Shown: positions 1-64,000 of the stretch, piece after piece
How the letters are laid out: each line of letters opens with the position of its first letter
Position numbering within the stretch: the first letter of the stretch is position 1
Source of the DNA: Pseudomonas laurentiana
Lineage (GTDB): Bacteria; Pseudomonadota; Gammaproteobacteria; Pseudomonadales; Pseudomonadaceae
Direction of reading: 5' to 3'
Length of the DNA: 64,000 nucleotides
NCBI RefSeq assembly: GCF_014648275.1
Contig: NZ_BMQU01000015.1
Span: 85,643 to 149,642 of the forward strand
Notes under the pieces: model-generated
The model's input: only the letters and a program-made list of their open reading frames with translations
Told to the model about the DNA's origin: nothing
Database searches by the model: none
Position numbers and translations under genes: made by a program

Positions 1-1066
1 GGTAGGGTTGCAGCGCTGCCAGGCTGGCGTCAGCCCGGCCCAGTGCGGCGAGAATCGCCGGAGCCTCGCTGTGCTGGCTCAGCGGCAGGTAGCCACAGTC
101 ACTGCGTGGGTAGGTGATGACCTTGTAGGTTTCGTACAGCGCCTGGGCAATGTCGAGGGTTTCCTGGGCGCCCAGGCCCAGCTTTTTCGAGCAGAGCTCC
201 TGCAGGGTGCCGAGGTCGAAGGGCAAGGGTGCGGTTTCGCGTACCCGTTCGGTACTGACGTTCACCACCTCAGCACTGGTCTCGCCGCCAATGGCCTCGG
301 CGGCGTGCTGTGCCAGGGCCTGGTTGAGGCAGCGGCCCTGATCGTCACAGGCGTCTTCCGGAGCACGCCATTGCGCGGTAAAGCGCGCATGGGCGCTGCT
401 CAGCGTAACCTCGATGGCCCAGAACGGTACCGGCACAAAATCGGCGATGCTGCGGTCGCGGTCGACCACCAGGCGCAGGGTAGGGGTTTGCACCCGGCCA
501 ACCGGCAGCACGCCCTGGTAACCGGAGCGGCGGCCGAGGAGGGTGAACAGGCGGCTCATGTTCATGCCGATCAGCCAGTCGGCCCGTGAACGACCCAGTG
601 CCGAGTGGTAGAGGTTGAAGGTGGCTGCACCGGGCTTGAGCGCGGCCAGGGCCTTGCGGATCGAGGCGTCGTCGAGTGCCGACAACCACAGGCGCTGGAT
701 TGGCCCGCGGTAGCGGCAGTGCTCGACCAGTTCACGGGCGATCATTTCACCTTCGCGGTCGGCGTCGGTGGCGATGACCAGTTCACGGGCTTCGCCAAGC
801 AGGCGTTTCACCGCCTTGAACTGGCTGGCGGTTTTCGGCTTGACCAGCATCTTCCACTGTTGCGGAACGATGGGCAGGTCTTCCAGTACCCAGCGTTTAT
901 AGCGGGCATCGTAGGCGTCAGGTGGTGCGGTTTCCAGCAGGTGACCAATGCACCAGGTGACGCAGAGGTCGTTGCCGACCCAGCAGCCATCGCCTCGCCG
1001 GTTGGCGCCGAGGACTTTGGCGATATCTTTGGCCTGGGAGGGCTTTTCGCAGAGAAAGAGGCGCAT
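1..1066 (-). CDS. topB: DNA topoisomerase III, 5' part (runs off the left edge)
   Basis: Type IA topoisomerase that relaxes and decatenates DNA through a single-strand break. The reverse strand reads from ATG at 1066 as MRLFLCEKPSQAKDIAKVLG, the typical Toprim start of TopB. It continues without a stop to base 1, giving about 355 residues of a family usually near 650. The Toprim acidic motif ATDADREGEMIARE lies at about residues 98-111, and LPVGRVQTPTLRLV, the conserved topo IA segment, near residue 190. The active-site tyrosine region reads KVITYPRSDCGYLP at about residues 320-333. The 3' part lies outside the window, so completeness cannot be judged. Upstream on the same strand is about 250 bp without a convincing gene, then metY. 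Confidence 0.93.
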   Translation of the reverse strand, partial: MRLFLCEKPSQAKDIAKVLGANRRGDGCWVGNDLCVTWCIGHLLETAPPDAYDARYKRWVLEDLPIVPQQWKMLVKPKTASQFKAVKRLLGEARELVIATDADREGEMIARELVEHCRYRGPIQRLWLSALDDASIRKALAALKPGAATFNLYHSALGRSRADWLIGMNMSRLFTLLGRRSGYQGVLPVGRVQTPTLRLVVDRDRSIADFVPVPFWAIEVTLSSAHARFTAQWRAPEDACDDQGRCLNQALAQHAAEAIGGETSAEVVNVSTERVRETAPLPFDLGTLQELCSKKLGLGAQETLDIAQALYETYKVITYPRSDCGYLPLSQHSEAPAILAALGRADASLAALQPY

Positions 1067-1316
1067 GGCCGATGACGAGTCTGGCGGCTATAGAAGGTGC
1101 ATAGCATGCGCAGGGTGGCAGCGAGAGGCAAGCGATATCTGTATGGATGTACAGTTTTGTGTGTCTGCTGGTTTGCCAGGGGGCTGAGCAATCCGCGGGT
1201 GCGGTCTTGCCAGCTGCCTGACTCTCGCAGGGTGTGCGGGCCTTGCCCGCGATGCAGGCACCGCGAACTCATGGGCCCCCACCGATAGCAACCCTGCTAA
1301 CGGGACAAAACCCGGC

Positions 1317-2597
1317 TCAGCCTTGTTTAGAGGCGTCCAGCGCCTGGGCCAGGTCGGCCAGGATGTCGTCGCTGTGCTCGATGCCAATGGACAGGCGCAC
1401 CATGTCTCGTGGCACACCGGCCTTCTCCAGTTCTTCGTCGTTCAACTGGCGGTGGGTCGTGGAAGCCGGGTGGCAGGCCAGCGATTTGGCGTCGCCAATG
1501 TTCACCAGGCGCACGACCAGTTTCAGCGCATCGATGAAGCGCGCGCCTGCTTCCTGGCCGCCCTTGATGCCGAACGAGAGAATCGACGCCGGCTTGCCGC
1601 CGGTGTAGCGCACGGCCAGGTCATGTTCGGGGTGGTCCGACAGGCCGGCGTACTTCACCCAGGCAACCTGTTCATGCTCACGCAGGTAGTTCGCCACTTT
1701 CAGGGCGTTCTCGGTATGGCGTTCCATGCGCAGGGCCAGGGTTTCCAGGCCTTGCAGGATCAGGAAGGCGTTGAACGGCGACAGTGCCGCGCCGGTGTTG
1801 CGCAGCGGTACTACGCGGCAGCGGCCAATAAAGGCTGCAGGGCCGAAGGCTTCGGTGTAGGTGACGCCGTGGTAGGACGGGTCGGGGGTGTTGAGCAGGG
1901 CAAAGCGCTGCTTGTGCTCGGCCCAGGGGAAGTTGCCGGAGTCGATCACGATGCCGCCGATGCTGGTACCGTGGCCGCCGATGTACTTGGTCAGCGAATG
2001 CACGACGATGTCGGCACCGTGTTCGAACGGGCGGCACAGGATCGGGGTGGCCACGGTGTTGTCGACGATCAGCGGCACGCCATGGCGGTGCGCGGCGTCG
2101 GCCAGTGCCTGGAGGTCGACGATGTTGCCCGCCGGGTTGCCGATGGACTCGCAGAACACTGCCTTGGTCTTGTCGTCGATCAAGGCCTCGAGTGCGGCGA
2201 TGTCGTCATGGGCGGCGAAGCGGGTCTGGATACCGAAGCGCGGCAGGGTGTGGGCCAGCAGGTTGTAGGTGCCACCGTAGAGCTTGGCCACCGAGACAAT
2301 GTTGTCGCCAGCCTCGGCCACGGTCTGGATGGCGTAGGTGATGGCGGCCATGCCCGATGCCACGGCCAGCGCACCGACACCGCCTTCAAGCGCGGCCATG
2401 CGCTTTTCCAGGACATCGTTGGTGGGGTTCATGATCCGCGAATAGATATTGCCAGCCACCTTCAGGTCGAACAGGTCGGCACCGTGTTGGGTATCGTCAA
2501 AGGCGAAGGAGGTGGTCTGGTAGATCGGTACGGCAACGGCCTTCGTGGTTGGATCGGGGCTGAAGCCCGCGTGAATGGCCAAGGTTTCCAGCTTCAT
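1317..2597 (-). CDS. metY: O-acetylhomoserine sulfhydrylase (PLP enzyme)
   Basis: Cys/Met-metabolism PLP enzyme of 426 aa, the usual MetY length. It makes homocysteine from O-acetylhomoserine and sulfide in the cytoplasm. The start MKLETLAIHAG at 2597 is chosen because it matches the family N-terminus and has an AGGGA-type ribosome site upstream. An in-frame extension to 2663 looks non-coding. The PLP lysine motif HSLTKYIGGHG, the SIGNPAGN segment and the C-terminal ACHPASTTHRQL motif are all visible. It neighbours a SulP transporter, and sulfite reductase lies 5 kb away, so sulfur assimilation is a local theme, although the genes are not in one operon. A related enzyme such as MetZ is less likely, given the length and the ETLAIHAGF start. 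Confidence 0.92.
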   Translation of the reverse strand: MKLETLAIHAGFSPDPTTKAVAVPIYQTTSFAFDDTQHGADLFDLKVAGNIYSRIMNPTNDVLEKRMAALEGGVGALAVASGMAAITYAIQTVAEAGDNIVSVAKLYGGTYNLLAHTLPRFGIQTRFAAHDDIAALEALIDDKTKAVFCESIGNPAGNIVDLQALADAAHRHGVPLIVDNTVATPILCRPFEHGADIVVHSLTKYIGGHGTSIGGIVIDSGNFPWAEHKQRFALLNTPDPSYHGVTYTEAFGPAAFIGRCRVVPLRNTGAALSPFNAFLILQGLETLALRMERHTENALKVANYLREHEQVAWVKYAGLSDHPEHDLAVRYTGGKPASILSFGIKGGQEAGARFIDALKLVVRLVNIGDAKSLACHPASTTHRQLNDEELEKAGVPRDMVRLSIGIEHSDDILADLAQALDASKQG

Positions 2598-2698
2598 GCA
2601 TTCATTCCCTGAGAGTTTGGTTGGAGGAGCGTGAGCATGGGCTGCAGTATCAGCGTCGGTCAAGAGCCGCCAGCCTGCTGAAACGCTCCTCCTGTAGC

Positions 2699-4150
2699 TT
2701 ACTCGCCAGGTGTGTGCATGCCCGCACGCTTGAGCAGTTGCCTGCAGCGTTCAGACAGGTGCAGTACGCGCAGGTGCTTGCCCGCATTGGCATAGCGTTC
2801 GCGCAGTGTTTTCAGCGCGGCGATTGCCGAGTAGTCGACGAAGCTCAGGTGGCGGCAATCGAGCGTCACCTGGGCGGGGTCGTTGGCCGGGTCGAACTGG
2901 TTCAGGAATTGGGTGGTCGAGGCGAAGAACAGTGTGCCATGCAACTGGTAACGCTTGCTGCCGTCGGCTTCCAGATGACCGTCGGCGTAAAGCTCGCGGG
3001 CTTGCTGCCAGGCAAAGTTCAGTGCGGCAATGATGATCCCGCACAGCACGGCGGTGGCCAGGTCGGTGAACACCGTGATGACGGTCACCGAGATGATCAC
3101 CAGTACGTCGTTCAAGGGCACCTTGTTGAACACCCGCAGCGAAGCCCAGGCGAAGGTCTGCTGCGAGACCACGAACATCACCCCGACCAGCGCAGCCAGG
3201 GGGATGCGTTCGATCAATGGCGAGAGAAACAGCACGAACAGCAGGATCATCACCCCAGCGATCACGCCCGATAGGCGACCACGGCCAGCGGAGCTGAGGT
3301 TGATCACCGTTTGGCCGATCATCGCGCAACCGCCCATGCCACCGAACAGCCCCGAAACCATGTTGGCCGCACCCAGTGCGACACACTCACGATCCGGGTA
3401 ACCGCGGGTTTCGGTAATCTCATCGGTCAGGTTCAGTGTCAGCAGGGTTTCCAGCAGGCCGATCAAGGCCATCAATATGGCATAGGGGGCGACGATGCCG
3501 AGGGTTTCAAGGTTCCAGGGTAGCTGGGGCAGTGCAAATACTGGCAGGCCTCCGGCGATGTGGGCCATGTCGCCCAGGGTGCGGGTCGGCAGACCCAGCA
3601 GGTACACCGCAAGGCCGACACCCAGAATCGCAACCAGCGCCGGTGGCACTGCACGAGTGAGGCGTGGCAGCAGGTAGACGATGGCCATGGTCAGCGCGAC
3701 CAGCCCCACCATCAGGTAGAGCGGTGTGCCGCTCAGCCAGGTCTCGTCACGTTTGAAGTGTTCCAGTTGGGCCAGGGCAATGATGATGGCCAGGCCATTG
3801 ACGAACCCCAGCATGACCGAGTGCGGCACCATGCGCACCAGTTTGCCCAGCCGCAGCAGGCCGAAGGCGATCATGAGCAGCCCACCCAGCAGCACCGTGG
3901 CGAGCAGGTACTGCACGCCGTGCTGCACCACCAGTGCCACGATCACCACCGCCATCGACCCGGCAGCGCCGGAAATCATCCCTGGCCGCCCACCGAACAG
4001 GGCGGTCAAGGTACAGATGATGAACGCACCGTATAACCCCATCAACGGGTTGAGGTGTGCGACCAGGGCGAAGGCGATGCATTCGGGCAGCAGGGCAAAG
4101 GACGTGGTGAGGCCGGCCAAGGCCTCGGCGCGCAGGCGAATGGGTTTCAT
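2699..4150 (-). CDS. SulP-family anion transporter with STAS domain
   Basis: Inner-membrane transporter of 483 aa from MKPIRLRAEALAG at 4150. About 10-12 hydrophobic segments fill residues 10-380, including the SulP signature region near PLMGLYGAFIICTLTALFGG. A C-terminal STAS domain of about 90 residues (around 390-483) includes DCRHLSFVDYSAIAALK. SulP proteins move sulfate, bicarbonate or other anions, and the substrate cannot be read from sequence. The longer in-frame start at 4228 adds an arginine-rich stretch that looks untranslated. Nearby metY and cysI make sulfate plausible, but that is inference. No frameshift is seen. Confidence 0.9.
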   Translation of the reverse strand: MKPIRLRAEALAGLTTSFALLPECIAFALVAHLNPLMGLYGAFIICTLTALFGGRPGMISGAAGSMAVVIVALVVQHGVQYLLATVLLGGLLMIAFGLLRLGKLVRMVPHSVMLGFVNGLAIIIALAQLEHFKRDETWLSGTPLYLMVGLVALTMAIVYLLPRLTRAVPPALVAILGVGLAVYLLGLPTRTLGDMAHIAGGLPVFALPQLPWNLETLGIVAPYAILMALIGLLETLLTLNLTDEITETRGYPDRECVALGAANMVSGLFGGMGGCAMIGQTVINLSSAGRGRLSGVIAGVMILLFVLFLSPLIERIPLAALVGVMFVVSQQTFAWASLRVFNKVPLNDVLVIISVTVITVFTDLATAVLCGIIIAALNFAWQQARELYADGHLEADGSKRYQLHGTLFFASTTQFLNQFDPANDPAQVTLDCRHLSFVDYSAIAALKTLRERYANAGKHLRVLHLSERCRQLLKRAGMHTPGE

Positions 4151-4335
4151 GGGGTACCTGAAAAATACCGACCGGCGAAACCGGCCGTGGTCAAAGGTGC
4201 GTGCAAGAGGGGGGCGGATGTTACGCAATTGCCGGGATCACGGCCAGCCTGCCGGTTGGCCGTGTCGCCTGGATTGGCGCCTGCCGACAGCTCACGGCAT
4301 TGCAAGCCAGGCAGTCGATCTGCGCAGGGCAGGGG

Positions 4336-6441
4336 CTAGCCCTGTTTCTTGATGATCACATCGGCGATGCTTGCTGGCGCTTCCGAATAGCGAATGAACT
4401 CCATCGAGTAACTGGCCCGGCCCTGGGACATCGAGCGCATGTCGGTGGAGTAGCCGAACATTTCCCCCAGTGGCACTTCGGCACGCACCACCTTGCCAGC
4501 CGGGGTGTCTTCCATGCCCTGGATCAGACCGCGCCGACGGTTGAGGTCGCCCATCACATCACCCATGTATTCTTCCGGTGTGACCACTTCGACTTTCATC
4601 ACCGGCTCCAGCAGCACGGCACCCCCTTTTTGTGAAAGTTGCTTGGTGGCCATCGACGCGGCGATCTTGAACGCCATCTCGTTGGAGTCGACGTCATGGT
4701 AAGAACCGTCGAACACCGCCGCTTTCAGACCGATCAGCGGGTAGCCGGCCAATACCCCGTTCTGCATCTGCTCTTCGATGCCTTTCTGGATGGCCGGGAT
4801 GTACTCACGGGGAATCACCCCGCCGACCACTTCACTGGTGAATGCCAGGCCTTCCTTGCCCTCATCATTGGGTGAAAAGCGAATCCAGCAATGGCCGAAC
4901 TGGCCGCGACCGCCCGACTGGCGGACGAACTTGCCTTCGATTTCGCAGGTGTTGCGGATCTTCTCGCGGTAGGCCACTTGGGGTTTACCGATGTTGGCGT
5001 CGACGCCGAATTCGCGCTTCATGCGGTCGACGATGATGTCCAGGTGCAGCTCACCCATGCCGGAAATGATGGTTTGTGCGGTTTCCTCGTCGGTCTTGAC
5101 CCGGAACGAGGGGTCTTCCTGGGCCAGTTTGCTCAAGGCGATGCCCATTTTTTCCTGGTCGGCTTTGGTCTTGGGCTCCACGGCCACCGAGATCACCGGG
5201 TCAGGGAAATCCATGCGCTCAAGGATAATGGGCTTGTTTATGTCGCACAGGGTATCGCCGGTGGTGACATCCTTCATGCCGATCAGGGCGGCAATATCGC
5301 CGGCGCACACGGCCTTGATCTCGGCACGCTGGTTGGCGTGCATCTGTACCATACGGCCGACCCGCTCTTTCTTGCCCTTCACCGAGTTGAGTACCGCATC
5401 ACCCGAGGACAATACCCCGGAGTAGACCCGGACGAAGGTCAGGGTACCCACGAATGGATCAGTGGCAATCTTGAAGGCCAGGGCCGAGAAAGGCTCGTTG
5501 TCGTCGGCGTGACGCTCCAGGTGCTTGTCTTCGTGCTGTGGGTCGGTGCCGTTGATGGCCGGGATTTCCGAAGGGGCCGGCAGGTAGTCGATCACCGCAT
5601 CGAGCATCAGCGGCACGCCCTTGTTCTTGAACGATGAACCGAGGATCGTCGGCACGATTTCGTTGGCCAGGGTGCGCTGACGCAGTCCCGCCTTGATTTG
5701 CGCCGTATTCAGTTCGATACCGTCCAGGTACAGGCTCATCAGTTCGTCGTTGGCTTCGGCGGCGGCCTCGATCATATGGGCACGCCATTCCTCCGCCAGT
5801 GGCCGCAGCGCGTCGGGGATATCCTCTTCGCGGTAGCTGGTGCCCTGGTCATCGTCGCTCCAGTAGATCGCTTTCATCTTCACCAGGTCGATCTGCCCGA
5901 CAAAGTGCTCTTCGGCACCGATAGCCAGTTGAATCGGCACCGGGTGGTGGCCCAGGCGCTGGTCAATCTGTTTGACCACCCGCAGGAAGTCGGCGCCCTG
6001 GCGGTCCATCTTGTTGATATAGGCCAGCCGTGGCACATGGTATTTATTGGCCTGGCGCCAGACGGTTTCAGACTGCGGCTCGACGCCATCGGCGCCGCTG
6101 AACACCACCACTGCGCCATCAAGTACGCGCAGCGAACGTTCTACCTCGATGGTGAAGTCAACGTGGCCGGGGGTGTCGATGATGTTGAACCGATACTTGT
6201 TCGGGAACTGCTTGGTCGAGCCTTGCCAGAAAGCCGTGGTGGCTGCCGAGGTGATGGTGATGCCGCGTTCCTGCTCCTGGGCCATCCAGTCCATGGTCGC
6301 GGCGCCGTCGTGCACCTCGCCCATTTTATAGTTGACCCCGGTGTAGAACAGGATGCGTTCGGTGGTGGTGGTCTTGCCGGCGTCTACGTGTGCAACGATG
6401 CCAATGTTGCGGTAGAGCTCAATGGGGGTGGTGCGCGCCAT
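4336..6441 (-). CDS. fusB: Elongation factor G, second copy (EF-G2 type)
   Basis: Translational GTPase of 701 aa. The G1 loop [13 protein letters not shown] is near residue 17, G3 DTPGHVDF near 88, and G4 NKMD near 142, followed by the EF-G domains II-V. It is full length with an intact GTPase site. Pseudomonads usually have a main fusA in the str operon next to tufA and rpsG, plus a second stand-alone EF-G. The absence of ribosomal genes here points to the second one. The family role is translocation and/or ribosome recycling; which applies here cannot be told. A short GC-rich hairpin (AGGGCAGGGGCTAGCCCT) overlaps the 3' end near 4330-4345 and may be part of a terminator. Confidence 0.9.
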
Positions 6442-6532
6442 GATGGGTCACCTGTACGTGTGCGTGCTGGGTATTCCCAAAGTAGCAGAACAATCGACAC
6501 CCGGCGGGCGCCACCCGGACGTACGGCGCCTG

Positions 6533-6922
6533 TTAGACCTCCACCGTGTAGTTCAGCCCCAGTTCGTCCCCTGGCAGCCCGCGGATTCCCCAGTTCAGCC
6601 GTGGCGTTTCAAACAGGGTAATTTCCACATCCTGGGCGCAGATGCCGGTGTGTTCGCCGATGTACTGGAACAACAGGCGAATCAGGTTTTTCTTTGCCTG
6701 TACCGAGCGGCCCTCGAACAGGCTGATTTCAATGATGGTGTAGTGCTGTGAGCGGTCGTCGGGGTAGATGAAATCCACGGGGTCCAGCGCAATGAAACGG
6801 TGGAATCGTTTCTCGATCGGGTACTCCAGCGCAGCCATCACTGCGGCATGAATCGCCTCCGACAGTCCTGTGCGGTGGCGCTCCAGCGTCGAGCGCAGGC
6901 CATAGATTTTTACTTGTGCCAT
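6533..6922 (-). CDS. Tautomerase-superfamily-like protein lacking Pro1
   Basis: Small protein of 129 aa starting MAQVKIYGLRSTLERHR. The pattern (beta strand, a helix containing LSEAIHAAVMAAL, then IEISLFEGRSVQAKKNLI and a final strand with DVEITLFETP) resembles the 4-oxalocrotonate tautomerase/MIF superfamily. The hallmark catalytic N-terminal proline is missing: after Met removal the first residue would be Ala. Either the protein is not a classical tautomerase or it works differently. The start at 6922 is preferred over 6994 because the extra 24 residues do not fit the fold. It lies 30 bp after the gene starting at 7371 on the same strand and is probably co-transcribed with it. Confidence 0.7.
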   Translation of the reverse strand: MAQVKIYGLRSTLERHRTGLSEAIHAAVMAALEYPIEKRFHRFIALDPVDFIYPDDRSQHYTIIEISLFEGRSVQAKKNLIRLLFQYIGEHTGICAQDVEITLFETPRLNWGIRGLPGDELGLNYTVEV

Positions 6923-6951
6923 GGGCAGTCCATCCTTGGGCGCGTGGGGTT

Positions 6952-7371
6952 TCAGGTTGCTGTACTGGTTGCAATGTAACGGCCTTGTTGCCACTGCGTA
7001 TAGCGCTCGTCCAGGCGCGGTTTCAGCCGGTCGAAGTTATCCCAGCTGTCGGCCACGCGACAGGGGCTATCAGCCGTCGTTGCCAGCAGTTCCAGGCAAT
7101 CGGAGGCAAACGGGCCGTTCTCGATGGCCAGGTAGTGGGCGACGAAGGCATTGCCTTGGCGGTTGAGGTCTTCGGCGTTGAGCGTGCCCTCGCAGCACTG
7201 GCGAAAGAACAGGCCGGGTGTGATGGTACGCTCTACCAGCGAATTGATCTCGAAGTCGAAGTCTGCCTGAAAGTTACGGCTGGTCAGGGACTGTTGCACG
7301 GCCCAGGCGACGAACAAGGCGGTCTGGGCCAGCGTGCCAAGGGATTGCAAGGAGGCGTCATCGTACGTCAT
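6952..7371 (-). CDS. Conserved-looking hypothetical protein
   Basis: Predicted 139 aa, acidic and probably helical, beginning MTYDDASLQSLGTLAQ. I do not recognise the family. There is no signal peptide or membrane segment. Two adjacent cysteines occur in FFRQCCEGTL. The start at 7371 is preferred to the ATG at 7380 because AAGG lies about nine bases before 7371, while it abuts the upstream ATG. The gene precedes the tautomerase-like gene by 30 bp, so the two likely form a small operon. They are divergent from cysI, with about 230 bp between. Confidence 0.6.
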   Translation of the reverse strand: MTYDDASLQSLGTLAQTALFVAWAVQQSLTSRNFQADFDFEINSLVERTITPGLFFRQCCEGTLNAEDLNRQGNAFVAHYLAIENGPFASDCLELLATTADSPCRVADSWDNFDRLKPRLDERYTQWQQGRYIATSTAT

Positions 7372-7598
7372 GGGGCTCATCCTTTTTTAGCGTCATTATT
7401 CTTCCCGGGCAGCTAGCCTACACTACATCGTTGTCTGCCCGTAGCCAGGGGCGTGCATTCCAGCCGTGGGCACGCCAGCAGCGCACGCATGGCACCTGTC
7501 GATGAGGTGTTCTGATCCGTAGTAATCGGCCGAACCTGAATCTGTAACCCAGTACACCCAAACGCCATAGTAGCGGCCTCCCTGATGAGGTCCGAGCC

Positions 7599-9281
7599 AT
7601 GTATCACTATGACGAGTATGACCGTGCGCTGGTGTTTGAGCGCGTGGCGCAGTTCCGTGACCAGGTGCAGCGCTTTATGGGTGGCGAACTCAGTGATGAG
7701 GAGTTTTTGCCGCTTCGCTTGCAAAATGGTCTTTACCTGCAGAAGCATGCCTACATGCTGCGGGTGGCGATTCCCTACGGCACCCTGAGCGCCACGCAGA
7801 TGCGCACGTTGGCGCGTATCGCCAACGATTACGACCGTGGCTACGGCCATTTCACCACTCGCCAGAACATTCAATTCAATTGGATCGCGCTGGAGCAGGT
7901 GCCGGATATCCTCCAGCGCCTGGCAGAGGTCGATATGCACGCGATCCAGACCTCCGGCAACTGTGTCCGCAACATCACCACCGAGGCCTTTGCCGGCGTG
8001 GCGGCTGATGAGTTGCTTGACCCGCGACCATTGGCCGAGATCCTGCGTCAGTGGTCGACCATCAACCCGGAATTCCTGTTTCTGCCGCGCAAGTTCAAGA
8101 TTGCCATCTGCTCGGCAGCGCAGGACCGTGCGGCAATCATGATGCATGACATCGGCCTGTACCTTTACCGTGATGAGCAGGGCGAGATGTGCTTGCGGGT
8201 GATCGTCGGCGGTGGGCTGGGGCGCACACCGATCCTGGGCCTGCAGATTCGCGATGGTTTGCCATGGCAGCATTTGCTGTCATACGTTGAAGCAATTCTT
8301 CGGGTGTACAACCGCCATGGGCGGCGCGACAACAAGTACAAGGCGCGTATCAAGATTCTGGTCAAGGCGCTGGGTATCGAAGCCTTTGCCCGTGAAGTGG
8401 AGCAGGAGTGGCAGCACATCAAGGATGGCCCGGCTCAACTCACCGCCGAGGAGTTCCAGCGGGTGGCTGCGGGTTTTGCTGCTCCGGCCTACCAGCGCCT
8501 CGACGATGCCGACCTTGAGTTTGGTACCCAGCTTTCGCTGAATCCGGCCTTTGCGCGCTGGGCCTCGCGCAGTGTGCAACCGCACAAGGTGCCGGGGTAC
8601 GCCAGCGTGGTGCTGTCGACCAAGCCCGGCCTGGCATCACCACCGGGCGACCTGACGGCGGCTCAGATGCAGGCCGTGGCGGACTGGTCCGAGCAGTTCG
8701 GTTTTGCCGAGATTCGCGTGGCCCACGAGCAGAACCTGATCCTGCCGGACGTGCGCAAGGCTGACCTGCATGCGCTCTGGCAACTGGCCTGTGAGCAGGG
8801 CCTGGGCACAGCCAACAGCGGTTTGCTGACCGACATCATTGCCTGTCCGGGCGGCGATTTTTGCGCGCTGGCCAATGCGACCTCGATTCCGATTGCCCAG
8901 GCCATTCAAGCGCGATTCGACGATCTGGACTACCTGCATGACCTGGGTGAAATCAGCCTGAACATTTCTGGCTGCATCAATGCCTGTGGCCATCACCACA
9001 TCGGTAATATCGGCATTCTGGGCGTCGACAAGAACGGCAGTGAGTGGTACCAGATCACGCTGGGTGGTGCGCAGGGCAAGGACAGCCAGTTGGGCAAGGT
9101 GATCGGGCCGTCCTTCAGTGCGGCGCAAATACCTGGTGTCATCGAGCGGATCATTGCCACCTACTGCGCCTACCGCGAACTGGACGAACCGTTTCTGGAG
9201 ACCCTGCACCGTGTCGGGCTTGAACCGTTCAAGGAACGGGTCTACGCCGTTCACGAGGAGGCCCCGACATGCGCAATGTAA
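7599..9281 (+). CDS. cysI: Nitrite/sulfite reductase haemoprotein, sulfite type
   Basis: Cytoplasmic sirohaem and [4Fe-4S] enzyme of 560 aa that reduces sulfite to sulfide in assimilation. Two nitrite/sulfite reductase repeats are visible. The N-terminal half contains GHFTTRQNIQFNWI and ETSGNCVRN-like TSGNCVRNITTE. The C-terminal half has the cluster-binding cysteines in CPGGDFCALAN and NISGCINACGHHH. The start MYHYDEYDRALVF is the common Pseudomonas form. It overlaps the next gene by 13 bp, so translation is coupled. Its product would supply sulfide to MetY-type enzymes. The region 7381-7598 upstream must hold the promoter; I could not identify a CysB or Cbl site by eye. Confidence 0.93.
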   Translation: MYHYDEYDRALVFERVAQFRDQVQRFMGGELSDEEFLPLRLQNGLYLQKHAYMLRVAIPYGTLSATQMRTLARIANDYDRGYGHFTTRQNIQFNWIALEQVPDILQRLAEVDMHAIQTSGNCVRNITTEAFAGVAADELLDPRPLAEILRQWSTINPEFLFLPRKFKIAICSAAQDRAAIMMHDIGLYLYRDEQGEMCLRVIVGGGLGRTPILGLQIRDGLPWQHLLSYVEAILRVYNRHGRRDNKYKARIKILVKALGIEAFAREVEQEWQHIKDGPAQLTAEEFQRVAAGFAAPAYQRLDDADLEFGTQLSLNPAFARWASRSVQPHKVPGYASVVLSTKPGLASPPGDLTAAQMQAVADWSEQFGFAEIRVAHEQNLILPDVRKADLHALWQLACEQGLGTANSGLLTDIIACPGGDFCALANATSIPIAQAIQARFDDLDYLHDLGEISLNISGCINACGHHHIGNIGILGVDKNGSEWYQITLGGAQGKDSQLGKVIGPSFSAAQIPGVIERIIATYCAYRELDEPFLETLHRVGLEPFKERVYAVHEEAPTCAM

Positions 9282-9751
9282 TCGCCTTGCAGGGCGGGCG
9301 GGCGCAGTGGCAGCAGGCGGATGCCTGGACGTTGGTTCGTGAACCGGGTGAGCCCATGCCTGCGGGACCGCTAATCGTGCCGCTGGCTTGCTGGATCGCG
9401 CAGCCAAGCCATGAGCACGGCCTGTGGCTCGGTCCCGACGACGATGCCGAGCCGCTGCGGCCCTGGTTGGCGAGCGTGCCGTTGATTGCCGTCGACTTCC
9501 CCAGTTTTCGTGACGGTCGCGGTTACAGCCAGGCGTACCTGTTACGCACCCGCTTGGGCTGGGCCGGCGAGTTACGCGCCATCGGCGACGTGTTGCGCGA
9601 CCAGCTTGGGCACATGCGCCAGTGTGGTTTCGACAGCTTTGCCGTGCGCGAGGACAAGTCCGTTGAGGATGCGTTGAAAGGCCTGGGCGGCGTGAGTGTG
9701 CTGTACGGACGTTCGGTCATCGAACCCCGACCCTTGTTCAGGCGTCGCTAG
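9269..9751 (+). CDS. DUF934 protein, partner of sulfite reductase
   Basis: Predicted 160 aa, MRNVIALQGGRAQWQQ. It carries the DUF934 core (VDFPSFRDGRGYSQAYLLR near residues 72-90, and the CGFDSFAVREDKS segment). The family is regularly encoded directly after cysI-type genes in Proteobacteria and is assumed to assist sulfite reduction, but no reaction is assigned. It overlaps the cysI stop by 13 bp. No cofactor-binding cysteine cluster is present. Confidence 0.87.
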   Translation: MRNVIALQGGRAQWQQADAWTLVREPGEPMPAGPLIVPLACWIAQPSHEHGLWLGPDDDAEPLRPWLASVPLIAVDFPSFRDGRGYSQAYLLRTRLGWAGELRAIGDVLRDQLGHMRQCGFDSFAVREDKSVEDALKGLGGVSVLYGRSVIEPRPLFRRR

Positions 9752-9775
9752 CGGCGAGCAGGTGCTGCTGGGGGA

Positions 9776-10120
9776 TCAGGTGGCACGAAACTGCCAGACA
9801 ATTTCTACCACGCGCACCGCCAATAGCATGTAGACCACGCACAGGATGATCTGCAGGAGCAGCGGGTGGCGGGCCTTGGCCAGCTTGCGCAGGCCGTCGG
9901 CCATGTTCAGCAGCATCAGAAACACCGCCAGCGCGATCAGCCCGACACCGGCCATGTGGGCTGTGAACAGGCCGAAAAACACCCTGCCGTCACCCGTGAG
10001 TGTGCTACTGCCAGCCGCCAGTAGCAGCGAACACATGAGGAAGTTGCGCAGGTTGTCGAAGACGTCCTTGTTCAGCCCATTGTCCAGCAGACGGCAGATG
10101 TGGCGCAGCAGTTCAGCCAT
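9776..10120 (-). CDS. Small inner-membrane protein of unknown function
   Basis: Predicted 114 aa with three likely membrane helices (about residues 27-42, 50-72 and 85-108), including LIALAVFLMLLNMADGL. No catalytic motif is seen. It lies just after the Pit transporter on the same strand with a 55-bp gap, so it may share its transcript. I do not recognise a named family. Confidence 0.62.
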   Translation of the reverse strand: MAELLRHICRLLDNGLNKDVFDNLRNFLMCSLLLAAGSSTLTGDGRVFFGLFTAHMAGVGLIALAVFLMLLNMADGLRKLAKARHPLLLQIILCVVYMLLAVRVVEIVWQFRAT

Positions 10121-10175
10121 AGTAAGGCTCCGCGAGGTGGCGACGGTGCCTTGAGTATGGCTGCTGCTTGCCGTT

Positions 10176-11774
10176 TCAGAACACCTGCCGCAGTAACCAG
10201 TACAGACTGCCCGACAACAGGATCGCCGCCGGCAGGGTCAGCACCCAGGCCATCAGCAGGTTGACGATGGTCCGAACCTGCAGGCCCGAGCCATTGGCGG
10301 TCATGGTGCCGGCCACCCCGGAAGACAGCACATGGGTGGTCGAGACGGGCAAGCCATACATGTCTGCAGCGCCAATGGTGAACATCGCCACCAGCTCCGC
10401 ACTGGCGCCCTGGGCGTAGGTCAGGTGGGTCTTGCCGATCTTTTCGCCAACGGTGACCACGATTCGTCGCCAGCCCACCATGGTGCCCAGCCCGAGGGCG
10501 ATGGCCACGGCCACCTTCACCCACAGGGGAATGTAGTGCGTGGCGTCGTCGATCTGCCGTTTGAAGTCCTGCAGGGTGGCTTGGGTCGCCGGATCAAAGT
10601 GAAGCCGCTTCTGCTTGTCCATCAGGCGAATGGCTTCGCTGGTCAGGTACATGTCGTTGCGCACATTGGCCATGGCTTCGGCCGGCACGCCGGCGAAGGA
10701 GCCATAACCCTCGACCTCGCGGCCAATCAGGCCCGCCAGAGCCGCCAGGGCCGGCAGCAGATCGGCACTCGCGTGCTGACTGCGGATGAAGGCGGTCAGG
10801 GTTTGTCGCGGATCGTTGGGCGCCGGTTCTGGCGCCGTGCGCACCAGCGCCTGTTGGGTGGCCTCGGCCACGCGGGCGAATTGCACCGATTGTTCTGCGG
10901 GCATGGTGCGGTTCAGTGCATAGGCCATCGGCAGGGTCCCGACCAGAATCAGCATGATCAGCCCCATGCCTTTTTGCCCGTCGTTGGAGCCATGGGCGAA
11001 GGACACCCCGGTACAGGTCAGGATCAGCATCCCGCGAATCCACCAAGGCGGTGGTGCGCTGCCGACGGGGGCCTGGTACAGCGCCTTGCGCTTGACCAGC
11101 AGGCGCAAGGTCAGCAGCAACAAGGCCGCGCAGACAAAACCGACCACCGGTGACAGCAGCAACGAGTAGCCCACCTTGCTGGCCTGGGTCCAGTCTACGC
11201 CACTGGTGCCGTCTCGACCGTGCATCAGGGCATTGGCCACGCCGACGCCGATGATGGAGCCGATCAAGGTGTGTGACGATGAGGCCGGCAGCCCCAGCCA
11301 CCAGGTGCCCAGGTTCCAGACAATGGCCGATAGCAACAGTGCGAAGACCATGGAGAATCCGGCCGATGAGCCGACCTGCAGGATCAGCTCAACCGGCAGC
11401 AATGCGACGATACCAAAGGCGACTGCGCCACTGGAGAACAGCACCCCGAGGAAGTTCCAGCAGCCCGACCAGACCACGGCGAACGAGGCGGGAAGCGAAT
11501 GGGTATAGATGACCGTGGCTACCGCGTTGGCAGTATCGTGGAAACCATTGACGAACTCGAACCCCAGGGCAATGACCAAGGCCACGCCCAGCAGGACGAA
11601 GGGCGTCCAGGTGGTGATCACCGTACCGCTGGCACTGACATCGCGGAACAGGCTCCAGGCGGTGTATACCAGCCCGGCCAGTAACAATGAAAAAAACAGG
11701 GTAAGTGTGGCGCGGCTGGGGGTTTGGCTAACGCTTGAAAGTGGGGAGCGTGTCGCCAGTGTCGAGGTGGTCAT
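10176..11774 (-). CDS. Inorganic phosphate transporter, Pit family
   Basis: Inner-membrane phosphate:cation symporter of 532 aa. Both Pit repeats are visible: GFEFVNGFHDTANAVATVIYT in the N-terminal half, and the shorter SFAHGSNDGQKGMGLIML plus GLPVSTTHVLSSGVAGTM in the second. A long soluble loop of about 150 residues between the halves (APEPAPNDPRQTL and onward) is typical of the Pseudomonas form. The start MTTSTLATRS at 11774 is chosen over 11831 because the extra 19 residues are not family-like. Substrate is inferred from family. Confidence 0.9.
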   Translation of the reverse strand: MTTSTLATRSPLSSVSQTPSRATLTLFFSLLLAGLVYTAWSLFRDVSASGTVITTWTPFVLLGVALVIALGFEFVNGFHDTANAVATVIYTHSLPASFAVVWSGCWNFLGVLFSSGAVAFGIVALLPVELILQVGSSAGFSMVFALLLSAIVWNLGTWWLGLPASSSHTLIGSIIGVGVANALMHGRDGTSGVDWTQASKVGYSLLLSPVVGFVCAALLLLTLRLLVKRKALYQAPVGSAPPPWWIRGMLILTCTGVSFAHGSNDGQKGMGLIMLILVGTLPMAYALNRTMPAEQSVQFARVAEATQQALVRTAPEPAPNDPRQTLTAFIRSQHASADLLPALAALAGLIGREVEGYGSFAGVPAEAMANVRNDMYLTSEAIRLMDKQKRLHFDPATQATLQDFKRQIDDATHYIPLWVKVAVAIALGLGTMVGWRRIVVTVGEKIGKTHLTYAQGASAELVAMFTIGAADMYGLPVSTTHVLSSGVAGTMTANGSGLQVRTIVNLLMAWVLTLPAAILLSGSLYWLLRQVF

Positions 11775-11988
11775 GAGGATGGGGTCCGGGTAACGAGTGC
11801 CTTGAAGGAACAAGCCTTGCGTGACCAGCATAGAAACAAATAGTCACTGCGATCTGATCTTGATCAAGTAAACCTTGAAGTGTGTGGGTTTTACTGACCA
11901 GCGTTGTACTGTTCCCACCTTCGCGTCGTCGCTGCTACCGTGTTGATCCCTTTACCGGCAAGGCCGGTTTTTTTCGGCTGATCGTTCA

Positions 11989-12435
11989 ATGACCCTGCAA
12001 CTGATTCGTGCCACTGACCTGCATCTGCCGTTTGCTCGCGCGTTGACGTGCCGCAACATGCTGCCGTACTACCGAGAGTACGACCTGCTCTGGATGGACG
12101 AAGCGTTTGATCAGGCCTGGACCTGGCGTGAACAATGGCTGATCGTCGACGGTGAGCAGCTATTGGGCTTCTGCAGCCTGAGCCAGGACGCCCGGGCGTT
12201 GTTCATTCGCGAGCTGCAGGTGACGGAAAGCGCCCGGGGGCAGGGCGTCGGTTCCTGGGCATTGGAGCAGTTGGCCGCCTGGGCCGCAGCGCGGCGCCTG
12301 CCGTTGTTGCGCCTGACCGTGTTCAAGAGCAACCCGGCGCAGGGCTTGTACCGACGCCGGGGCTTTGAAGCGGTGGGGGAGGATGATTGCTTTGTACGCA
12401 TGCAGCGCGTTATTGCACGGCCGCCACCTGGTTGA
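11989..12435 (+). CDS. GNAT-family N-acetyltransferase
   Basis: Predicted 148 aa with the GNAT core. Motif A reads ELQVTESARGQGVGSWALEQL (acetyl-CoA binding R/Q-x-x-G-x-G/A pattern) and motif B NPAQGLYRRRGFEAVGED. Substrate is unknown. Its 3' end overlaps the convergent algG-like gene by 26 bp, so the end of the alginate-type operon abuts this gene directly. That leaves no room for an algA at that end. Confidence 0.82.
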   Translation: MTLQLIRATDLHLPFARALTCRNMLPYYREYDLLWMDEAFDQAWTWREQWLIVDGEQLLGFCSLSQDARALFIRELQVTESARGQGVGSWALEQLAAWAAARRLPLLRLTVFKSNPAQGLYRRRGFEAVGEDDCFVRMQRVIARPPPG

Positions 12436-13873
12436 CGCGGATCACCTGGTGCTGACGCAGGGTTGCGTCGAGCAGCAGGCTCTGGACGGGCAGCAGATCG
12501 CCGATCAATAGGTTCTGTAGCAGGGGGGTACCGTTGAAGCGGTTAGGCCCCAGATCCACCTGGTTCAAGCCTTCGACCCGCACCACCGCCTTGCCGACCT
12601 GGCCCAGGGTGTTGCCACTGAGGATCAACGGGCCGGGCAGGGCGCTGGCGTTGCGCAGGCTGATGGCATACTCCGGGGTGTTGCCGATACGGTTGTTGAT
12701 CAAGGTTGCCGCTGAGACGTCGCTGGCATCTATCGCACTGCCCTGGCTGCTGCCGATCAGGTTGTCGTCAATCAACAGGGGGGCCTCGGCAGTGGAGTGC
12801 ACGCTGCGCAGCAGGATACCGTTGCCCCGGCTGGCGCCAATGCGGTTGCGGCTCAGCATCAGCGCACCGTGTTGTTCACTGACCTCGATGGCCGCCTTGT
12901 TGGCGCCAAGGATCAGGTTGCCCTCGACCAGGGCCCGTGTGTTCCCGCGCAGGCGGATGGCGCTGTTGTTGTCGACGCCGCGAATCTGGTTCTGGCTGAC
13001 CAGCGCCTGGCTGTCGCGGATATCCAGGGCGTACTGCTGCGATTGCTCAAAGCGATTGCTGTCGAATTGGGCCAGCGTATGTTGCAGTTCTACCGCACTG
13101 AGTTCGTTGAACTGGCTGTTGCGGACCAGCAGCGTTGCCGGCCGGCTGTTGACGGGCTGCTGCACACTGAGCGCGGTACTCAGGCCGCGCGACAGGTTGG
13201 CGTTGTAGCCCAGGCGATTGAGGGTCGAGTTCAGGACCTGGGTGTGGCTGCCAGCCCAGGCCACCACGAACGGTCGCCAAGCACGGTCGGTGCTGCCGGG
13301 CTTGTCGCCCGCGACGCTTTCCAGGCGCGACTGGTTCAGGCCCAACCAACCCTGGTTGATCAGCGCCGTACCGGAATAGCTGTACAGGTACAGGCTGGTG
13401 CCTTCGAGCAGCAGACCGCCGTCGCTGGCGATCATCAGCGGGTAACTGAGCAGGTAGCCGTCCTTGTAGCGCTTGAGGATGCGCTCGTCCTTGAGGGCAT
13501 CATGCAGTTGCGCAAGGGTGACGCTGCCTCCGCGAATCAGTACCACCTGCGGGTGGTGCGCCTGATAGCCAGCAATGGCACGGAACAGGCCGTTATTGAC
13601 GAAGGGCTCGAACGGCCAACTGCCGCCCTGGGAGGAGAACATCGGTTGCAGGCTGACACTGCCCCGCCCGGCGGGACGGGGTCGCTCCGGGGGACTCATC
13701 TGCACGGCCTCGCGGGCCTGGGTTTGCAGCTGTTGCAGGTGTGCCTGATGCTCAACCGTGGCGACGGTGCTGAGCGACTGCTGCAACGGCAGGCTCTGGC
13801 TGGCGGCCTGAGCGCTGCTGGCCAGCAGCAGTGCCAGGCAAGGAAAGTAGAGGTGACGGGCAAACAAGGCCAT
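12410..13873 (-). CDS. AlgG-like parallel beta-helix protein without the DPHD epimerase motif
   Basis: Secreted protein of 487 aa (AlgG is about 540) with an N-terminal signal peptide ending near AQAAS. Residues 200-460 form right-handed beta-helix repeats of N/D-rich rungs. It lines up with AlgG around RPFVVAWAGSHTQVLNSTL and LGYNANLSRGLS. At the epimerase active site, where AlgG has YGIDPHDRS, this protein reads YALDIRDSQ (residues 281-289). The catalytic His is replaced by Arg286, and the later TRKKHG segment with the second catalytic basic residue is replaced by VDNNSA. It is therefore probably not a mannuronan C5-epimerase. It may keep AlgG's structural role in the periplasmic export complex. 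It is the last gene of the operon, whereas algG normally follows algE. Confidence 0.75.
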   Translation of the reverse strand: MALFARHLYFPCLALLLASSAQAASQSLPLQQSLSTVATVEHQAHLQQLQTQAREAVQMSPPERPRPAGRGSVSLQPMFSSQGGSWPFEPFVNNGLFRAIAGYQAHHPQVVLIRGGSVTLAQLHDALKDERILKRYKDGYLLSYPLMIASDGGLLLEGTSLYLYSYSGTALINQGWLGLNQSRLESVAGDKPGSTDRAWRPFVVAWAGSHTQVLNSTLNRLGYNANLSRGLSTALSVQQPVNSRPATLLVRNSQFNELSAVELQHTLAQFDSNRFEQSQQYALDIRDSQALVSQNQIRGVDNNSAIRLRGNTRALVEGNLILGANKAAIEVSEQHGALMLSRNRIGASRGNGILLRSVHSTAEAPLLIDDNLIGSSQGSAIDASDVSAATLINNRIGNTPEYAISLRNASALPGPLILSGNTLGQVGKAVVRVEGLNQVDLGPNRFNGTPLLQNLLIGDLLPVQSLLLDATLRQHQVIRVNQVAAVQ

Positions 13874-13890
13874 GGCGGTTCGTCCTTGGG

Positions 13891-15006
13891 TTACGGCAGT
13901 TTGGGGTAGAACGGCTTGAGCGGGCCGCCGAGCTGGCTGTAGTTGTCGACATCGCCGTCTTCGCTGTCATACAGCTGACGGGCCAGGCGGTTGTCCGGGG
14001 CGCGTTGCAGAAACGGGATCAACCACGCCAGCTTGTACGGCGCGACATCGGTCTGTGACTGGCCCTTGAGCTCCGGCAGGTTGTCGGGGTCAAGGATGCT
14101 GCGTGCGGCGAAGTTGGCCAGCAACTCCAGGGTGTGCTGGTCCTCACTGCTCCAGGGCAGGTGGTTGGCCCGCGCCGATTCGGCCAGCAGCACCAACGGC
14201 ACCAGGGCGTACTGGCTGTAGGTCGCGGCCAGTTTGCTGCGCGCTACTTCCAGCGGCAGGTAGGCATAGCTGCCATCGCTGCCACGCACGGCCTGCTGCA
14301 GGCCCCGGCGCAGGTTACCGTCGGCCCACTGGATGAAGTCGTCGCGCTGCACCAGCATGCCGGTCGCGGCAACCGCCCAGGCAGCCCAGTAGTCATGGTT
14401 GTTGAACCAGGTGAAACCCGGGGTCTGACGCGGCTGGTACTCACGAATGATCAGTTCGCCAAGGTGCTCGAACCAGGCTTTTTGCGTGGGCGTCAGTTGA
14501 ACCTGACCATTGCTCGCGGCCTGGGTCAGCAACAGGTTCGAGGCCATGGCCGCAACCGCCCATTTACGCGCGGCCATACCGGTGCTGCTGGCGTCGGGGT
14601 TGAGCAGGGCGCCCGCCTGGGCCCAGTGCTCCAGCCACTGGTCCTGACAGGCCAGGGCCATGTTCGCTTCTTGTGGCGTTTTGGCCCGCAGGAAGCGTTT
14701 GTTGGCGTAGATCAGCCCGCTGATAAAGGCTTTCACCTGCTTGCCGACCTTTTCCGTGCCAGCGTCCGGGTCACTGCGCAGGGTAGATTTGCTGGCGTCG
14801 CTCTGGTCGTACTTGCTCTGCAGTTGCAGATTGCCGGTGTAGGGCGGTGGCGGCGCTTTGCTACAGGCCAGGCTGCGGTAATCGGCAATCATCGCCGACT
14901 GTGCGCTGGCCCGTGCCGGCCAGATCGAGGTGGCGGCCAGGCTACTGCCCAGGTGCAACGCGGCGCACAGGCCAAGCCCGGCGACGCTCCAGCGTTTTAC
15001 AGGCAT
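13891..15006 (-). CDS. algL: Alginate lyase-like protein of the AlgL family (PL5)
   Basis: Periplasmic protein of 371 aa with a signal peptide (cleavage near SLAAT). AlgL degrades stray polymer in the periplasm by beta-elimination. Conserved features are SKYDQSD (the lysine of the canonical SKYEGSD), RKWAVAAMAS, and FNNHDYWAAW at residues 201-210 with the catalytic Asn-His pair. SQYALVPL carries the catalytic Tyr at residue 266. The active-site arginine that precedes that tyrosine by seven residues in AlgL appears to be Leu259 here, with Lys258 next to it. Activity or substrate may therefore differ, but the alignment is by eye. It overlaps the algX stop by 10 bp, which implies coupling. Confidence 0.86.
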   Translation of the reverse strand: MPVKRWSVAGLGLCAALHLGSSLAATSIWPARASAQSAMIADYRSLACSKAPPPPYTGNLQLQSKYDQSDASKSTLRSDPDAGTEKVGKQVKAFISGLIYANKRFLRAKTPQEANMALACQDQWLEHWAQAGALLNPDASSTGMAARKWAVAAMASNLLLTQAASNGQVQLTPTQKAWFEHLGELIIREYQPRQTPGFTWFNNHDYWAAWAVAATGMLVQRDDFIQWADGNLRRGLQQAVRGSDGSYAYLPLEVARSKLAATYSQYALVPLVLLAESARANHLPWSSEDQHTLELLANFAARSILDPDNLPELKGQSQTDVAPYKLAWLIPFLQRAPDNRLARQLYDSEDGDVDNYSQLGGPLKPFYPKLP

Positions 15007-16400
15007 AGTCGGGTTTCCACTTCAGTGGCAGCAGTGCCGGGTTTGGTGGGCTCAAGAAACACCGAAAGCAGGTTGGCGCCGGCGAATTCCTTGGCCTTGC
15101 TCAGTTCCAGGTAGTACTGCCCGCCAGTGACAGCCGCCTCGCGGCGGAACCAGACCTTGTCACGGGCGCCGTTGTCGTAATAGACAATGACGTAGAAGTC
15201 CTTGACGTTCTTGTCGCTGATCTTGATGTCGAGAAAACCCTGGCCACTGCTGAGGTTCTTGCGCGCCTCACCGGCATTGCTGAGCAGCTCGATGCGGTCG
15301 CTGACCTTCAAGGCCGGGTGCTGCACGTGGTTGCCGAGCACGGCTGTAGAGGTCGAGCAGCCGCCTTTGATCGCCGGAATCAGTTGCCGGTACATGAGCT
15401 CGGACTCCAATTGGTAGTTGGCGGGTAACTCCCAGATGATCAGCTTGGGTGGCGCCTTGGGCTTGTAGTTCTCCGAGAGCAGGTATTCCAGTAGTGAACC
15501 CTCCTGGCCGACGCCGGGAAGGGCGTAGTTGAGGATGTCCACTTCCAGGTACTGCTTGAGGTAGCCGTCGAAGTTGAACTGCTTGCTCTCGTCCTCACGC
15601 GCGGCCGCGTTACTGTCGCCGACCAGAATGACTTCCGGGTCTGGTGCTTCGTCGAACAGTGCATTGGCGTCGTCGGCCATGGGGATGGTCTGGTGGCCAC
15701 GCACGTACTGGAAGCCATAGTTGTTGCCGCAGATGTAGCTCATCGCCAGGTTCAGGGTGCCGTCCTTGGGCACCATGACGCCGGGTTCAGTGCGGTACTG
15801 CTTTTTGCTCAGCTCGTTATAGAACGGTTGCCGCCGCACCTCTTCTGCCAGCAAGCGGGCGGTCGCCTCGGCGCCACTGGGGGTCCAGTGGTGGTCACGA
15901 CGAAAGAAGTACTCGCCCTTGGGCGGGGTGCGCACCAGTTGCATTGTGTCGGGCACCACCGCGCCGGCATTACGCAGCTGTTGCAGGTAATTGCTCAGGT
16001 TGCCGCTGGCCCGGGTGAAATCGAAGCCGTGCAGTTGGTTGGCGTAGAGCTTGTCGCGGTGCATCAGCCCACGGGTGGGCTGGATCGCCATGGCGACATG
16101 GATGCCTTGTTGGCGAAACGCAGCCATCAGCCGGGCAAACTCTGGACGCATCGGCGCCGGGATACCGAAATCGTTGGTCAGGTCGACCATCGAACGGAAC
16201 AGCCAGCGATTCTTGCCCGGGACAATTTCACGCATCAGCTTCATGCGCCCTTCGGCGTACTTCTGCGGGTCGCTCAGGGCGGGGCAGGTCATGCACTCAA
16301 GGCTCTCGCAGGCACCACGCTTGCCGGGTACAGTCGCCGTGGCGGGCAGGCTGAAGCAGGCAAGGACGGCTACAAGGCCCAGGGGGAGTAAAGTCTTCAT
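14997..16400 (-). CDS. algX: AlgX-type alginate O-acetyltransferase
   Basis: Periplasmic SGNH-hydrolase-like enzyme of 467 aa that transfers acetyl groups to the polymer. It has a signal peptide (MKTLLPLGLVAVLACFSLP), then cysteines in RGACESLECMTCP as in AlgX. The catalytic DHHW motif is at Asp169/His171, and the nucleophile serine lies in VGDSNA (Ser263). A C-terminal carbohydrate-binding-like beta domain covers about residues 350-467. All catalytic elements look intact, so the polymer is probably acetylated. The gene precedes algL, as in the canonical operon, but here it follows algF rather than algG. Confidence 0.88.
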   Translation of the reverse strand: MKTLLPLGLVAVLACFSLPATATVPGKRGACESLECMTCPALSDPQKYAEGRMKLMREIVPGKNRWLFRSMVDLTNDFGIPAPMRPEFARLMAAFRQQGIHVAMAIQPTRGLMHRDKLYANQLHGFDFTRASGNLSNYLQQLRNAGAVVPDTMQLVRTPPKGEYFFRRDHHWTPSGAEATARLLAEEVRRQPFYNELSKKQYRTEPGVMVPKDGTLNLAMSYICGNNYGFQYVRGHQTIPMADDANALFDEAPDPEVILVGDSNAAAREDESKQFNFDGYLKQYLEVDILNYALPGVGQEGSLLEYLLSENYKPKAPPKLIIWELPANYQLESELMYRQLIPAIKGGCSTSTAVLGNHVQHPALKVSDRIELLSNAGEARKNLSSGQGFLDIKISDKNVKDFYVIVYYDNGARDKVWFRREAAVTGGQYYLELSKAKEFAGANLLSVFLEPTKPGTAATEVETRLCL

Positions 16401-16441
16401 GTGCGCGATTCATCATCCTGTTGAATAAGGGCCGTGGTCAT

Positions 16442-17095
16442 TCACTCGCTGGGGTCAATGCTGTTGGCCAGGCTCAGGCTGCGGTAGCCGTTGCCCTGAG
16501 GCAGCAGCACATAGCTGTAGGAGCGACCTTTCTTCAGGAACAGTTCCTCGAACCGGGCCACGTTCTGTTCCTCGACATAGGCGGCGAAGCCGATCTTGAT
16601 TTCGTTGACCATGCGGCTGCCGGTCTGGTCCTTGCCCAGCGGGTCGACGATCACGTGCTTGCCGTCCACGGTTTTCAACGCCGCCTTGGCTGGTGTCAGG
16701 TTGTAGAAGGCCACCTGGGCTTTCTTTGGTTCGTTGACGTACTTGTCGGCAATCAGGGTCAGGCTGTTGCCGTCATAGACCACGGTACTGGCTGCGTTCT
16801 TGATCAATTGCGGTTCGATCGACTTGCTACCGACCGCGATCTTGTGTGTGCCGGCAGGGGTGAAACGGTAGCCGCTCAGTTGTCCGGGGGCGACCTTTTG
16901 CGGGGTTACCTTGCCGCTCAGGGTCACGTCGATCGTGCTGTTGCTCAGGTTCAATACCCGAACAAAGGCCGAGTCGGCCGGGGCCACGGCGTCGTAAAGG
17001 TCGGCGTTGCCTTCGGCGGCGAGCACCACCGGCGTGTTCAGTACGCCAAAGGCCAGGGCGCTGGCGGCCAGGAACTGTTGCAAGGTGCGGGTCAT
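16442..17095 (-). CDS. algF: AlgF-type periplasmic alginate acetylation protein
   Basis: Predicted 217 aa, the usual AlgF length, with a signal peptide (MTRTLQQFLAASALAFGV... ending near VLAAEG). After it come DLYDAVAPADSAFVRVLNLS, beta-rich tandem domains and LLPQGNGYRSLSLANSID at the C-terminus. AlgF helps pass acetyl groups to the polymer with AlgI, AlgJ and AlgX. No catalytic motif is expected. It lies 12 bp after algJ. Confidence 0.88.
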   Translation of the reverse strand: MTRTLQQFLAASALAFGVLNTPVVLAAEGNADLYDAVAPADSAFVRVLNLSNSTIDVTLSGKVTPQKVAPGQLSGYRFTPAGTHKIAVGSKSIEPQLIKNAASTVVYDGNSLTLIADKYVNEPKKAQVAFYNLTPAKAALKTVDGKHVIVDPLGKDQTGSRMVNEIKIGFAAYVEEQNVARFEELFLKKGRSYSYVLLPQGNGYRSLSLANSIDPSE

Positions 17096-17107
17096 GGGGA
17101 TCTTCCT

Positions 17108-18202
17108 TTAAAAGTGTTGGGGCTGGGCTGGGCGGCTGAGTGAACCGATCCGATGGGCAAGCAGGGTGCGCAGCGGGAACTCCCAGACCACGGTGTCGAT
17201 CTGTGGGTTGGCCAGTTGGTCGCTTTGCAGGAATTGGGTCATGGCCTCGAAGGGTCCCCGGGCCTCGACGGCGACACTGAGCAGGTCACGGTTAAGCGCT
17301 TCCTTGAGGAAGCCGACGAAGTTCCAGTCATCGATCTTGCTGTAGCTGGTGCCGACCAACAGCAGGCTCTGGTGTTCCTCGGCGAACAGCTCATCGGCGC
17401 TCTGCCCGGCCTTGAGGGTCTCGTAGACGGCGATCGAATTGGCACCGAACTGTGGGGCCAGAGGGCTTTGCCCAAACTGGATGTAGTTCATCAAGTCGCC
17501 CTTGACGACTTTTTCCGCCACCTTGTTCGACACGTAGCGTTCGTCACCGAGCAACTCTGGCCGCTGGCGGGCCAGTTCATAGGCGGTCAGGCGGGCACCT
17601 TCCGGGCTCCAGTGGGTGTCGGACTTGAGGAACAGTTCATGCCCGTCCAGGTGCTGCAGGAAGGTCGAGCGCACCGGCGTGACAGTGATGTGTCGCGCCT
17701 GCAGCTGGCTGACGAAGCGGTCATACAGGCTGACTGCCCGAGGGTCGAAGGGGCGCTGGGTATGAGCCGCATAGATGTCCAGCTTCATCGGCAAGGGCAG
17801 CACGATCAGGCGCTTGTTGTGCTGTTTGAGTTGCTGCTCGACCGCGGCAATTTTTGCCAGTTGCCCCTCAAGGTTGGCGTCCAGGTCGTTGGGTACGCGG
17901 TACTCCTGGTTGGTGTAGAGCCAGCCATCCTTGCCCAGCACCACACCTTTGGTGCCTTCGCCAAACAGTTGGTATTGGGCGTTGGCCCACAGTGCTACAG
18001 AGGGTTCGCGCAGGAAGAAACGCTTGTCGTAGGCCTGCTCGAACTTGCGCAGCAACTTGCCATCGACGAACAGCGTCCAGGCGTCGCTCTGGTTTTTGGC
18101 AAAACTGAAAACGGGCGGCAGCGAGTAGATGAACATCCCCGCCAACACCAGGCAGAACAGAATGCCGTTGACCTTGCTTGCCGAGTTGAACACCGGGTAC
18201 AT
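17108..18202 (-). CDS. algJ: AlgJ-type alginate O-acetyltransferase
   Basis: Membrane-anchored periplasmic protein of 364 aa with a signal anchor at about residues 12-33. The SGNH-like catalytic elements are conserved: SDTHWSPEGARLTAYELA holds Asp195 and His197, and LVGTSYSKIDDWNF holds Ser286. It works with the MBOAT protein AlgI, encoded 9 bp upstream. It is about 25 residues shorter than the P. aeruginosa protein but not visibly truncated within the domain. Confidence 0.88.
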   Translation of the reverse strand: MYPVFNSASKVNGILFCLVLAGMFIYSLPPVFSFAKNQSDAWTLFVDGKLLRKFEQAYDKRFFLREPSVALWANAQYQLFGEGTKGVVLGKDGWLYTNQEYRVPNDLDANLEGQLAKIAAVEQQLKQHNKRLIVLPLPMKLDIYAAHTQRPFDPRAVSLYDRFVSQLQARHITVTPVRSTFLQHLDGHELFLKSDTHWSPEGARLTAYELARQRPELLGDERYVSNKVAEKVVKGDLMNYIQFGQSPLAPQFGANSIAVYETLKAGQSADELFAEEHQSLLLVGTSYSKIDDWNFVGFLKEALNRDLLSVAVEARGPFEAMTQFLQSDQLANPQIDTVVWEFPLRTLLAHRIGSLSRPAQPQHF

Positions 18203-18211
18203 GGCAGTCTC

Positions 18212-19639
18212 CTAGAACTGGAAGTACAGGAAGGGCGAGAAGGAGTGCGCAGCCAGGCTGCTCAGCGCCAGGCCGAAGCCGCACCACAGCAGCATGGCCT
18301 TGAGGCCGCCGACGTGGCGCATGAAGTAGTGCTCCTTGTTGCCGGCGTAATAGCGCACGTTGTTGGTCCCGGCCAGGATCAGCCAGCACAGCGCCACCGC
18401 GGCGAAGGACATGGCCATCTTCGAGGCGCCGAGTACGTACAACTCCAGTGAGCCGACGCCGTTGAAGCCGAACAGTGCCTGGTAGATGTCCAGGCTATGG
18501 CGCAGGTCGTTGGTGAAGAACAACGGCATGCTGAGGATGATCAACAGCGCAGTGCGCAGGTTGCGGCCCAGGTGGTAGGGCGTGGTGACTTTGGTCGCCA
18601 GGTCGAATGTGCGTTCGATCACCATGCCGAAGCCGAAGAACAACCCCCAGCAGATGAACGCGAAGCTGGCGCCGTGCCACAAGCCCGACAGCAGCATGGT
18701 GTAGACCAATGCGGGCAGGGCGCCGGCAATGCGTTTGCGTACCAGCGGCATGTACACGTAGTCGCGCAGGAAGTGCGCCAGGGTCATGTGCCAGCGGGCC
18801 CAGAACTCGGTGATGCTCTGCGAGACGTAGGGTTGGTTGAAGTTCTCCGGGAAACGGAAGCCCATCATCAAGGCCAGGCCCAGGGCCATATGGCTGTAGC
18901 CGGCGAAGTCGAAGTACAACTGCAGGGTAGAGACCACCAGGCCAAACCAGGCATCGCTCAACTGCAGGGTGCCCTCACTGACAAACAGCACGTTGATTGG
19001 CGCCAGTTGGTCGGCAATCAGCACCTTCATGATGAAGCCGAGCATGAACCGGCATACGCCCAGGGAGAACAGCTCCAGCGAATGGGTGCGCTGGCGCAGC
19101 TGCGGGGCCAACTGGCTGTAGCGCAGGATCGGCCCGGCCACCAAGTGAGGGAACAGGGCGACGAAAGCCGCGAAGTCGATGAAGTTGTTGGTCGGCGTGG
19201 CGTCCTTGCGGTAGATATCGACGATGTAGCTCAGGGCATGGAACACATAGAAGGAGATGCCCAGCGGCAGGAAAATCGTCTCCAGGGTAAAGGTATTGAT
19301 GCCCAGTGGCGCCAGCAGCGCGGCCAGTACTTCGGCGCCGAAGTTGGCGTACTTGAAGTAGCCCAGGGTCGACAGGTTGCCGATGATGCCGATCCACAAC
19401 AGCCGAAATGCCCAGCGTTTGTCGCCGGCATCCAGGCGAGCCTTGATGCGCAGGCCGAACCCGTAGTTCCAGTAGGTGATGGCAACGAACAGCAGCAAAA
19501 AGTCCGGACGCCACCAGGCGTAGAAGATGTAGCTGGCGGCCACGATCACCGTTGAACGCCACTGCGGCCGGGCAAGGAAGTAGACGGCCAGGAACAGCGG
19601 CAGGTAGAGGAACAGAAAGACGTTGGAGGCGAAGATCAT
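18212..19639 (-). CDS. algI: AlgI-type MBOAT acyltransferase
   Basis: Polytopic inner-membrane O-acyltransferase of 475 aa (canonical AlgI is about 520). It starts MIFASNVFLFLYLPLFLAVY, with about ten hydrophobic segments. The MBOAT active-site histidine lies in SGLWHGASFAFICWG, and WARWHMTLAHFLRDY is the other family hallmark. It moves acetyl groups across the membrane for AlgJ and AlgX. Here it directly follows algE with a 14-bp gap, a position held by algG in the canonical operon. It could be confused with MBOAT genes of other acetylated polymers, but the company of AlgJ and AlgF settles it. Confidence 0.88.
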   Translation of the reverse strand: MIFASNVFLFLYLPLFLAVYFLARPQWRSTVIVAASYIFYAWWRPDFLLLFVAITYWNYGFGLRIKARLDAGDKRWAFRLLWIGIIGNLSTLGYFKYANFGAEVLAALLAPLGINTFTLETIFLPLGISFYVFHALSYIVDIYRKDATPTNNFIDFAAFVALFPHLVAGPILRYSQLAPQLRQRTHSLELFSLGVCRFMLGFIMKVLIADQLAPINVLFVSEGTLQLSDAWFGLVVSTLQLYFDFAGYSHMALGLALMMGFRFPENFNQPYVSQSITEFWARWHMTLAHFLRDYVYMPLVRKRIAGALPALVYTMLLSGLWHGASFAFICWGLFFGFGMVIERTFDLATKVTTPYHLGRNLRTALLIILSMPLFFTNDLRHSLDIYQALFGFNGVGSLELYVLGASKMAMSFAAVALCWLILAGTNNVRYYAGNKEHYFMRHVGGLKAMLLWCGFGLALSSLAAHSFSPFLYFQF

Positions 19640-19653
19640 CTCGGGGCCCGTCC

Positions 19654-21111
19654 TTAGTAGCTGATCACGACGCCGAGCGTCAGCTGGTAGTCATCGCCGG
19701 TGTCCAGCGCGTTACCTGCATTCAGGTAGCTGGCGCTGACCAGGGTGTTGACGTCCAGGTGTTTGCCGTCGATGGCCACCGGAAACATCTTCCAGTAGTA
19801 GTTGAGGTCGAGCATTTGCCCGACGGTCTTGCCACCGGTAGGGGTGCCTTGGTTGATCGCCTGGTTGCGCGCACTGCGCTGGTCGCCGTCGATGCGAATC
19901 GGCAGGGTACCTTCGGCGTCGCGCAGCTTGAGCTCGGTAAGTCGCAGGTCCAGAGCGCTGCGTGGGGTTGGCTGGGTTTCCAGAGCGAAGCCGTAGTAAC
20001 TGAGGTTGCGCAGGTCCAGGCTGACAAAGGAACTGGTCAGGCGGGTGCTGTAGGAGCCCTGGCGGGTGATGCGGTCAGACTGGATGGTGTTCAGGCGAAA
20101 GCCATCGTTATCATCACTGGGCTTGTCGGTCAGGCCACCGCGCAATGCCACGCGGGGGGTCCAGGGCAGGTCGTGAAAGCGCTTGCCGATCTCGCCCAGC
20201 GCGGCCCAGCCGCGGGTACTGTGGCCGGTGCTGGTGATGCCCTTGCCGTCGGTGTTGTCGATCTCGCCGTCGAGCCCGGCCAGTTCCACGTGGTAGTCGC
20301 TGAACAGTGGGCTGACCTGCAAGTCATCGGCCTTGAAGAACAACCCGTAGCGCATGCCCGTGAAGTCGTAGCGGTCTTCGGGGTCGTGGCCGCTGTGGTC
20401 GTCTTCATGCATCAGGCGTACGCCCGCCCAGTTATGCTCGCTCCAGCGGTAGGCATACTCACCCATCAAGTAGGTGGTGCGCTCTTCGCTGTCGGCCAGG
20501 GTGTTGACGTCACTGTTGTAGTTGTAGAACTTCTGCGCGACGGCGAGAAAGCCATGGGCGAAGGTGTCGTTGTAGTTGAAACGCAGCGACTCAAGGCTGT
20601 CATCCCACCAGATCCCGTAGTCGTCAAAGTAGCGCTGGCGGCCTGCTGACAGTGAAAAGCGCGGGTCGTCGCCCAGCAGGTTGCGTTTGACGTACAGTTC
20701 GCGCATTTCGGCGTACCAGCCTTCAGGCTGCTCACGGTCGACGCTGTTGGCGTTCTCGTTTTGCACGCTGATCGATTGGCTGGAGTCATAGTCCAGCCAC
20801 AGGCGGCCGTAGACCTGCCACTTGGCCCAGCGTTTTTCCGGCGAGTACCAGACGAACGAGGGCTCATAGCGCAGGCTGTAGAACATTTCGCGACTACGAC
20901 CGACCTGGGAGTTTTCCGGGCCGTAGCCGGTTTGCAGCGTAAGCTTGTTGAAAAACTCCGAGGTAATCACCGGCTCGCTGCCATCGTTGGCGGCAACCCG
21001 CACCGGCTCGTTGCTGTCGGCTTCCGGGCCGGTGATTTCTTCGGCAGCCAAGGCCGTGTAAACAGGGGTCAGGGCGAGCAGGGCGCCGAACAGGGAATGG
21101 TGCGCTTTCAC
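19654..21111 (-). CDS. algE: AlgE-type outer-membrane alginate porin
   Basis: Outer-membrane beta-barrel of 485 aa (AlgE is about 490) that exports the polymer. Signal peptide MKAHHSLFGALLALTPVYTALA. Then come alternating-residue strands with frequent aromatic girdles such as LRYEPSFVWYSPEKRWAKWQVYG, and LNYYWKMFP near the end. The C-terminus YQLTLGVVISY ends on an aromatic residue, as outer-membrane barrels usually do. The start overlaps the algK stop by four bases. Confidence 0.9.
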   Translation of the reverse strand: MKAHHSLFGALLALTPVYTALAAEEITGPEADSNEPVRVAANDGSEPVITSEFFNKLTLQTGYGPENSQVGRSREMFYSLRYEPSFVWYSPEKRWAKWQVYGRLWLDYDSSQSISVQNENANSVDREQPEGWYAEMRELYVKRNLLGDDPRFSLSAGRQRYFDDYGIWWDDSLESLRFNYNDTFAHGFLAVAQKFYNYNSDVNTLADSEERTTYLMGEYAYRWSEHNWAGVRLMHEDDHSGHDPEDRYDFTGMRYGLFFKADDLQVSPLFSDYHVELAGLDGEIDNTDGKGITSTGHSTRGWAALGEIGKRFHDLPWTPRVALRGGLTDKPSDDNDGFRLNTIQSDRITRQGSYSTRLTSSFVSLDLRNLSYYGFALETQPTPRSALDLRLTELKLRDAEGTLPIRIDGDQRSARNQAINQGTPTGGKTVGQMLDLNYYWKMFPVAIDGKHLDVNTLVSASYLNAGNALDTGDDYQLTLGVVISY

Positions 21112-22553
21112 AGGGTAGCCTCCTTCAACAGATCGTTACGGGCCACCAGGGCGCGTTCGATGTCATCCTTTTTCAGGGTTTTTTCCAGACGTTTGAGCAG
21201 GCTGCGCGCACCGTTCTCGCCCAGGTCCAGGGCGACCCGTGCATAGGTGTAGGCCTTGACCGGGTCATGACAGATGGCCCGGCCATAGGCGTGCAGGGTC
21301 GCCATGCGGTACCAGGCCGCGGTGGAGCCGGCTTGTGCCTGTTGCTGGAAAATCGCCAGGGCTTTTTGCTGGTCGGGTTCATCCTCGACACCCTTGCTGT
21401 AGTACTCGCCAAGCAGCAGTTGGGCATCGGGGTAGTGGCTGGCGATCAACTCGTCGATCAGTGCTCGGGCTTTGTCCGGGTCGAGGGTGAGCCAGTTGTT
21501 GACCATGTAGAACGAGGCTTGCAGTGCCTTGGCCCGGGTTGGCTCCTGGGTCTTTACCTGATCGATCAGGCTTTGGGTTTCCTCGGCATTGTGCTCGGTC
21601 GGGTTCGAGATCATGTAGTTGGCCTTGGACACCATCGCCGGGACAAAGCCGCGCTCCACTGCGTTGTCACGCCAGCGATGTGCCTCGGCGGTGGCAACAT
21701 CGAGGGCCTCGGCCTCGGCCTTCTCCCGCGCCAGTTGCTGTGGGCTCGGTTGCGCTTTGTCCGGGCCCATGCCGTTGGCCTGGCGCTCGTAGCGGTCAGC
21801 GTCCTGTTCGGCACGGCGGACACTGGTAATGCTGTCGAGCAACGAGCCGATACGGTGAACGATGTCCACCGGCAGCTTGGGGCGCTCGCTTTCCAGGGTT
21901 CGGGCGAACGCCGGAAAGGCCGTGTCCTGATCGTCCCCAAGGAAGCGGTAATAGCGGTCGATGGCCCGCAGGTCGACCCGCACCGCCTGTTGATAGCCTC
22001 GCTCGGCAGCAACGCGGTCGCCCTGGCGCTCGGCCAGAACGGCGCGGTACAACTCGGGGCGGCAGTTAAGCAGGCACGATTGCTCATACAGGCCAAGCAC
22101 CTGCGCCGCCTCACGAGGTGGCACCAGTTCCGGGTACACCAGGAACACTTCCAGGGTCGTGCTGGCGTTACGCGGATCGAGGTTACTCGGGTAACGCGTG
22201 AGCGCCTGTTCGACCCAGGCGCGCTGGCCCTGACGCAGGCCGGGGCTACGGTCGAGCAGGCGCGCCAGTGAGGCCAGCGCCGGGACCAGCCCGCGACCGT
22301 CGGCAAAGGCCTCGTGGTACAGGCGAATCACTTCCTGGCGGCTGGCACCGTCACTGCTCGACAGCAGGTCGCCCAGCAGCAGCTTGGACGCCAGGTCACC
22401 ACGCTCGGCCAGCACCCGCAGATCGGCCGTAACCTCGGCGCTGGGGTCTTTGTACAGCGCATAGCGGATTTGCTCCAGGCTCTGTCCGGCCAGTGCAGGG
22501 GCAGTGCAGGCCAGGGCTCCGAACAGCAACCAGGTGGGCGTCATCGGTTTCAT
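21108..22553 (-). CDS. algK: AlgK-type TPR/Sel1-repeat scaffold protein
   Basis: Predicted 481 aa. It has a signal sequence with a possible lipidation cysteine at residue 16 (FGALAC; the -3 position is not a classical Leu). Sel1/TPR-like helical repeats follow throughout (for example LASKLLLGDLLSSSDG, AQLLLGEYYSKGVEDE, AAWYRMATLHAYGRAI). AlgK helps place AlgE and bridges the periplasm. The stop overlaps the algE start (ATGA-type overlap), so the two are coupled. Confidence 0.88.
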   Translation of the reverse strand: MKPMTPTWLLFGALACTAPALAGQSLEQIRYALYKDPSAEVTADLRVLAERGDLASKLLLGDLLSSSDGASRQEVIRLYHEAFADGRGLVPALASLARLLDRSPGLRQGQRAWVEQALTRYPSNLDPRNASTTLEVFLVYPELVPPREAAQVLGLYEQSCLLNCRPELYRAVLAERQGDRVAAERGYQQAVRVDLRAIDRYYRFLGDDQDTAFPAFARTLESERPKLPVDIVHRIGSLLDSITSVRRAEQDADRYERQANGMGPDKAQPSPQQLAREKAEAEALDVATAEAHRWRDNAVERGFVPAMVSKANYMISNPTEHNAEETQSLIDQVKTQEPTRAKALQASFYMVNNWLTLDPDKARALIDELIASHYPDAQLLLGEYYSKGVEDEPDQQKALAIFQQQAQAGSTAAWYRMATLHAYGRAICHDPVKAYTYARVALDLGENGARSLLKRLEKTLKKDDIERALVARNDLLKEATL

Positions 22554-22563
22554 CGCTCGACCC

Positions 22564-23712
22564 TTAGCGCGACAGCGACGGCAGACCGAGGAACAGGTCT
22601 ACTGCCACCGGTTTCAGATAGGCCTGGGCTGGCAAGCGCGTGTCCGTACGGATCGTCAGGGCCAGGTTCTTGTTCAGTTCATCCACCCGCGAGTCCACCA
22701 CCGTGCCGGTGAAGCGTTCGTCGAGGCCGAATACCTGCAGGTCGACCGAGGTCACCCGGGTAATGTCGGTGAGCTTGTCGAACGGCACGTTGGCGGTGAC
22801 GAACAGGTCTTCGTTTTTGGGCAACAGGTGCATCAGTGGAGCCTGCTTGTAGCCGAAGCCATCAAGCGGCTTGCTTGGGAAGTACACCTGGCAGTCGCAC
22901 GGGCTGTTGATCACGGTTTCGATGGTGGCGCGCCCGAGCAGGGTTTGCAGGTCGCCGGGCGACAGGTCGGCGACTGCCTTCATGTCGGCCGGGCTGGTAA
23001 AGCTGGTGGCCAGTTGCGTGGAGATACTGGCTACCGGCTCGCCGGCCTTGACCTCGGTTTGCCCCGGTTGCAGCAGGAACTTCACATAGCCGTTGTCGGG
23101 CATGCTGATGACTTGGGCATTGGCCGACACCTGGGCTTGCACGGCCGGGATGCGGAACAACAGCAGGTAGCTTTTGTACGCGACGAAACTCAGTGCGGCG
23201 ATCCCTGCCACGGTATACAGCAGGGTGCCGGTCATGGCTTTGAGACGGTCGCCAGCCGTACGCGCACTGGCATACGTGTGCTTGCGTTCCTTGATGTAGT
23301 TTTCGCGCTGCATCACATTGAACAGGCCATTGATGTCAGCGATCTCGCCGGACATGTAGGCGGTGATGATGTAGCGCAGGATGTCGCGCTTCTGTGTATC
23401 GAGGTCAACGAACTGTGCGCCGACCTCCTGGCCGCGCTGGGAAACGATCTTGACCTTGCTGTCGATGTTCAGGTCGATCTGATTCAGGCGCAGTTTGATC
23501 GAGGCGGTGTACAGGCTGCCGATTTTCAGCGGATCGGCATGAACCAGGCCTATGCCACCCAGGGAAATGTCCTGCAGCGTGCTCTCGAATGCGGGTTGTC
23601 CCGTCGCGCTGAGCAGGACCCGGGCATTGAGTTTGGTGCGCACGTACTGACGTTCGTCAATCGCTTCATGGACCACATTGGCCGGTACTGTTGGGGTGCT
23701 GGAGTTACTCAT
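22564..23712 (-). CDS. alg44: Alg44-type c-di-GMP-binding PilZ/membrane-fusion polymerase subunit
   Basis: Predicted 382 aa. The N-terminal PilZ domain keeps both c-di-GMP motifs: RQYVR (Arg21 and Arg25) and DISLGG (Asp48, Ser50, Gly53). One membrane helix follows (AGIAALSFVAYKSYLLL), then a periplasmic membrane-fusion-type domain (VSANAQVISMPDNGYVKFLL and onward). It activates the Alg8 synthase when c-di-GMP binds. The intact motifs suggest that the operon is still under c-di-GMP control. It lies 15 bp after alg8. Confidence 0.9.
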   Translation of the reverse strand: MSNSSTPTVPANVVHEAIDERQYVRTKLNARVLLSATGQPAFESTLQDISLGGIGLVHADPLKIGSLYTASIKLRLNQIDLNIDSKVKIVSQRGQEVGAQFVDLDTQKRDILRYIITAYMSGEIADINGLFNVMQRENYIKERKHTYASARTAGDRLKAMTGTLLYTVAGIAALSFVAYKSYLLLFRIPAVQAQVSANAQVISMPDNGYVKFLLQPGQTEVKAGEPVASISTQLATSFTSPADMKAVADLSPGDLQTLLGRATIETVINSPCDCQVYFPSKPLDGFGYKQAPLMHLLPKNEDLFVTANVPFDKLTDITRVTSVDLQVFGLDERFTGTVVDSRVDELNKNLALTIRTDTRLPAQAYLKPVAVDLFLGLPSLSR

Positions 23713-23727
23713 GACAGGCGCCTTTCC

Positions 23728-25260
23728 TTAACGTTGCGTGAGTTCGAGAAGAACCGAGATGACCCCGAAGAAGATCGCGATGGAAGAAAACAGCATCGCC
23801 TTGGAGGACCAGCGGTTCAGGGCCGCATCGAAGTTGACGCGGCCGTTGCTCAATGTGGTTTTCTGTCGGGTCCAGCGTTGTTGGTCCATGTGGAACATTG
23901 CGTAAACCTTCATCACCGAGCCGACGATCTGGTTGTAATAGAGAACGAAGGGGTACACCGGGCTGACCGGGTGCCCGGCGAACAGGAACATCACCGTGAC
24001 CAGGGTGCGCGACAGCAGTACCCAGAACAGGTACACCAGCAGGTACTGAATGCCGAACACCAGGCCGGCCACCACCGATGCGGTCAGGCCCATCAGGCAC
24101 GTCCACATCGATACCCGCTGATCCAGCAGCACATACAGGGTGAACAGCCCCAGCCGCGCACGACCCAGCAGGTGGGTTGCGCGAAAATTCTGCCGTAGCG
24201 AGTTGCCGTACCAGCGGAACATCAGTTGCCGGGTTGCGCGCCAGAAGCTGTTATCTGGCGGATGCTCCACGGTCAGGGTGTTGCTGTCGGGCACGTAGAA
24301 GGTGTCCCAGCCAGCGCGCATCAGGCTCAACCAGGATGACTTGTCGTCACCGGTGAGGAACTGGAAGCGGCCCAGGCGCCAATGTTCGAGGAAGTCGGCC
24401 TCGACATCCCTGATGAACTCGGGGTCGGTCATCACGCTGGCGCGGAAGAACGACAGCCGCCCGGTGAGGGTCAGCACCCGATGCGACAGGGCCATCGAGC
24501 ACATATTGATGTGCCGTTGAACAAAGCGCATCGAGTGCCATTCGCGCATCAGGCGGCTGCCCTCGACCTCGCAGAACTCGTTGGTGGTCAGGCCACCGAC
24601 ATTGGGCAGGTAGGCAAACAGCTTGACCGCGCGTTCGACACAGCCAGGCAGCATCATGGTGTCGCCATCGACCACGCCGACCACCGAGTCTTCCATGGGC
24701 ATCTGCCGCGACAGTGCGCGAAAGGCATGCGCCAGGCCATCACGTTTACCGGTGCCCCGGGCGCGGACGATTACCAGCTTGATGTCGTCGCGGTCCTTGA
24801 CCTCGTTGCGCATGATGTCCTTGATAAAGTGCTCGTCGCCTTTCTCGACGATCGAGGCAATCACCGTGCACGGGACCTTGAGCCGTTGCACTTCCTGAAA
24901 CACCGACTGGTAGACCTTGAAGGTGGTGTGGGTCGGAATGCGGAAGCTGGTGACCACCATGAACAGGTGGGCGGGCAGTGCCGCATCGCCCATGCGCTCG
25001 ACGGCCTTGCGAATGCGTGGAAACTTCCAATGCAGGAAGTACATGCCGCGCAGGTAGTGGACAATGGCGTTGCCATAGCGCCACAGGCCCAGCGTACCGA
25101 TGACGAAAATGAACAGGTGGTGGTCAGGGTCGAGGTACTGCGGCGCGATCATTTCCGAGGCCAGCGCGATGAGGCCGAACAGGCAGGCCCAGGCACAGAA
25201 ACGTGCGCTGGCCCTGAGCGTGTTCGATTGACCTGCAGGCTGGCCTGAGTGTCGTTCCAT
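23728..25260 (-). CDS. alg8: Alg8-type polymannuronate synthase (GT2)
   Basis: Inner-membrane glycosyltransferase family 2 polymerase of 510 aa from MERHSGQPAG. Start 25260 has AAGGAG upstream; a GTG at 25290 is less likely. N-terminal membrane helices precede the catalytic domain. That domain contains the acidic motif VVDGDTMMLPGC, the TGDDKSSWL acceptor motif and the RQLMFRWYGN segment equivalent to QxxRW. C-terminal helices follow. It polymerises GDP-mannuronate made by AlgD and partners with Alg44. The sequence is clearly Alg8 rather than cellulose or hyaluronan synthase. Confidence 0.9.
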   Translation of the reverse strand: MERHSGQPAGQSNTLRASARFCAWACLFGLIALASEMIAPQYLDPDHHLFIFVIGTLGLWRYGNAIVHYLRGMYFLHWKFPRIRKAVERMGDAALPAHLFMVVTSFRIPTHTTFKVYQSVFQEVQRLKVPCTVIASIVEKGDEHFIKDIMRNEVKDRDDIKLVIVRARGTGKRDGLAHAFRALSRQMPMEDSVVGVVDGDTMMLPGCVERAVKLFAYLPNVGGLTTNEFCEVEGSRLMREWHSMRFVQRHINMCSMALSHRVLTLTGRLSFFRASVMTDPEFIRDVEADFLEHWRLGRFQFLTGDDKSSWLSLMRAGWDTFYVPDSNTLTVEHPPDNSFWRATRQLMFRWYGNSLRQNFRATHLLGRARLGLFTLYVLLDQRVSMWTCLMGLTASVVAGLVFGIQYLLVYLFWVLLSRTLVTVMFLFAGHPVSPVYPFVLYYNQIVGSVMKVYAMFHMDQQRWTRQKTTLSNGRVNFDAALNRWSSKAMLFSSIAIFFGVISVLLELTQR

Positions 25261-25398
25261 GTTGCCGTTTCTCCTTGTTGATGGCGGCACCCGTCATTGA
25301 CGCGGCTGCACGTCGCCGGCCCGCAGGGCGGGCAGACGCTGGCAGGTCATGTCAATGGATGATCGGGGCCGCGTGCTCTCTTGGTGGAGCGTTCAGGC

Positions 25399-26706
25399 TT
25401 ACCAGCAGATTCCTTCGCGGGAGGCATCGCTGGTATGCGGCATGAAGCCCACCAGGTCGACGATCTGCTTGTTGTCGTCTCTTTCCAGTGCCTGGGCGAA
25501 ACGACTGTCGTTGTTGCCGAGAACGATCACGTCCGAGTGGTCGATCACCTGCTGCAAGTCGTTGCAGAGCAGTGAGGAGACGTGCGGGATTTTTCCTTCG
25601 ATGTAATCGCGGTTGGCCCCGAACACCCGTGCGTACTCGACATTGGCATCGTAGATGCGCAGGTCATAACCTTTGCCGATCAGCATCTCGGCCAGTTCCA
25701 CCAATGGGCTTTCACGCAGGTCATCGCTACCGGCCTTGAAACTCAAACCGAGCAGTCCGATACGACGCTTGTCGAACCCGGTCACCAGGTCGAATGCGTT
25801 TTGTACCTGGCTACGGTTGCTGGCCATGATCGAGGCCAGCAGTGGGTGTTCGACGTCCAGCTGGCCGGCGCGGTAGGTGAGGGCGCGCACATCCTTGGGC
25901 AGGCACGAGCCGCCAAAGGCAAAACCAGGGCGCAGGTAGTAGCGTGACAGGTTGAGTTTGTGGTCCTGGCAGACCACATCCATCACTTCACGACCATCCA
26001 CGCCCGAGGCTTTGGCGATGTTGCCGATCTCGTTGGCAAAGCTGACCTTGGTCGCATGCCAGACGTTGCAGGTGTACTTGATCATCTCTGCGACTTCGAT
26101 CGACTTGCGAATCACCGGTGCGTCCAGACCCTCGTACAGCGACTGCAACAGATCACCGGACTGGCTGTCGAGCTCACCGATGACGGTCATTGCCGGGAAG
26201 TCGTAGTCTTTGATGGCCGTACTTTCGCGGAGGAACTCCGGGTTCACTGCGACGCCGAAGTCGACACCGGCACGTTTGCCGGATGTGGCTTCGAGCAGCG
26301 GGATGACCACAGTGTTCACCGTGCCGGGCAGCACGGTGCTGCGCACCACGACGGTATGCCGGGAAGGCTTGTCACGCAGCGCTTCACCGATCTGGCGGCA
26401 CACCGCCTCCATGTAGACCAGGTCCAGGTCGCCGTTTTTCTTGCTTGGTGTGCCAACGCAGAGCAGCGAAAGATCGGTGTCCAGCACAGCGCCTTGAACA
26501 TCCGTCGTGCCATGCAGAAGCCCTTTGCGTAGCCCCTCCTGCAGCAACGCCTCCAGGTCGGGCTCAACAATAGGTGATTTGCCCTGGTTGATCATCTCGA
26601 TCTTGGCCTGGGAAATATCGACGCCGATCACCTGATGTCCGCGGGCCGAAAGGCAACCGGCGCAGACAGCTCCAACATAACCCAATCCAAAAATACTGAT
26701 TCGCAT
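25399..26706 (-). CDS. algD: GDP-mannose 6-dehydrogenase
   Basis: Predicted 435 aa, matching the 436-aa family length. It oxidises GDP-mannose to GDP-mannuronate, the committed step. The N-terminal Rossmann motif GLGYVGAVCAGCL, the catalytic cysteine in FAFGGSCLPKDVRAL and the C-terminal domain are all intact. It is the first gene of the eleven-gene operon. It is preceded by a 667-bp AT-rich intergenic region, similar in kind to the long algD leader of other Pseudomonas. GDP-mannose must come from an AlgA/PMI enzyme encoded elsewhere, since no algA is present. Confidence 0.93.
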   Translation of the reverse strand: MRISIFGLGYVGAVCAGCLSARGHQVIGVDISQAKIEMINQGKSPIVEPDLEALLQEGLRKGLLHGTTDVQGAVLDTDLSLLCVGTPSKKNGDLDLVYMEAVCRQIGEALRDKPSRHTVVVRSTVLPGTVNTVVIPLLEATSGKRAGVDFGVAVNPEFLRESTAIKDYDFPAMTVIGELDSQSGDLLQSLYEGLDAPVIRKSIEVAEMIKYTCNVWHATKVSFANEIGNIAKASGVDGREVMDVVCQDHKLNLSRYYLRPGFAFGGSCLPKDVRALTYRAGQLDVEHPLLASIMASNRSQVQNAFDLVTGFDKRRIGLLGLSFKAGSDDLRESPLVELAEMLIGKGYDLRIYDANVEYARVFGANRDYIEGKIPHVSSLLCNDLQQVIDHSDVIVLGNNDSRFAQALERDDNKQIVDLVGFMPHTSDASREGICW

Positions 26707-27373
26707 AGTTCCCTCTTCCCCGGTTCATCAGATGACCCAGGATAGTTAGTTAGACGTGTTTATAGGGCGGCAGGCGCACGCTGACAGCCAGCGCAACGTT
26801 GTACAGCGCAGGTGGTTTTTCTGTTTTTTTTACATCCTATAGGACGACTTTTAATCGTTGCAAGACGTTGATACTTGATAAGTTGCTAAACGTTGAAATT
26901 AACGTGGTTAAGTTTAAAAAACTGTTATAAAACAATGACTTAAAGTTTGATGTAAGTTAGGCGTCAAAAAACCGAATGCTTATTTGTGGTGATTTTTCTG
27001 GCGCCAAAATACAGCCATTGTGCGTTTTTAGCCTTGATTTCCCGGATCTTGTTCATTTTTTTGGCGCAGGTGTACACGCTGTGCCGGTCGCCGAAGTTTG
27101 GGTGTTTTAGTGTGTGATGGAAAAATGCCAGCAATGCATGGCTATAACTTTCAATGGCCTGCAGTGTGGTCGTGATATTGAACTTTTATAGGGCGGACAA
27201 TAACGTTAAGCCGGTTGTGCCTATCGGCGGATATGGCCTGTCTTGCGTGACGCTGCCGAAGGTTGGCTTGTATTGCGTGCAGCATCGCGTGCATAGTTTG
27301 GGTGCTGTTTCGTTACCTACTGTTGTTTTCAGGGAACACCCTTGGGGTGTCGTGTAAGGGATTGTGTATTCAG
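26707..27373. promoter_or_regulatory. Long AT-rich divergent regulatory region between algD and the XRE gene
   Basis: No convincing gene is present in these 667 bp, which are much richer in A and T than the flanks. Visible elements are a perfect 10-bp palindrome TCCTATAGGA at 26835-26844 and three copies of ACGTTG at 26796, 26865 and 26890. An imperfect dyad TTTGA...TCAAA spans about 26945-26967. I looked for a GAACTT-N16/17-TCTGA (AlgU-type) promoter facing algD and did not find a convincing one. A GAACTT at 27179 is on the wrong strand and has no matching -10. The region must hold promoters for both directions. Confidence 0.6.
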
Positions 27374-27739
27374 ATGACTGGAATCGGTTCGCGTATCAGG
27401 GAAGAAAGAGAACGGCTCAGGCTGACTCAGCGGGCTTTTGGCGACATCGGTGGCGTCGAGCCCAACGCACAGGGCAAGTACGAGAGTGGCGAGCGCACCC
27501 CCAAGCTGGATTACCTGGCTGCAGTGGCGGGGCGGGGAGTCGATGCCTTGTATGTGCTCAGCGGGGTGCATACCCCGGTGGCGGCCACCGGCTTGTCGCC
27601 GGCTGAAGGCCAGTTGCTCGACTGCTATCGTGCATTGCCGCAGGCTGATCAGGAGGCTGTGGCGCAGTTGCTGCACAGCTTGTCCAGGGGCATGCAGCGA
27701 CCTGTGGTGGGTGTAAGGAAATTGACGTCGGTATCATGA
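27374..27739 (+). CDS. XRE/Cro-C1 family transcriptional regulator
   Basis: Predicted 121 aa from MTGIGSRIREERERLRLTQ. A helix-turn-helix at about residues 5-60 includes LTQRAFGDIGGVEPNAQGKYESGERTPKLDYL. A short C-terminal extension has no peptidase motif, so it is not a LexA/C1-like self-cleaving repressor. The in-frame upstream start at 27263 is rejected because it adds a cysteine-rich non-family stretch. It faces algD across a long intergenic region but also precedes gacA. I recall an XRE gene near gacA in P. putida relatives, so a link to the alginate-type operon is possible but unproven. Confidence 0.83.
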   Translation: MTGIGSRIREERERLRLTQRAFGDIGGVEPNAQGKYESGERTPKLDYLAAVAGRGVDALYVLSGVHTPVAATGLSPAEGQLLDCYRALPQADQEAVAQLLHSLSRGMQRPVVGVRKLTSVS

Positions 27740-27818
27740 CGCTTTCCGTTAGGATTCGTGCCGGGTTTTTTGTTAAAGTGGCGGGATCCAATTTAAGACC
27801 GTAACGCGAGGTGTCAGC

Positions 27819-28457
27819 TTGATTAGGGTCCTGGTGGTCGATGATCACGATCTGGTGCGTACAGGCATTACCCGGATGCTGGCTGATATCGACGGTCTGC
27901 AGGTGGTCGGCGAGGCGGATTCGGGCGAGGCTTCATTGAAGGTCGCGCGTGAACTCAAGCCGGATGTCGTCTTGATGGACGTCAAGATGCCGGGGATCGG
28001 CGGCCTGGAAGCCACTCGCAAGTTGCTGCGCAGCCATCCGGATGTGAAGGTGGTGGCCGTTACGGTCTGTGAAGAAGACCCGTTCCCGACGCGCCTGCTT
28101 CAGGCGGGCGCTGCTGGCTACCTGACCAAGGGCGCCGGGCTGGATGAAATGGTGCAGGCCATACGCATGGTGTTTGCCGGGCAGCGTTATATCAGCCCGC
28201 AGATCGCCCAGCAGCTTGCGCTCAAGCCTTTCCAGCCACAGGGCTCGCCTTTTGACGCCTTGTCGGAACGTGAGATCCAGATTGCGCTGATGATCGTTGG
28301 TTGCCAGAAGGTGCAGATCATTTCCGACAAGCTGTGCTTGTCGCCGAAAACCGTGAACACGTACCGTTACCGTATCTTTGAAAAGCTTTCGGTCACCAGC
28401 GATGTGGAACTCACCTTGCTGGCGGTCCGTCACGGCATGGTCGACGCCAACCTCTGA
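27819..28457 (+). CDS. gacA: Global response regulator GacA
   Basis: NarL/FixJ-type response regulator of 212 aa with a TTG start. The receiver domain has the phosphorylated Asp54 in [10 protein letters not shown] and [16 protein letters not shown]. The LuxR-type HTH at the C-terminus reads [39 protein letters not shown]-like. The sequence is nearly that of known Pseudomonas GacA. It switches on the Rsm small RNAs and so affects exoproducts, including alginate in several species. It is followed after 2 bp by uvrC, the conserved arrangement. Confidence 0.95.
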
Positions 28458-28459
28458 AC

Positions 28460-30283
28460 ATGATCCCTGTTTTTGACTCAAGCGCCTTCCTCGCGACCTG
28501 CAGTGGTCGCCCGGGCGTCTATCGCATGTTCGACGAGGACGCGCGCCTGCTTTATGTGGGCAAGGCGAAGAACCTCAAAAAGCGCTTGGCCAGCTATTTC
28601 CGCAAGACCGGTCTTGCGCCGAAAACGGCAGCGCTGGTGGGCAAGATCGCCCAAGTGGAAACCACCATTACCGCCAACGAGACTGAGGCGCTGCTGCTGG
28701 AGCAGACGCTGATCAAGGAATGGCGACCGCCTTACAACATCCTGCTGCGTGACGACAAATCCTACCCCTATGTCGTGCTTTCCGAGGGTGACTACCCGCG
28801 CTTGGGTATTCACCGTGGTGCCAAGAAGGCCAAGGGCAAGTACTTCGGGCCCTATCCCAGCGCGGGCGCTATCCGCGAGAGCCTGAACCTGCTGCAGAAA
28901 ACCTTCCTGGTGCGCCAGTGCGAAGACAGCTATTACAGCAACCGCACGCGACCCTGCCTGCAATATCAGATCAAACGCTGCAAGGCACCCTGTGTGGGCC
29001 TGGTCGAGCCGCAGGTGTATGCCGAAGATGTCCGTCACTCGGTGATGTTCCTGGAAGGGCGCAGCCACCAACTGACCGATGAGTTGAGTGCGGCCATGGA
29101 GCGTGCAGCCATGGCCCTGGAGTTCGAGCGGGCAGCCGAGCTACGTGACCAGATCGCCTTGCTGCGTCGGGTCCAGGACCAGCAAAGCATGGAAGGCGGT
29201 AGTGGTGACGTTGATGTGGTGGCTGCGTTCGTCAACCCGGGTGGTGCCTGCGTACACCTGATCAGTGTGCGTGGCGGGCGGGTACTGGGCAGCAAGAACT
29301 TCTTTCCGCAGGTGGGTATTGAAGAGGACGTGGCCGAAGTCATGGCCGCGTTTCTCTCGCAGTATTATGTGGGGAACCCTGAACGCGACCTGCCGGGCGA
29401 GTTGATCGTCAACGTGGTGCATGAGGACTTCGAGGCGATCACCGCCGCGATCCATAGCCTGCGTGGCCGCGAGTTGAGCATCAGCCACCGGGTGCGCGGC
29501 ACGCGCGCGCGCTGGCAGCAACTGGCGGTTACCAACGCCGAACAGGCGCTGATGGCGCGCTTGGCCAACCGCCAGCACATGGCGGCGCGATTTGAAGCAC
29601 TGGCTCAGGTGCTCAAGCTCGACGAGATCCCTCAGCGACTGGAATGCTATGACATCAGTCACTCCAGCGGTGAGGCGACCGTGGCGTCCTGCGTGGTGTT
29701 CGGGCCGGAAGGCCCGCTCAAGTCGGATTACCGTCGCTACAACATTGAAGGCGTGACGGCTGGCGACGACTATGCGGCCATGCACCAGGCGTTGACCCGA
29801 CGCTTTGCCCGGCTCAAGGAAGGCGAGGGTAAGCTGCCCGATATCCTGCTGGTGGACGGCGGCAAGGGCCAACTGAACATGGCTCGGGATGTACTGCAGG
29901 AACTGGCCGTACCCGAGCTGATTCTGCTGGGCGTGGCCAAGGGCGTTACGCGCAAGGCTGGCTTTGAAACCCTTTACCTGAATGATGCCGCCCACGAGTT
30001 CACGTTGCGCGGGGATTCACCGGCGTTGCACCTGATCCAGCAGATTCGCGACGAGGCCCACCGGTTTGCCATTACCGGCCACCGTGCCCGACGCGGCAAG
30101 GCGCGGCGTACCTCCAGCCTTGAAGGTGTTGCCGGGGTAGGGCCCAAGCGTCGTCGCGACCTGCTCAAGCACTTCGGTGGCTTGCAGGAATTGACCCGTG
30201 CCAGCGTAGAAGAAATCGCCAAAGCGCCCGGAATCAGTAAAAAGCTTGCTGAGTCGATTTATGACAGCCTGCATAGCGAGTAG
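28460..30283 (+). CDS. uvrC: UvrABC system protein C
   Basis: Nucleotide excision repair nuclease of 607 aa that makes both incisions. The GIY-YIG domain at residues 13-95 includes [29 protein letters not shown] motif lies around 200-235, the RNase H-like 5' incision domain follows ([35 protein letters not shown]), and the C-terminal HhH pair includes [16 protein letters not shown]. It starts two bases after the gacA stop, as usual in gamma-proteobacteria. Confidence 0.96.
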
Positions 30284-30315
30284 AATGCCCGCTCACTTTG
30301 CAGCCAGTTGTGCCG

Positions 30316-30876
30316 ATGAATATTCCTAATTTGCTTACCGTTCTTCGCGTCCTGCTCATTCCGATCTTCATTTTGTTGTTCTATATGCCGTACCACTGGA
30401 GCTATCTTGCTGCCAGCACGGTCTTTGCCATTGCCGCAGCGACCGACTGGCTGGATGGCTACCTGGCCCGGCGCCTGCAACAGAGCACACCGTTCGGTGC
30501 GTTTCTGGACCCTGTTGCCGACAAACTGATGGTTGCGGTAGCACTGGTACTGCTGGTTCAGGTGCATGCCAACCTGTGGCTGACCTTGCCGGCGGCGGTC
30601 ATCATCGGGCGCGAAATCGTTGTCTCGGCATTGCGCGAGTGGATGGCCGAGCTTGGCGCCCGCGCGCACGTGGCGGTATCGAACCTGGGCAAATGGAAGA
30701 CTGCCGCACAGATGCTGGCGTTGGTGATCCTGTTGGCCAACCCCCCCGTGCTCAGTTTCTGGGTAGTGCTGGGGTATTCGCTGCTGATGATCGCGGCGGG
30801 CCTGACCCTGTGGTCGATGCAACAGTACCTGCGGGCGGCCTGGCCACACCTGCGGGAAGGTTCAGAAAAAAAATAA
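30316..30876 (+). CDS. pgsA: CDP-diacylglycerol-glycerol-3-phosphate 3-phosphatidyltransferase
   Basis: Inner-membrane enzyme of 186 aa that makes phosphatidylglycerol phosphate. Start [18 protein letters not shown] is the classic PgsA start and is preferred to the TTG at 30298. The CDP-alcohol phosphotransferase motif [27 protein letters not shown] (D-G-x2-A-R-x8-G-x3-D-x3-D) is intact, and several membrane helices are present. It belongs to the gacA-uvrC-pgsA operon. Confidence 0.95.
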
Positions 30877-30897
30877 AACTTTTTTTGAATCAAAGGC

Positions 30898-30925
30898 TTG
30901 ACGGGGTTTTTAAAATCGCTAGAAT
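30898..30925 (+). promoter_or_regulatory. Sigma-70 promoter for tRNA-Gly
   Basis: TTGACG (30898-30903) and TAGAAT (30920-30925), spaced by 16 bp, sit 18 bp before the tRNA. Both boxes are close to consensus, and a run of A/T follows the pgsA stop. Confidence 0.75.
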
Positions 30926-30943
30926 AGCCTCCATCAAGACGAC

Positions 30944-31019
<76 letters not shown>

Positions 31020-31063
31020 AATTTGGTGCAGCGAATCTTGATAGTAAAGGTGCGCTGCACATG

Positions 31064-31097
31064 AAAAACCCCAAGGTGAAAGCCTTGGGGTTTTTTG
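31064..31097 (+). terminator. Rho-independent terminator after tRNA-Gly
   Basis: Stem AAAACCCCAAGG / CCTTGGGGTTTT with a 6-nt loop, followed by a T run. The A and T tracts on both sides would let it work in both directions, ending the convergent FtrA-like gene as well. Confidence 0.9.
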
Positions 31098-31254
31098 TTG
31101 TGCGTTATTTTGATAGCAAGATGAGCATCCGGCCCCGACGCTGTTCAGGCGCTCGCGATGCCACGCTCAGGTGCCACCGCTCGACAAGCCTACCCATCGC
31201 TCCAGGAAGGTGCTCTGACCCCTATCAAGCGGGTGGTCACGCAACGGCAATGAG

Positions 31255-32250
31255 TCAGCAACGCGTCAGCCAGGCCGCCTGTTCACAGGTCACGCCACTG
31301 CCGAACCGTTCACGGTAGACGGAGGGCGGTAGGCCGACAGTGTTGCGAAACGCTTTGCGAAAGCTTTCCACCGAGCGATAGCCGCACACTTGCGCAATGC
31401 TGGTGGTGCTCTGGTCGGTGCTTTCCAGCAAATCCCGGGCGCGGCTCAGGCGTTCCTGTTGCAGCCAGGCCTTGGGCGATAACCCGGTGGTTTCAACAAA
31501 GCGCCTGAGAAAGGTGCGTTCGCTCATGGCCACCTGGCTGGCCATCTCACAGACGCTCAACGGTTCGTCCAGGTGTTCGCGAGCCCATTGCAGCACGCGG
31601 GTCAGTTCGTTGCGCGGTGATTTGCTCACCGGTGTCACGATGAATTGTGACTGGCCGCCGGTGCGCTGGGGCGCCATGACCAGGCGTCGGGCCACCGAGT
31701 TGGCGATGTGTGTGCCGAAGTCGCGGACGATCAGGTGCAGGCAGGCATCAATGCCGGCGGCGCTGCCCGCCGAGGTAATCAGTTGCCCCGAATCGACGTA
31801 CAGCACGTTCGGGTCAACCGTGATCAGCGGAAAGCGTTCGGCCAGCTCATCGGAGAGTTGCCAGTGGGTCGTTACCGTTTTGCCATCGAGCAAACCGGTG
31901 GCGGCGAGGAGGAACACCCCGGAGCAGATCGACAACAAGCGGGCGCCCCGTGCGTGGGCACTGCGCAATGCGTGCAACAACGCCTCGGGAGGAGCTTCGT
32001 GGCGACTGCGCCAGCCCGGAATAATGATGGTCTGTGCGCTGTCGAGCAGCTCCAGCCCGGCATCGACACTGATTTGAATGCCGCCCAGCGCATACATGGG
32101 GCCGGAGTCGACGGCAGCAATCTGGCATTTGTACCAAGGGACATCGAGTTCCGGGCGCGGCAGGCCGAAAATCTCCAGCGCGATGCCAAACTCGAAAACG
32201 CAGAGGCCTTTATAGGCCAGGATGGCGACAGTTCCAGGGTGGTCGTGCAT
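31255..32250 (-). CDS. GlxA/FtrA-type AraC regulator with DJ-1/PfpI domain
   Basis: Predicted 331 aa. The N-terminal DJ-1/PfpI-like domain (about residues 8-190) keeps the LLSICSGVFLLAATGLLDGKTVTTHW segment. The C-terminal AraC HTH pair (about 220-320) reads MSERTFLRRFVETTGLSPKAWLQ and CGYRSVESFRKAF. These regulators sense small amine or amino-acid compounds; the effector here is unknown. It is divergent from an orphan aspartate-semialdehyde dehydrogenase, with a 446-bp gap, and might control it. Confidence 0.88.
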   Translation of the reverse strand: MHDHPGTVAILAYKGLCVFEFGIALEIFGLPRPELDVPWYKCQIAAVDSGPMYALGGIQISVDAGLELLDSAQTIIIPGWRSRHEAPPEALLHALRSAHARGARLLSICSGVFLLAATGLLDGKTVTTHWQLSDELAERFPLITVDPNVLYVDSGQLITSAGSAAGIDACLHLIVRDFGTHIANSVARRLVMAPQRTGGQSQFIVTPVSKSPRNELTRVLQWAREHLDEPLSVCEMASQVAMSERTFLRRFVETTGLSPKAWLQQERLSRARDLLESTDQSTTSIAQVCGYRSVESFRKAFRNTVGLPPSVYRERFGSGVTCEQAAWLTRC

Positions 32251-32696
32251 TTGGCGGAAACTTACCGTTTATTGTCGAATGCCGCACTGTAGCCGACCGA
32301 TTGAGTCCCCTACAATCACGGCCGGACAATCACCGAGTGAACAGGCGACAGCGCTTTACCCAAGCGACAGTCGCATTGTCGGCGGCCAGTGCGAGTTGTC
32401 TCGATCTGTTACATGAACGGGTTCAAGTTCCCCCGTTGTTTGGTTTATGCCGTTAAATCACTGAGTTGTTTCAGGGTCTGAGCTGCCAGAATAATACGGA
32501 TTGATAACCCGCAGAAGTTAGGCGGTAGCGAGCGGGTGCTCGTTAAACAGCGCTTGCTCTATAAGGGTTATTCAGGACGCTGTGAGGTAAGGGACTCGTG
32601 CTGATGGTCCCGGCGGCGTTCGCGTTTGTCTGGCTGGCGCTAACGTTGTTCACCTGGAACTCGATTCGGGCGCAACGGACGTATAAGGAGATTGAA
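32251..32696. other. Intergenic region between FtrA-like regulator and asd-like gene
   Basis: 446 bp with no supportable gene. A ribosome site AAGGAG lies at 32686-32690, just before the asd-like ATG. An in-frame extension of that gene to 32598 is hydrophobic but is not family-like. The segment near 32340-32400 is rich in GCGACAG/CTGTCG-like words without a clear dyad. Confidence 0.4.
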
Positions 32697-33686
32697 ATGA
32701 AAAAAATCGCTGTGGTTGGATGCACCGGCGCCGTGGGCATGACCATGCTCCAACTGCTTGAAAATACCGCGTACGAGGTGGTGTGCATGGCCTCGCCACG
32801 CTCGGCCGGCAAGCGACTGAAGGTCGGCGACAGCGAGCACTTGATCGAGCCCTTTTCGGTCGAAGGCTGCGCCACCTGCGACATCGTCTTCCTGTGTGTT
32901 TCAGGGGCGTTTGCCCTGGAGTACGGCGAGCGCCTCGCCCAGTCTTCCTATGTCATCGATAACTCGTCGGCGTTCCGCTATGCCGATCACGTTCCGCTGT
33001 TGGTCCCACCCATCAACGGCCAGCGCTATGCCGGTGAAAAACTCATCGCCAACCCCAACTGCTCGTCGGCCATTGCCTTGATGGTGCTTGGCCCGTTGCA
33101 CCACGAGTATCAGCTCGACAGCGCGATCATTTCCACCTACCAGGCCGCCAGCGGCGCCGGGCAACCGGCGATGGAAGCGCTTCGGGAACGGGCCAAGGCT
33201 TTCACCGACTACGGCGATCACAACGGCGCCGAGCATTTCGCGCATAACCTAGCGTTCAACGTGATCCCTCAGGTCGACTCGTTTGAAGACAACGGCTACA
33301 CCCGCGAAGAAATGAAAGTGGTCTGGGAATTGCGCAAGGTGTTGGGCGAACCGGACCTGGCGATCAGCACCACCGCTGTGCGCGTGCCGACCCTGCGTTC
33401 CCATGCCGAAGCCTTGAGCCTGCGCTTCAAACAACCGATCCGCTCTCTGGCTCGCGTTCGCCAACTGCTCAGCGCCGCTCCAGGGGTTGAAGTGGTGGAT
33501 GCGCCCGAGCAGGGCCGTTATCCGATGCCCATGACCTCGACCTACAAACACGCGGTAGAGGTCGGGCGGATCCGCTACAACCTGATCTACAAGGAGCACG
33601 GCCTGGACCTGTTCATCAGCGGCGATCAGCTGTTGCGCGGAGCGGCGCTGAACGCGTTCGAGATCATGCAATTGATCGACGATTGA
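32697..33686 (+). CDS. Aspartate-semialdehyde dehydrogenase-family protein, orphan
   Basis: Predicted 329 aa from MKKIAVVGCTGAVGMTML, with a strong AAGGAG site. N-terminal NAD(P)-binding glycine motif. The catalytic cysteine is in NPNCSSAIALMV; ASGAGQPAMEAL and RVPTLRSHAEAL carry the substrate-binding Arg and His of the family. It reduces aspartyl phosphate in the Lys/Thr/Met pathway if it acts as Asd. Pseudomonas already carries a longer Asd and an Usg-like paralogue in the leu-truA region, and neither of those neighbourhoods is seen here. A specialised or acquired copy, or a related N-acetyl/acyl-aspartate route, is possible. It lies beside an IS remnant. Confidence 0.82.
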   Translation: MKKIAVVGCTGAVGMTMLQLLENTAYEVVCMASPRSAGKRLKVGDSEHLIEPFSVEGCATCDIVFLCVSGAFALEYGERLAQSSYVIDNSSAFRYADHVPLLVPPINGQRYAGEKLIANPNCSSAIALMVLGPLHHEYQLDSAIISTYQAASGAGQPAMEALRERAKAFTDYGDHNGAEHFAHNLAFNVIPQVDSFEDNGYTREEMKVVWELRKVLGEPDLAISTTAVRVPTLRSHAEALSLRFKQPIRSLARVRQLLSAAPGVEVVDAPEQGRYPMPMTSTYKHAVEVGRIRYNLIYKEHGLDLFISGDQLLRGAALNAFEIMQLIDD

Positions 33687-33995
33687 CGTCTGGTCCTTGC
33701 CGATCTCGCCATCAGGCCATTAGCCTCTGTCCACATGTTGCGACCAACGGATCTCTACCGCCCTCAAGGCTATAATGACTCGTCCAAAACTGATCATTGA
33801 GCCTTGCATGGGCTTAGCTTGTGCATGAACAGGATTGATAGGCGTTTGCGATTTTGATCAATCACTTTTGCGATATTTTTGATTAGATTGATCAGTGCAA
33901 TCTTTCGCTAGGTGCTAGCGCTGAATCAGCGTGTATTGATTGCTAAAGGCATCGCGCTGGGCATCCAGGTAGCGCAGATGGGCATCTGCTCCGTC
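33687..33995. other. AT-rich non-coding stretch
   Basis: No gene is seen. It contains repeated TGATCAATC / GATTGATCA words around 33857-33896 that can form dyads. It runs directly into a degraded IS. Confidence 0.35.
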
Positions 33996-34190
33996 CTAGG
34001 CTCTGTACGAAAAGAGATGTCGCAAACACCGCATGGAACAAGCCAGCGAGACCATGGCTGCATAGCTTTTCGCGAGCTTGTCGAAGGTCGCAAAATACCG
34101 ACCACGATAATGATTTCGCTGCGACGAGTGGCGTCAGCCAACTGCTTGAGGGCTGGGCCGCCAACATGAGCTCGTCGGGATGCCTGGTCA
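33996..34190 (-). pseudogene. Remnant of an IS5-type transposase 3' end
   Basis: On the reverse strand one frame reads TFDKLAKSYAAMVSLACSMR and ends SYRA-stop at 33996. This closely matches the C-terminal end of IS5-family (IS427-like) transposases, which typically read RYDKLARSYLAMV. Upstream only about 20 more residues stay recognisable (RNHYRGRYFA). The rest of the element and its terminal repeats are missing. The fragment marks past insertion or rearrangement between the asd-like gene and the PQQ module. Confidence 0.65.
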
Positions 34191-34272
34191 GCATCGCCGC
34201 ATTCGACTACCTCAAAGCTTGCCCTCCAGAAAATTAGATAATATGTTAATTAAAATGGATTCTGGAGGTGCC

Positions 34273-35205
34273 ATGTTCTTGTCATCGAGCGAGCAAATCG
34301 GATTTGAATGCTGGTCTCAGTCTCTACGCAGTATCTGCGGCAGTTTCAGCACGTTGCCTTCGAGTCTTACCCGGCATTTCATCGGGGAAATCCACAGTCA
34401 GACGATTGGGGCGCTTGATACGGCGCATATTCGTACGAATGCCCGTTTGATCAGCCGTGAGCTGATTGGCGTCGAAAGTGACGACAGTCACTGCTTTCTC
34501 ATTTTTCAGCGCAGTGGCCGCCAGCGGATCCGTCAGGCCGGGGTGGAGGTGGAACTGGGTCCGGAGGACATCGTGCTGGTGGACTCGGCGAGGTTGTTCG
34601 AGATCGAGCCGTTAGGGCTGGTGGAGAATGTATCGGTGCATCTGTCCCGGGATATCGTCACCCGTCAGTTCAAGGGCAATAGCCTCTTCGGCAAATTGTC
34701 GCGCAACAACGTTTCCAGTCGTATGATTCGTTCGCTGGTGCAGTCAATTGGCATGATTGGCGATGGTGCCGCCAATGGCGATGACGGACAGGCTATCCAG
34801 AGTGCGCTGGTGAGTCTGATGTTGCCGGCGATGTCCGACCGGGCGCAAGGGCAGGAGCATCCACTGGAAAGCAGCACTCTATTTTTCACTGCGCTGCGTC
34901 TGGTGGATGAGTCGCTGCAGGATGTTGACCTAGGCCCAGCCTATCTCGCTGATCAGTTGCACACTTCAGTGCGCAGTCTTTACCGCCTTTTTGAAGAGCA
35001 CGGTGAAAGCGTATCGCGCTATATACTCCGCACCCGCCTGAGCAAAGTGGCCCATGACCTGTGCAGCCACCCTATGCGTAGTCAGTCGATTACGCAGATT
35101 GCCTTCAAGTGGGGCTTTGTCGATGTCGCCCATTTCAGCCGGGCGTTCAAGCGTCAGTTCGAAGTCTCGCCCCGTGACTATCGGGCTCATGCGTTCCAGA
35201 AGTGA
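34273..35205 (+). CDS. AraC-family regulator, FeaR-like
   Basis: Predicted 310 aa. The N-terminal AraC-binding-like domain includes RLISRELIGVESDDSHCFLI and VELGPEDIVLVDSARLFEIE. The C-terminal HTH pair reads LADQLHTSVRSLYRLFEEHGES and ITQIAFKWGFVDVAHFSRAFKRQF. Start 34273 is preferred because GGAGG precedes it; ATGs at 34243 and 34255 are in frame and possible. FeaR/NphR-like regulators switch on catabolic dehydrogenase genes. It sits 177 bp upstream of the PQQ alcohol dehydrogenase and likely activates it. Confidence 0.86.
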   Translation: MFLSSSEQIGFECWSQSLRSICGSFSTLPSSLTRHFIGEIHSQTIGALDTAHIRTNARLISRELIGVESDDSHCFLIFQRSGRQRIRQAGVEVELGPEDIVLVDSARLFEIEPLGLVENVSVHLSRDIVTRQFKGNSLFGKLSRNNVSSRMIRSLVQSIGMIGDGAANGDDGQAIQSALVSLMLPAMSDRAQGQEHPLESSTLFFTALRLVDESLQDVDLGPAYLADQLHTSVRSLYRLFEEHGESVSRYILRTRLSKVAHDLCSHPMRSQSITQIAFKWGFVDVAHFSRAFKRQFEVSPRDYRAHAFQK

Positions 35206-35382
35206 ACTCGGCGGTACTGGCAGAAAATGCCAACTGGATTGGCGGTCACAGTCAAGCGCAGTCCTCCCACAAAATTTCTAATAACACTATGTAGCGCAAG
35301 CTCTGCTATTGCGTGATCTGCGGGTGCTTTATGCCCTGTGGATTCATAAAAACAATAAAAGTGTCGTTGGAGTCTGAAATAC

Positions 35383-37494
35383 ATGAAAGCCCTCTTTCTG
35401 CTAGCGGGTCTCCCGTTACTGCTTTCCTCCCTGCATGCCTCGGCTGCCCAAAACGCGCATCCGGCGCAGGTAGATGCGAAACGCCTGATTAATGCCAACC
35501 TCGAACCTGGCAACTGGATGAGCCACGGTCGTACCTATGACGAACAGCGTTACAGTCCGCTCAATGGTGTCAATGACAAGAATGTCAGTCAGCTCGGTGT
35601 GGCCTGGACCACCCGCCTTGACATCGACAGCGGTACCGAAGCGACGCCCTTGGTGGTTGATGGGGTGATGTATACCACCGGTGCCTTCAGCATCGTCTAC
35701 GCGATGAATGCAGCCACCGGTGAACTGCTGTGGAAATACGATCCGAAAGTTCCGCCGGCCAACCTTAGCCAGGGCTGCTGCGGTCCAGTCAATCGCGGTG
35801 TCGCAGTATGGAACGGTAAAGTCTATGTCGGCAGTTTCGACGGTCGTCTTATCGCCCTGGATGCAGTTACTGGTCAGGAAGTCTGGTCGGTGGATACCAT
35901 CCTCGATCGCTCCAAGAGCTACTCCATCACTGGCGCTCCGCGCATCGTCAAAGGCAAAGTGCTGATTGGCAACGGTGGCGCCGAGTTCGGTGTACGTGGC
36001 TACGTTACCGCCTACGACGCCGAAAGCGGCAAGGAAGCCTGGCGCTTCTACACCGTACCGGGCGATCCGAAGCTGCCGCCGGAAAATCCGGCGATGGCCA
36101 TGGCCCTCAAGACTTGGACCGGCGATAGCTGGGTAAAGTGGGGCGGCGGAGGCACGGCTTGGGACTCCATGGCCTATGATCCGGAACTGGATTTGCTCTA
36201 CATAGGCACCGGAAACGGCTCGCCGTGGAATTACCAGTTCCGCAGCGAGGGCAAGGGCGACAACCTGTTCGTTTCGTCGATCCTGGCTCTGCGTCCGGAC
36301 ACTGGTGAGTACGTCTGGCACTATCAGGTCACGCCGCAGGACCGTTGGGACTACACCGCAACCCAGCACATGATTCTCGCCGACATCAAAGTTAACGGCC
36401 AGGTTCGTAAGGTGTTGATGCAGGCGCCGAAGAACGGCTTCTTCTATGTCCTGGACCGCACCAACGGCAAGCTGATCTCGGCGAAGAACTACGTGCCGGT
36501 GAACTGGGCCAGTGAGATTGATCTGAAGACTGGCCGTCCTGTGCTGACTGGAGCCGCGGACTACTCCAAGGAGCCGAAAGTTGTACAGCCAAGCTTCCTA
36601 GGCGGACATAACTGGCACCCAATGTCCTACAACCCCAACACCGGTTATGTGTACATTCCGGCCCAGCACACCCTGGCTGAGCTGAAGGCGGCCAAGGAGC
36701 CGGTTTTCTTCCCGAACAAGTCGGTGGTGAACTTCGGCCTGGACGTGCCCGACCTACCGGAGGATCCGAAAATCCTCAAGCAGATCCGCGACGCCTGGAC
36801 CGGCGAGTTGATTGCTTGGGACCCGGTCAAGCAGGCGCCGGCCTGGAAGCAGCAGTACATCAGTGCAGGCAACGGCGGCACCCTGAGCACTGGCGGCAAC
36901 CTGGTGTTCCAGGGCACCGCCGATGGAAGGGTTGTGGCCTACAGCGCCGACAAGGGCGAGATACTCTGGGAGCACCGTGCCAACTCCGGAGTGATGGCCG
37001 GACCCATTACCTACACCGTTGGCAACGACCAGTACGTGGCGTTTTCCGTGGGCTGGGGCGGTATCCTGCCGTTGCTGACCGGGCCGCTGACGAATAAGGG
37101 CAAGGTGCAGCCAGAGTCACGGATCATCGCCTTCAAGCTTGGCGCCAAGGGTGAACTACCGCCGCCGCGTCAGGCACCAGTGTTCCCCAACGTCGACTTG
37201 GAGCTGACTGCCACGCCGGAGCAATTGGTCCAGGCGCGCGGTATGTTCAATGGCCTGTGCGCCGGCTGTCATGGCCTCAACGCCATCAGCGGCGGTGTGG
37301 TCCCGGACCTGCGCTACCTGACCAAGGACAAGCACGCGGCCTTCCCGGCGTTCGTCAGCGGCGCGCTGATCTATCGTGGCATGCCGAACTTCTCCGACAT
37401 CCTTAAGCGCGAGGATATGGAGCTGATCCGTCAGTACCTGATCAAGCGCACCCACGACCTCCAGGCCGACCTGAAGGCCACTGCCGCGCACTAA
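35383..37494 (+). CDS. PQQ-dependent quinohaemoprotein alcohol dehydrogenase (type II)
   Basis: Periplasmic enzyme of 703 aa that oxidises primary alcohols to aldehydes. It has a signal peptide (MKALFLLAGLPLLLSSLHAS-AAQ). The eight-bladed PQQ propeller has Trp-docking repeats and the adjacent-cysteine disulfide QGCCGPVNRG (Cys132-Cys133). The catalytic Asp region reads PQDRWDYTATQH. The C-terminal cytochrome c domain has LCAGCHG near residue 625 and a likely methionine ligand in RGMPNF. The fused haem domain separates it from ExaA-type enzymes. It belongs with the flanking regulator, outer-membrane protein and PqqU-like receptor. The substrate is unknown. Confidence 0.92.
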   Translation: MKALFLLAGLPLLLSSLHASAAQNAHPAQVDAKRLINANLEPGNWMSHGRTYDEQRYSPLNGVNDKNVSQLGVAWTTRLDIDSGTEATPLVVDGVMYTTGAFSIVYAMNAATGELLWKYDPKVPPANLSQGCCGPVNRGVAVWNGKVYVGSFDGRLIALDAVTGQEVWSVDTILDRSKSYSITGAPRIVKGKVLIGNGGAEFGVRGYVTAYDAESGKEAWRFYTVPGDPKLPPENPAMAMALKTWTGDSWVKWGGGGTAWDSMAYDPELDLLYIGTGNGSPWNYQFRSEGKGDNLFVSSILALRPDTGEYVWHYQVTPQDRWDYTATQHMILADIKVNGQVRKVLMQAPKNGFFYVLDRTNGKLISAKNYVPVNWASEIDLKTGRPVLTGAADYSKEPKVVQPSFLGGHNWHPMSYNPNTGYVYIPAQHTLAELKAAKEPVFFPNKSVVNFGLDVPDLPEDPKILKQIRDAWTGELIAWDPVKQAPAWKQQYISAGNGGTLSTGGNLVFQGTADGRVVAYSADKGEILWEHRANSGVMAGPITYTVGNDQYVAFSVGWGGILPLLTGPLTNKGKVQPESRIIAFKLGAKGELPPPRQAPVFPNVDLELTATPEQLVQARGMFNGLCAGCHGLNAISGGVVPDLRYLTKDKHAAFPAFVSGALIYRGMPNFSDILKREDMELIRQYLIKRTHDLQADLKATAAH

Positions 37495-37525
37495 GCCTCT
37501 CCGCCGCCCAACCAAAGCCTTGGCG

Positions 37526-37541
37526 GCCCCTGAAAAGGGGC
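37526..37541 (+). terminator. Small GC-rich hairpin after the dehydrogenase
   Basis: GCCCCT-GAAA-AGGGGC forms a 6-bp stem with a GNRA-like loop and no T run. It may reduce read-through into, or protect mRNA before, the MetA-type gene rather than fully stop transcription. Confidence 0.35.
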
Positions 37542-37587
37542 TGCTCGGGGCTCTTCACGCCAACAAAAACAACAACGAGAGTTCACC

Positions 37588-38448
37588 ATGAAGATCATCA
37601 GTCCCTCGACCCTGGCGACCGGCCTGGCTATGTTTGGTATTTCCCTGTCCACTCTGGCCGACGTAAAGCCCGATCCGGGTGACTACACGGCGCTGCCCAA
37701 GGGCACCGACGTGGTCGTGCTTTACCAGCAGAACCCGCGCGGAGACAAGGTTTACTCCGGCGGCAAGAAGGTCGCCGACGACCTCGACTTGGATATGACT
37801 GTCGGCGTTCTGCGTTTGATCCACTTCACCGACTTTTTCGGCACCGGGTACACCTGGGATCCACAGATCGTTATCCCCTTCGGCCAGCAGGACATCGGCG
37901 CTAGCCATAGCAAGACGTCGGGGCTGGGCGATATCACCTTCGGCGGCACCTTGTGGACCATTGGCGATCTGGAACACAACGAGCACCTCGGCTGGTCGGT
38001 GTTCTTTACTGCGCCTACCGGCAGCGACAAGAACGAAGGTTTTGCCCTCAGCAACAACCGCTGGGCCGTGGACTTTCAAGTAGGCTACATCAAGGGCCTG
38101 ACTGACAAAATCAGTTGGGATGTGATCGCCGAAGCTGAGTTCTATGACGACCAGCGCTCTACCGACGCGAAAAAGGACACGCTGCTGCAACTGCACAATC
38201 ACTTGCGCTACAACTTCACACCTGACACTTATGCCGCTATCAGCTACAGGCACAACTGGGGCGCACGGGAAACCCTCGACGGCGAGACCTTGGCCACCAG
38301 TCACAACAACGGCACCGTCGGTTTCACCATGGCGACCATGGTCAACAAGCAATTGCAGTTGATGGGGCAGGTGATGCACGACACCTCGGTGCGTGAGGGT
38401 GTGAAGATCGATAATTCGCTGCAGTTTCGGCTGGCATATTTCTATTGA
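37588..38448 (+). CDS. Outer-membrane protein of the MetA/SphA family
   Basis: Predicted 286 aa with a signal peptide (cleaved near TLADVKP) and a beta-barrel pattern ending RLAYFY, with terminal aromatic residues. It matches the family named after MetA of phenol degradation. These putative transporters are often encoded beside catabolic dehydrogenases, probably to admit hydrophobic substrates. Segments such as DYTALPKGTDVVVLYQ and GLGDITFGGTLW are typical. It lies 93 bp after the PQQ dehydrogenase and is likely co-transcribed with it. It suggests that the enzyme's substrate is an aromatic or terpenoid-like alcohol, which is inference. Confidence 0.85.
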   Translation: MKIISPSTLATGLAMFGISLSTLADVKPDPGDYTALPKGTDVVVLYQQNPRGDKVYSGGKKVADDLDLDMTVGVLRLIHFTDFFGTGYTWDPQIVIPFGQQDIGASHSKTSGLGDITFGGTLWTIGDLEHNEHLGWSVFFTAPTGSDKNEGFALSNNRWAVDFQVGYIKGLTDKISWDVIAEAEFYDDQRSTDAKKDTLLQLHNHLRYNFTPDTYAAISYRHNWGARETLDGETLATSHNNGTVGFTMATMVNKQLQLMGQVMHDTSVREGVKIDNSLQFRLAYFY

Positions 38449-38654
38449 TGCCATTCGCTGGGGTAATGGGCTGCAAGGCGGCCCCAATCTCCTGCTTTCG
38501 AGTGAGCAACCTTCGTACCCTGCGCTTTTAACTCCCGCTTAAATAGTCATGTGCTTTTGAGTTTGCGCATGGTCGCCCTGAAGAGCGTTCAACCCAAGTG
38601 TGAGGGTGAGCCGGTACGTTGGAGAACTTTCAGCGGGACCAAGTGGAACAGTCC

Positions 38655-40676
38655 ATGAAGAATAATGAGCGGCACCGGGCCGCACAGCGCCGTAGTGCAT
38701 TCGGCGCACTTTTACTGACCACCACCGGGGTACTGGCGGACTCATCCGTCGAAGTCGAACCGGTAGTCGTCACTGCCACGCGCACCGGTGACCAGTGGGC
38801 TCAGAGCGCGTTGTCGGCCAGCGTCGTAGATGCCGCCGACAGCCGTGGCGATCAGGCGCTGACCCTCGGCAATATGCTTTCCAGTGTGCCTGGTGTCGTC
38901 GTGCACAGCCGCTACAACGCCGCCCAGGGTTTGCGGCCGGCGATCCGCGGTTTCGGCTCGCGCTCCAGTTTTGGCGTCCGTGGCATCCGCGTGCTGGTGG
39001 ACGGCGTGCCCCTGACTATGCCCGACGGCCAGACAGAACTCGACGGCGTCGATATCGGCCTGGTGGAGCGTATGGAAGTAATCCGCGGCCCAGCAGCGGT
39101 GCTCTATGGCAATGGCGCCGGTGGCGTACTGGCGATCAACACCCGCGAGCCGGGCGATCATCCGAACGGATCTGGTGACTTCATTTTTGGTAGCGATGGC
39201 TATCGCCGGCAAAGTGTCGAGGCCAGCGGTACCGAAGGCAATTTCGGCATGCTGGCGGCAGTCAGCTCGACCCAGATGGATGGCTATCGCGATCACGCTA
39301 CCAGCGAAGCCAATAATCTCACAGGCAAACTGCGTTGGTGGGGTGAGACCGGCCGTCTGGCGCTGACCCTGCATGCCCTCGATAATCGATCGGAAGACCC
39401 CGGTGGACTGACGCTTGATCAGGTTCGTGTTGATCGTAATCAGGCGCGCCCGCAAAGCCTGAGTTTCGACGCTGACGAACGCATCACCCAGCAGCGTCTA
39501 TCGCTGGTTTGGGACGGTCAGTCAGTGGGTGAGGATGCTTATCAGGTACGCAGCTATGTCGGTCAGCGCAACTTTACCAACCGCCTGCCGCTAGCCGCCA
39601 ACGGGCAGACCAGCTACGGGCGACTGTTCGGTGGAGTCGGTGCGCACTACAGCCATGTCGCAGACTGGTTCGGCCTGAGCCACAAGCTGACTTTTGGTGC
39701 GGATCTGGAATCCCTGCGCGACGATCGTGATCGTAACAACAACATCATTGGAGGGGAAAAAGGCGCCTTGACTCAACGTCAGCGTGAAGAGGCTCAGAGC
39801 CTTGGACTATTCATTGAAAACCAGACTGCGCTAGGCGAAAACTGGATACTCAGCCTCGGCCTACGCCATGATGAGGTTCGTCTGAGCATCGACGATCACT
39901 TCCTCAGTGATGGCCGCGATGACTCAGGTGATCGGGTGTTGCGTGACCTTAACTACAGTGCTGGCCTCAGTTACCGCCTGGGCGAGCACCACACCCTTTA
40001 CACACGCGTCGCGACCGCCTTTGAAACCCCGACTGTCAGCGAACTGGCGAACCCCTCGGGAGGTGGTTTCAACAATAGCCTGGAGCCGGCTCACGCCCTC
40101 AACCAGGAACTCGGCCTGAAGGGCGAAACCGCCCACTGGCGCTACGAAGCTGTGGTCTATCGCATCGACACACGAGATGAGTTGGTGCCTTATGTTGATG
40201 GCCGCACCTTCTACCGCAACGCTGGCTCCACCCGCCGCGATGGTCTTGAACTGAGTGCGCGCTGGCAGCCCGACGAGTACTGGCAACTGACCACCGCCTA
40301 CAGCCTAAATGACTATAGCTACCGCAGCTTCCAAAATACCGATGGCAAGCGCCTGCCTGGCATCCCAGTGAGAAGCCTGTTTGGTGAGATGAGCTATGGC
40401 CGGGACAACTGGTATGCGCGCATCAACACCTCGATCTACGACCGCCAGTACGCGGATAGCGCCAACACCGCGCGAGTAGGTGGCTATGCAGTGGTTAACC
40501 TGCGTGCGGGCATATTGCTCAAGGGTTGGGCGGAAAATCTGGAGCCTTATCTGGGGCTGGATAACCTTACCGACCGGCGTTACTACGATAACTTGCGGAT
40601 CAATGATAATGGCGGTCGTTACTACGAACCGGCGCCAGGGCGGACGTTCTATGCGGCGATGAGGGTGAGGTTTTGA
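38655..40676 (+). CDS. TonB-dependent outer-membrane receptor, PqqU/YncD-like
   Basis: Predicted 673 aa from MKNNERHRAAQRRS. A signal region is followed by the TonB box-like VVVTATR, the plug (AIRGFGSRSSFGVRGIRVLV, VEVIRGPAAVLYGN-like) and a 22-stranded barrel ending GRTFYAAMRVRF. Several segments closely follow E. coli YncD, now known as the PQQ importer PqqU: RGFGSRS-GIRGIR-DGVP-TMPDGQ, GYRDH, SEDPGGLT, GDDSGD-type DGRDDSGD and GRYYEPAPGR. With a PQQ enzyme two genes away, PQQ uptake is the best guess. A generic siderophore receptor remains possible. Confidence 0.88.
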   Translation: MKNNERHRAAQRRSAFGALLLTTTGVLADSSVEVEPVVVTATRTGDQWAQSALSASVVDAADSRGDQALTLGNMLSSVPGVVVHSRYNAAQGLRPAIRGFGSRSSFGVRGIRVLVDGVPLTMPDGQTELDGVDIGLVERMEVIRGPAAVLYGNGAGGVLAINTREPGDHPNGSGDFIFGSDGYRRQSVEASGTEGNFGMLAAVSSTQMDGYRDHATSEANNLTGKLRWWGETGRLALTLHALDNRSEDPGGLTLDQVRVDRNQARPQSLSFDADERITQQRLSLVWDGQSVGEDAYQVRSYVGQRNFTNRLPLAANGQTSYGRLFGGVGAHYSHVADWFGLSHKLTFGADLESLRDDRDRNNNIIGGEKGALTQRQREEAQSLGLFIENQTALGENWILSLGLRHDEVRLSIDDHFLSDGRDDSGDRVLRDLNYSAGLSYRLGEHHTLYTRVATAFETPTVSELANPSGGGFNNSLEPAHALNQELGLKGETAHWRYEAVVYRIDTRDELVPYVDGRTFYRNAGSTRRDGLELSARWQPDEYWQLTTAYSLNDYSYRSFQNTDGKRLPGIPVRSLFGEMSYGRDNWYARINTSIYDRQYADSANTARVGGYAVVNLRAGILLKGWAENLEPYLGLDNLTDRRYYDNLRINDNGGRYYEPAPGRTFYAAMRVRF

Positions 40677-41072
40677 GTGGTGGCGTAGTGCATTCGACAG
40701 GCTGTGTGCGATGCCTTTTTTTAACTCGTTTGCCAAGTGAAGCCCATTCTCTCCCATCTCTTGCACACTGCGCAGTGCATTGACCAAGGACAGGCTGAGC
40801 TTGAGCTGGGAGGTCAGCGCTGGTTCAGTGATAGGGGGCCGCCAACCGTACCATTCGAACGGTGTGTTGCTTGCGACGCGGCCAGAAAGTACTGCTCATG
40901 ATTGATCTCCTTGAAGAGATGACATGGAATCAGTCTGCTGGCGTTTGAGATTGGAAAAATTGCTCTATTCCATGGGGCGCCGTTGGCTCAGGTTTTGGCT
41001 GCAACTGGCCCTGTCGAACAGCCGAAGGTCCCCTTAGAGTCCTGCAAATGACTTCTGTTGGGATGGGGCTAC
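40677..41072. other. Intergenic region with a tiny ORF and possible gene remnant
   Basis: About 400 bp with no established gene. On the reverse strand a 24-codon ORF (MSSTFWPRRKQHTVRMVRLA..., 40825-40899) has an excellent AAGGAG site seven bases upstream. An overlapping open frame reads FEWYGWRPPITEPALTSQLK and then SLSLVNALRSVQEMGENG, which has a protein-like composition. I do not recognise either. They may be the ruins of a displaced gene. Confidence 0.3.
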
Positions 41073-41795
41073 ATGTTCATGTTTCTGTCGTTCTTCGCAG
41101 GCGTGGTGCGCGGTTACAGTGGGTTTGGCTTTGCCATGGTGCTTACACTTGGCCTGCTGACCCGGCTGGCTCCGGCCCAGGTAATTCCCGTGGTGCTGAT
41201 GCTTGACCTGGTATGCAGCGTCAGTCTGTGGCCAGGGGCGTTGAAGACCCTTCATGCCGGGGTTGGTGTTCGTTTGATTGCAGGCATGTTGCTGGCGGTG
41301 CCGCTGGGTGCCCTGGCCTTGGCCAGGCTGCCTGAGCAATGGATGGCGCCTGTGGTTGCCGGGTTGTGCTTTCTGGGTGGTGTGCTGGTGCTGATCAGGC
41401 CCCCCGTGCGTGAGGTGTCGAGGACATTGGCGACCCATTGGGCCTTGCCTGCCGGTCTGGCATCTGGGCTGGCCACAGCCATGGCGTCTGCCGGTGGCCC
41501 TCCGTTGGTGGTCTATCTGCTGCGTAGCGGCTTGTCGACAGCGAGCGTCCGGGGAACGGCTATCGTATTTTTCGCAGCCAGCAGCGCCTGCGCCCTGATC
41601 AGCTTGTGGTTGTTGCATGCGCTGAACCGTGACCAGTTGAGCCTTGCTGCGGCATTACTGCTGCCGGCGCTGGCGGGCAATCTGATGGGACAATGGTTGT
41701 TCCGCCGCAAACCCATGTCGTTGCAACTGGTGATCGGTGTGCTGCTGGTGCTGTTATCCGCAGCGACGCTGATCAGCCATTTCATCTCCTCATAA
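41073..41795 (+). CDS. TSUP/TauE-SafE family membrane permease
   Basis: Predicted 240 aa with about seven to eight membrane helices. It carries the two family repeats: FAGVVRGYSGFGFAMVLTLGLL at the start and GLASGLATAMASAGGPPLVVYLL in the middle. These proteins export or import sulfite, sulfoacetate or other organic anions. A TTG at 41058 would add five residues. It is convergent with the SDR gene and shares a terminator with it. The substrate is unknown. Confidence 0.85.
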   Translation: MFMFLSFFAGVVRGYSGFGFAMVLTLGLLTRLAPAQVIPVVLMLDLVCSVSLWPGALKTLHAGVGVRLIAGMLLAVPLGALALARLPEQWMAPVVAGLCFLGGVLVLIRPPVREVSRTLATHWALPAGLASGLATAMASAGGPPLVVYLLRSGLSTASVRGTAIVFFAASSACALISLWLLHALNRDQLSLAAALLLPALAGNLMGQWLFRRKPMSLQLVIGVLLVLLSAATLISHFISS

Positions 41796-41800
41796 CGTAA

Positions 41801-41833
41801 AACGCACCGGGGCAGTCAATCCCACGGTGCGTT
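41801..41833. terminator. Shared hairpin terminator between convergent genes
   Basis: AACGCACCG and CGGTGCGTT form a perfect 9-bp stem with a 15-nt loop in the 73-bp gap between the TSUP and SDR genes. A-rich and T-rich edges fit use in both directions. Confidence 0.7.
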
Positions 41834-41868
41834 GTCTCTCGGTGCCCGGCATGACCTGGGCGTTCCCC

Positions 41869-42633
<765 letters not shown>

Positions 42634-42706
42634 TTACCTCGTTGGAGTGTATCGCGTGCCCAGCGCGGGGAAAGACGTTGCGACGGGTGCAGGGGGGGCC
42701 GGCCGG

Positions 42707-43486
42707 TCAGGCCGATATCTCCAGGAATTTGCGCACCCGTTCGGTCTCCGGGTTACTGAAAAACTTGGCTGGCGGTGCTTTTTCGATGATCAGCCCCTTC
42801 TCGAGAAACACCACCTGATCGGATACGGCACGGGCGAACTCCATTTCGTGGGTGACCACAATCATGGTGTAGCCCTCTTTGGAGAGGTTTTTCATGACCG
42901 TCAGCACTTCGCCGACCCGCTCGGGATCGAGGGCCGAGGTCGGCTCGTCGAAGAGAATCACCTCCGGGCTCATGGCCAGGGCACGGGCAATGGCAACCCG
43001 CTGCTTCTGTCCGCCGGAGAGGGTGAAGGGGAAGGCATCGTGCTTGTCGGCTAGCCCGACTTTTTCCAGTAACTCAATGGCGATTACCCGGGCTTGCTCC
43101 TTGGGCATGCCTTTGACGTAGATCGGTGCCTCCATGACGTTCTGGATGACGCTCAAGTGCGGCCACAGGTTGAAGCCCTGAAACACCATGCCGGTCTTGG
43201 CTCGCAGGGTCGCCAGCTCCTTGTTGTTCATCTTGCGTCCGGCCTGCTCATTGATGCCGATACGCTGGCCAGCGATATGGATGGTGCCGCGGTCGGGCTC
43301 TTCCAGCCAGTTGATACAACGCAGCATTGTGGATTTCCCCGAGCCGGAAGAGCCCAGCACGCTGACCACTTCGCCCTTGTTGACTACCAGGTCGATGTCG
43401 CGCAAGACCTCGATGTCGCCAAAGCTCTTGGACATTCTCTTGATACTGACCGCCGGTACGTTGGCAGGGGATGTGTATTCAGACAT
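42707..43486 (-). CDS. Polar amino-acid ABC transporter ATPase
   Basis: Predicted 259 aa. Walker A GSSGSGKST, Q-loop, signature LSGGQKQRVAIARAL, Walker B VILFDEPTSALDP and the H-loop in VVTHEMEFA are all intact. It belongs to the HisP/GlnQ-type family. It overlaps the upstream permease by 8 bp, so translation is coupled. Confidence 0.92.
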   Translation of the reverse strand: MSEYTSPANVPAVSIKRMSKSFGDIEVLRDIDLVVNKGEVVSVLGSSGSGKSTMLRCINWLEEPDRGTIHIAGQRIGINEQAGRKMNNKELATLRAKTGMVFQGFNLWPHLSVIQNVMEAPIYVKGMPKEQARVIAIELLEKVGLADKHDAFPFTLSGGQKQRVAIARALAMSPEVILFDEPTSALDPERVGEVLTVMKNLSKEGYTMIVVTHEMEFARAVSDQVVFLEKGLIIEKAPPAKFFSNPETERVRKFLEISA

Positions 43487-44141
43487 AGTCGAACCCTCGT
43501 TTGGCGCCGAATCGGGCGGCGCGTTTGAGTGCCAGTTCCAGGCAGATGCTGATCAGCCAATACAGCACGATCACCACGACGAATGCCTGGGTTGGAATGA
43601 AGTAGGTCGATTGCACCGAGTTGGCCGCTGCGGTCAGCTCCTGCAGGGTGATGATGGTCAGGAAGGCAGTGTCCTTGAGGGCGATGATCAACTGGTTGCC
43701 CAACAGCGGACGGGTCTTGATCACCAATTGCGGCAGGACGATCCGCAGGTACAGCCGCAAGGGTGTAAAACCATGGGCCTTGGCGGCTTCCACGTAGCCT
43801 TCGGGCATGATCAGGCGGCAGCCTCGAAGAATTTCGGCGAAGTAGGCCGCGTGGTAGACGATCAGTGCCAGCAGCCCGGCGGTCCAGGCACTCATGCGCA
43901 AGCCCAGTTGCGGCAGCCCGTAGTACAAGAGGTAGGCGAGGATCAGGAAGGGCAGTGTGCGCATCAGGTTGATCAGCAAGCGCAGTGCCTTGGACAGGAC
44001 GCTGTCGTCCTCCAGTTGGTAGACCAGCACGCAGCCGAGCACGAAGGCGCAGATGATCGAGAGGCTGAACAGCCCCAGTGTGGCGATCAAACCGTTGAAA
44101 AAGATCTCGCGGGCGTCCCAGAGAATGCTCCATTCAGTCAT
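43479..44141 (-). CDS. Polar amino-acid ABC transporter permease (second)
   Basis: Predicted 220 aa with five likely membrane helices. The EAA-type cytoplasmic loop reads YVEAAKAHGFTPLRLYLRIVLPQ. It pairs with the permease encoded 12 bp upstream to form the membrane channel of a His/Glu/Gln-type importer. Confidence 0.9.
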   Translation of the reverse strand: MTEWSILWDAREIFFNGLIATLGLFSLSIICAFVLGCVLVYQLEDDSVLSKALRLLINLMRTLPFLILAYLLYYGLPQLGLRMSAWTAGLLALIVYHAAYFAEILRGCRLIMPEGYVEAAKAHGFTPLRLYLRIVLPQLVIKTRPLLGNQLIIALKDTAFLTIITLQELTAAANSVQSTYFIPTQAFVVVIVLYWLISICLELALKRAARFGAKRGFDYV

Positions 44142-44153
44142 GTCGATGGCTCC

Positions 44154-44795
44154 TTACATGGCCAGACGGTTGGCTTTCTTTTCCGCCATTGCCTGCAGCT
44201 TGAGCAGGATGCTGATGATCAACATGTACAGCAGCGCAGCGGCAAGAATGGGGGGCAGTGGTTCGTAAGTTACCGCTGAGATGCGGTTGGTCACGCGGGT
44301 CAGGTCGACAATGCCGATAACGGCGATGGCCGGGCTACCCTTGATCAGGAACGACATTTCATTGACCAGGCCGGGGAGGCTGCTGCTGATCATCTGCGGC
44401 AGCATGATGCGGCGGAAGAACACCCGGCTGGTCATGCCGCAAGCCAGGGCTGCTTCCTTCTGTTCGCGGGAAAAGCTGAGAAAGGCCGCCCGCCAGATCT
44501 CCGCGTTGAACGCGGCAGTGTTGAGGGTCATGGCCACGATTGCGGCAGTGTTGCGGTTCATGTTGATGCCGAAGGTCGGCGCCGAGAGAAACAGAAAGAG
44601 TACGAAGGTCACCAGCGGCGTGGCACGGGCCAGGCTGATGTAGAGCACCAACAGTTGATCGACAAAGGGGATTCTGGCCATGCGTACCAAGGCAATTCCC
44701 AGCCCGAATATGACACCAATGGCAATAGCTGTACCGGAGATCCAGAGGGTCGTCCAGGCGCCTTCGAGCAACAGTAACCAGGCTTGTCCGTTCAT
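44154..44795 (-). CDS. Polar amino-acid ABC transporter permease (first)
   Basis: Predicted 213 aa with five helices. It has LVYISLARATPLVTFVLFLF-like features near residues 50-70 and an EAA loop QKEAALACGMTSRVFFRRIMLPQ. It forms a heterodimer with the next permease. The gap of about 200 bp after the binding-protein gene contains no further gene. Confidence 0.9.
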   Translation of the reverse strand: MNGQAWLLLLEGAWTTLWISGTAIAIGVIFGLGIALVRMARIPFVDQLLVLYISLARATPLVTFVLFLFLSAPTFGINMNRNTAAIVAMTLNTAAFNAEIWRAAFLSFSREQKEAALACGMTSRVFFRRIMLPQMISSSLPGLVNEMSFLIKGSPAIAVIGIVDLTRVTNRISAVTYEPLPPILAAALLYMLIISILLKLQAMAEKKANRLAM

Positions 44796-44993
44796 GCCTC
44801 AGGTCCTTGAATAACGCGGATGGTAGGAGCTCTAGCGGGTGGAAGGCCGGATAGCTATCAGGTCAAGCAACGCCGCAGAGGAACCAAGGGCGGCGAGACG
44901 CCAGGCCCTCGATCAAACACACAAGCAAAATTGGGCCCAGGTGCCTCGCCCGGCTGTTCAAGGCAGGGCGGGCATGGGTTGATGCGGAGTGAA

Positions 44994-45887
44994 TCACTGC
45001 ATGCCAGCGAGCGTATGGAACTGTCCGACATCGGTGATCGGCGCTTTCGGCATGTCCGGGAACGCCTCTCCGAACCATTGGGTTTGCAGCGCTGCCAGAC
45101 GGCCATTGGCACGGATGTGATCCATGAAGCCGGTGAGGAAAGTCAGCAACTCAGGGCTGCCTTTGGGTACCGGCCAGGCGGCGAACCCGGCACCTGACAC
45201 TGCGACGCCCTTGGCGAACGTATCGCCTCGGGTTTTCACCAGGTCATTGACGGAAATCAGGGCGTTGATCGCGTAGTCCAGCCGGCCGTTGGCCAGGTCG
45301 GCGTAGACTTCCGGATAGGATGGGTACTCCACCACCTTGCCGATTTCGCAGCCTTGGGCCGCCATCATTTTTTTCAACTCCGGCAAGCGGGCCAACAAGG
45401 CGCTGCCGGCCTGCAGCCCGACGGTTTTGCCGCACAGGCTGGCAATGTCGCTGAGGCGCTCGTCACCGGCGCGCTTGACATAGAAGTGCTGGGCGGAAGC
45501 GAAGGGCGGGGCGAAGTTGAAGACGCGCAGGCGCTCGTCGGTCACCAGGGCGCCAGTGAAAGCCAGGTCGTATTGACCCGAGGACACCGAAGCGAGCAGG
45601 CCCGTCCAGGGCAGGATGTCTTGCTTGACGTCGAACTTCTGTTCTTTGGCATAGGCCTTGAGCTCGACGAGCAGATCCTTGTGAAACCCCTCGGGCTTGC
45701 CGTCGACGATGAAGTTGAACGGCGCATAGTCGTCTTCGGTGGCAACGCTCAGGAAACCTTTGCTTTTGACATCCGCAAGGTCTGCCTGGGCGCCGAAGGA
45801 AGCTGACAGCACCAGGGTGGCGAGGGTCATCTTGCGCAACAGACCCAGGGACTTGGCTGGTATCGAATCCTTGCTTGAGTGCTTCAT
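44994..45887 (-). CDS. Periplasmic amino-acid-binding protein (SBP family 3)
   Basis: Predicted 297 aa with a signal peptide (cleaved near FGAQADL). The family-3 solute-binding core reads FLSVATEDDYAPFNFIVDGKPEGFHKDLL, followed by SGQYDLAFTGALVTDERL. It captures the substrate for the two permeases and the ATPase downstream. It is divergent from a MocR regulator, so substrate-responsive control is likely. Confidence 0.9.
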   Translation of the reverse strand: MKHSSKDSIPAKSLGLLRKMTLATLVLSASFGAQADLADVKSKGFLSVATEDDYAPFNFIVDGKPEGFHKDLLVELKAYAKEQKFDVKQDILPWTGLLASVSSGQYDLAFTGALVTDERLRVFNFAPPFASAQHFYVKRAGDERLSDIASLCGKTVGLQAGSALLARLPELKKMMAAQGCEIGKVVEYPSYPEVYADLANGRLDYAINALISVNDLVKTRGDTFAKGVAVSGAGFAAWPVPKGSPELLTFLTGFMDHIRANGRLAALQTQWFGEAFPDMPKAPITDVGQFHTLAGMQ

Positions 45888-46088
45888 GTGTGTTGCTCCA
45901 ATTGTCAGAAGAGGGTGAGCCTGACCGCCTTCGCCCGGGGGTCTTGTGCTGGCCTGGACTCAACCATAGTGAGGCGCTCCGGCGCAGCGATAGGGGCAGT
46001 TCGGTGCATTCGACTGGCCAGCCAACAAGGCAAAAAGCATGGCGCGCTATTTGCTTTGATCAGGGGTCGGTAAGTGAGTGGAGGGGCT

Positions 46089-47585
46089 ATGATCGATCAT
46101 CTGTTCCACCTGGATTTTGACCAGCAACGAGGCCTTCAGGAGCAGCTCAGAGAGTCGTTGGTGTCGACCATTCTGGGCGGCGGGTTCCCGGCAGATGAGC
46201 CGTTGCCGTCCTGCCGCAAGTTGTCCCAGCAGTTGTCGATTTCCCGCAATACCGTGGCGTTGGTGTACGAAAGCTTGCTGGACAATGGTTACCTGGTCAG
46301 CCGTCCGCGTAGCGGCTATTACCTGCACCCGGATTACTGTGGGGCCGAGTTCGACGAAGCCTTGTTGTGCTTCACGCCAGTGCGTAAACCGGGCGGTTAC
46401 GGCGATGGCGCCAGTGAGCGCGCACCTGATTGGGCTGCCCGTTTCAAGATGCTCCCCAGTTTGAAGCACGGTGTATTGCGGCCCAGCAACTGGCCGAGCT
46501 TTACCTACCCCTTCATCTATGGTCAGCCGATCCAGGACTTGTTTCCCCTGGAACGCTGGCGAGAGGTCTCGCGCAATACCTTGCGCGGCGAGCGCGACCA
46601 GGGGTGGATGCGCGACCGTTTCGACCGTGACGATGAAATGCTGATTGAACAGTTGCGTACACGGGTCTTGCCCAAGCGTGGAATCTGGGCGCGGCCCGAC
46701 GAAATCCTGGTGACACTGGGGTCACAGAACGCGTTGTACCTGCTGGCGACCCTGTTGATGAGCAACGGCGTCAAGGTGGCCATCGAGAATCCTGGCTTTC
46801 GTGATGCCCAGAGTATCTTCGACCTGCAAGGTGCCCAGGTGCAGTTGCAACCGATCGACGAGCAGGGGCTGGTTGTCGACGCGCGCCTCGATGACTGTGA
46901 GTACCTGTACGTCACGCCCGGCCACCAAGTGCCGACCGGCATCTCAATGAGTGCCCAGCGGCGAGGTGAGCTGTTGCGCCAGATCCGCCTTCACGATCAG
47001 GTGCTGATCGAGGATGACTATGATGCCGAGCTCAACCTCGACAACCATCCCCAGCCGGCACTCAAGGCCAGCGACAGCAACGGTCGGGTGATCTACCTGA
47101 GCAGCCTGTCCAAGGCATTTTCGCCCGGCCTGCGCATTGGCTACATGGTGGCTGACGCCGAGCTGATCGATGAACTGCGTGCACTGCGTCGGTTGATGTA
47201 CCGTCATCCGCCGCTGAACAATCAGCGCATGCTCGCCGAGTTTCTCGCCCAGGGTCATTACGATGCGCACCTGAGGCGCTTCCGTGAAGAGCATACCCGC
47301 CGTCGTGAGACCATGTGCGAGGCCATCAGTCAGACGCTTGGCAGGTGTCGGCCTATTGGCAGCGAAGGTGCCAGTGCCTTCTGGTTGGCGGCACCTCCCG
47401 GTGTCGATACGCAAAAAGTGGCCTGGGCCGCGGCCCAGCAGAGTGTATTGATCGAATCAGGTTCACAGTTTTTCTTTGATCAGGCACCGCCTGCGAACTT
47501 CATGCGCTTGGGCTTTCATGCCATCGATCCCGAGCGAATCCGACCGGGGATTCGTCAGTTGGCGCAGGTACTGGAAGGGTTCTGA
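46089..47585 (+). CDS. MocR-type GntR/aminotransferase-fold regulator
   Basis: Predicted 498 aa with an N-terminal winged helix (residues 15-85, including QLSISRNTVALVYESLLDNGYLVSRPRSGYYL). The C-terminal fold-type I PLP domain has the lysine in SSLSKAFSPGLRIGYMV. MocR proteins sense PLP-bound amines or amino acids. The start at 46089 follows GGAGGG. It sits between the divergent amino-acid ABC operon and the convergent aminotransferase gene, and probably controls both. Confidence 0.9.
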   Translation: MIDHLFHLDFDQQRGLQEQLRESLVSTILGGGFPADEPLPSCRKLSQQLSISRNTVALVYESLLDNGYLVSRPRSGYYLHPDYCGAEFDEALLCFTPVRKPGGYGDGASERAPDWAARFKMLPSLKHGVLRPSNWPSFTYPFIYGQPIQDLFPLERWREVSRNTLRGERDQGWMRDRFDRDDEMLIEQLRTRVLPKRGIWARPDEILVTLGSQNALYLLATLLMSNGVKVAIENPGFRDAQSIFDLQGAQVQLQPIDEQGLVVDARLDDCEYLYVTPGHQVPTGISMSAQRRGELLRQIRLHDQVLIEDDYDAELNLDNHPQPALKASDSNGRVIYLSSLSKAFSPGLRIGYMVADAELIDELRALRRLMYRHPPLNNQRMLAEFLAQGHYDAHLRRFREEHTRRRETMCEAISQTLGRCRPIGSEGASAFWLAAPPGVDTQKVAWAAAQQSVLIESGSQFFFDQAPPANFMRLGFHAIDPERIRPGIRQLAQVLEGF

Positions 47586-47672
47586 ACACGACAGGGCGGC
47601 GTCGGCCGCACCATCAGAAGGGGGCGCCCGGCAGTTGTCTGGAGGATGTTCTGCCGGGCGCGCAAAGGTGCA

Positions 47673-48995
47673 TCAATGGGCGTGCCTGGCCGAGAACTCG
47701 CCAATCACTTCATCGAAGATCCCCAGTGCCTGGGTGACCTGTGCCGGACTGACGATACATGGCGGTACGACGTGCAAGCGGTTGTCCACGATGAACGTGA
47801 GCAGGCCGCGCGCCTGGAATGCCGCCTTCATCTGGGCCATGACCGGGGCGGGCAGTGGGGTCTTGAGTTTCTCGTCGCTGACAAATTCCAGCGCCCAGAA
47901 CAACCCGATACCCCGGGCCTCGCCGATCAACGGGTACTTGTCGGCCAAGGCACGGAGACCCGGGCCCAGCAGCTCCTGGCCGATACGGCGGGAGTTGTCG
48001 ACAATGCCTTCTTCGGCCATGACATCCAGGGTGGCAACGATGGCGGCCATGGCCAGTGGGTGCCCGGAATAGGTCAAGCCGCCGGGGAAGAAATGATTGT
48101 CAAAATAATCACAGACAGGTTGGGAAATCATCACGCCGCCAGCGGGAACGTAGCCGGAGTTGACCCCCTTGGCGAAGCAGATCAGGTCAGGCACCACGTT
48201 GAAATTGTCCAGGGCCAGCCAACTGCCCGTGCGACCGAAGCCGGCCATCACTTCGTCGAGAATCAGCAGCATGCCGAACTCATCGGCCAGGCTGCGCACG
48301 CCTTCCAGGTAGCCCTTGGGCGGAACCAGAATGCCGGCAGTACCTGGCACCGTTTCCAGGAGAATGGCGGCAATGGCGTTGGTGCCTTCGCACTCGATCA
48401 CGCGGCGCAGGTGTTGCAACGCGCGCTGGCATTCCTCTTCTTCATCGCTGGCGTGAAATTCGCTGCGAAACAGGTAGGGATTGAAGAAGTGCACGTGGCC
48501 CCGGGCGAACTCGTTGGGCACCCGCCGGGGATCACCGGTAGCAACAATCGCGGCACCCGTGCTGCCGTGATAGGAGCGGTAGGCCGAGAGGATCTTGTCG
48601 CGGCCGGTGTAGAGGCGCGCCATGCGCATGGCGTTCTCATTGGCGTCGGCACCGGCGTTGGTGAAAAACACTTTGCTGAAGGTGTCGGGTGCGTGGGACA
48701 GAATGCGCTTGGCCGCTTCGCCACGCATCAGGTTGGCCGTGGCAGGGGCCACGGTCACCAGTGTGCCGGCCTGCTCCTGGATGGCGGCAATGACCTTGGG
48801 GTGCTGATGGCCGATGTTGGTGTTGACCAACTGGCTGCTGAAATCCAGGTACTGACGCCCTTCGTAGTCCCATAGCGTACAACCCTCTCCGCCGGCGATT
48901 ACCAGCGGGTTGAGGTTGCCTTGAGTGGACCAGGAGTGAAAGACGAATTGGCGATCCAGGGCGTGGACGTATTCGTTGGAAACCGGTTTGTTCAT
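47673..48995 (-). CDS. Class-III PLP aminotransferase
   Basis: Predicted 440 aa from MNKPVSNEYVHALDRQFV, with AGAGG upstream. Class-III signatures are LLILDEVMAGFGRTGSWLA and the PLP lysine in DLICFAKGVNSGYVPAGGV. FFTNAGADANENAMRMAR is the phosphate-binding region. The family transfers omega-amino groups, for example of taurine, beta-alanine or polyamines, to pyruvate or 2-oxoglutarate. The substrate cannot be fixed; the adjacent MocR gene and amino-acid importer suggest that the imported compound is its donor. Confidence 0.88.
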   Translation of the reverse strand: MNKPVSNEYVHALDRQFVFHSWSTQGNLNPLVIAGGEGCTLWDYEGRQYLDFSSQLVNTNIGHQHPKVIAAIQEQAGTLVTVAPATANLMRGEAAKRILSHAPDTFSKVFFTNAGADANENAMRMARLYTGRDKILSAYRSYHGSTGAAIVATGDPRRVPNEFARGHVHFFNPYLFRSEFHASDEEEECQRALQHLRRVIECEGTNAIAAILLETVPGTAGILVPPKGYLEGVRSLADEFGMLLILDEVMAGFGRTGSWLALDNFNVVPDLICFAKGVNSGYVPAGGVMISQPVCDYFDNHFFPGGLTYSGHPLAMAAIVATLDVMAEEGIVDNSRRIGQELLGPGLRALADKYPLIGEARGIGLFWALEFVSDEKLKTPLPAPVMAQMKAAFQARGLLTFIVDNRLHVVPPCIVSPAQVTQALGIFDEVIGEFSARHAH

Positions 48996-49306
48996 GTTCA
49001 ACCTCTCGACTGGCGATGATGACTGGCGATGATGTGCCCACGGGTTCACGTGGCTGGCTTCACGATAGAAACAATCGCCGAGGCGCCTGTAGGGCCAGAT
49101 ACAGGGAACCGCCGGGTCAGGCCGTAACCACTGCAAGAGAAACGCTGGAGAACCGTTTAGCCCTACACCGGGCGGCTTTTGACACCGCCTGTGTAGGCTG
49201 GCGAAAGAAGCTGACTGACACGACCCATTCGTTCAACTGTCCCTTGGCGTGCTGGGGAATCTGGCTAGTCTTCCAGACACCCCTTCATGACTCAGGACCT
49301 TTGGCC

Positions 49307-50092
49307 ATGGCACACGCTTTTGAAATCAACCGCACGCCCAGTGCGCTGGCGGGCACGTTGGACAGCCCAGAGATTCGTCAGGCGCGAATCGACCTGGCGG
49401 CCTGCTTTCGCATGTCGGCCCGGCTGGGAATGGGCGAAGGCATTTGCAATCATTTTTCCTTCGTACTGCCGGGGCACCGGGATCTGTTCCTGGTCAACCC
49501 GTACGGCCTTGCGTTTGCCGAGATCACGGCGTCGTCGCTGCTGATCTGCGACTTCCACGGTCGCGTGGTGGCGGGTGAGGGGCAGCCAGAGGCCACGGCG
49601 TTCTTCATTCATGCCCAACTGCACCGCCTCAACCCTCGGGCGACCGCTGCCTTCCACACCCACATGCCGCACGCGACAGCACTGTGCATGCTGGAGGGGC
49701 AGCCCTTTGCCTGGGCCGGACAGACATCCCTGAAGTTCTACGAGCGCCTGGCCGTGGACGAGGATTACAACGGCTTGGCGCTGGACGCCAGCGAAGGTGA
49801 GCGCATCGCCCGGGCGGCGGGCACGGCGGACGTGGTGATGTTGAAAAACCATGGCCCGCTGGTGCTGGGGCCGAGCATCGCCGAGGCGTGGGATGATCTG
49901 TACTACCTGGAGCGGGCCGCCGAGGTGCAGCTCAAGGCGATGGCCAGCGGCAGACCCTTGCAGCGTGTCCCCCATGAGGTCGCCAGTGCGGCTTGTCGGC
50001 AGATGCTGATTGGCAATGCTGAAAGTGCCCGCCTGCATCTGGAGAGTGTGAAGCGTCAATTGGCGCGCACAGAGCCCGAGTTTGCCGTGTAG
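49307..50092 (+). CDS. Class-II aldolase/adducin family protein
   Basis: Predicted 261 aa from MAHAFEINRTPSALAG. The fold is recognised by GICNHFSFVLPG, the metal-binding HTHMPHATALC and a third histidine in LKNHGPLVLG. It could cleave or epimerise hydroxylated carboxylates or sugar phosphates. It is divergent from the aminotransferase, so it may belong to the same catabolic cluster. The in-frame extension back to 49016 is not family-like. Confidence 0.86.
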   Translation: MAHAFEINRTPSALAGTLDSPEIRQARIDLAACFRMSARLGMGEGICNHFSFVLPGHRDLFLVNPYGLAFAEITASSLLICDFHGRVVAGEGQPEATAFFIHAQLHRLNPRATAAFHTHMPHATALCMLEGQPFAWAGQTSLKFYERLAVDEDYNGLALDASEGERIARAAGTADVVMLKNHGPLVLGPSIAEAWDDLYYLERAAEVQLKAMASGRPLQRVPHEVASAACRQMLIGNAESARLHLESVKRQLARTEPEFAV

Positions 50093-50395
50093 AACGCGCG
50101 TATGCAGGGCTTCATGTCGATGGGTGTGCTGAGGTTCACGCCCCCACGATCAACTGTCCATACACCAACAGTTGATCAACAGGCTGTCGCCTCACAAGCA
50201 CGAGTCAATCGTGTTTATTCATAGATAACTGTTTGAAATTAAACAGATTTTATCTGTTGGCACGGTTCCTGTTACGTAGCTTGAAAGCGCACCGGACACA
50301 GGTGTGAAGCTGAGTAAACAGGAGCCGCCCAGTGCCACGTGAAATTCCATTGGACATCGTTGAGATGAGCGGCCCGAGCGTTTCAGGAGTCGCTT
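50093..50395. other. Intergenic region before the Liv-type operon
   Basis: 303 bp with no gene. It contains an AT-rich stretch at 50210-50255, followed by a possible sigma-54 promoter at 50257-50273. The ribosome site of the AMP-binding gene (CAGGAG) is near 50384. Confidence 0.4.
50257..50273 (+). promoter_or_regulatory. Possible sigma-54 promoter, imperfect -12
   Basis: TTGGCACG is a perfect -24 element. At the correct spacing the -12 reads CTGTT instead of TTGCW, with the key GC changed to GT. It may be weak or non-functional. It lies about 125 bp before the AMP-binding gene. Confidence 0.35.
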
Positions 50396-51355
50396 ATGAA
50401 TGTGCATGAACTGAATGGCTGGCCGCTTGACGTGGTGCCGGATTTTGCCCTGGCGTCCTTGCGTCGCTGGGCCAGGGAAAAACCATTACAGATCGCCTTG
50501 CGTCACCGCCGCCAAGGCACCTGGAAGGCCTGGCGCTGGATCGATGTATTGCGTGAAGTTGAACGCTGCGCGGCAGGCTTGCGTCAACAGGGCTTTGAGC
50601 CTGAAGCGCAGTTGGTGTTGTGTGGTGCGATTGAACCGTCCCTGCTGATCTTCGCACTAGCGGCTCACAGCCTGGGTGGATACAGTGCGGTCATTAGCCC
50701 GCAGAGCCGTGGCGAGGTGTTGCAGCGGCAATTGCGCCTGCTGCGTCCGGGCTTTGCGTTTGTGCAGCGCCGCGAAACGGTTGCCCATTGGCGTCTGGCC
50801 GGGCTTGACGCGGTGACCCCGCTGCAACTGTTCTGTGCCCAGGCCAGCTCCGCAGCGCAAGGGGCATTTCAGGTGTTGCCCTTGGCGACGCTGTTTAGCG
50901 GTGAGCCGTTGCACCATGCCCGTCAGGGATGGGCTCAGGTCGCCAGTGACGAGGTGGTGTGGGTTGATGAAGGCACAGAGTGGACTCAAGGTCTGGCTCA
51001 TGTGCTGAGCCGCTGGCTGGAGCGCGGCGAAGGTTTCGCCTTTCCGGAAACCCGAGAGACGGCCAGCCGTGACCGCCGTGAGATCGCACCGACCGCGCTC
51101 TTGCTGTCCACGCCGCGTGCGCAGGCGCTGGCCGAGGAAATCGAGGCCCGGCTGGCACCTCACGGCAGTTGGCGGCGCCGTCTGTGCGATTGGACCCTGG
51201 CTGACCCGCGGCGCGGCCTGCGCCGCTGGATCAAGTCACGGGTGCGTCATTTGCTCGGCTTCCAGCGTGTGGCTCATATCGAAACCCCGGTCAATGCCGA
51301 GCGCGCACCGGGTCGACTGTTGTGGCTGCATGAGCACCAGGAGCGTGTCGCATGA
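50396..51355 (+). CDS. Truncated AMP-binding (acyl-CoA synthetase-like) protein
   Basis: Predicted 319 aa; acyl-CoA synthetases of this type are about 600-650. The N-terminal third looks like AMP-binding enzymes: GTWKAWRWIDVLREVERCAAGLRQQG and LIFALAAHSLGGYSAVISPQS. The ATP-binding TSGTTGxPKG signature and the adenylation core are missing. The C-terminal segment GSWRRRLCDWTLADPRRG resembles the arginine-rich mid-region of long-chain synthetases. The gene stays open and overlaps livG by four bases, so it is maintained in the operon. It is probably catalytically dead, or has a binding or regulatory role for the imported substrate. Confidence 0.75.
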   Translation: MNVHELNGWPLDVVPDFALASLRRWAREKPLQIALRHRRQGTWKAWRWIDVLREVERCAAGLRQQGFEPEAQLVLCGAIEPSLLIFALAAHSLGGYSAVISPQSRGEVLQRQLRLLRPGFAFVQRRETVAHWRLAGLDAVTPLQLFCAQASSAAQGAFQVLPLATLFSGEPLHHARQGWAQVASDEVVWVDEGTEWTQGLAHVLSRWLERGEGFAFPETRETASRDRREIAPTALLLSTPRAQALAEEIEARLAPHGSWRRRLCDWTLADPRRGLRRWIKSRVRHLLGFQRVAHIETPVNAERAPGRLLWLHEHQERVA

Positions 51356-52122
51356 GTACGCTCCTTGAAGTGCGCAATATTTCCCTGTCGTTCAAGGGTG
51401 TGAAGGCCATCAGTGACCTGTCGTTCGCCGTGCGTCGTGGCGAGATCTGCGCACTGATCGGCCCCAACGGCGCGGGCAAGAGCTCGCTGTTGAACATCCT
51501 CAACGGCGTCTACCGTGCCGATGCCGGCGAACTGGTGTTCGATGCCGAACGGCTGCACCGGCCCCATCCCCTGACGGCGGCGCGTCTGGGCATCGGCCGC
51601 ACGTTCCAGAACAACGCGCTGTTCAAGAACATGAGCGTGCTGGACAACCTGCTCACCGGCCTGTCCCGTTTTCAGCGCAGCTTTTTTATCGAGCAGGCGC
51701 TGGGTTTGCCACGGGCCCGGCGCGAGGCGCGGGTGTTCGCCGAACGTGCCGAGCAGGTGTTGGAATTCCTTGAGTTGCAGCCCTGGCGCGACGTGGCCGT
51801 AGGCAGCCTGGCATATGGCCTGCAAAAGCGCGTGGAGCTGGGCCGCGCCCTGATCGCCCAACCCACACTGTTATTGCTCGACGAACCCATGGCCGGCATG
51901 AATGCCGAGGAAAAGCAGGAGATGAGCCGCTTCATCGCCGACATCAACCGCGACCTGGGTGCCACGGTGATTCTGATCGAGCATGACATCAAGGTCGTCA
52001 TGGACCTCTGCGCCCACGTCGTGGTGCTCGACTACGGGCGCAAAGTGGGTGACGGCACGCCCGCCGAGGTGCAGGCCAACCCTGACGTAATCGCTGCCTA
52101 CCTGGGGACGGTGCACGGATGA
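51352..52122 (+). CDS. livG: Branched-chain-type ABC transporter ATPase (LivG)
   Basis: Predicted 256 aa. Walker A GPNGAGKSS, signature region VGSLAYGLQKRVELGRALI (with the LivG-type degenerate LAYG), Walker B LLLLDEPMAGMN and H-loop IEHDI. The start overlaps the preceding stop (ATGA) and the stop overlaps livH likewise. It energises the LivH/LivM importer. In such clusters the substrate is often an aromatic or carboxylic compound rather than Leu/Ile/Val. Confidence 0.9.
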   Translation: MSTLLEVRNISLSFKGVKAISDLSFAVRRGEICALIGPNGAGKSSLLNILNGVYRADAGELVFDAERLHRPHPLTAARLGIGRTFQNNALFKNMSVLDNLLTGLSRFQRSFFIEQALGLPRARREARVFAERAEQVLEFLELQPWRDVAVGSLAYGLQKRVELGRALIAQPTLLLLDEPMAGMNAEEKQEMSRFIADINRDLGATVILIEHDIKVVMDLCAHVVVLDYGRKVGDGTPAEVQANPDVIAAYLGTVHG

Positions 52123-53000
52123 ATTTCTTCTTGGAAACCCTGATCGGCGGCTTGCTCGCCGGCACCATGTACTCGTTGGTGGCCATCGGTTTTGTGTTGA
52201 TCTACAAGGCCAGTGGCGTGTTCAACTTCGCCCAGGGCGCAATGCTGCTGTTCTCTGCGCTGACCTTTGTCAGCCTGCACGAGCAGGGCGTGCCCTTCGC
52301 CTTGGCGCTGCTCCTGACCCTGCTGGTGATGATCATCGGTGCGCTGTTGATCGAGCGCCTGGTGCTGCGGCCCTTGGTCAACCGTTCGCAGATCACCCTG
52401 TTCATGGCCACCCTCGGCTTGTCCTTCATTATCGAAGGGCTGGCGCAAGGGCTGATGGGTGCCCAGGTACGGGCGCTGGACTTGGGTATCGAGGATATCC
52501 CGTTGTTCGTCGGCGAGGTCATGATCAGCCAGTTCGACCTGATCGCCGCCGCCGTTGCGGCCGTGCTGGTCGCGCTGTTGGCGCTGCTGTTCAACCGTAC
52601 GCGAATCGGCATCGCCCTGCGTGCAGTGGCGGACGATACCCGGGCAGCCTTGTCGATCGGCATCAACCTCAACCGCATCTGGCAGATTGTCTGGGCCGTG
52701 GCCGGGATGGTCGGGCTGGTGGCCGGGTTGCTCTGGGGCGCGCGTCAAGGTGTGCAGTTTTCGCTGTCACTGGTGGTGCTCAAGGCCCTGCCGGTACTGA
52801 TCATCGGCGGTTTCACCTCGATTGGCGGGGCGATTGTCGGCGGGCTGATCGTCGGAGCTGCCGAGAACCTTGCCGAAGCCTACATCGGCCCGCTGATTGG
52901 CGGCGGCATCACCCCTTGGTTCGCCTACTTCCTCGCCCTGGTATTCCTCTATATTCGCCCGGCCGGCCTGTTTGGCGACCGTGCCATCGAACGAGTGTGA
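52119..53000 (+). CDS. livH: Branched-chain-type ABC permease (LivH)
   Basis: Predicted 293 aa with about eight membrane helices. Family segments are LLAGTMYSLVAIGFVLIYKASGVFNFAQGAM at the start and LIIGGFTSIGGAIVGGLIVG near the C-terminus. It pairs with LivM encoded four bases downstream. Confidence 0.92.
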   Translation: MNFFLETLIGGLLAGTMYSLVAIGFVLIYKASGVFNFAQGAMLLFSALTFVSLHEQGVPFALALLLTLLVMIIGALLIERLVLRPLVNRSQITLFMATLGLSFIIEGLAQGLMGAQVRALDLGIEDIPLFVGEVMISQFDLIAAAVAAVLVALLALLFNRTRIGIALRAVADDTRAALSIGINLNRIWQIVWAVAGMVGLVAGLLWGARQGVQFSLSLVVLKALPVLIIGGFTSIGGAIVGGLIVGAAENLAEAYIGPLIGGGITPWFAYFLALVFLYIRPAGLFGDRAIERV

Positions 53001-53004
53001 TCGT

Positions 53005-54069
53005 ATGACCACGACTACTGCGCGCCTCACCGCCAGCTTTGACGATGCGCCGCTGACCCTGGTACGTCGGCGCTGGCCTCTGGGCCTGGCGCTCCTGCTG
53101 CTGGTGGCCTTCGTAGCCTTGCCGCTGCTGGGCGATGACTACTGGCTCAATGCAATCCTGATTCCGTTCCTGGTGCTCTCACTGGCCGGTCTGGGCTTGA
53201 ACCTGCTGACCGGCTACACCGGCCAGACCTCGGTCGGCGCCGCTGGCTTCATGGCAGTAGGGGCCTTTGCCACCTATGGCCTGCTGCTGCGTGTGCCGGG
53301 TATCCCTCTGCCGCTGGCGTTGGTGGGCGGCGGGTTGATTGCCGCGTTCCTTGGCATGCTGTTCGGCATTCCCAGTGCGAGAATCAAAGGCTTCTACCTG
53401 ATGGTCACCACACTTGCCGCACAGTTTTTCATCGAGTGGGTGTTTGCCAAGTTTCCCTGGTTCTACAACTATGCGTCGTCCGGCACCATCAGTGCGCCGC
53501 GCCTGGAACTGTTCGGCTACAGCCTGGCCTCACCGGTCGGCCGCTACCTGCTGACCTTGAGCTGTGTGGTCCTGCTGACCTGGGTTGCGGTGAACCTGGT
53601 ACGCAGCCAGACAGGCCGTAACTGGATGGCGATCCGGGACATGGACACGGCGGCTGCAGTGATCGGTATCCCGGTGGACCGCTACAAACGCCTGGCGTTC
53701 GCGGTCAGTTCGTTCTACCTGGGCATTGCCGGTGCGCTCTGGGCGTTCGCCTACCTGGGGACGGCCAGTGCTGGCAGCTTCGATATCAATCGCTCCTTCC
53801 AGATCCTGTTCATCATCATTATTGGCGGCATGGGCAGCATTGCCGGCAATTTCGTCGGTGCCGCGTTCATCAGCCTGATGCCGATCTTTCTCAACCACGC
53901 CGGGCAGTGGTTGTTTGGCGGCAACGTCGATGCCGGTCAACTGCAGAACCTGCAGAAAATCCTTTTTGGCACACTGATCATCGTATTCCTGATCAAGGAG
54001 CCGGAAGGGCTGGTACGCCTGGTCGGCAACCTGCGTGACCGGCTCAGGACCTGGCCACTGCGTTTCTAG
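53005..54069 (+). CDS. livM: Branched-chain-type ABC permease (LivM)
   Basis: Predicted 354 aa from MTTTTARLTASFDDAP, four bases after livH. Many hydrophobic helices carry the LivM segments GYTGQTSVGAAGFMAVGAF and IIIIGGMGSIAGNFVGAAF. The long in-frame extension to 52897 lies inside livH and is rejected. Confidence 0.92.
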   Translation: MTTTTARLTASFDDAPLTLVRRRWPLGLALLLLVAFVALPLLGDDYWLNAILIPFLVLSLAGLGLNLLTGYTGQTSVGAAGFMAVGAFATYGLLLRVPGIPLPLALVGGGLIAAFLGMLFGIPSARIKGFYLMVTTLAAQFFIEWVFAKFPWFYNYASSGTISAPRLELFGYSLASPVGRYLLTLSCVVLLTWVAVNLVRSQTGRNWMAIRDMDTAAAVIGIPVDRYKRLAFAVSSFYLGIAGALWAFAYLGTASAGSFDINRSFQILFIIIIGGMGSIAGNFVGAAFISLMPIFLNHAGQWLFGGNVDAGQLQNLQKILFGTLIIVFLIKEPEGLVRLVGNLRDRLRTWPLRF

Positions 54070-54147
54070 CACGATCACTATTTCCATGAACCTTGACCCG
54101 ACCACGGGAGGGGGCGAACCACACACCCTTTCAAAGAAGTGAATGAC

Positions 54148-55488
54148 ATGCGTAACCCTTTCCAGCGTACCCTCATCGGCGCCTTGTTTGCCCTTGGCCT
54201 CCAGTCCCTGCTGCCAACGGTGGCGCAAGCCGCCAGCAATGAGCAGTTTGTGCCCATGGCCACCTACCGTGTCGGCGCCTATGCCTCCAGTGGCATCCCT
54301 TGGTGGGCTGGCGAGATTGATTATTTTCGCTATATCAACGAAGTCGAGGGCGGCATCAATGGCGTAAAACTGGTCTGGCAGGAGTGCGAGACGGAGTGGA
54401 GCGTTGATCGTATCGTCGAGTGCTACGAGCGCTACAAGGGTGGCTTGAACGGCGCACCGACAGCCTTCTTCTTCACCCACAGTACACCGGGGTCGTATGC
54501 GCTGATGGAGAAGGGCGCCGCTGACCGGATACCGTTGATCGATGGTGCAGGCGGGCGTACCGAGTCCACCGACGGCAGCGTGTTTCCGTACGCGTTTCCG
54601 TTGTTGCTCAATTACTACGGCCAGGCCTCGGTGGGTATCAACTACATCGCCCAGCGTGAGGGCGGGTTCGACAAGCTCAAGGGCAAGAAGATCGTGACCG
54701 TCTACCACGACTCTGCCTATGGCCGCGAGACCCAGGCGCCGATGGCGTTGCTGGCACAGAAGTATGGCTTCGAGAACATCCAGATCCCGGTGGCCGATCC
54801 GGGTAACGAACAGTCCGCGCAGTGGCGCCAAGTGCGTCAGATCAAACCGGACTGGGTGTTTCTGCGCACCTGGGGTGTGTCCACTCCGGTCGGGATCAAG
54901 ACCGCAGCACGCTTTGGCATTGCGGTCGATCGCATCATCGGTGACGTCTGGGCCGGCTCAGAGGCTGACGTGATTCCGGCTGGCACGGCAGCCAAGGGCT
55001 ACCAGGCGCTGGCACCGTTCCCCGGTGGCGCGGAATTCGAGATTCACAAACGCCTCAAGCAGTACATCCTCGACACCGGCAAGAGCGATCTCAAGGACCC
55101 TGCCTACTTCGGCAAGGTGTACTACAACGTCGGCCTGATCAACGCGGCGATTGCGGTCGAGGCATTGCGCACCGCACAAACGAAATTCGGCCATCGTCCG
55201 TTGAATGGGGAGGAAGCACGCTGGGGCTTCGAACACCTGAACATCGACGCTGCGCGCCTGAAGGCAAGCGGCTTCGAGGGGTTGCTGCCGCCATTGAAAC
55301 TGTCCTGCGCCGATCACGAGGGTGGTGGTGCCGCCCGTGTGCAGCAATGGGACGGCGAAAAGTGGCAGTTGGTGACGGGCTGGCTGCAAGCAGACCGCGA
55401 TACGCTGCGGCCGCTGATCGAGGCCAAGTCCGCCGCCTACGCCAAGGAAAAAGGCATCACCCCACGTGATTGCGCAGCCGAACAGTAA
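54148..55488 (+). CDS. Periplasmic substrate-binding protein, Liv type (first copy)
   Basis: Predicted 446 aa with a signal peptide (cleaved near AQAASN). A type-I periplasmic-binding fold follows, with YFRYINEVEGGINGVKLVWQ and IVTVYHDSAYGRETQAPMAL. It is longer than LivJ and related to amide/urea-type binding proteins. It is closely similar to the next gene over its whole length. The ATG at 54148 is used; a GTG at 54139 is possible. Confidence 0.9.
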   Translation: MRNPFQRTLIGALFALGLQSLLPTVAQAASNEQFVPMATYRVGAYASSGIPWWAGEIDYFRYINEVEGGINGVKLVWQECETEWSVDRIVECYERYKGGLNGAPTAFFFTHSTPGSYALMEKGAADRIPLIDGAGGRTESTDGSVFPYAFPLLLNYYGQASVGINYIAQREGGFDKLKGKKIVTVYHDSAYGRETQAPMALLAQKYGFENIQIPVADPGNEQSAQWRQVRQIKPDWVFLRTWGVSTPVGIKTAARFGIAVDRIIGDVWAGSEADVIPAGTAAKGYQALAPFPGGAEFEIHKRLKQYILDTGKSDLKDPAYFGKVYYNVGLINAAIAVEALRTAQTKFGHRPLNGEEARWGFEHLNIDAARLKASGFEGLLPPLKLSCADHEGGGAARVQQWDGEKWQLVTGWLQADRDTLRPLIEAKSAAYAKEKGITPRDCAAEQ

Positions 55489-55564
55489 GCCTGCCTGCCT
55501 CATGAACGCATCTGCCTGCGGCACCCCTGGGGTGGCCGCATGGCGAAAGGACGAGAGAGAACCC

Positions 55565-56911
55565 ATGACCTTGAATGCAACCCTCAAACACAGCGCCACC
55601 GCGCTCGCCTTGGCGCTAGGCCTGTACTCGGCATTGCCTCAACCGGCATTGGCAGCGGCCACCGAACAGTTTTTTCCGCTGGCGACCTATCGCGTCGGTG
55701 CCTATGCCTCCAGTGGTATTCCGGTTTGGGCCGGGATGATTGACTACCTGCGTTACATCAATGAGGTGGAAGGCGGCATCAATGGCGTCAAGTTGGTGTG
55801 GCAGGAATGCGAGACCGAATGGACGGCCGAGAAGGGCATCGAGTGCTACGAGCGCTTCAAGCATGGCCTTGAGGGTGCCCCGGTGGCGGTCTATCAGCCC
55901 AACGGAGCGCCCGCCGCCTACGCGCTGGGCGACAAGGCTGCCGCTGACCGGATACCGCTGATCACACTTGGCTATGGCCGCACCGAGGCCACTGACGGCA
56001 GTGTCTTTCCGTACAACTTCCCGGCCATGTTGACCTTCTACAGCGAGGCCTCGGCATTCATCAATTACGTGGCCGAGCGCGAAGGTGGCCTGGACAAGCT
56101 GAAGGGCAAGAAGATTGCCACCGTCTATCACGATTCGGCCTACGGTCGCGAAACCCAGGCGCCCCTGCGACTGCTGGCGGAAAAATATGGCTTCGAGAAC
56201 ATCCAGATTCCGGTGGCCGATCCGGGGAACGAGCAGGCTTCACAGTGGCGTCAGGTGCGCCAGCTCAAGCCGGATTGGGTATTCCTGCGTACCTGGGGGG
56301 TGTCCACACCTGTGGCGATCAAGACTGCGGCGCGCTTCGGTTATCCGGTCGACCACATCATTGGCGACATTTGGGCCAGCTCGAATGAGGACGTGCTGCC
56401 AGCCGGTGAAATGGGCAAAGGCTACCTGGCGTTGACGCCTTACCCGGGCGGCGCCAGTTTCGATATTCACCAGCGCATCAAGCAGCACATCCTCGATCAG
56501 GGAAAAAGCGACCTCAAGGACCCTAAGAGTTTTGGCAGCGTGTACTACAACTCCGGCCTGGTGAATGCGGCCATCGCGGTAGAGGCGATACGCGCCGGGC
56601 AGAAAAAATTCGGCAACCGCCCCCTCAACGGCGAAGAAGGTCGCTGGGGCCTGGAGCACCTGAACCTCGACGATGCACGCCTCAAGGAAATCGGGTTCCT
56701 GGGCCTGATGCAGCCACTCAAACTGTCGTGTGATGACCACGAAGGCGGCGGCGCAGCCAAGGTGCAGCAGTGGGACGGTAAGCAGTGGAACCTGATCACC
56801 GACTGGGTTCAGGCCGACCGCCAGACCTTGCGCCCGCTGATCGACGCCAAGTCTGCCGAGTACGCCAAAGAAAAAGGTGTTCAAGCACGCAAATGCGCGG
56901 TTGAGCAGTAA
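55565..56911 (+). CDS. Periplasmic substrate-binding protein, Liv type (second copy)
   Basis: Predicted 448 aa from MTLNATLKHSATALA, with a signal peptide cleaved near ALAAAT. It is clearly a tandem paralogue of the previous gene, with long identical stretches such as YINEVEGGINGVKLVWQECE. The differences cluster in a region just after VWAGMIDY and around PVAVYQPNGAPAAYALGDKA, compared with TAFFFTHSTPGSYALMEKGA in copy one. That is the part expected to line the ligand site. The two copies may serve different substrates with one channel. Confidence 0.9.
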   Translation: MTLNATLKHSATALALALGLYSALPQPALAAATEQFFPLATYRVGAYASSGIPVWAGMIDYLRYINEVEGGINGVKLVWQECETEWTAEKGIECYERFKHGLEGAPVAVYQPNGAPAAYALGDKAAADRIPLITLGYGRTEATDGSVFPYNFPAMLTFYSEASAFINYVAEREGGLDKLKGKKIATVYHDSAYGRETQAPLRLLAEKYGFENIQIPVADPGNEQASQWRQVRQLKPDWVFLRTWGVSTPVAIKTAARFGYPVDHIIGDIWASSNEDVLPAGEMGKGYLALTPYPGGASFDIHQRIKQHILDQGKSDLKDPKSFGSVYYNSGLVNAAIAVEAIRAGQKKFGNRPLNGEEGRWGLEHLNLDDARLKEIGFLGLMQPLKLSCDDHEGGGAAKVQQWDGKQWNLITDWVQADRQTLRPLIDAKSAEYAKEKGVQARKCAVEQ

Positions 56912-56978
56912 GTGATGCCTGCCCTGCGTGCCGCGATCCTGAACGGTGCGCCCGGAACTTAGTAGAAGGTGCGTAGAG

Positions 56979-57755
56979 ATGAATACAATAACCCGTCCTG
57001 TTGTCGAGCCTGCCGAACTGCTCGCCGTCGAGGACATCGAAGTGGTCTATGACGGTGCCATCCTCGCGGTTGTCGGGGTTTCCCTGCGGATCGAGGAGGG
57101 CGGTATTGTCGCGCTGCTGGGGGCCAACGGTGCAGGTAAAAGCACCACGCTCAAGGCCATCTCCGGGTTGGTCCAGGCCGACCGAGCGCGGGTTACCCGG
57201 GGCCAGATCCGCTTTCGTGGGCAGGACACCGCAGGGGTGGCTGCCAACGTGCTGGCCCGCCAGGGCATTGTTCATGTGCTGGAGGGGCGTCATGTGTTTG
57301 CCCACCTCACCATCGAGGAAAACCTGCGCAGCGGCGGCTTCTTGCGGAACCCCTCACGGCGAGAACTCGAGCAGGACCTGGAGCGGATCTACGCGTGGTT
57401 TCCACGGTTGAAGACCAAGCGCAAGACCCAGGCTGGCCTGACCTCAGGCGGCGAACAGCAGATGCTGGCCATCGGGCGTGCGCTGATGACCCGGCCCTCT
57501 CTTGTGTTGCTTGATGAGCCGTCCATGGGCCTGGCCCCGATCATCGTTGAGGAAATTTTCGATATCGTTGCCCAGCTCAATGCTCAGGAAGGCGTGAGTT
57601 TTCTGGTCGCCGAGCAGAACATCAATGTCGCGCTGCGTCATGCCAGCTATGCCTACATTCTGGAGAACGGCCGGGTGGTGGGTGAGGGCGCCGCCAGTGA
57701 GTTGGCCGCCCGCGAAGACATCCAGCATTTCTACCTCGGTGGCAAGGCCGACTGA
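56979..57755 (+). CDS. livF: Branched-chain-type ABC transporter ATPase (LivF)
   Basis: Predicted 258 aa from MNTITRPVVEPAELLAVED. Walker A GANGAGKST, signature TSGGEQQMLAIGRAL, Walker B LVLLDEPSMGLAP and H-loop region AEQNINVAL. It is the last gene of the operon. The stretch 57322-57484 is repeated downstream at 59790-59952, across the bacteriocin module. Confidence 0.92.
   Translation: MNTITRPVVEPAELLAVEDIEVVYDGAILAVVGVSLRIEEGGIVALLGANGAGKSTTLKAISGLVQADRARVTRGQIRFRGQDTAGVAANVLARQGIVHVLEGRHVFAHLTIEENLRSGGFLRNPSRRELEQDLERIYAWFPRLKTKRKTQAGLTSGGEQQMLAIGRALMTRPSLVLLDEPSMGLAPIIVEEIFDIVAQLNAQEGVSFLVAEQNINVALRHASYAYILENGRVVGEGAASELAAREDIQHFYLGGKAD
57322..57484 (+). repeat. livF-internal copy of a 163-bp direct repeat
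   Basis: This is the part of livF that encodes residues from about 115 to 169, including the ABC signature. A second copy lies at 59790-59952 in the same orientation. By eye the copies differ at about 13 positions and, within the aligned frame, the changes are synonymous. The second copy therefore came from another functional livF allele rather than decaying in place. Confidence 0.85.
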
Positions 57756-58025
57756 GGCCCGCCAGGCACGCGTTTTTCCCCTCTCCCGATGGACGCCTGT
57801 GCGTCCATCGGTGCGGTTTCCTACCGTATCCTGCACCTGATCGCTCCTTTTCCAGCCTATACACAATCGCACTCGCGCAAACTTCCGCACATGACCAGGT
57901 GCGCGGAAATTCAAAACTACGAATGGTTCTACGAATAAAACTTTAAGTTACTGAGCAAAATTGACCAACATCCGTTTTGAACGACAAGCTCCCCGGCTCT
58001 ACATGATGCGATACCAGGACTTGTC
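57756..58025. promoter_or_regulatory. Regulatory region of the bacteriocin
   Basis: 270 bp without a gene. It begins with the livF downstream flank, whose TTTTCCAGCCTATACACA-like part (57847-57864) is echoed after the second livF fragment. It then becomes AT-rich and holds the 8-bp direct repeat at 57917-57936. No ribosome site stands out before the ATG at 58026. Confidence 0.5.
57917..57936 (+). repeat. CTACGAAT direct repeat upstream of the bacteriocin
   Basis: Two perfect copies of CTACGAAT with 12-bp spacing (57917 and 57929), about 90 bp before the toxin start, in an AT-rich segment. The placement suits an activator box analogous to the PrtN P-box of pyocin genes, but the sequence is not the published P-box. 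Confidence 0.45.
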
Positions 58026-59291
58026 ATGAACAAGGATAAGAAGAAAAACCCTTTTGACGACGAATGGAGTCGGAGACTTCCGAACGGTGGTGCCTCATGG
58101 GCCGCGTTTAATCCACCCCGAGAGCCAGAGCCGGTCGTCTACCTTAAAGAAGATGAGTGGCCACGCCCCAAGGAACGTACAGACCTGGTCTTTGCTAAGT
58201 CCTGCGTACCTGAAAACTGGAGCTGCACTAAGCCCGGTACTGCCACCGTCCCCGCCTCAGACTTTGGCAAGATCATGCTGGTCGCGCCCATGCTTGTCCC
58301 CTCGTCAATCGAAGCGCTTAAACTCGCGGTAGGCTTCGACGCAGTGCTGGGGCGCATCGCTGGTAGCGGCCTACTGCAACAGGGTTTCAGGTGGGCCTTG
58401 CGTGGCAACCCTACAGGGGTGTTCATTGCGGGAATGCTCCCCACCCAGATGGGCGACGGGACACTGTACAAAGACGATGATCTGCGCCAACTGAGCCGTG
58501 CACCCACCCGTGTACGCTTTCAGTTCCGTCGTGATGCCGAAGGCGTAATGCAGGTCTATGGCATTCATACCGGCCCGTCCGGCGATGATTCCGTGCGCAC
58601 AGTCCAGGTCAAATGGAATGCCAGCAAAACCGTATTGGAAGCGGACCTGAACGGCATCACCATTTTGTGGACTCCCAGAGGACCGCTAGCCCTCCCGCCT
58701 TTGGTCCACCCTGAGCAGCGCAACGGCGATCCCGTCATTCTGGTTCATCCCATACCGGAAAACACAGACTCCCAGATTGAGGGCTATCCGGCTGGGGACG
58801 ACATCGAAACCGACGACTGTATTCTGGTTTTTCCAGCGGGAACGGGCCTTAACTCGCTGTACATCGTGTTTTCAAAGGCTGGCCCACGCTACGGCCCCGG
58901 CACTGTGACTGGTATAGGGGAGGACGTATCGGGCATCTGGCTTGCTGGCGCTGGAACGGGTCTCGGCGCACCGATACCGACACGCATCGCGGACGCGCTC
59001 CGAGGGCGTGAGTTCTCCAGCTTTGATAAATTCAGAGAGGCGTTTTGGGAAGAGGTGGCGAACGATCCAACGCTGCTAAGTCAGTTCAAGCGCACGAACA
59101 AAAGTAAGCTGATGGATGGCAGGGCGCCTTTTGCCCCTATGTCGGATCACTACGGGGAAAAAGCGAAGTACGAGATACATCACATCGAGCATATCCAGCA
59201 GGGTGGTGCGGTTTATGATGTTGATAACCTAGCTGTAATGACTCCAAAGCGGCACGTAGAGATTCACAAGGAAAATAAAAATGGCTACTAA
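58026..59291 (+). CDS. Short S-type pyocin/colicin-like HNH DNase bacteriocin
   Basis: Predicted 421 aa. The C-terminal about 130 residues are a colicin E9-type nuclease: FDKFREAFWEEVANDPTLLSQF, GRAPFAPMSDHYGEKAKYEIHH, then the HNH motif with His385, His386, Asn401, His410 and His414. Residues of about 90-290 resemble the Pyocin_S translocation-type domain. S-type pyocins are usually 600-700 aa with an N-terminal coiled-coil receptor-binding region. Here only a charged, proline-rich stretch of about 60 residues precedes the Pyocin_S part. It kills relatives by cutting DNA, if delivered. The stop overlaps the immunity gene by 11 bp. Confidence 0.9.
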   Translation: MNKDKKKNPFDDEWSRRLPNGGASWAAFNPPREPEPVVYLKEDEWPRPKERTDLVFAKSCVPENWSCTKPGTATVPASDFGKIMLVAPMLVPSSIEALKLAVGFDAVLGRIAGSGLLQQGFRWALRGNPTGVFIAGMLPTQMGDGTLYKDDDLRQLSRAPTRVRFQFRRDAEGVMQVYGIHTGPSGDDSVRTVQVKWNASKTVLEADLNGITILWTPRGPLALPPLVHPEQRNGDPVILVHPIPENTDSQIEGYPAGDDIETDDCILVFPAGTGLNSLYIVFSKAGPRYGPGTVTGIGEDVSGIWLAGAGTGLGAPIPTRIADALRGREFSSFDKFREAFWEEVANDPTLLSQFKRTNKSKLMDGRAPFAPMSDHYGEKAKYEIHHIEHIQQGGAVYDVDNLAVMTPKRHVEIHKENKNGY

Positions 59292-59535
59292 ACAAAGTTT
59301 TTCGGATTACACAGAACAAGAGTTCATAGACCTGCTTGAGCGCATCATGGGGAATGATGAGAGCGAAGAGGAAGAAAGCAAGCTTGTGTTTCACTTCAAT
59401 TCAATTTGCGGACATCCGAAGGGGTCCGATTTGATTTTTTATCCTGAGGACGACGCCGATGACTCGGCGGAAGGCGTAACCGAAACCATCAAAAAGTGGC
59501 GAGCGACCAACGGTCTGCCGGGTTTCAAGCGATAG
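59281..59535 (+). CDS. Im9-like DNase immunity protein
   Basis: Acidic protein of 84 aa that binds and blocks the DNase of the preceding gene. It follows colicin E9 immunity protein closely: SFSDYTEQEFIDLLERI, HPKGSDLIFYPEDDADDS and KKWRATNGLPGFK. In the toxin-binding helix III, DLIYYP of Im9 is DLIFYP here, so one contact tyrosine is Phe. The ATG lies inside the last toxin codons, which couples synthesis of the two. Confidence 0.93.
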   Translation: MATKQSFSDYTEQEFIDLLERIMGNDESEEEESKLVFHFNSICGHPKGSDLIFYPEDDADDSAEGVTETIKKWRATNGLPGFKR

Positions 59536-59789
59536 CCTGACGGAAGCGCGGTTGATTGCGGCGGAGGCAAGTAGGACAACTCGCGCACCTGGTCACGCGA
59601 GCGAGCGCCGATCTGGACTACCCGGTCGGGGCGCTCAGTGCCTTGCACCTGGTCATGCGCGCACCAATGCCCATCCTGATAGCGCTAAATAGCGACTACC
59701 ACTCCGCTTACTGGCGGGGTGGTCAGGGCGAATAAAAATGATTGGTCAGTGGCAATGCAATCAGGTGGTCAACTGAGATGCAATTCCGC
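59536..59789. other. Region after the immunity gene
   Basis: No established gene. GCACCTGGTCAYGCG occurs twice, 60 bp apart (near 59586 and 59646). An imperfect hairpin CCACTCCGC/GCGGGGTGG at 59699-59722 lacks a T run but could end the bacteriocin transcript. One open frame reads SALHLVMRAPMPILIALNSD, which I cannot place. Confidence 0.35.
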
Positions 59790-59952
59790 ACCTGCGCAGT
59801 GGCGGTTTTCTGCGTAACCCCTCCAGGCGTGAGCTGGAGCAGGACCTGGAGCGGATCTACGCGTGGTTTCCACGGTTGAAGACCAAGCGCAAGACCCAGG
59901 CGGGCCTGACCTCGGGCGGCGAACAGCAGATGCTGGCTATCGGGCGTGCGCT
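59790..59952 (+). pseudogene. Broken second livF fragment
   Basis: It encodes LRSGGFLRNPSRRELEQDLE through TSGGEQQMLAIGRAL in one frame, then breaks. Right after base 59952 the sequence jumps to TTTTTCCTTTCCCAGCCTAC, which resembles the non-coding flank that follows the intact livF stop near 57845. The last about 90 codons have thus been deleted. It brackets the bacteriocin-immunity pair with the intact livF as a direct repeat. Confidence 0.85.
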
Positions 59953-60165
59953 TGATTTTTCCTTTCCCAGCCTACACACACTCGGACCGTCCGACTGCGA
60001 ATCCGCCTGCCGTGGATGGGCGCTCGACTGTGCCTGACGGCGTTCGGGCGCTGACCTTCGCGTGTGCTGTGTGGCACGCAACACTGATCGGTCAGTTTGC
60101 CCGTTGGTGAAATTCCTGATTCTGAGCTTTGCGTTCTAAGTTATTGATATATAAGAATTAATTAA

Positions 60166-60182
60166 TTGGCATGGTTGTTGAA
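60166..60182 (+). promoter_or_regulatory. Candidate sigma-54 promoter for oprD-sfnB
   Basis: TTGGCATG-GTTG-TTGAA matches TTGGCAYR-N4-TTGCW except for A in place of C in the -12 element. It sits 59 bp before the porin ATG in an AT-rich region. Sulfone-utilisation genes (sfn) of P. putida depend on sigma-54 and SfnR, which fits the downstream sfnB. Confidence 0.5.
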
Positions 60183-60240
60183 ATAGTGGAGTAAACACCG
60201 CCTGTACAGGCGTTACATACGCAACCACTAGGACCTTGCC

Positions 60241-61593
60241 ATGCGTTTTGGAAACAACCATCGAACAGCCCTTTCATTGACCCTCGCCCTGGCCAGCCCG
60301 GCCTTTGCCGCCAGCGAAGAAAGCGAAGGCTTCCTCGAGGGCACACAGGTGCATGTGCTCAACCGCAACTACTTCTTCAGCCAGGACTATCGCAACGGCG
60401 ATTTCGCCCGCAACCCCAATACCGGCGAACGGCAGAGCCAGCACCGTGAATGGGGGCATGGTGTGATTGCCGACGTGCAATCCGGTTTCACTCAGGGCAC
60501 GGTCGGCTTTGGCCTGGATGTGCAGGGCGTATTGGGCCTCAAGCTCGATGGCGGTAATGGTGTGGTCGGCAACGGTGTGGGGGTACCCGGCATCGTCTCC
60601 CGCTCTGGTGCCAACTTCGATGGCGAACCCAAGGACGAGTACAGCAAGGTCGGCGCGGCAGTGAAGGTGCGTGCCTTCGACACCGAAGTGCGCTACGGCG
60701 ATGTGCGCCCAACCAGCCCGGTGCTCTATGCCAGCGATATTCGCCTGTTGCCCCAGACCTTGCGCGGCCTGGTGTTTCGTAACACCTCCGTGGAGGGCCT
60801 GACCCTGCAGGGTGGCAAGCTTGAGTCAAGCAGCGACCGTAACGCCAGCAACCACCGTGGTGACCTGGGCACGGTCTACGCGGGGCGCTTCAAGGGCGCC
60901 AACGATGTGATCTATCTGGGCGGTGACTATGTGTTCAACGACCAGTTGAGCTTCAAGTTGCACACCAGCCGACTTGACGATATCTGGAACCAGTCTTTCG
61001 CCCGCTTCGACTTCGTGCAGCCGATTAACGAGACCCTGAGCGTCAATACCGGGCTGAACTACTACCGCACCCGCGACAGTGGCAAGGCATTGGCCGGCAA
61101 GATCGACAACGACTCCTGGAGTGCACATGCCGGGCTGGGTTATGGCGCCCATGCCTTCAAGTTGAGCTACACGCGGATCGACGGTGATACGCCGTTCGAC
61201 TATGTCTGGAACACCTACGACCTAGAGCTGGATGCCGCCTCCCAGATATCGGACTTCAACAACCCCAACGAACGTGCCTGGGAGGCGCGCTATGACTACA
61301 ACTTCGTTGGCCTCGGTGTGCCGGGCCTCACCCTGACCACGCGTTACGTGCGCGGTACAGACATCGATGGCAGCCGTGCCGGGGGTGCCTACAGCTACTA
61401 CAACGGCATCAAGGATGGCAGTCACTGGGAGCGCAACGTCTGGATCAAGTATGTGGTGCAGAGCGGGCCGGCCAAGGACCTGTCATTCAACCTGATGCAG
61501 GCCACGCACCGTGTCGGCGGCGACCACGTGGCGGAGTCCAACGTTGACGAAGTGCGTTTCATTGTCGAGTACCCGCTGGACTTTCGTTTGTAA
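60241..61593 (+). CDS. OprD-family outer-membrane porin
   Basis: Predicted 450 aa, signal peptide cleaved near AFAASEES. The N-terminal strand region GFLEGTQVHVLNRNYFFSQDYRNGD and the WGHGVIADVQSGFTQGTVGFG segment are typical OprD features. The barrel ends VDEVRFIVEYPLDFRL. OprD proteins admit amino acids or aromatic and organic acids. It is followed after 48 bp by sfnB and may admit an organosulfur compound. Confidence 0.93.
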   Translation: MRFGNNHRTALSLTLALASPAFAASEESEGFLEGTQVHVLNRNYFFSQDYRNGDFARNPNTGERQSQHREWGHGVIADVQSGFTQGTVGFGLDVQGVLGLKLDGGNGVVGNGVGVPGIVSRSGANFDGEPKDEYSKVGAAVKVRAFDTEVRYGDVRPTSPVLYASDIRLLPQTLRGLVFRNTSVEGLTLQGGKLESSSDRNASNHRGDLGTVYAGRFKGANDVIYLGGDYVFNDQLSFKLHTSRLDDIWNQSFARFDFVQPINETLSVNTGLNYYRTRDSGKALAGKIDNDSWSAHAGLGYGAHAFKLSYTRIDGDTPFDYVWNTYDLELDAASQISDFNNPNERAWEARYDYNFVGLGVPGLTLTTRYVRGTDIDGSRAGGAYSYYNGIKDGSHWERNVWIKYVVQSGPAKDLSFNLMQATHRVGGDHVAESNVDEVRFIVEYPLDFRL

Positions 61594-61641
61594 GCCTGTG
61601 CTGTAGCCCTTTCTTACCTGTACCGCATGGAGTACTCACCT

Positions 61642-62874
61642 ATGACCGATACACCGCATACCCGCCTGCCCGAGCAGGCCGTTTCAGCGCCTCGGCGCCC
61701 GGCTCATATCATTCGCAGTGATGCCGAAGCCATCGAGGTGGCCCAGCGCCTGGCGCAGGACTTTGCGCAAGAAGCCGTTGTGCGTGACCGCGAGCGCCGT
61801 CTGCCGTGGGCGGAGCTGGACCGTTTTTCCGAGAGCGGCCTGTGGGCCATTACCGTTCCCAAGGCCCATGGTGGGGCTGGCGTGTCCTACGCCACCCTGA
61901 CCGAGGTCGTGGCAACCCTGTCAGCGGCGGACTCCTCCCTGGGGCAGTTGCCGCAGAATCACTACGGCGTCATCAACAACCTGCTGTTGACCGGTAGTGA
62001 CGCCCAGCAACGTTACTACTTTGCCAAAGTGCTTGCCGGCTATCGCTTCGGTAATGCGTTTTCCGAGGCCAAGAGCAAAACCGTCACTGCATTTGAAACG
62101 CGCATTCGTTTTGAGGGTGATACCGCAGTGCTGGAGGGCGAGAAGTTCTATTGCACCGGCGCGCTGTTTGCCCACATTGTCCCGACGGCCGCTGTGGATG
62201 AGCAGAACCGGCCATTCATTGCGTTTGTGCCACGGGACGCTGAAGGGCTGAGCATTATCGATAACTGGGACGGCTTTGGGCAGCGCACCACGGCCAGTGG
62301 CAAGGCCTTGATCGACGGCGTGCGGGTGCCGCTCAGTGCCGTGATTCCGGCCTGGAAAGCCTACGACCAACCCACTGCAGATGGGCCGGTGTCGCAGATC
62401 ATCCAGGCGGCGGTGGACACCGGTATTGCCCGAGGCGCGTTTGCCGAGACCCTGCGCGTGGCGCGAGAGGCGCGCCCGTGGGTCGACAGCGGTTTGCAGC
62501 ACGGTTGGCAGGACCCACTGAGCCAGGCTGCGATCGGCGACCTGGCCTGGCGCCTGCACGCTGCCGAGGCGATCCTCCGGGCCTCCGCCCAGGCGGTGGA
62601 CCTTGCGCTTGCTGAGCCCGGTGAAGCCAGTGTCGCCCATGCCTCGGTGGTTGTCGGCCAGGCCAAAGTCCTGTCTACCGAAATCGCCTTGTTGGCGTCG
62701 ACCCGGCTGCTGGAGTTGGGGGGCACGCGCAGTGTGTCTGCCAGCCAGGGGCTGGACCGTTTCTGGCGTAACGCGCGTACGCATACCTTGCATGATCCGG
62801 TGCGCTGGAAATACCACCTGATCGGCAACCAGCGCCTGAACGGCGTCAACCCACAACGTCATTCCTGGAACTGA
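61642..62874 (+). CDS. sfnB: SfnB-family acyl-CoA-dehydrogenase-like flavoprotein
   Basis: Predicted 410 aa from MTDTPHTRLPEQ, with GGAG nine bases upstream. It has the acyl-CoA dehydrogenase fold: an N-terminal helical domain, a middle beta domain with EAKSKTVTAFETRI and GEKFYCTGALFAHIV, and a C-terminal helical domain ending GLDRFWRNARTHTLHDPVRWKYHLIGNQ. The last motif is that of FMN-dependent DszC/SfnB-type monooxygenases, not true CoA dehydrogenases. It probably oxidises an organosulfur compound with reduced flavin. It sits in an operon with the porin and a small helical protein. Confidence 0.88.
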   Translation: MTDTPHTRLPEQAVSAPRRPAHIIRSDAEAIEVAQRLAQDFAQEAVVRDRERRLPWAELDRFSESGLWAITVPKAHGGAGVSYATLTEVVATLSAADSSLGQLPQNHYGVINNLLLTGSDAQQRYYFAKVLAGYRFGNAFSEAKSKTVTAFETRIRFEGDTAVLEGEKFYCTGALFAHIVPTAAVDEQNRPFIAFVPRDAEGLSIIDNWDGFGQRTTASGKALIDGVRVPLSAVIPAWKAYDQPTADGPVSQIIQAAVDTGIARGAFAETLRVAREARPWVDSGLQHGWQDPLSQAAIGDLAWRLHAAEAILRASAQAVDLALAEPGEASVAHASVVVGQAKVLSTEIALLASTRLLELGGTRSVSASQGLDRFWRNARTHTLHDPVRWKYHLIGNQRLNGVNPQRHSWN

Positions 62875-62884
62875 GGACTTGCTT

Positions 62885-63244
62885 ATGTCTCACATTCATA
62901 CACGGGCCGACCTGGTGTTCGCGCAAAAGGTTCAACGTGCGCTGGTCGAGCACTTGCAGGGGAGCCCGTTGAAGGACGACACCCTGACCATTGCAAGTAT
63001 TGGTGACCTGGAGGTGCGTATTGCTGCCGCTGATGCGCTGCTGGGGCAGGCCGGGCGCTCGTCGGTCGAGGCCGCTGCTGCGCGCTTGGCTGCCGCAGAA
63101 GCGGCACAACGGGCGAGTGAACTGGAGGTCGAGCTGACCGGAAGGCAAACGCCGCGTCCGTCGGTTGAGGGCGATGTCGTGCCTTTGTCGCAACTGCGTC
63201 GTCGTTTGGGCGATCACTACCTCAATGGTGTGGCGCTGACCTGA
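62885..63244 (+). CDS. Small helical protein resembling a segment of SfnB
   Basis: Predicted 119 aa from MSHIHTRADLVFAQKVQ. Residues 32-85 (TLTIASIGDLEVRIAAADALL) echo the C-terminal helices of the SfnB encoded just upstream (LSQAAIGDLAWRLHAAEAIL), but there is no flavin-binding domain. It may be a decayed paralogue that kept reading, or a small partner subunit. The ATG is 10 bp after the sfnB stop, so it is probably co-translated. Confidence 0.6.
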   Translation: MSHIHTRADLVFAQKVQRALVEHLQGSPLKDDTLTIASIGDLEVRIAAADALLGQAGRSSVEAAAARLAAAEAAQRASELEVELTGRQTPRPSVEGDVVPLSQLRRRLGDHYLNGVALT

Positions 63245-63249
63245 GCGAA

Positions 63250-63289
63250 ACACACCTGCCATCCCGAGGTGTCGGAATGGCAGGTGTGT
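63250..63289 (+). terminator. Strong hairpin after the sfnB operon
   Basis: A perfect 13-bp stem, ACACACCTGCCAT / ATGGCAGGTGTGT, with a 14-nt loop, five bases after the last stop codon. No T run follows, so it may act with Rho or as a 3' stabiliser. Confidence 0.65.
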
Positions 63290-63435
63290 CATCTCCGTTC
63301 TGCAACGAAACGGATATGCCTGCTTTCATCTGGGGCGATGCATGTTATTGGCTCTCACCTCGTGAGCATATCCATTCCCTGCGTCGGCACCACCGGCTGG
63401 TTTCGCCTTTTACGGCGACCCACTTTTGAAAGGGC

Positions 63436-63617
63436 GCAAAAGTGGGCAAAACGCCCTGTCCCGACATCCGGCCCTACGCTGCGCTTCGGGTGCCTTCCTT
63501 ACGCCATCGCTCCCGTGTGGACGCGCCGACGGGCCATCCATGGCCCATCAGCACTTGCGAGGCATCCCTGCCTCGCACCCCACTACGCAATGACTCCACT
63601 CAGCCTCCTGAAGGGAC
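63436..63617 (+). repeat. Non-coding repeat, copy 1 of an inverted pair
   Basis: About 182 bp starting GCAAAAGTGGGCAAAACG and ending CCTCCTGAAGGGAC. Copy 2 lies inverted at 63753-63933. The best-kept cores are CATCCGGCCCT-CGCTGCGCT, GGCATCCCTGCCT and CCTCCTGAAGGGAC. Both copies have short open frames that I regard as fortuitous. Similar sequences recur in Pseudomonas intergenic regions as I recall. Confidence 0.7.
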
Positions 63618-63752
63618 GTCCTGCGGCGTCTGACATTCCGTGTACTGAAAAGCAGAGCACTCGCAGGCACTCGCGGCTTCGCTTGTCCGCGAAGGCGCTG
63701 GGCTTTTCGGCGTTGCTTTTTCATGCACTGAACCTCCAGGCGCTGCCAAATT

Positions 63753-63933
63753 GTCCCTTCAGGAGGTCGAACGCAGGCAGTGCGTAGCAGGGGGCCAGGC
63801 AGGGATGCCTGGCAAGGGCTGAGGGCCAGGAAGGCCCTTCAGCACGGTCCCGGCGGGAGCACTGCCGGAGTGAGAGGACCCGCAGCGCAGCGGAGGGCCG
63901 GATGTTGGGACGAGGGGTTTTGGTCACTTTTGC
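63753..63933 (-). repeat. Non-coding repeat, copy 2 of an inverted pair
   Basis: Reverse-strand counterpart of 63436-63617, with many substitutions between the copies but the same order of conserved blocks. Together they could fold into a long stem enclosing about 135 bp. After it, bases 63934-64000 hold GACACATGTGC and GGACATGGTGGACAC words like the ends of IS481-type elements, but the window stops before any transposase. Confidence 0.65.
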
Positions 63934-64000
63934 CCCGTGTATGGACTTGAGACATCGCTGACACATGTGCGGGGACATGGTGGACACATTATCGCTTACC

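Follow-up and report, generated by a model that had tools for sequence, protein, structure and literature searches.

The kind of operon discussed here is already known: an alginate-like exopolysaccharide (EPS) cluster named epm was published in 2014 (Lee 2014, doi 10.1007/s00253-014-5529-6, as cited in PMC5890197), and the accessible part of a survey of Pseudomonas alginate operons distinguishes two clades, set apart by rearranged modification (acetylation) genes algIJF (Bundalovic-Torma et al. 2020, PMC7112194). The title of Lee 2014 names an alginate-like polymer of P. alkylphenolia, and that of Lim 2014 names poly-beta-D-mannuronates of the same species. Pap (papA-P) is, like the product predicted for the present operon, an acidic EPS in Pseudomonas, but in the accessible text it is described as Wzy-like, with 16 genes and no c-di-GMP-binding protein (PMC7716237); the gene families differ, and Pap was rejected as the identity of the operon. 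What we add to this picture is that no other alginate operon was found in the genome, the loss of the DPHD motif from AlgG and of the lipobox from AlgK, the scarcity of AlgU boxes, and relatives in which algA is the second gene.

The window, a stretch of 64,000 nucleotides of Pseudomonas laurentiana DNA, carries eleven Alg-family open reading frames on the minus strand, spanning 12410-26706 and ordered D-8-44-K-E-I-J-F-X-L-G. All eleven frames are open. Seven of the gaps measure 9-41 bp and the D-8 gap 108 bp, while two pairs of neighbours overlap, K and E by 4 bp and X and L by 10 bp; coordinates, spacing and family matches thus agree with the sequence-only reading, which had proposed eleven tightly packed same-strand genes in this order. 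Eleven same-strand homologues of alginate genes are also what the epm cluster reportedly consists of. The same block lies between gacA and a GNAT gene in two genomes named P. alkylphenolica (loci L061 and L063), with an AlgE that is 87% identical. Since these genomes carry the locus, the operon is very likely the published epm cluster of P. alkylphenolia/alkylphenolica, a likeness that runs via the two genomes and not via the KL28 sequence itself, as none of the 63 named loci is named KL28. Compared with the canonical operon (algD-8-44-K-E-G-X-L-I-J-F-A), all eleven protein families are the same and the catalytic residues are common to both except in AlgG, whereas gene order differs, algA is missing, AlgG lacks DPHD, AlgK lacks a lipobox and algD has no AlgU box upstream.

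The window has the residues with which the canonical alginate system synthesises, acetylates and cleaves its polymer and binds c-di-GMP; residues are called invariant here when they are shared by the window, 19 other epm-type sequences (17 for AlgD) and 15 canonical-type sequences. The algD-like gene (epmD; 25399..26706, minus strand, as are all eleven) encodes a putative GDP-mannose 6-dehydrogenase of 435 aa that matches P. aeruginosa 1mfz over its full length (768 bits), with an identity of 72-77% to 15 canonical-type AlgD sequences and an invariant Cys268 in GGSCLPKDVR. The alg8-like gene (23728..25290, GTG start) specifies a predicted GT2 polymannuronate synthase of 520 aa (Glyco_tranf_2_3) that gave no match in the PDB; its identity to 15 canonical-type Alg8 sequences is 50-54%, with D208, D210, D315 and D316 invariant. 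Its presumed partner, the alg44-like PilZ co-polymerase (22564..23712, 382 aa), matches the PilZ domain and the Alg44 PilZ structures 4xrn/4rt0, and its c-di-GMP-binding residues R21, R25, D48, S50, G52 and G53 are invariant. Export is represented by an algK-like TPR/Sel1 periplasmic scaffold without lipobox (21108..22553, 481 aa), matching 3e4b and, at 61.5 bits and far under the cut-off of 700, the AlgK model, and by an algE-like outer-membrane barrel (19654..21111, 485 aa, GTG start) that matches Alginate_exp and AlgE structures.

Four genes are related to acetylation, i.e. the algI-like gene for an MBOAT acetyl transfer protein (18212..19639, 475 aa, H322 invariant), the algJ-like gene for an SGNH protein (17108..18202, 364 aa, ALGX family at 230 bits, D195, H197 and S286 invariant), the algF-like gene for an accessory protein (16442..17095, 217 aa, AlgF family at 120 bits) and the algX-like gene for an acetyltransferase with a C-terminal CBM (14997..16400, 467 aa, ALGX and CBM_26, 4knc at 250 bits, D169, H171 and S263 invariant). 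The algL-like PL5 lyase (13891..15006, 371 aa) scores above the NF001469 cut-off and matches 4ozv; its K65, H204, W207, R256, Y263 and Y266 are invariant and are the residues reported to matter for polymannuronate cleavage (PMC8829089). The last gene, algG-like (12410..13873, 487 aa), encodes a beta-helix protein (Beta_helix) with DIRD instead of DPHD, whose weak match to AlgG structures covers the N-terminal part.

The surroundings of the operon are as had been noted from the letters alone: a convergent GNAT gene (11989..12435, plus strand), which lies outside the system, shares its last 26 bp with the 3' end of algG, and at the other end lie gacA (27819-28457) and uvrC (28460-30283). A small helix-turn-helix gene (27374..27739, plus strand, HTH_3) sits between algD, from which it diverges, and gacA; it was found in 36 of the 40 loci searched for it (L036-L043, L059-L090). 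The region upstream of algD (26707..27373, minus strand) stands out as an AT-rich composition dip, and alignment showed that pieces of it, some 130-270 bp before algD, are conserved among relatives on the P. putida side. A scan for an AlgU box before algD found none in the window; a strict box was present in one of 58 epm regions (57/58 were without), with four more fitting a relaxed box. For the canonical-type loci the strict count was 10/17, and the relaxed box occurred in two more of L044-L058 as well as in L143 and L144.

The cluster lacks algA, as had been stated. A single GMP-PMI match was found in the genome, on another contig (C4), and because it is unlinked, the earlier proposal that GDP-mannose is borrowed from another AlgA/PMI is likely to hold. 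In the relatives the situation can be different: in 26 of the 63 named loci, algA, identified from sequence, occupies the second position.

The comparison of synteny across Pseudomonas that had been called for revealed the D-8-44-K-E-I-J-F-X-L-G-type order in 34 of 299 genomes, 31 of which hold a further AlgE match. The block recurs in 20 fetched carriers, where one locus is cut by a contig end (L031) and two have no algD in the stretch (L027, L035); genome G118 has no linked algD either, an algD of 74% identity being located elsewhere. Among the named loci, 8-44-K-E-I-J-F-X-L-G is unbroken in 60 of 63, and the remaining three are cut by contig ends. The recurrence of the same block in carriers and named loci puts it far beyond chance. 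Locus L144, taken for comparison, shows the canonical D-8-44-K-E-G-X-L-I-J-F-A arrangement.

This gene order is the hallmark of a second alginate-type lineage. Trees of Alg8 (one of those proposed beforehand), AlgI, AlgX and AlgL separate the epm-type from canonical alginate. Six epm-type clusters of non-Pseudomonas origin group on the epm side, suggesting that the split predates the genus, if transfer is not the cause. In the AlgD tree the two types are not separated, and AlgD was therefore left out as evidence on lineage. The second clade of Bundalovic-Torma et al. 2020 (PMC7112194) is probably this lineage, to judge from the accessible part of that survey. The idea of a second EPS system derived from alginate thus stands as regards a lineage distinct from canonical alginate, but "derived" is too strong: derivation from the canonical operon by rearrangement gives way to two separate groups. 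Nor is the system a second one in this strain, as no canonical algD-algA operon was found in a search of the rest of the genome and its usual site is empty; a second alginate operon was rejected on these grounds, and a literature search for one returned nothing.

AlgG, AlgK and AlgE have diverged most from their canonical counterparts, with 19-25% identity. A strict lipobox is found in 0/63 epm-type AlgK sequences versus 12/17 of the canonical type, the other five of which have a near-lipobox Gly-Cys. DPHD, whose histidine probably abstracts the proton (PMC4444821, accessible part), is present in 15/15 canonical-type AlgG sequences versus 0/20 of the epm type, and in 0/66 of a wider epm-type set that overlaps the first. 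The histidine column holds R, Q or N in all 32 loci L059-L090 and R in the window. That all epm AlgG homologues lack the histidine was nevertheless rejected: it is absent from the window and from 57 of the 60 homologues of the Pseudomonas scan, and kept in three (DLHD in two, DLHG in one). The canonical AlgG model found no other AlgG in the genome, and neither of its two PF13229 proteins shows DPHD by eye; secreted AlgE-type epimerases were covered as far as PF13229 matches them. In the original description of epm, epmG is said to be listed as a needed polymer-modifying gene, which tells against a non-catalytic role.

We consider it likely that this is an epm-type, synthase-dependent EPS operon with an acetylated polymannuronate as product, in which AlgG is kept as a non-catalytic part. 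From the gene content, order and residues we infer the following activities. AlgD would convert GDP-mannose from the unlinked GMP-PMI to GDP-mannuronate, which the Alg8/Alg44-like pair would polymerise across the inner membrane once c-di-GMP binds the PilZ domain. AlgI, J, F and X would O-acetylate the chain in the periplasm, the AlgK- and AlgE-like proteins would export it and the AlgL-like lyase would clear leaked chains, while the AlgG-like beta-helix may guide or protect the chain and would no longer epimerise it. The product would have little or no guluronate and may serve as a biofilm scaffold. It is the missing catalytic histidine of the AlgG homologue that makes such a polymer, rather than true alginate, probable.

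An AlgG-like protein that epimerises through a rearranged active site, so that ordinary alginate is made, is unlikely in view of the near-general loss of this putative proton-abstracting residue and the divergence of AlgG, along with AlgK and AlgE. An altered epimerase is still conceivable, however, since three homologues retain the histidine, and the alignment shows Tyr314 conserved in 59/60 and Asp317 in 60/60; moreover, the beta-helix family match is retained and the Arg345 column is R in 32/32 loci (L059-L090) and in 12 of 28 others. In addition, gaps adjoin the motif at an identity of 19-21% to canonical-type AlgG, so the alignment may be shifted by several columns at most. The divergence of the barrel, AlgK and AlgG, together with the many fixed positions at which Alg8 departs from the canonical type, would also fit a reuse of the machinery for a different uronan, with a changed linkage or another sugar. 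We regard this as rather improbable given the high similarity of AlgD to its canonical relatives, the algA of sister clusters, the residues for polymannuronate cleavage kept by the PL5 lyase (PMC8829089) and the poly-beta-D-mannuronates named in the title of Lim 2014. As for a decaying remnant of alginate synthesis, the missing motif and lipobox could be read in that way, but the frames are open and tightly packed, the same absences run throughout the Pseudomonas lineage and the other catalytic residues are invariant, which makes decay very improbable.

The literature searched, the full texts of Lee 2014 and Lim 2014 excepted, yielded no mention of AlgG motif or AlgK lipobox loss in the epm lineage, which is not a claim that these are unpublished; the accessible part of Bundalovic-Torma et al. 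2020 (PMC7112194) does not mention them. According to the accessible text of a 2015 review, every bacterium that makes alginate has a gene for the AlgG epimerase, and no mannuronan-producing organism had been identified in nature (PMC4444821).

There may be an even chance that the whole lineage, inside and outside Pseudomonas, makes a natural acetylated mannuronan with an epimerase turned into a non-catalytic structural part. No other alginate-type system was found in P. laurentiana, P. defluvii and two other species, which would therefore be natural mannuronan producers. For P. alkylphenolia, to judge from the title of Lim 2014, part of what the 2015 review found missing may already have been supplied. 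The epm lineage predicts natural mannuronan producers from sequence and offers test strains without a competing alginate operon, and it constitutes a natural experiment on the roles of AlgG beyond epimerisation and on the need of AlgK for a lipid anchor.

The operon in the window is a known kind of system. It occupies positions 12410-26706 on the minus strand and encodes, in order of transcription, homologues of AlgD, Alg8, Alg44, AlgK, AlgE, AlgI, AlgJ, AlgF, AlgX, AlgL and AlgG. Open reading frames and family matches thus agree with the gene content, order and strand described in the sequence-only reading, and the absence of algA noted there was confirmed: none lies in the cluster. The single GMP-PMI match of the assembly (5.2 Mb, 223 contigs, 99.99% complete) is on contig C4, away from the operon. 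Nine of the ten junctions measure -10 to 41 bp and the algD-alg8 junction 108 bp. Since GC (0.59-0.65) and GC3 (0.74-0.89) are close to the values of four flanking genes (0.59-0.63 and 0.75-0.81), nothing suggests that the operon arrived recently. A small helix-turn-helix gene (27374-27739), transcribed away from algD, sits between the operon and gacA and was present in 36 of the 40 loci searched.

The abstract on the epm cluster of P. alkylphenolia reportedly describes eleven ORFs, a substituted polymannuronic acid as product, epmJ and epmG as required genes, and homologues from both Alcanivorax and Marinobacter. That cluster, associated with an alginate-like exopolysaccharide (Lee 2014, as cited in PMC5890197), lends its name to the epm-type order. 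Two clades of Pseudomonas alginate operons, distinguished by the algIJF rearrangement, are described in PMC7112194.

A search with the AlgE-like protein matched 34 of 299 Pseudomonas genomes, that of the window included, at E < 1e-140 and at least 53% identity; among the matches listed, the weaker canonical-type ones were mostly 27-37% identical over short stretches. A further AlgE match is present in 31 of the 34 carriers, the genome of the window (G000), G001 and G118 having one only. Second loci fetched from 10 of these 31 showed the canonical order nine times and once (L051 in G148) a variant with algL behind algF. This third order, D-8-44-K-E-G-X-I-J-F-L-A, is also found in L053 (G194) and L056 (G013); in all three clusters AlgG retains the DPHD epimerase motif and no AlgU box, strict or relaxed, precedes algD. 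G194 carries a canonical-type cluster (L052) as well.

Among named genomes the scan yielded 63 epm-type loci, titled Pseudomonas except for one Pantoea and three Gammaproteobacteria MAGs. The block 8-44-K-E-I-J-F-X-L-G is intact in 60, and the remaining three reach contig ends. The position of algD is in front in 58 loci and after the block in L104; in L098, L117, L119 and L120 both algD and algA are missing from the fetched stretch. In total, algA comes second in 26 loci, downstream in one (L104) and not in the stretch in 36. The gacA and/or GNAT flank of the P. putida side occurs in 31 loci, none of which has algA. As both of these flanks surround the cluster of L086, titled Pantoea sp. Cy-639, that label is probably wrong.

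Of 390 genomes of the order that were searched, 22 matched; six of these, from outside the family, match strongly (E 8e-50 or less), and all six were fetched (L136-L141). The epm-type order is kept in three, with algA inserted as second gene in one; in the other three, algG is on the opposite strand, followed by algA. In two of the six (L137 and L138, both with the epm-type order) a second PL5 lyase-like gene adjoins the cluster. FastTree trees of Alg8, AlgI, AlgX and AlgL (38 sequences each) part the epm-type proteins, the six outsiders included, from the canonical type with supports of 0.978-0.998. The order is that of a lineage and not the outcome of a local rearrangement. The AlgD tree (36 sequences) has no such split, and the AlgD of the window (25399-26706) is 72-77% identical to canonical-type AlgD, which suggests a replacement or gene conversion of algD in this strain and its relatives.

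The sequence-only reading had considered a second exopolysaccharide system, and this did not hold up, as no canonical operon to which it could be second was found in G000. The ALGX family search (AlgX and AlgJ) matched only the two window genes; run as a control, the same search gave four matches each in G104, G015 and G148, five in G060, and two each in G001 and G118. The P. defluvii genome that carries locus L059, with an AlgE 96% identical to that of the window, also has only two. The canonical AlgG model found in G000 only the AlgG-like gene of the window and one negligible match (E 0.14). In G104 the canonical operon is flanked by yaaA at one end and by a small gene and an SDR gene at the other. 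In G000 these genes lie together on contig C14 with a polysaccharide-deacetylase-family gene, yaaA and the small gene being 88 bp apart, and canonical alg proteins matched nothing better than E 0.026 in the 6 kb fetched there. With the flanking genes side by side, the canonical operon is cleanly absent and not lost in an assembly gap. The window operon therefore appears to be the sole alginate-type operon in this species. Contig C12 encodes, near 115439-116044 (L160, ORF 682-2373, minus strand), a beta-helix protein of 563 aa with glycine/aspartate repeats of an RTX-like kind and a layout somewhat like that of secreted AlgE-type epimerases; by eye, it contains no DPHD.

The DPHD motif of AlgG, which includes the proposed catalytic His, is present in 15 of 15 canonical-type proteins versus none of 20 epm-type ones. 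In a wider, overlapping set it was found in both additional canonical-type proteins and in 0 of 66 epm-type ones (60 of the 63 scan loci, the three truncated ones dropped, plus six from outside). The window protein reads DIRD at this site, and His is retained in three of 60 homologues (DLHD, DLHD and DLHG). For positions 317, 319 and 345 we presume the usual numbering; in the Arg345 column 44 of 60 proteins have Arg, nearby alignment gaps making the column uncertain. The Tyr314 column (numbering from PMC4444821) is Tyr in 59 of 60. The gene itself is retained in every non-truncated named locus despite the missing motif, which suggests a structural role for the protein. According to PMC4444821, alginate producers that lose AlgG yield unsaturated oligomers and no polymer.

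Residues for other functions are kept. We compared the window with 19 epm-type loci (17 for AlgD) and 15 canonical-type ones (L044-L058, including three variants with algL last). Invariant throughout are AlgD Cys268, Alg8 D208/D210/D315/D316, Alg44 R21, R25, D48 and S50, AlgI H322 and AlgX D169/H171/S263, all of which we take to be functional residues. The same holds for AlgJ D195/H197/S286 and AlgL K65/H204/W207/R256/Y263/Y266, which correspond by motif and spacing to residues named in PMC4148444 and PMC8829089, respectively.

Two further features concern AlgK and the promoter. A strict AlgK lipobox is found in 12 of 17 canonical-type proteins, the other five having a Gly-Cys variant, versus 0 of 63 epm-type and two of the six outside proteins. 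A scan of the 700 bp before algD with what we take to be the AlgU consensus detected a strict box in 10 of 17 canonical-type loci versus one of 58 epm regions (the window plus 57 of the 63 loci); a relaxed box adds four of each. An AT-rich stretch upstream of algD (26800-27000), partly conserved across P. putida-side loci, contains a putative -35/-10 pair some 130-160 bp before the gene.

In the pathway that we propose, the alginate-type synthase would make mannuronan, which would be acetylated and then exported while the lyase would clear the periplasm, epimerisation being the step that would be missing. Because an unlinked AlgD is present in G118, whose cluster (L098) lacks a linked algD, and algA occurs in sister clusters, there is support for GDP-mannuronate as the likely substrate. 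According to PMC4444821, no natural mannuronan producer had been identified at that time, a gap that Lim 2014, by its title, may already answer. The operon is of interest because the epimerase motif has been lost throughout the lineage, so that the idea of natural mannuronan can be put to a direct test.
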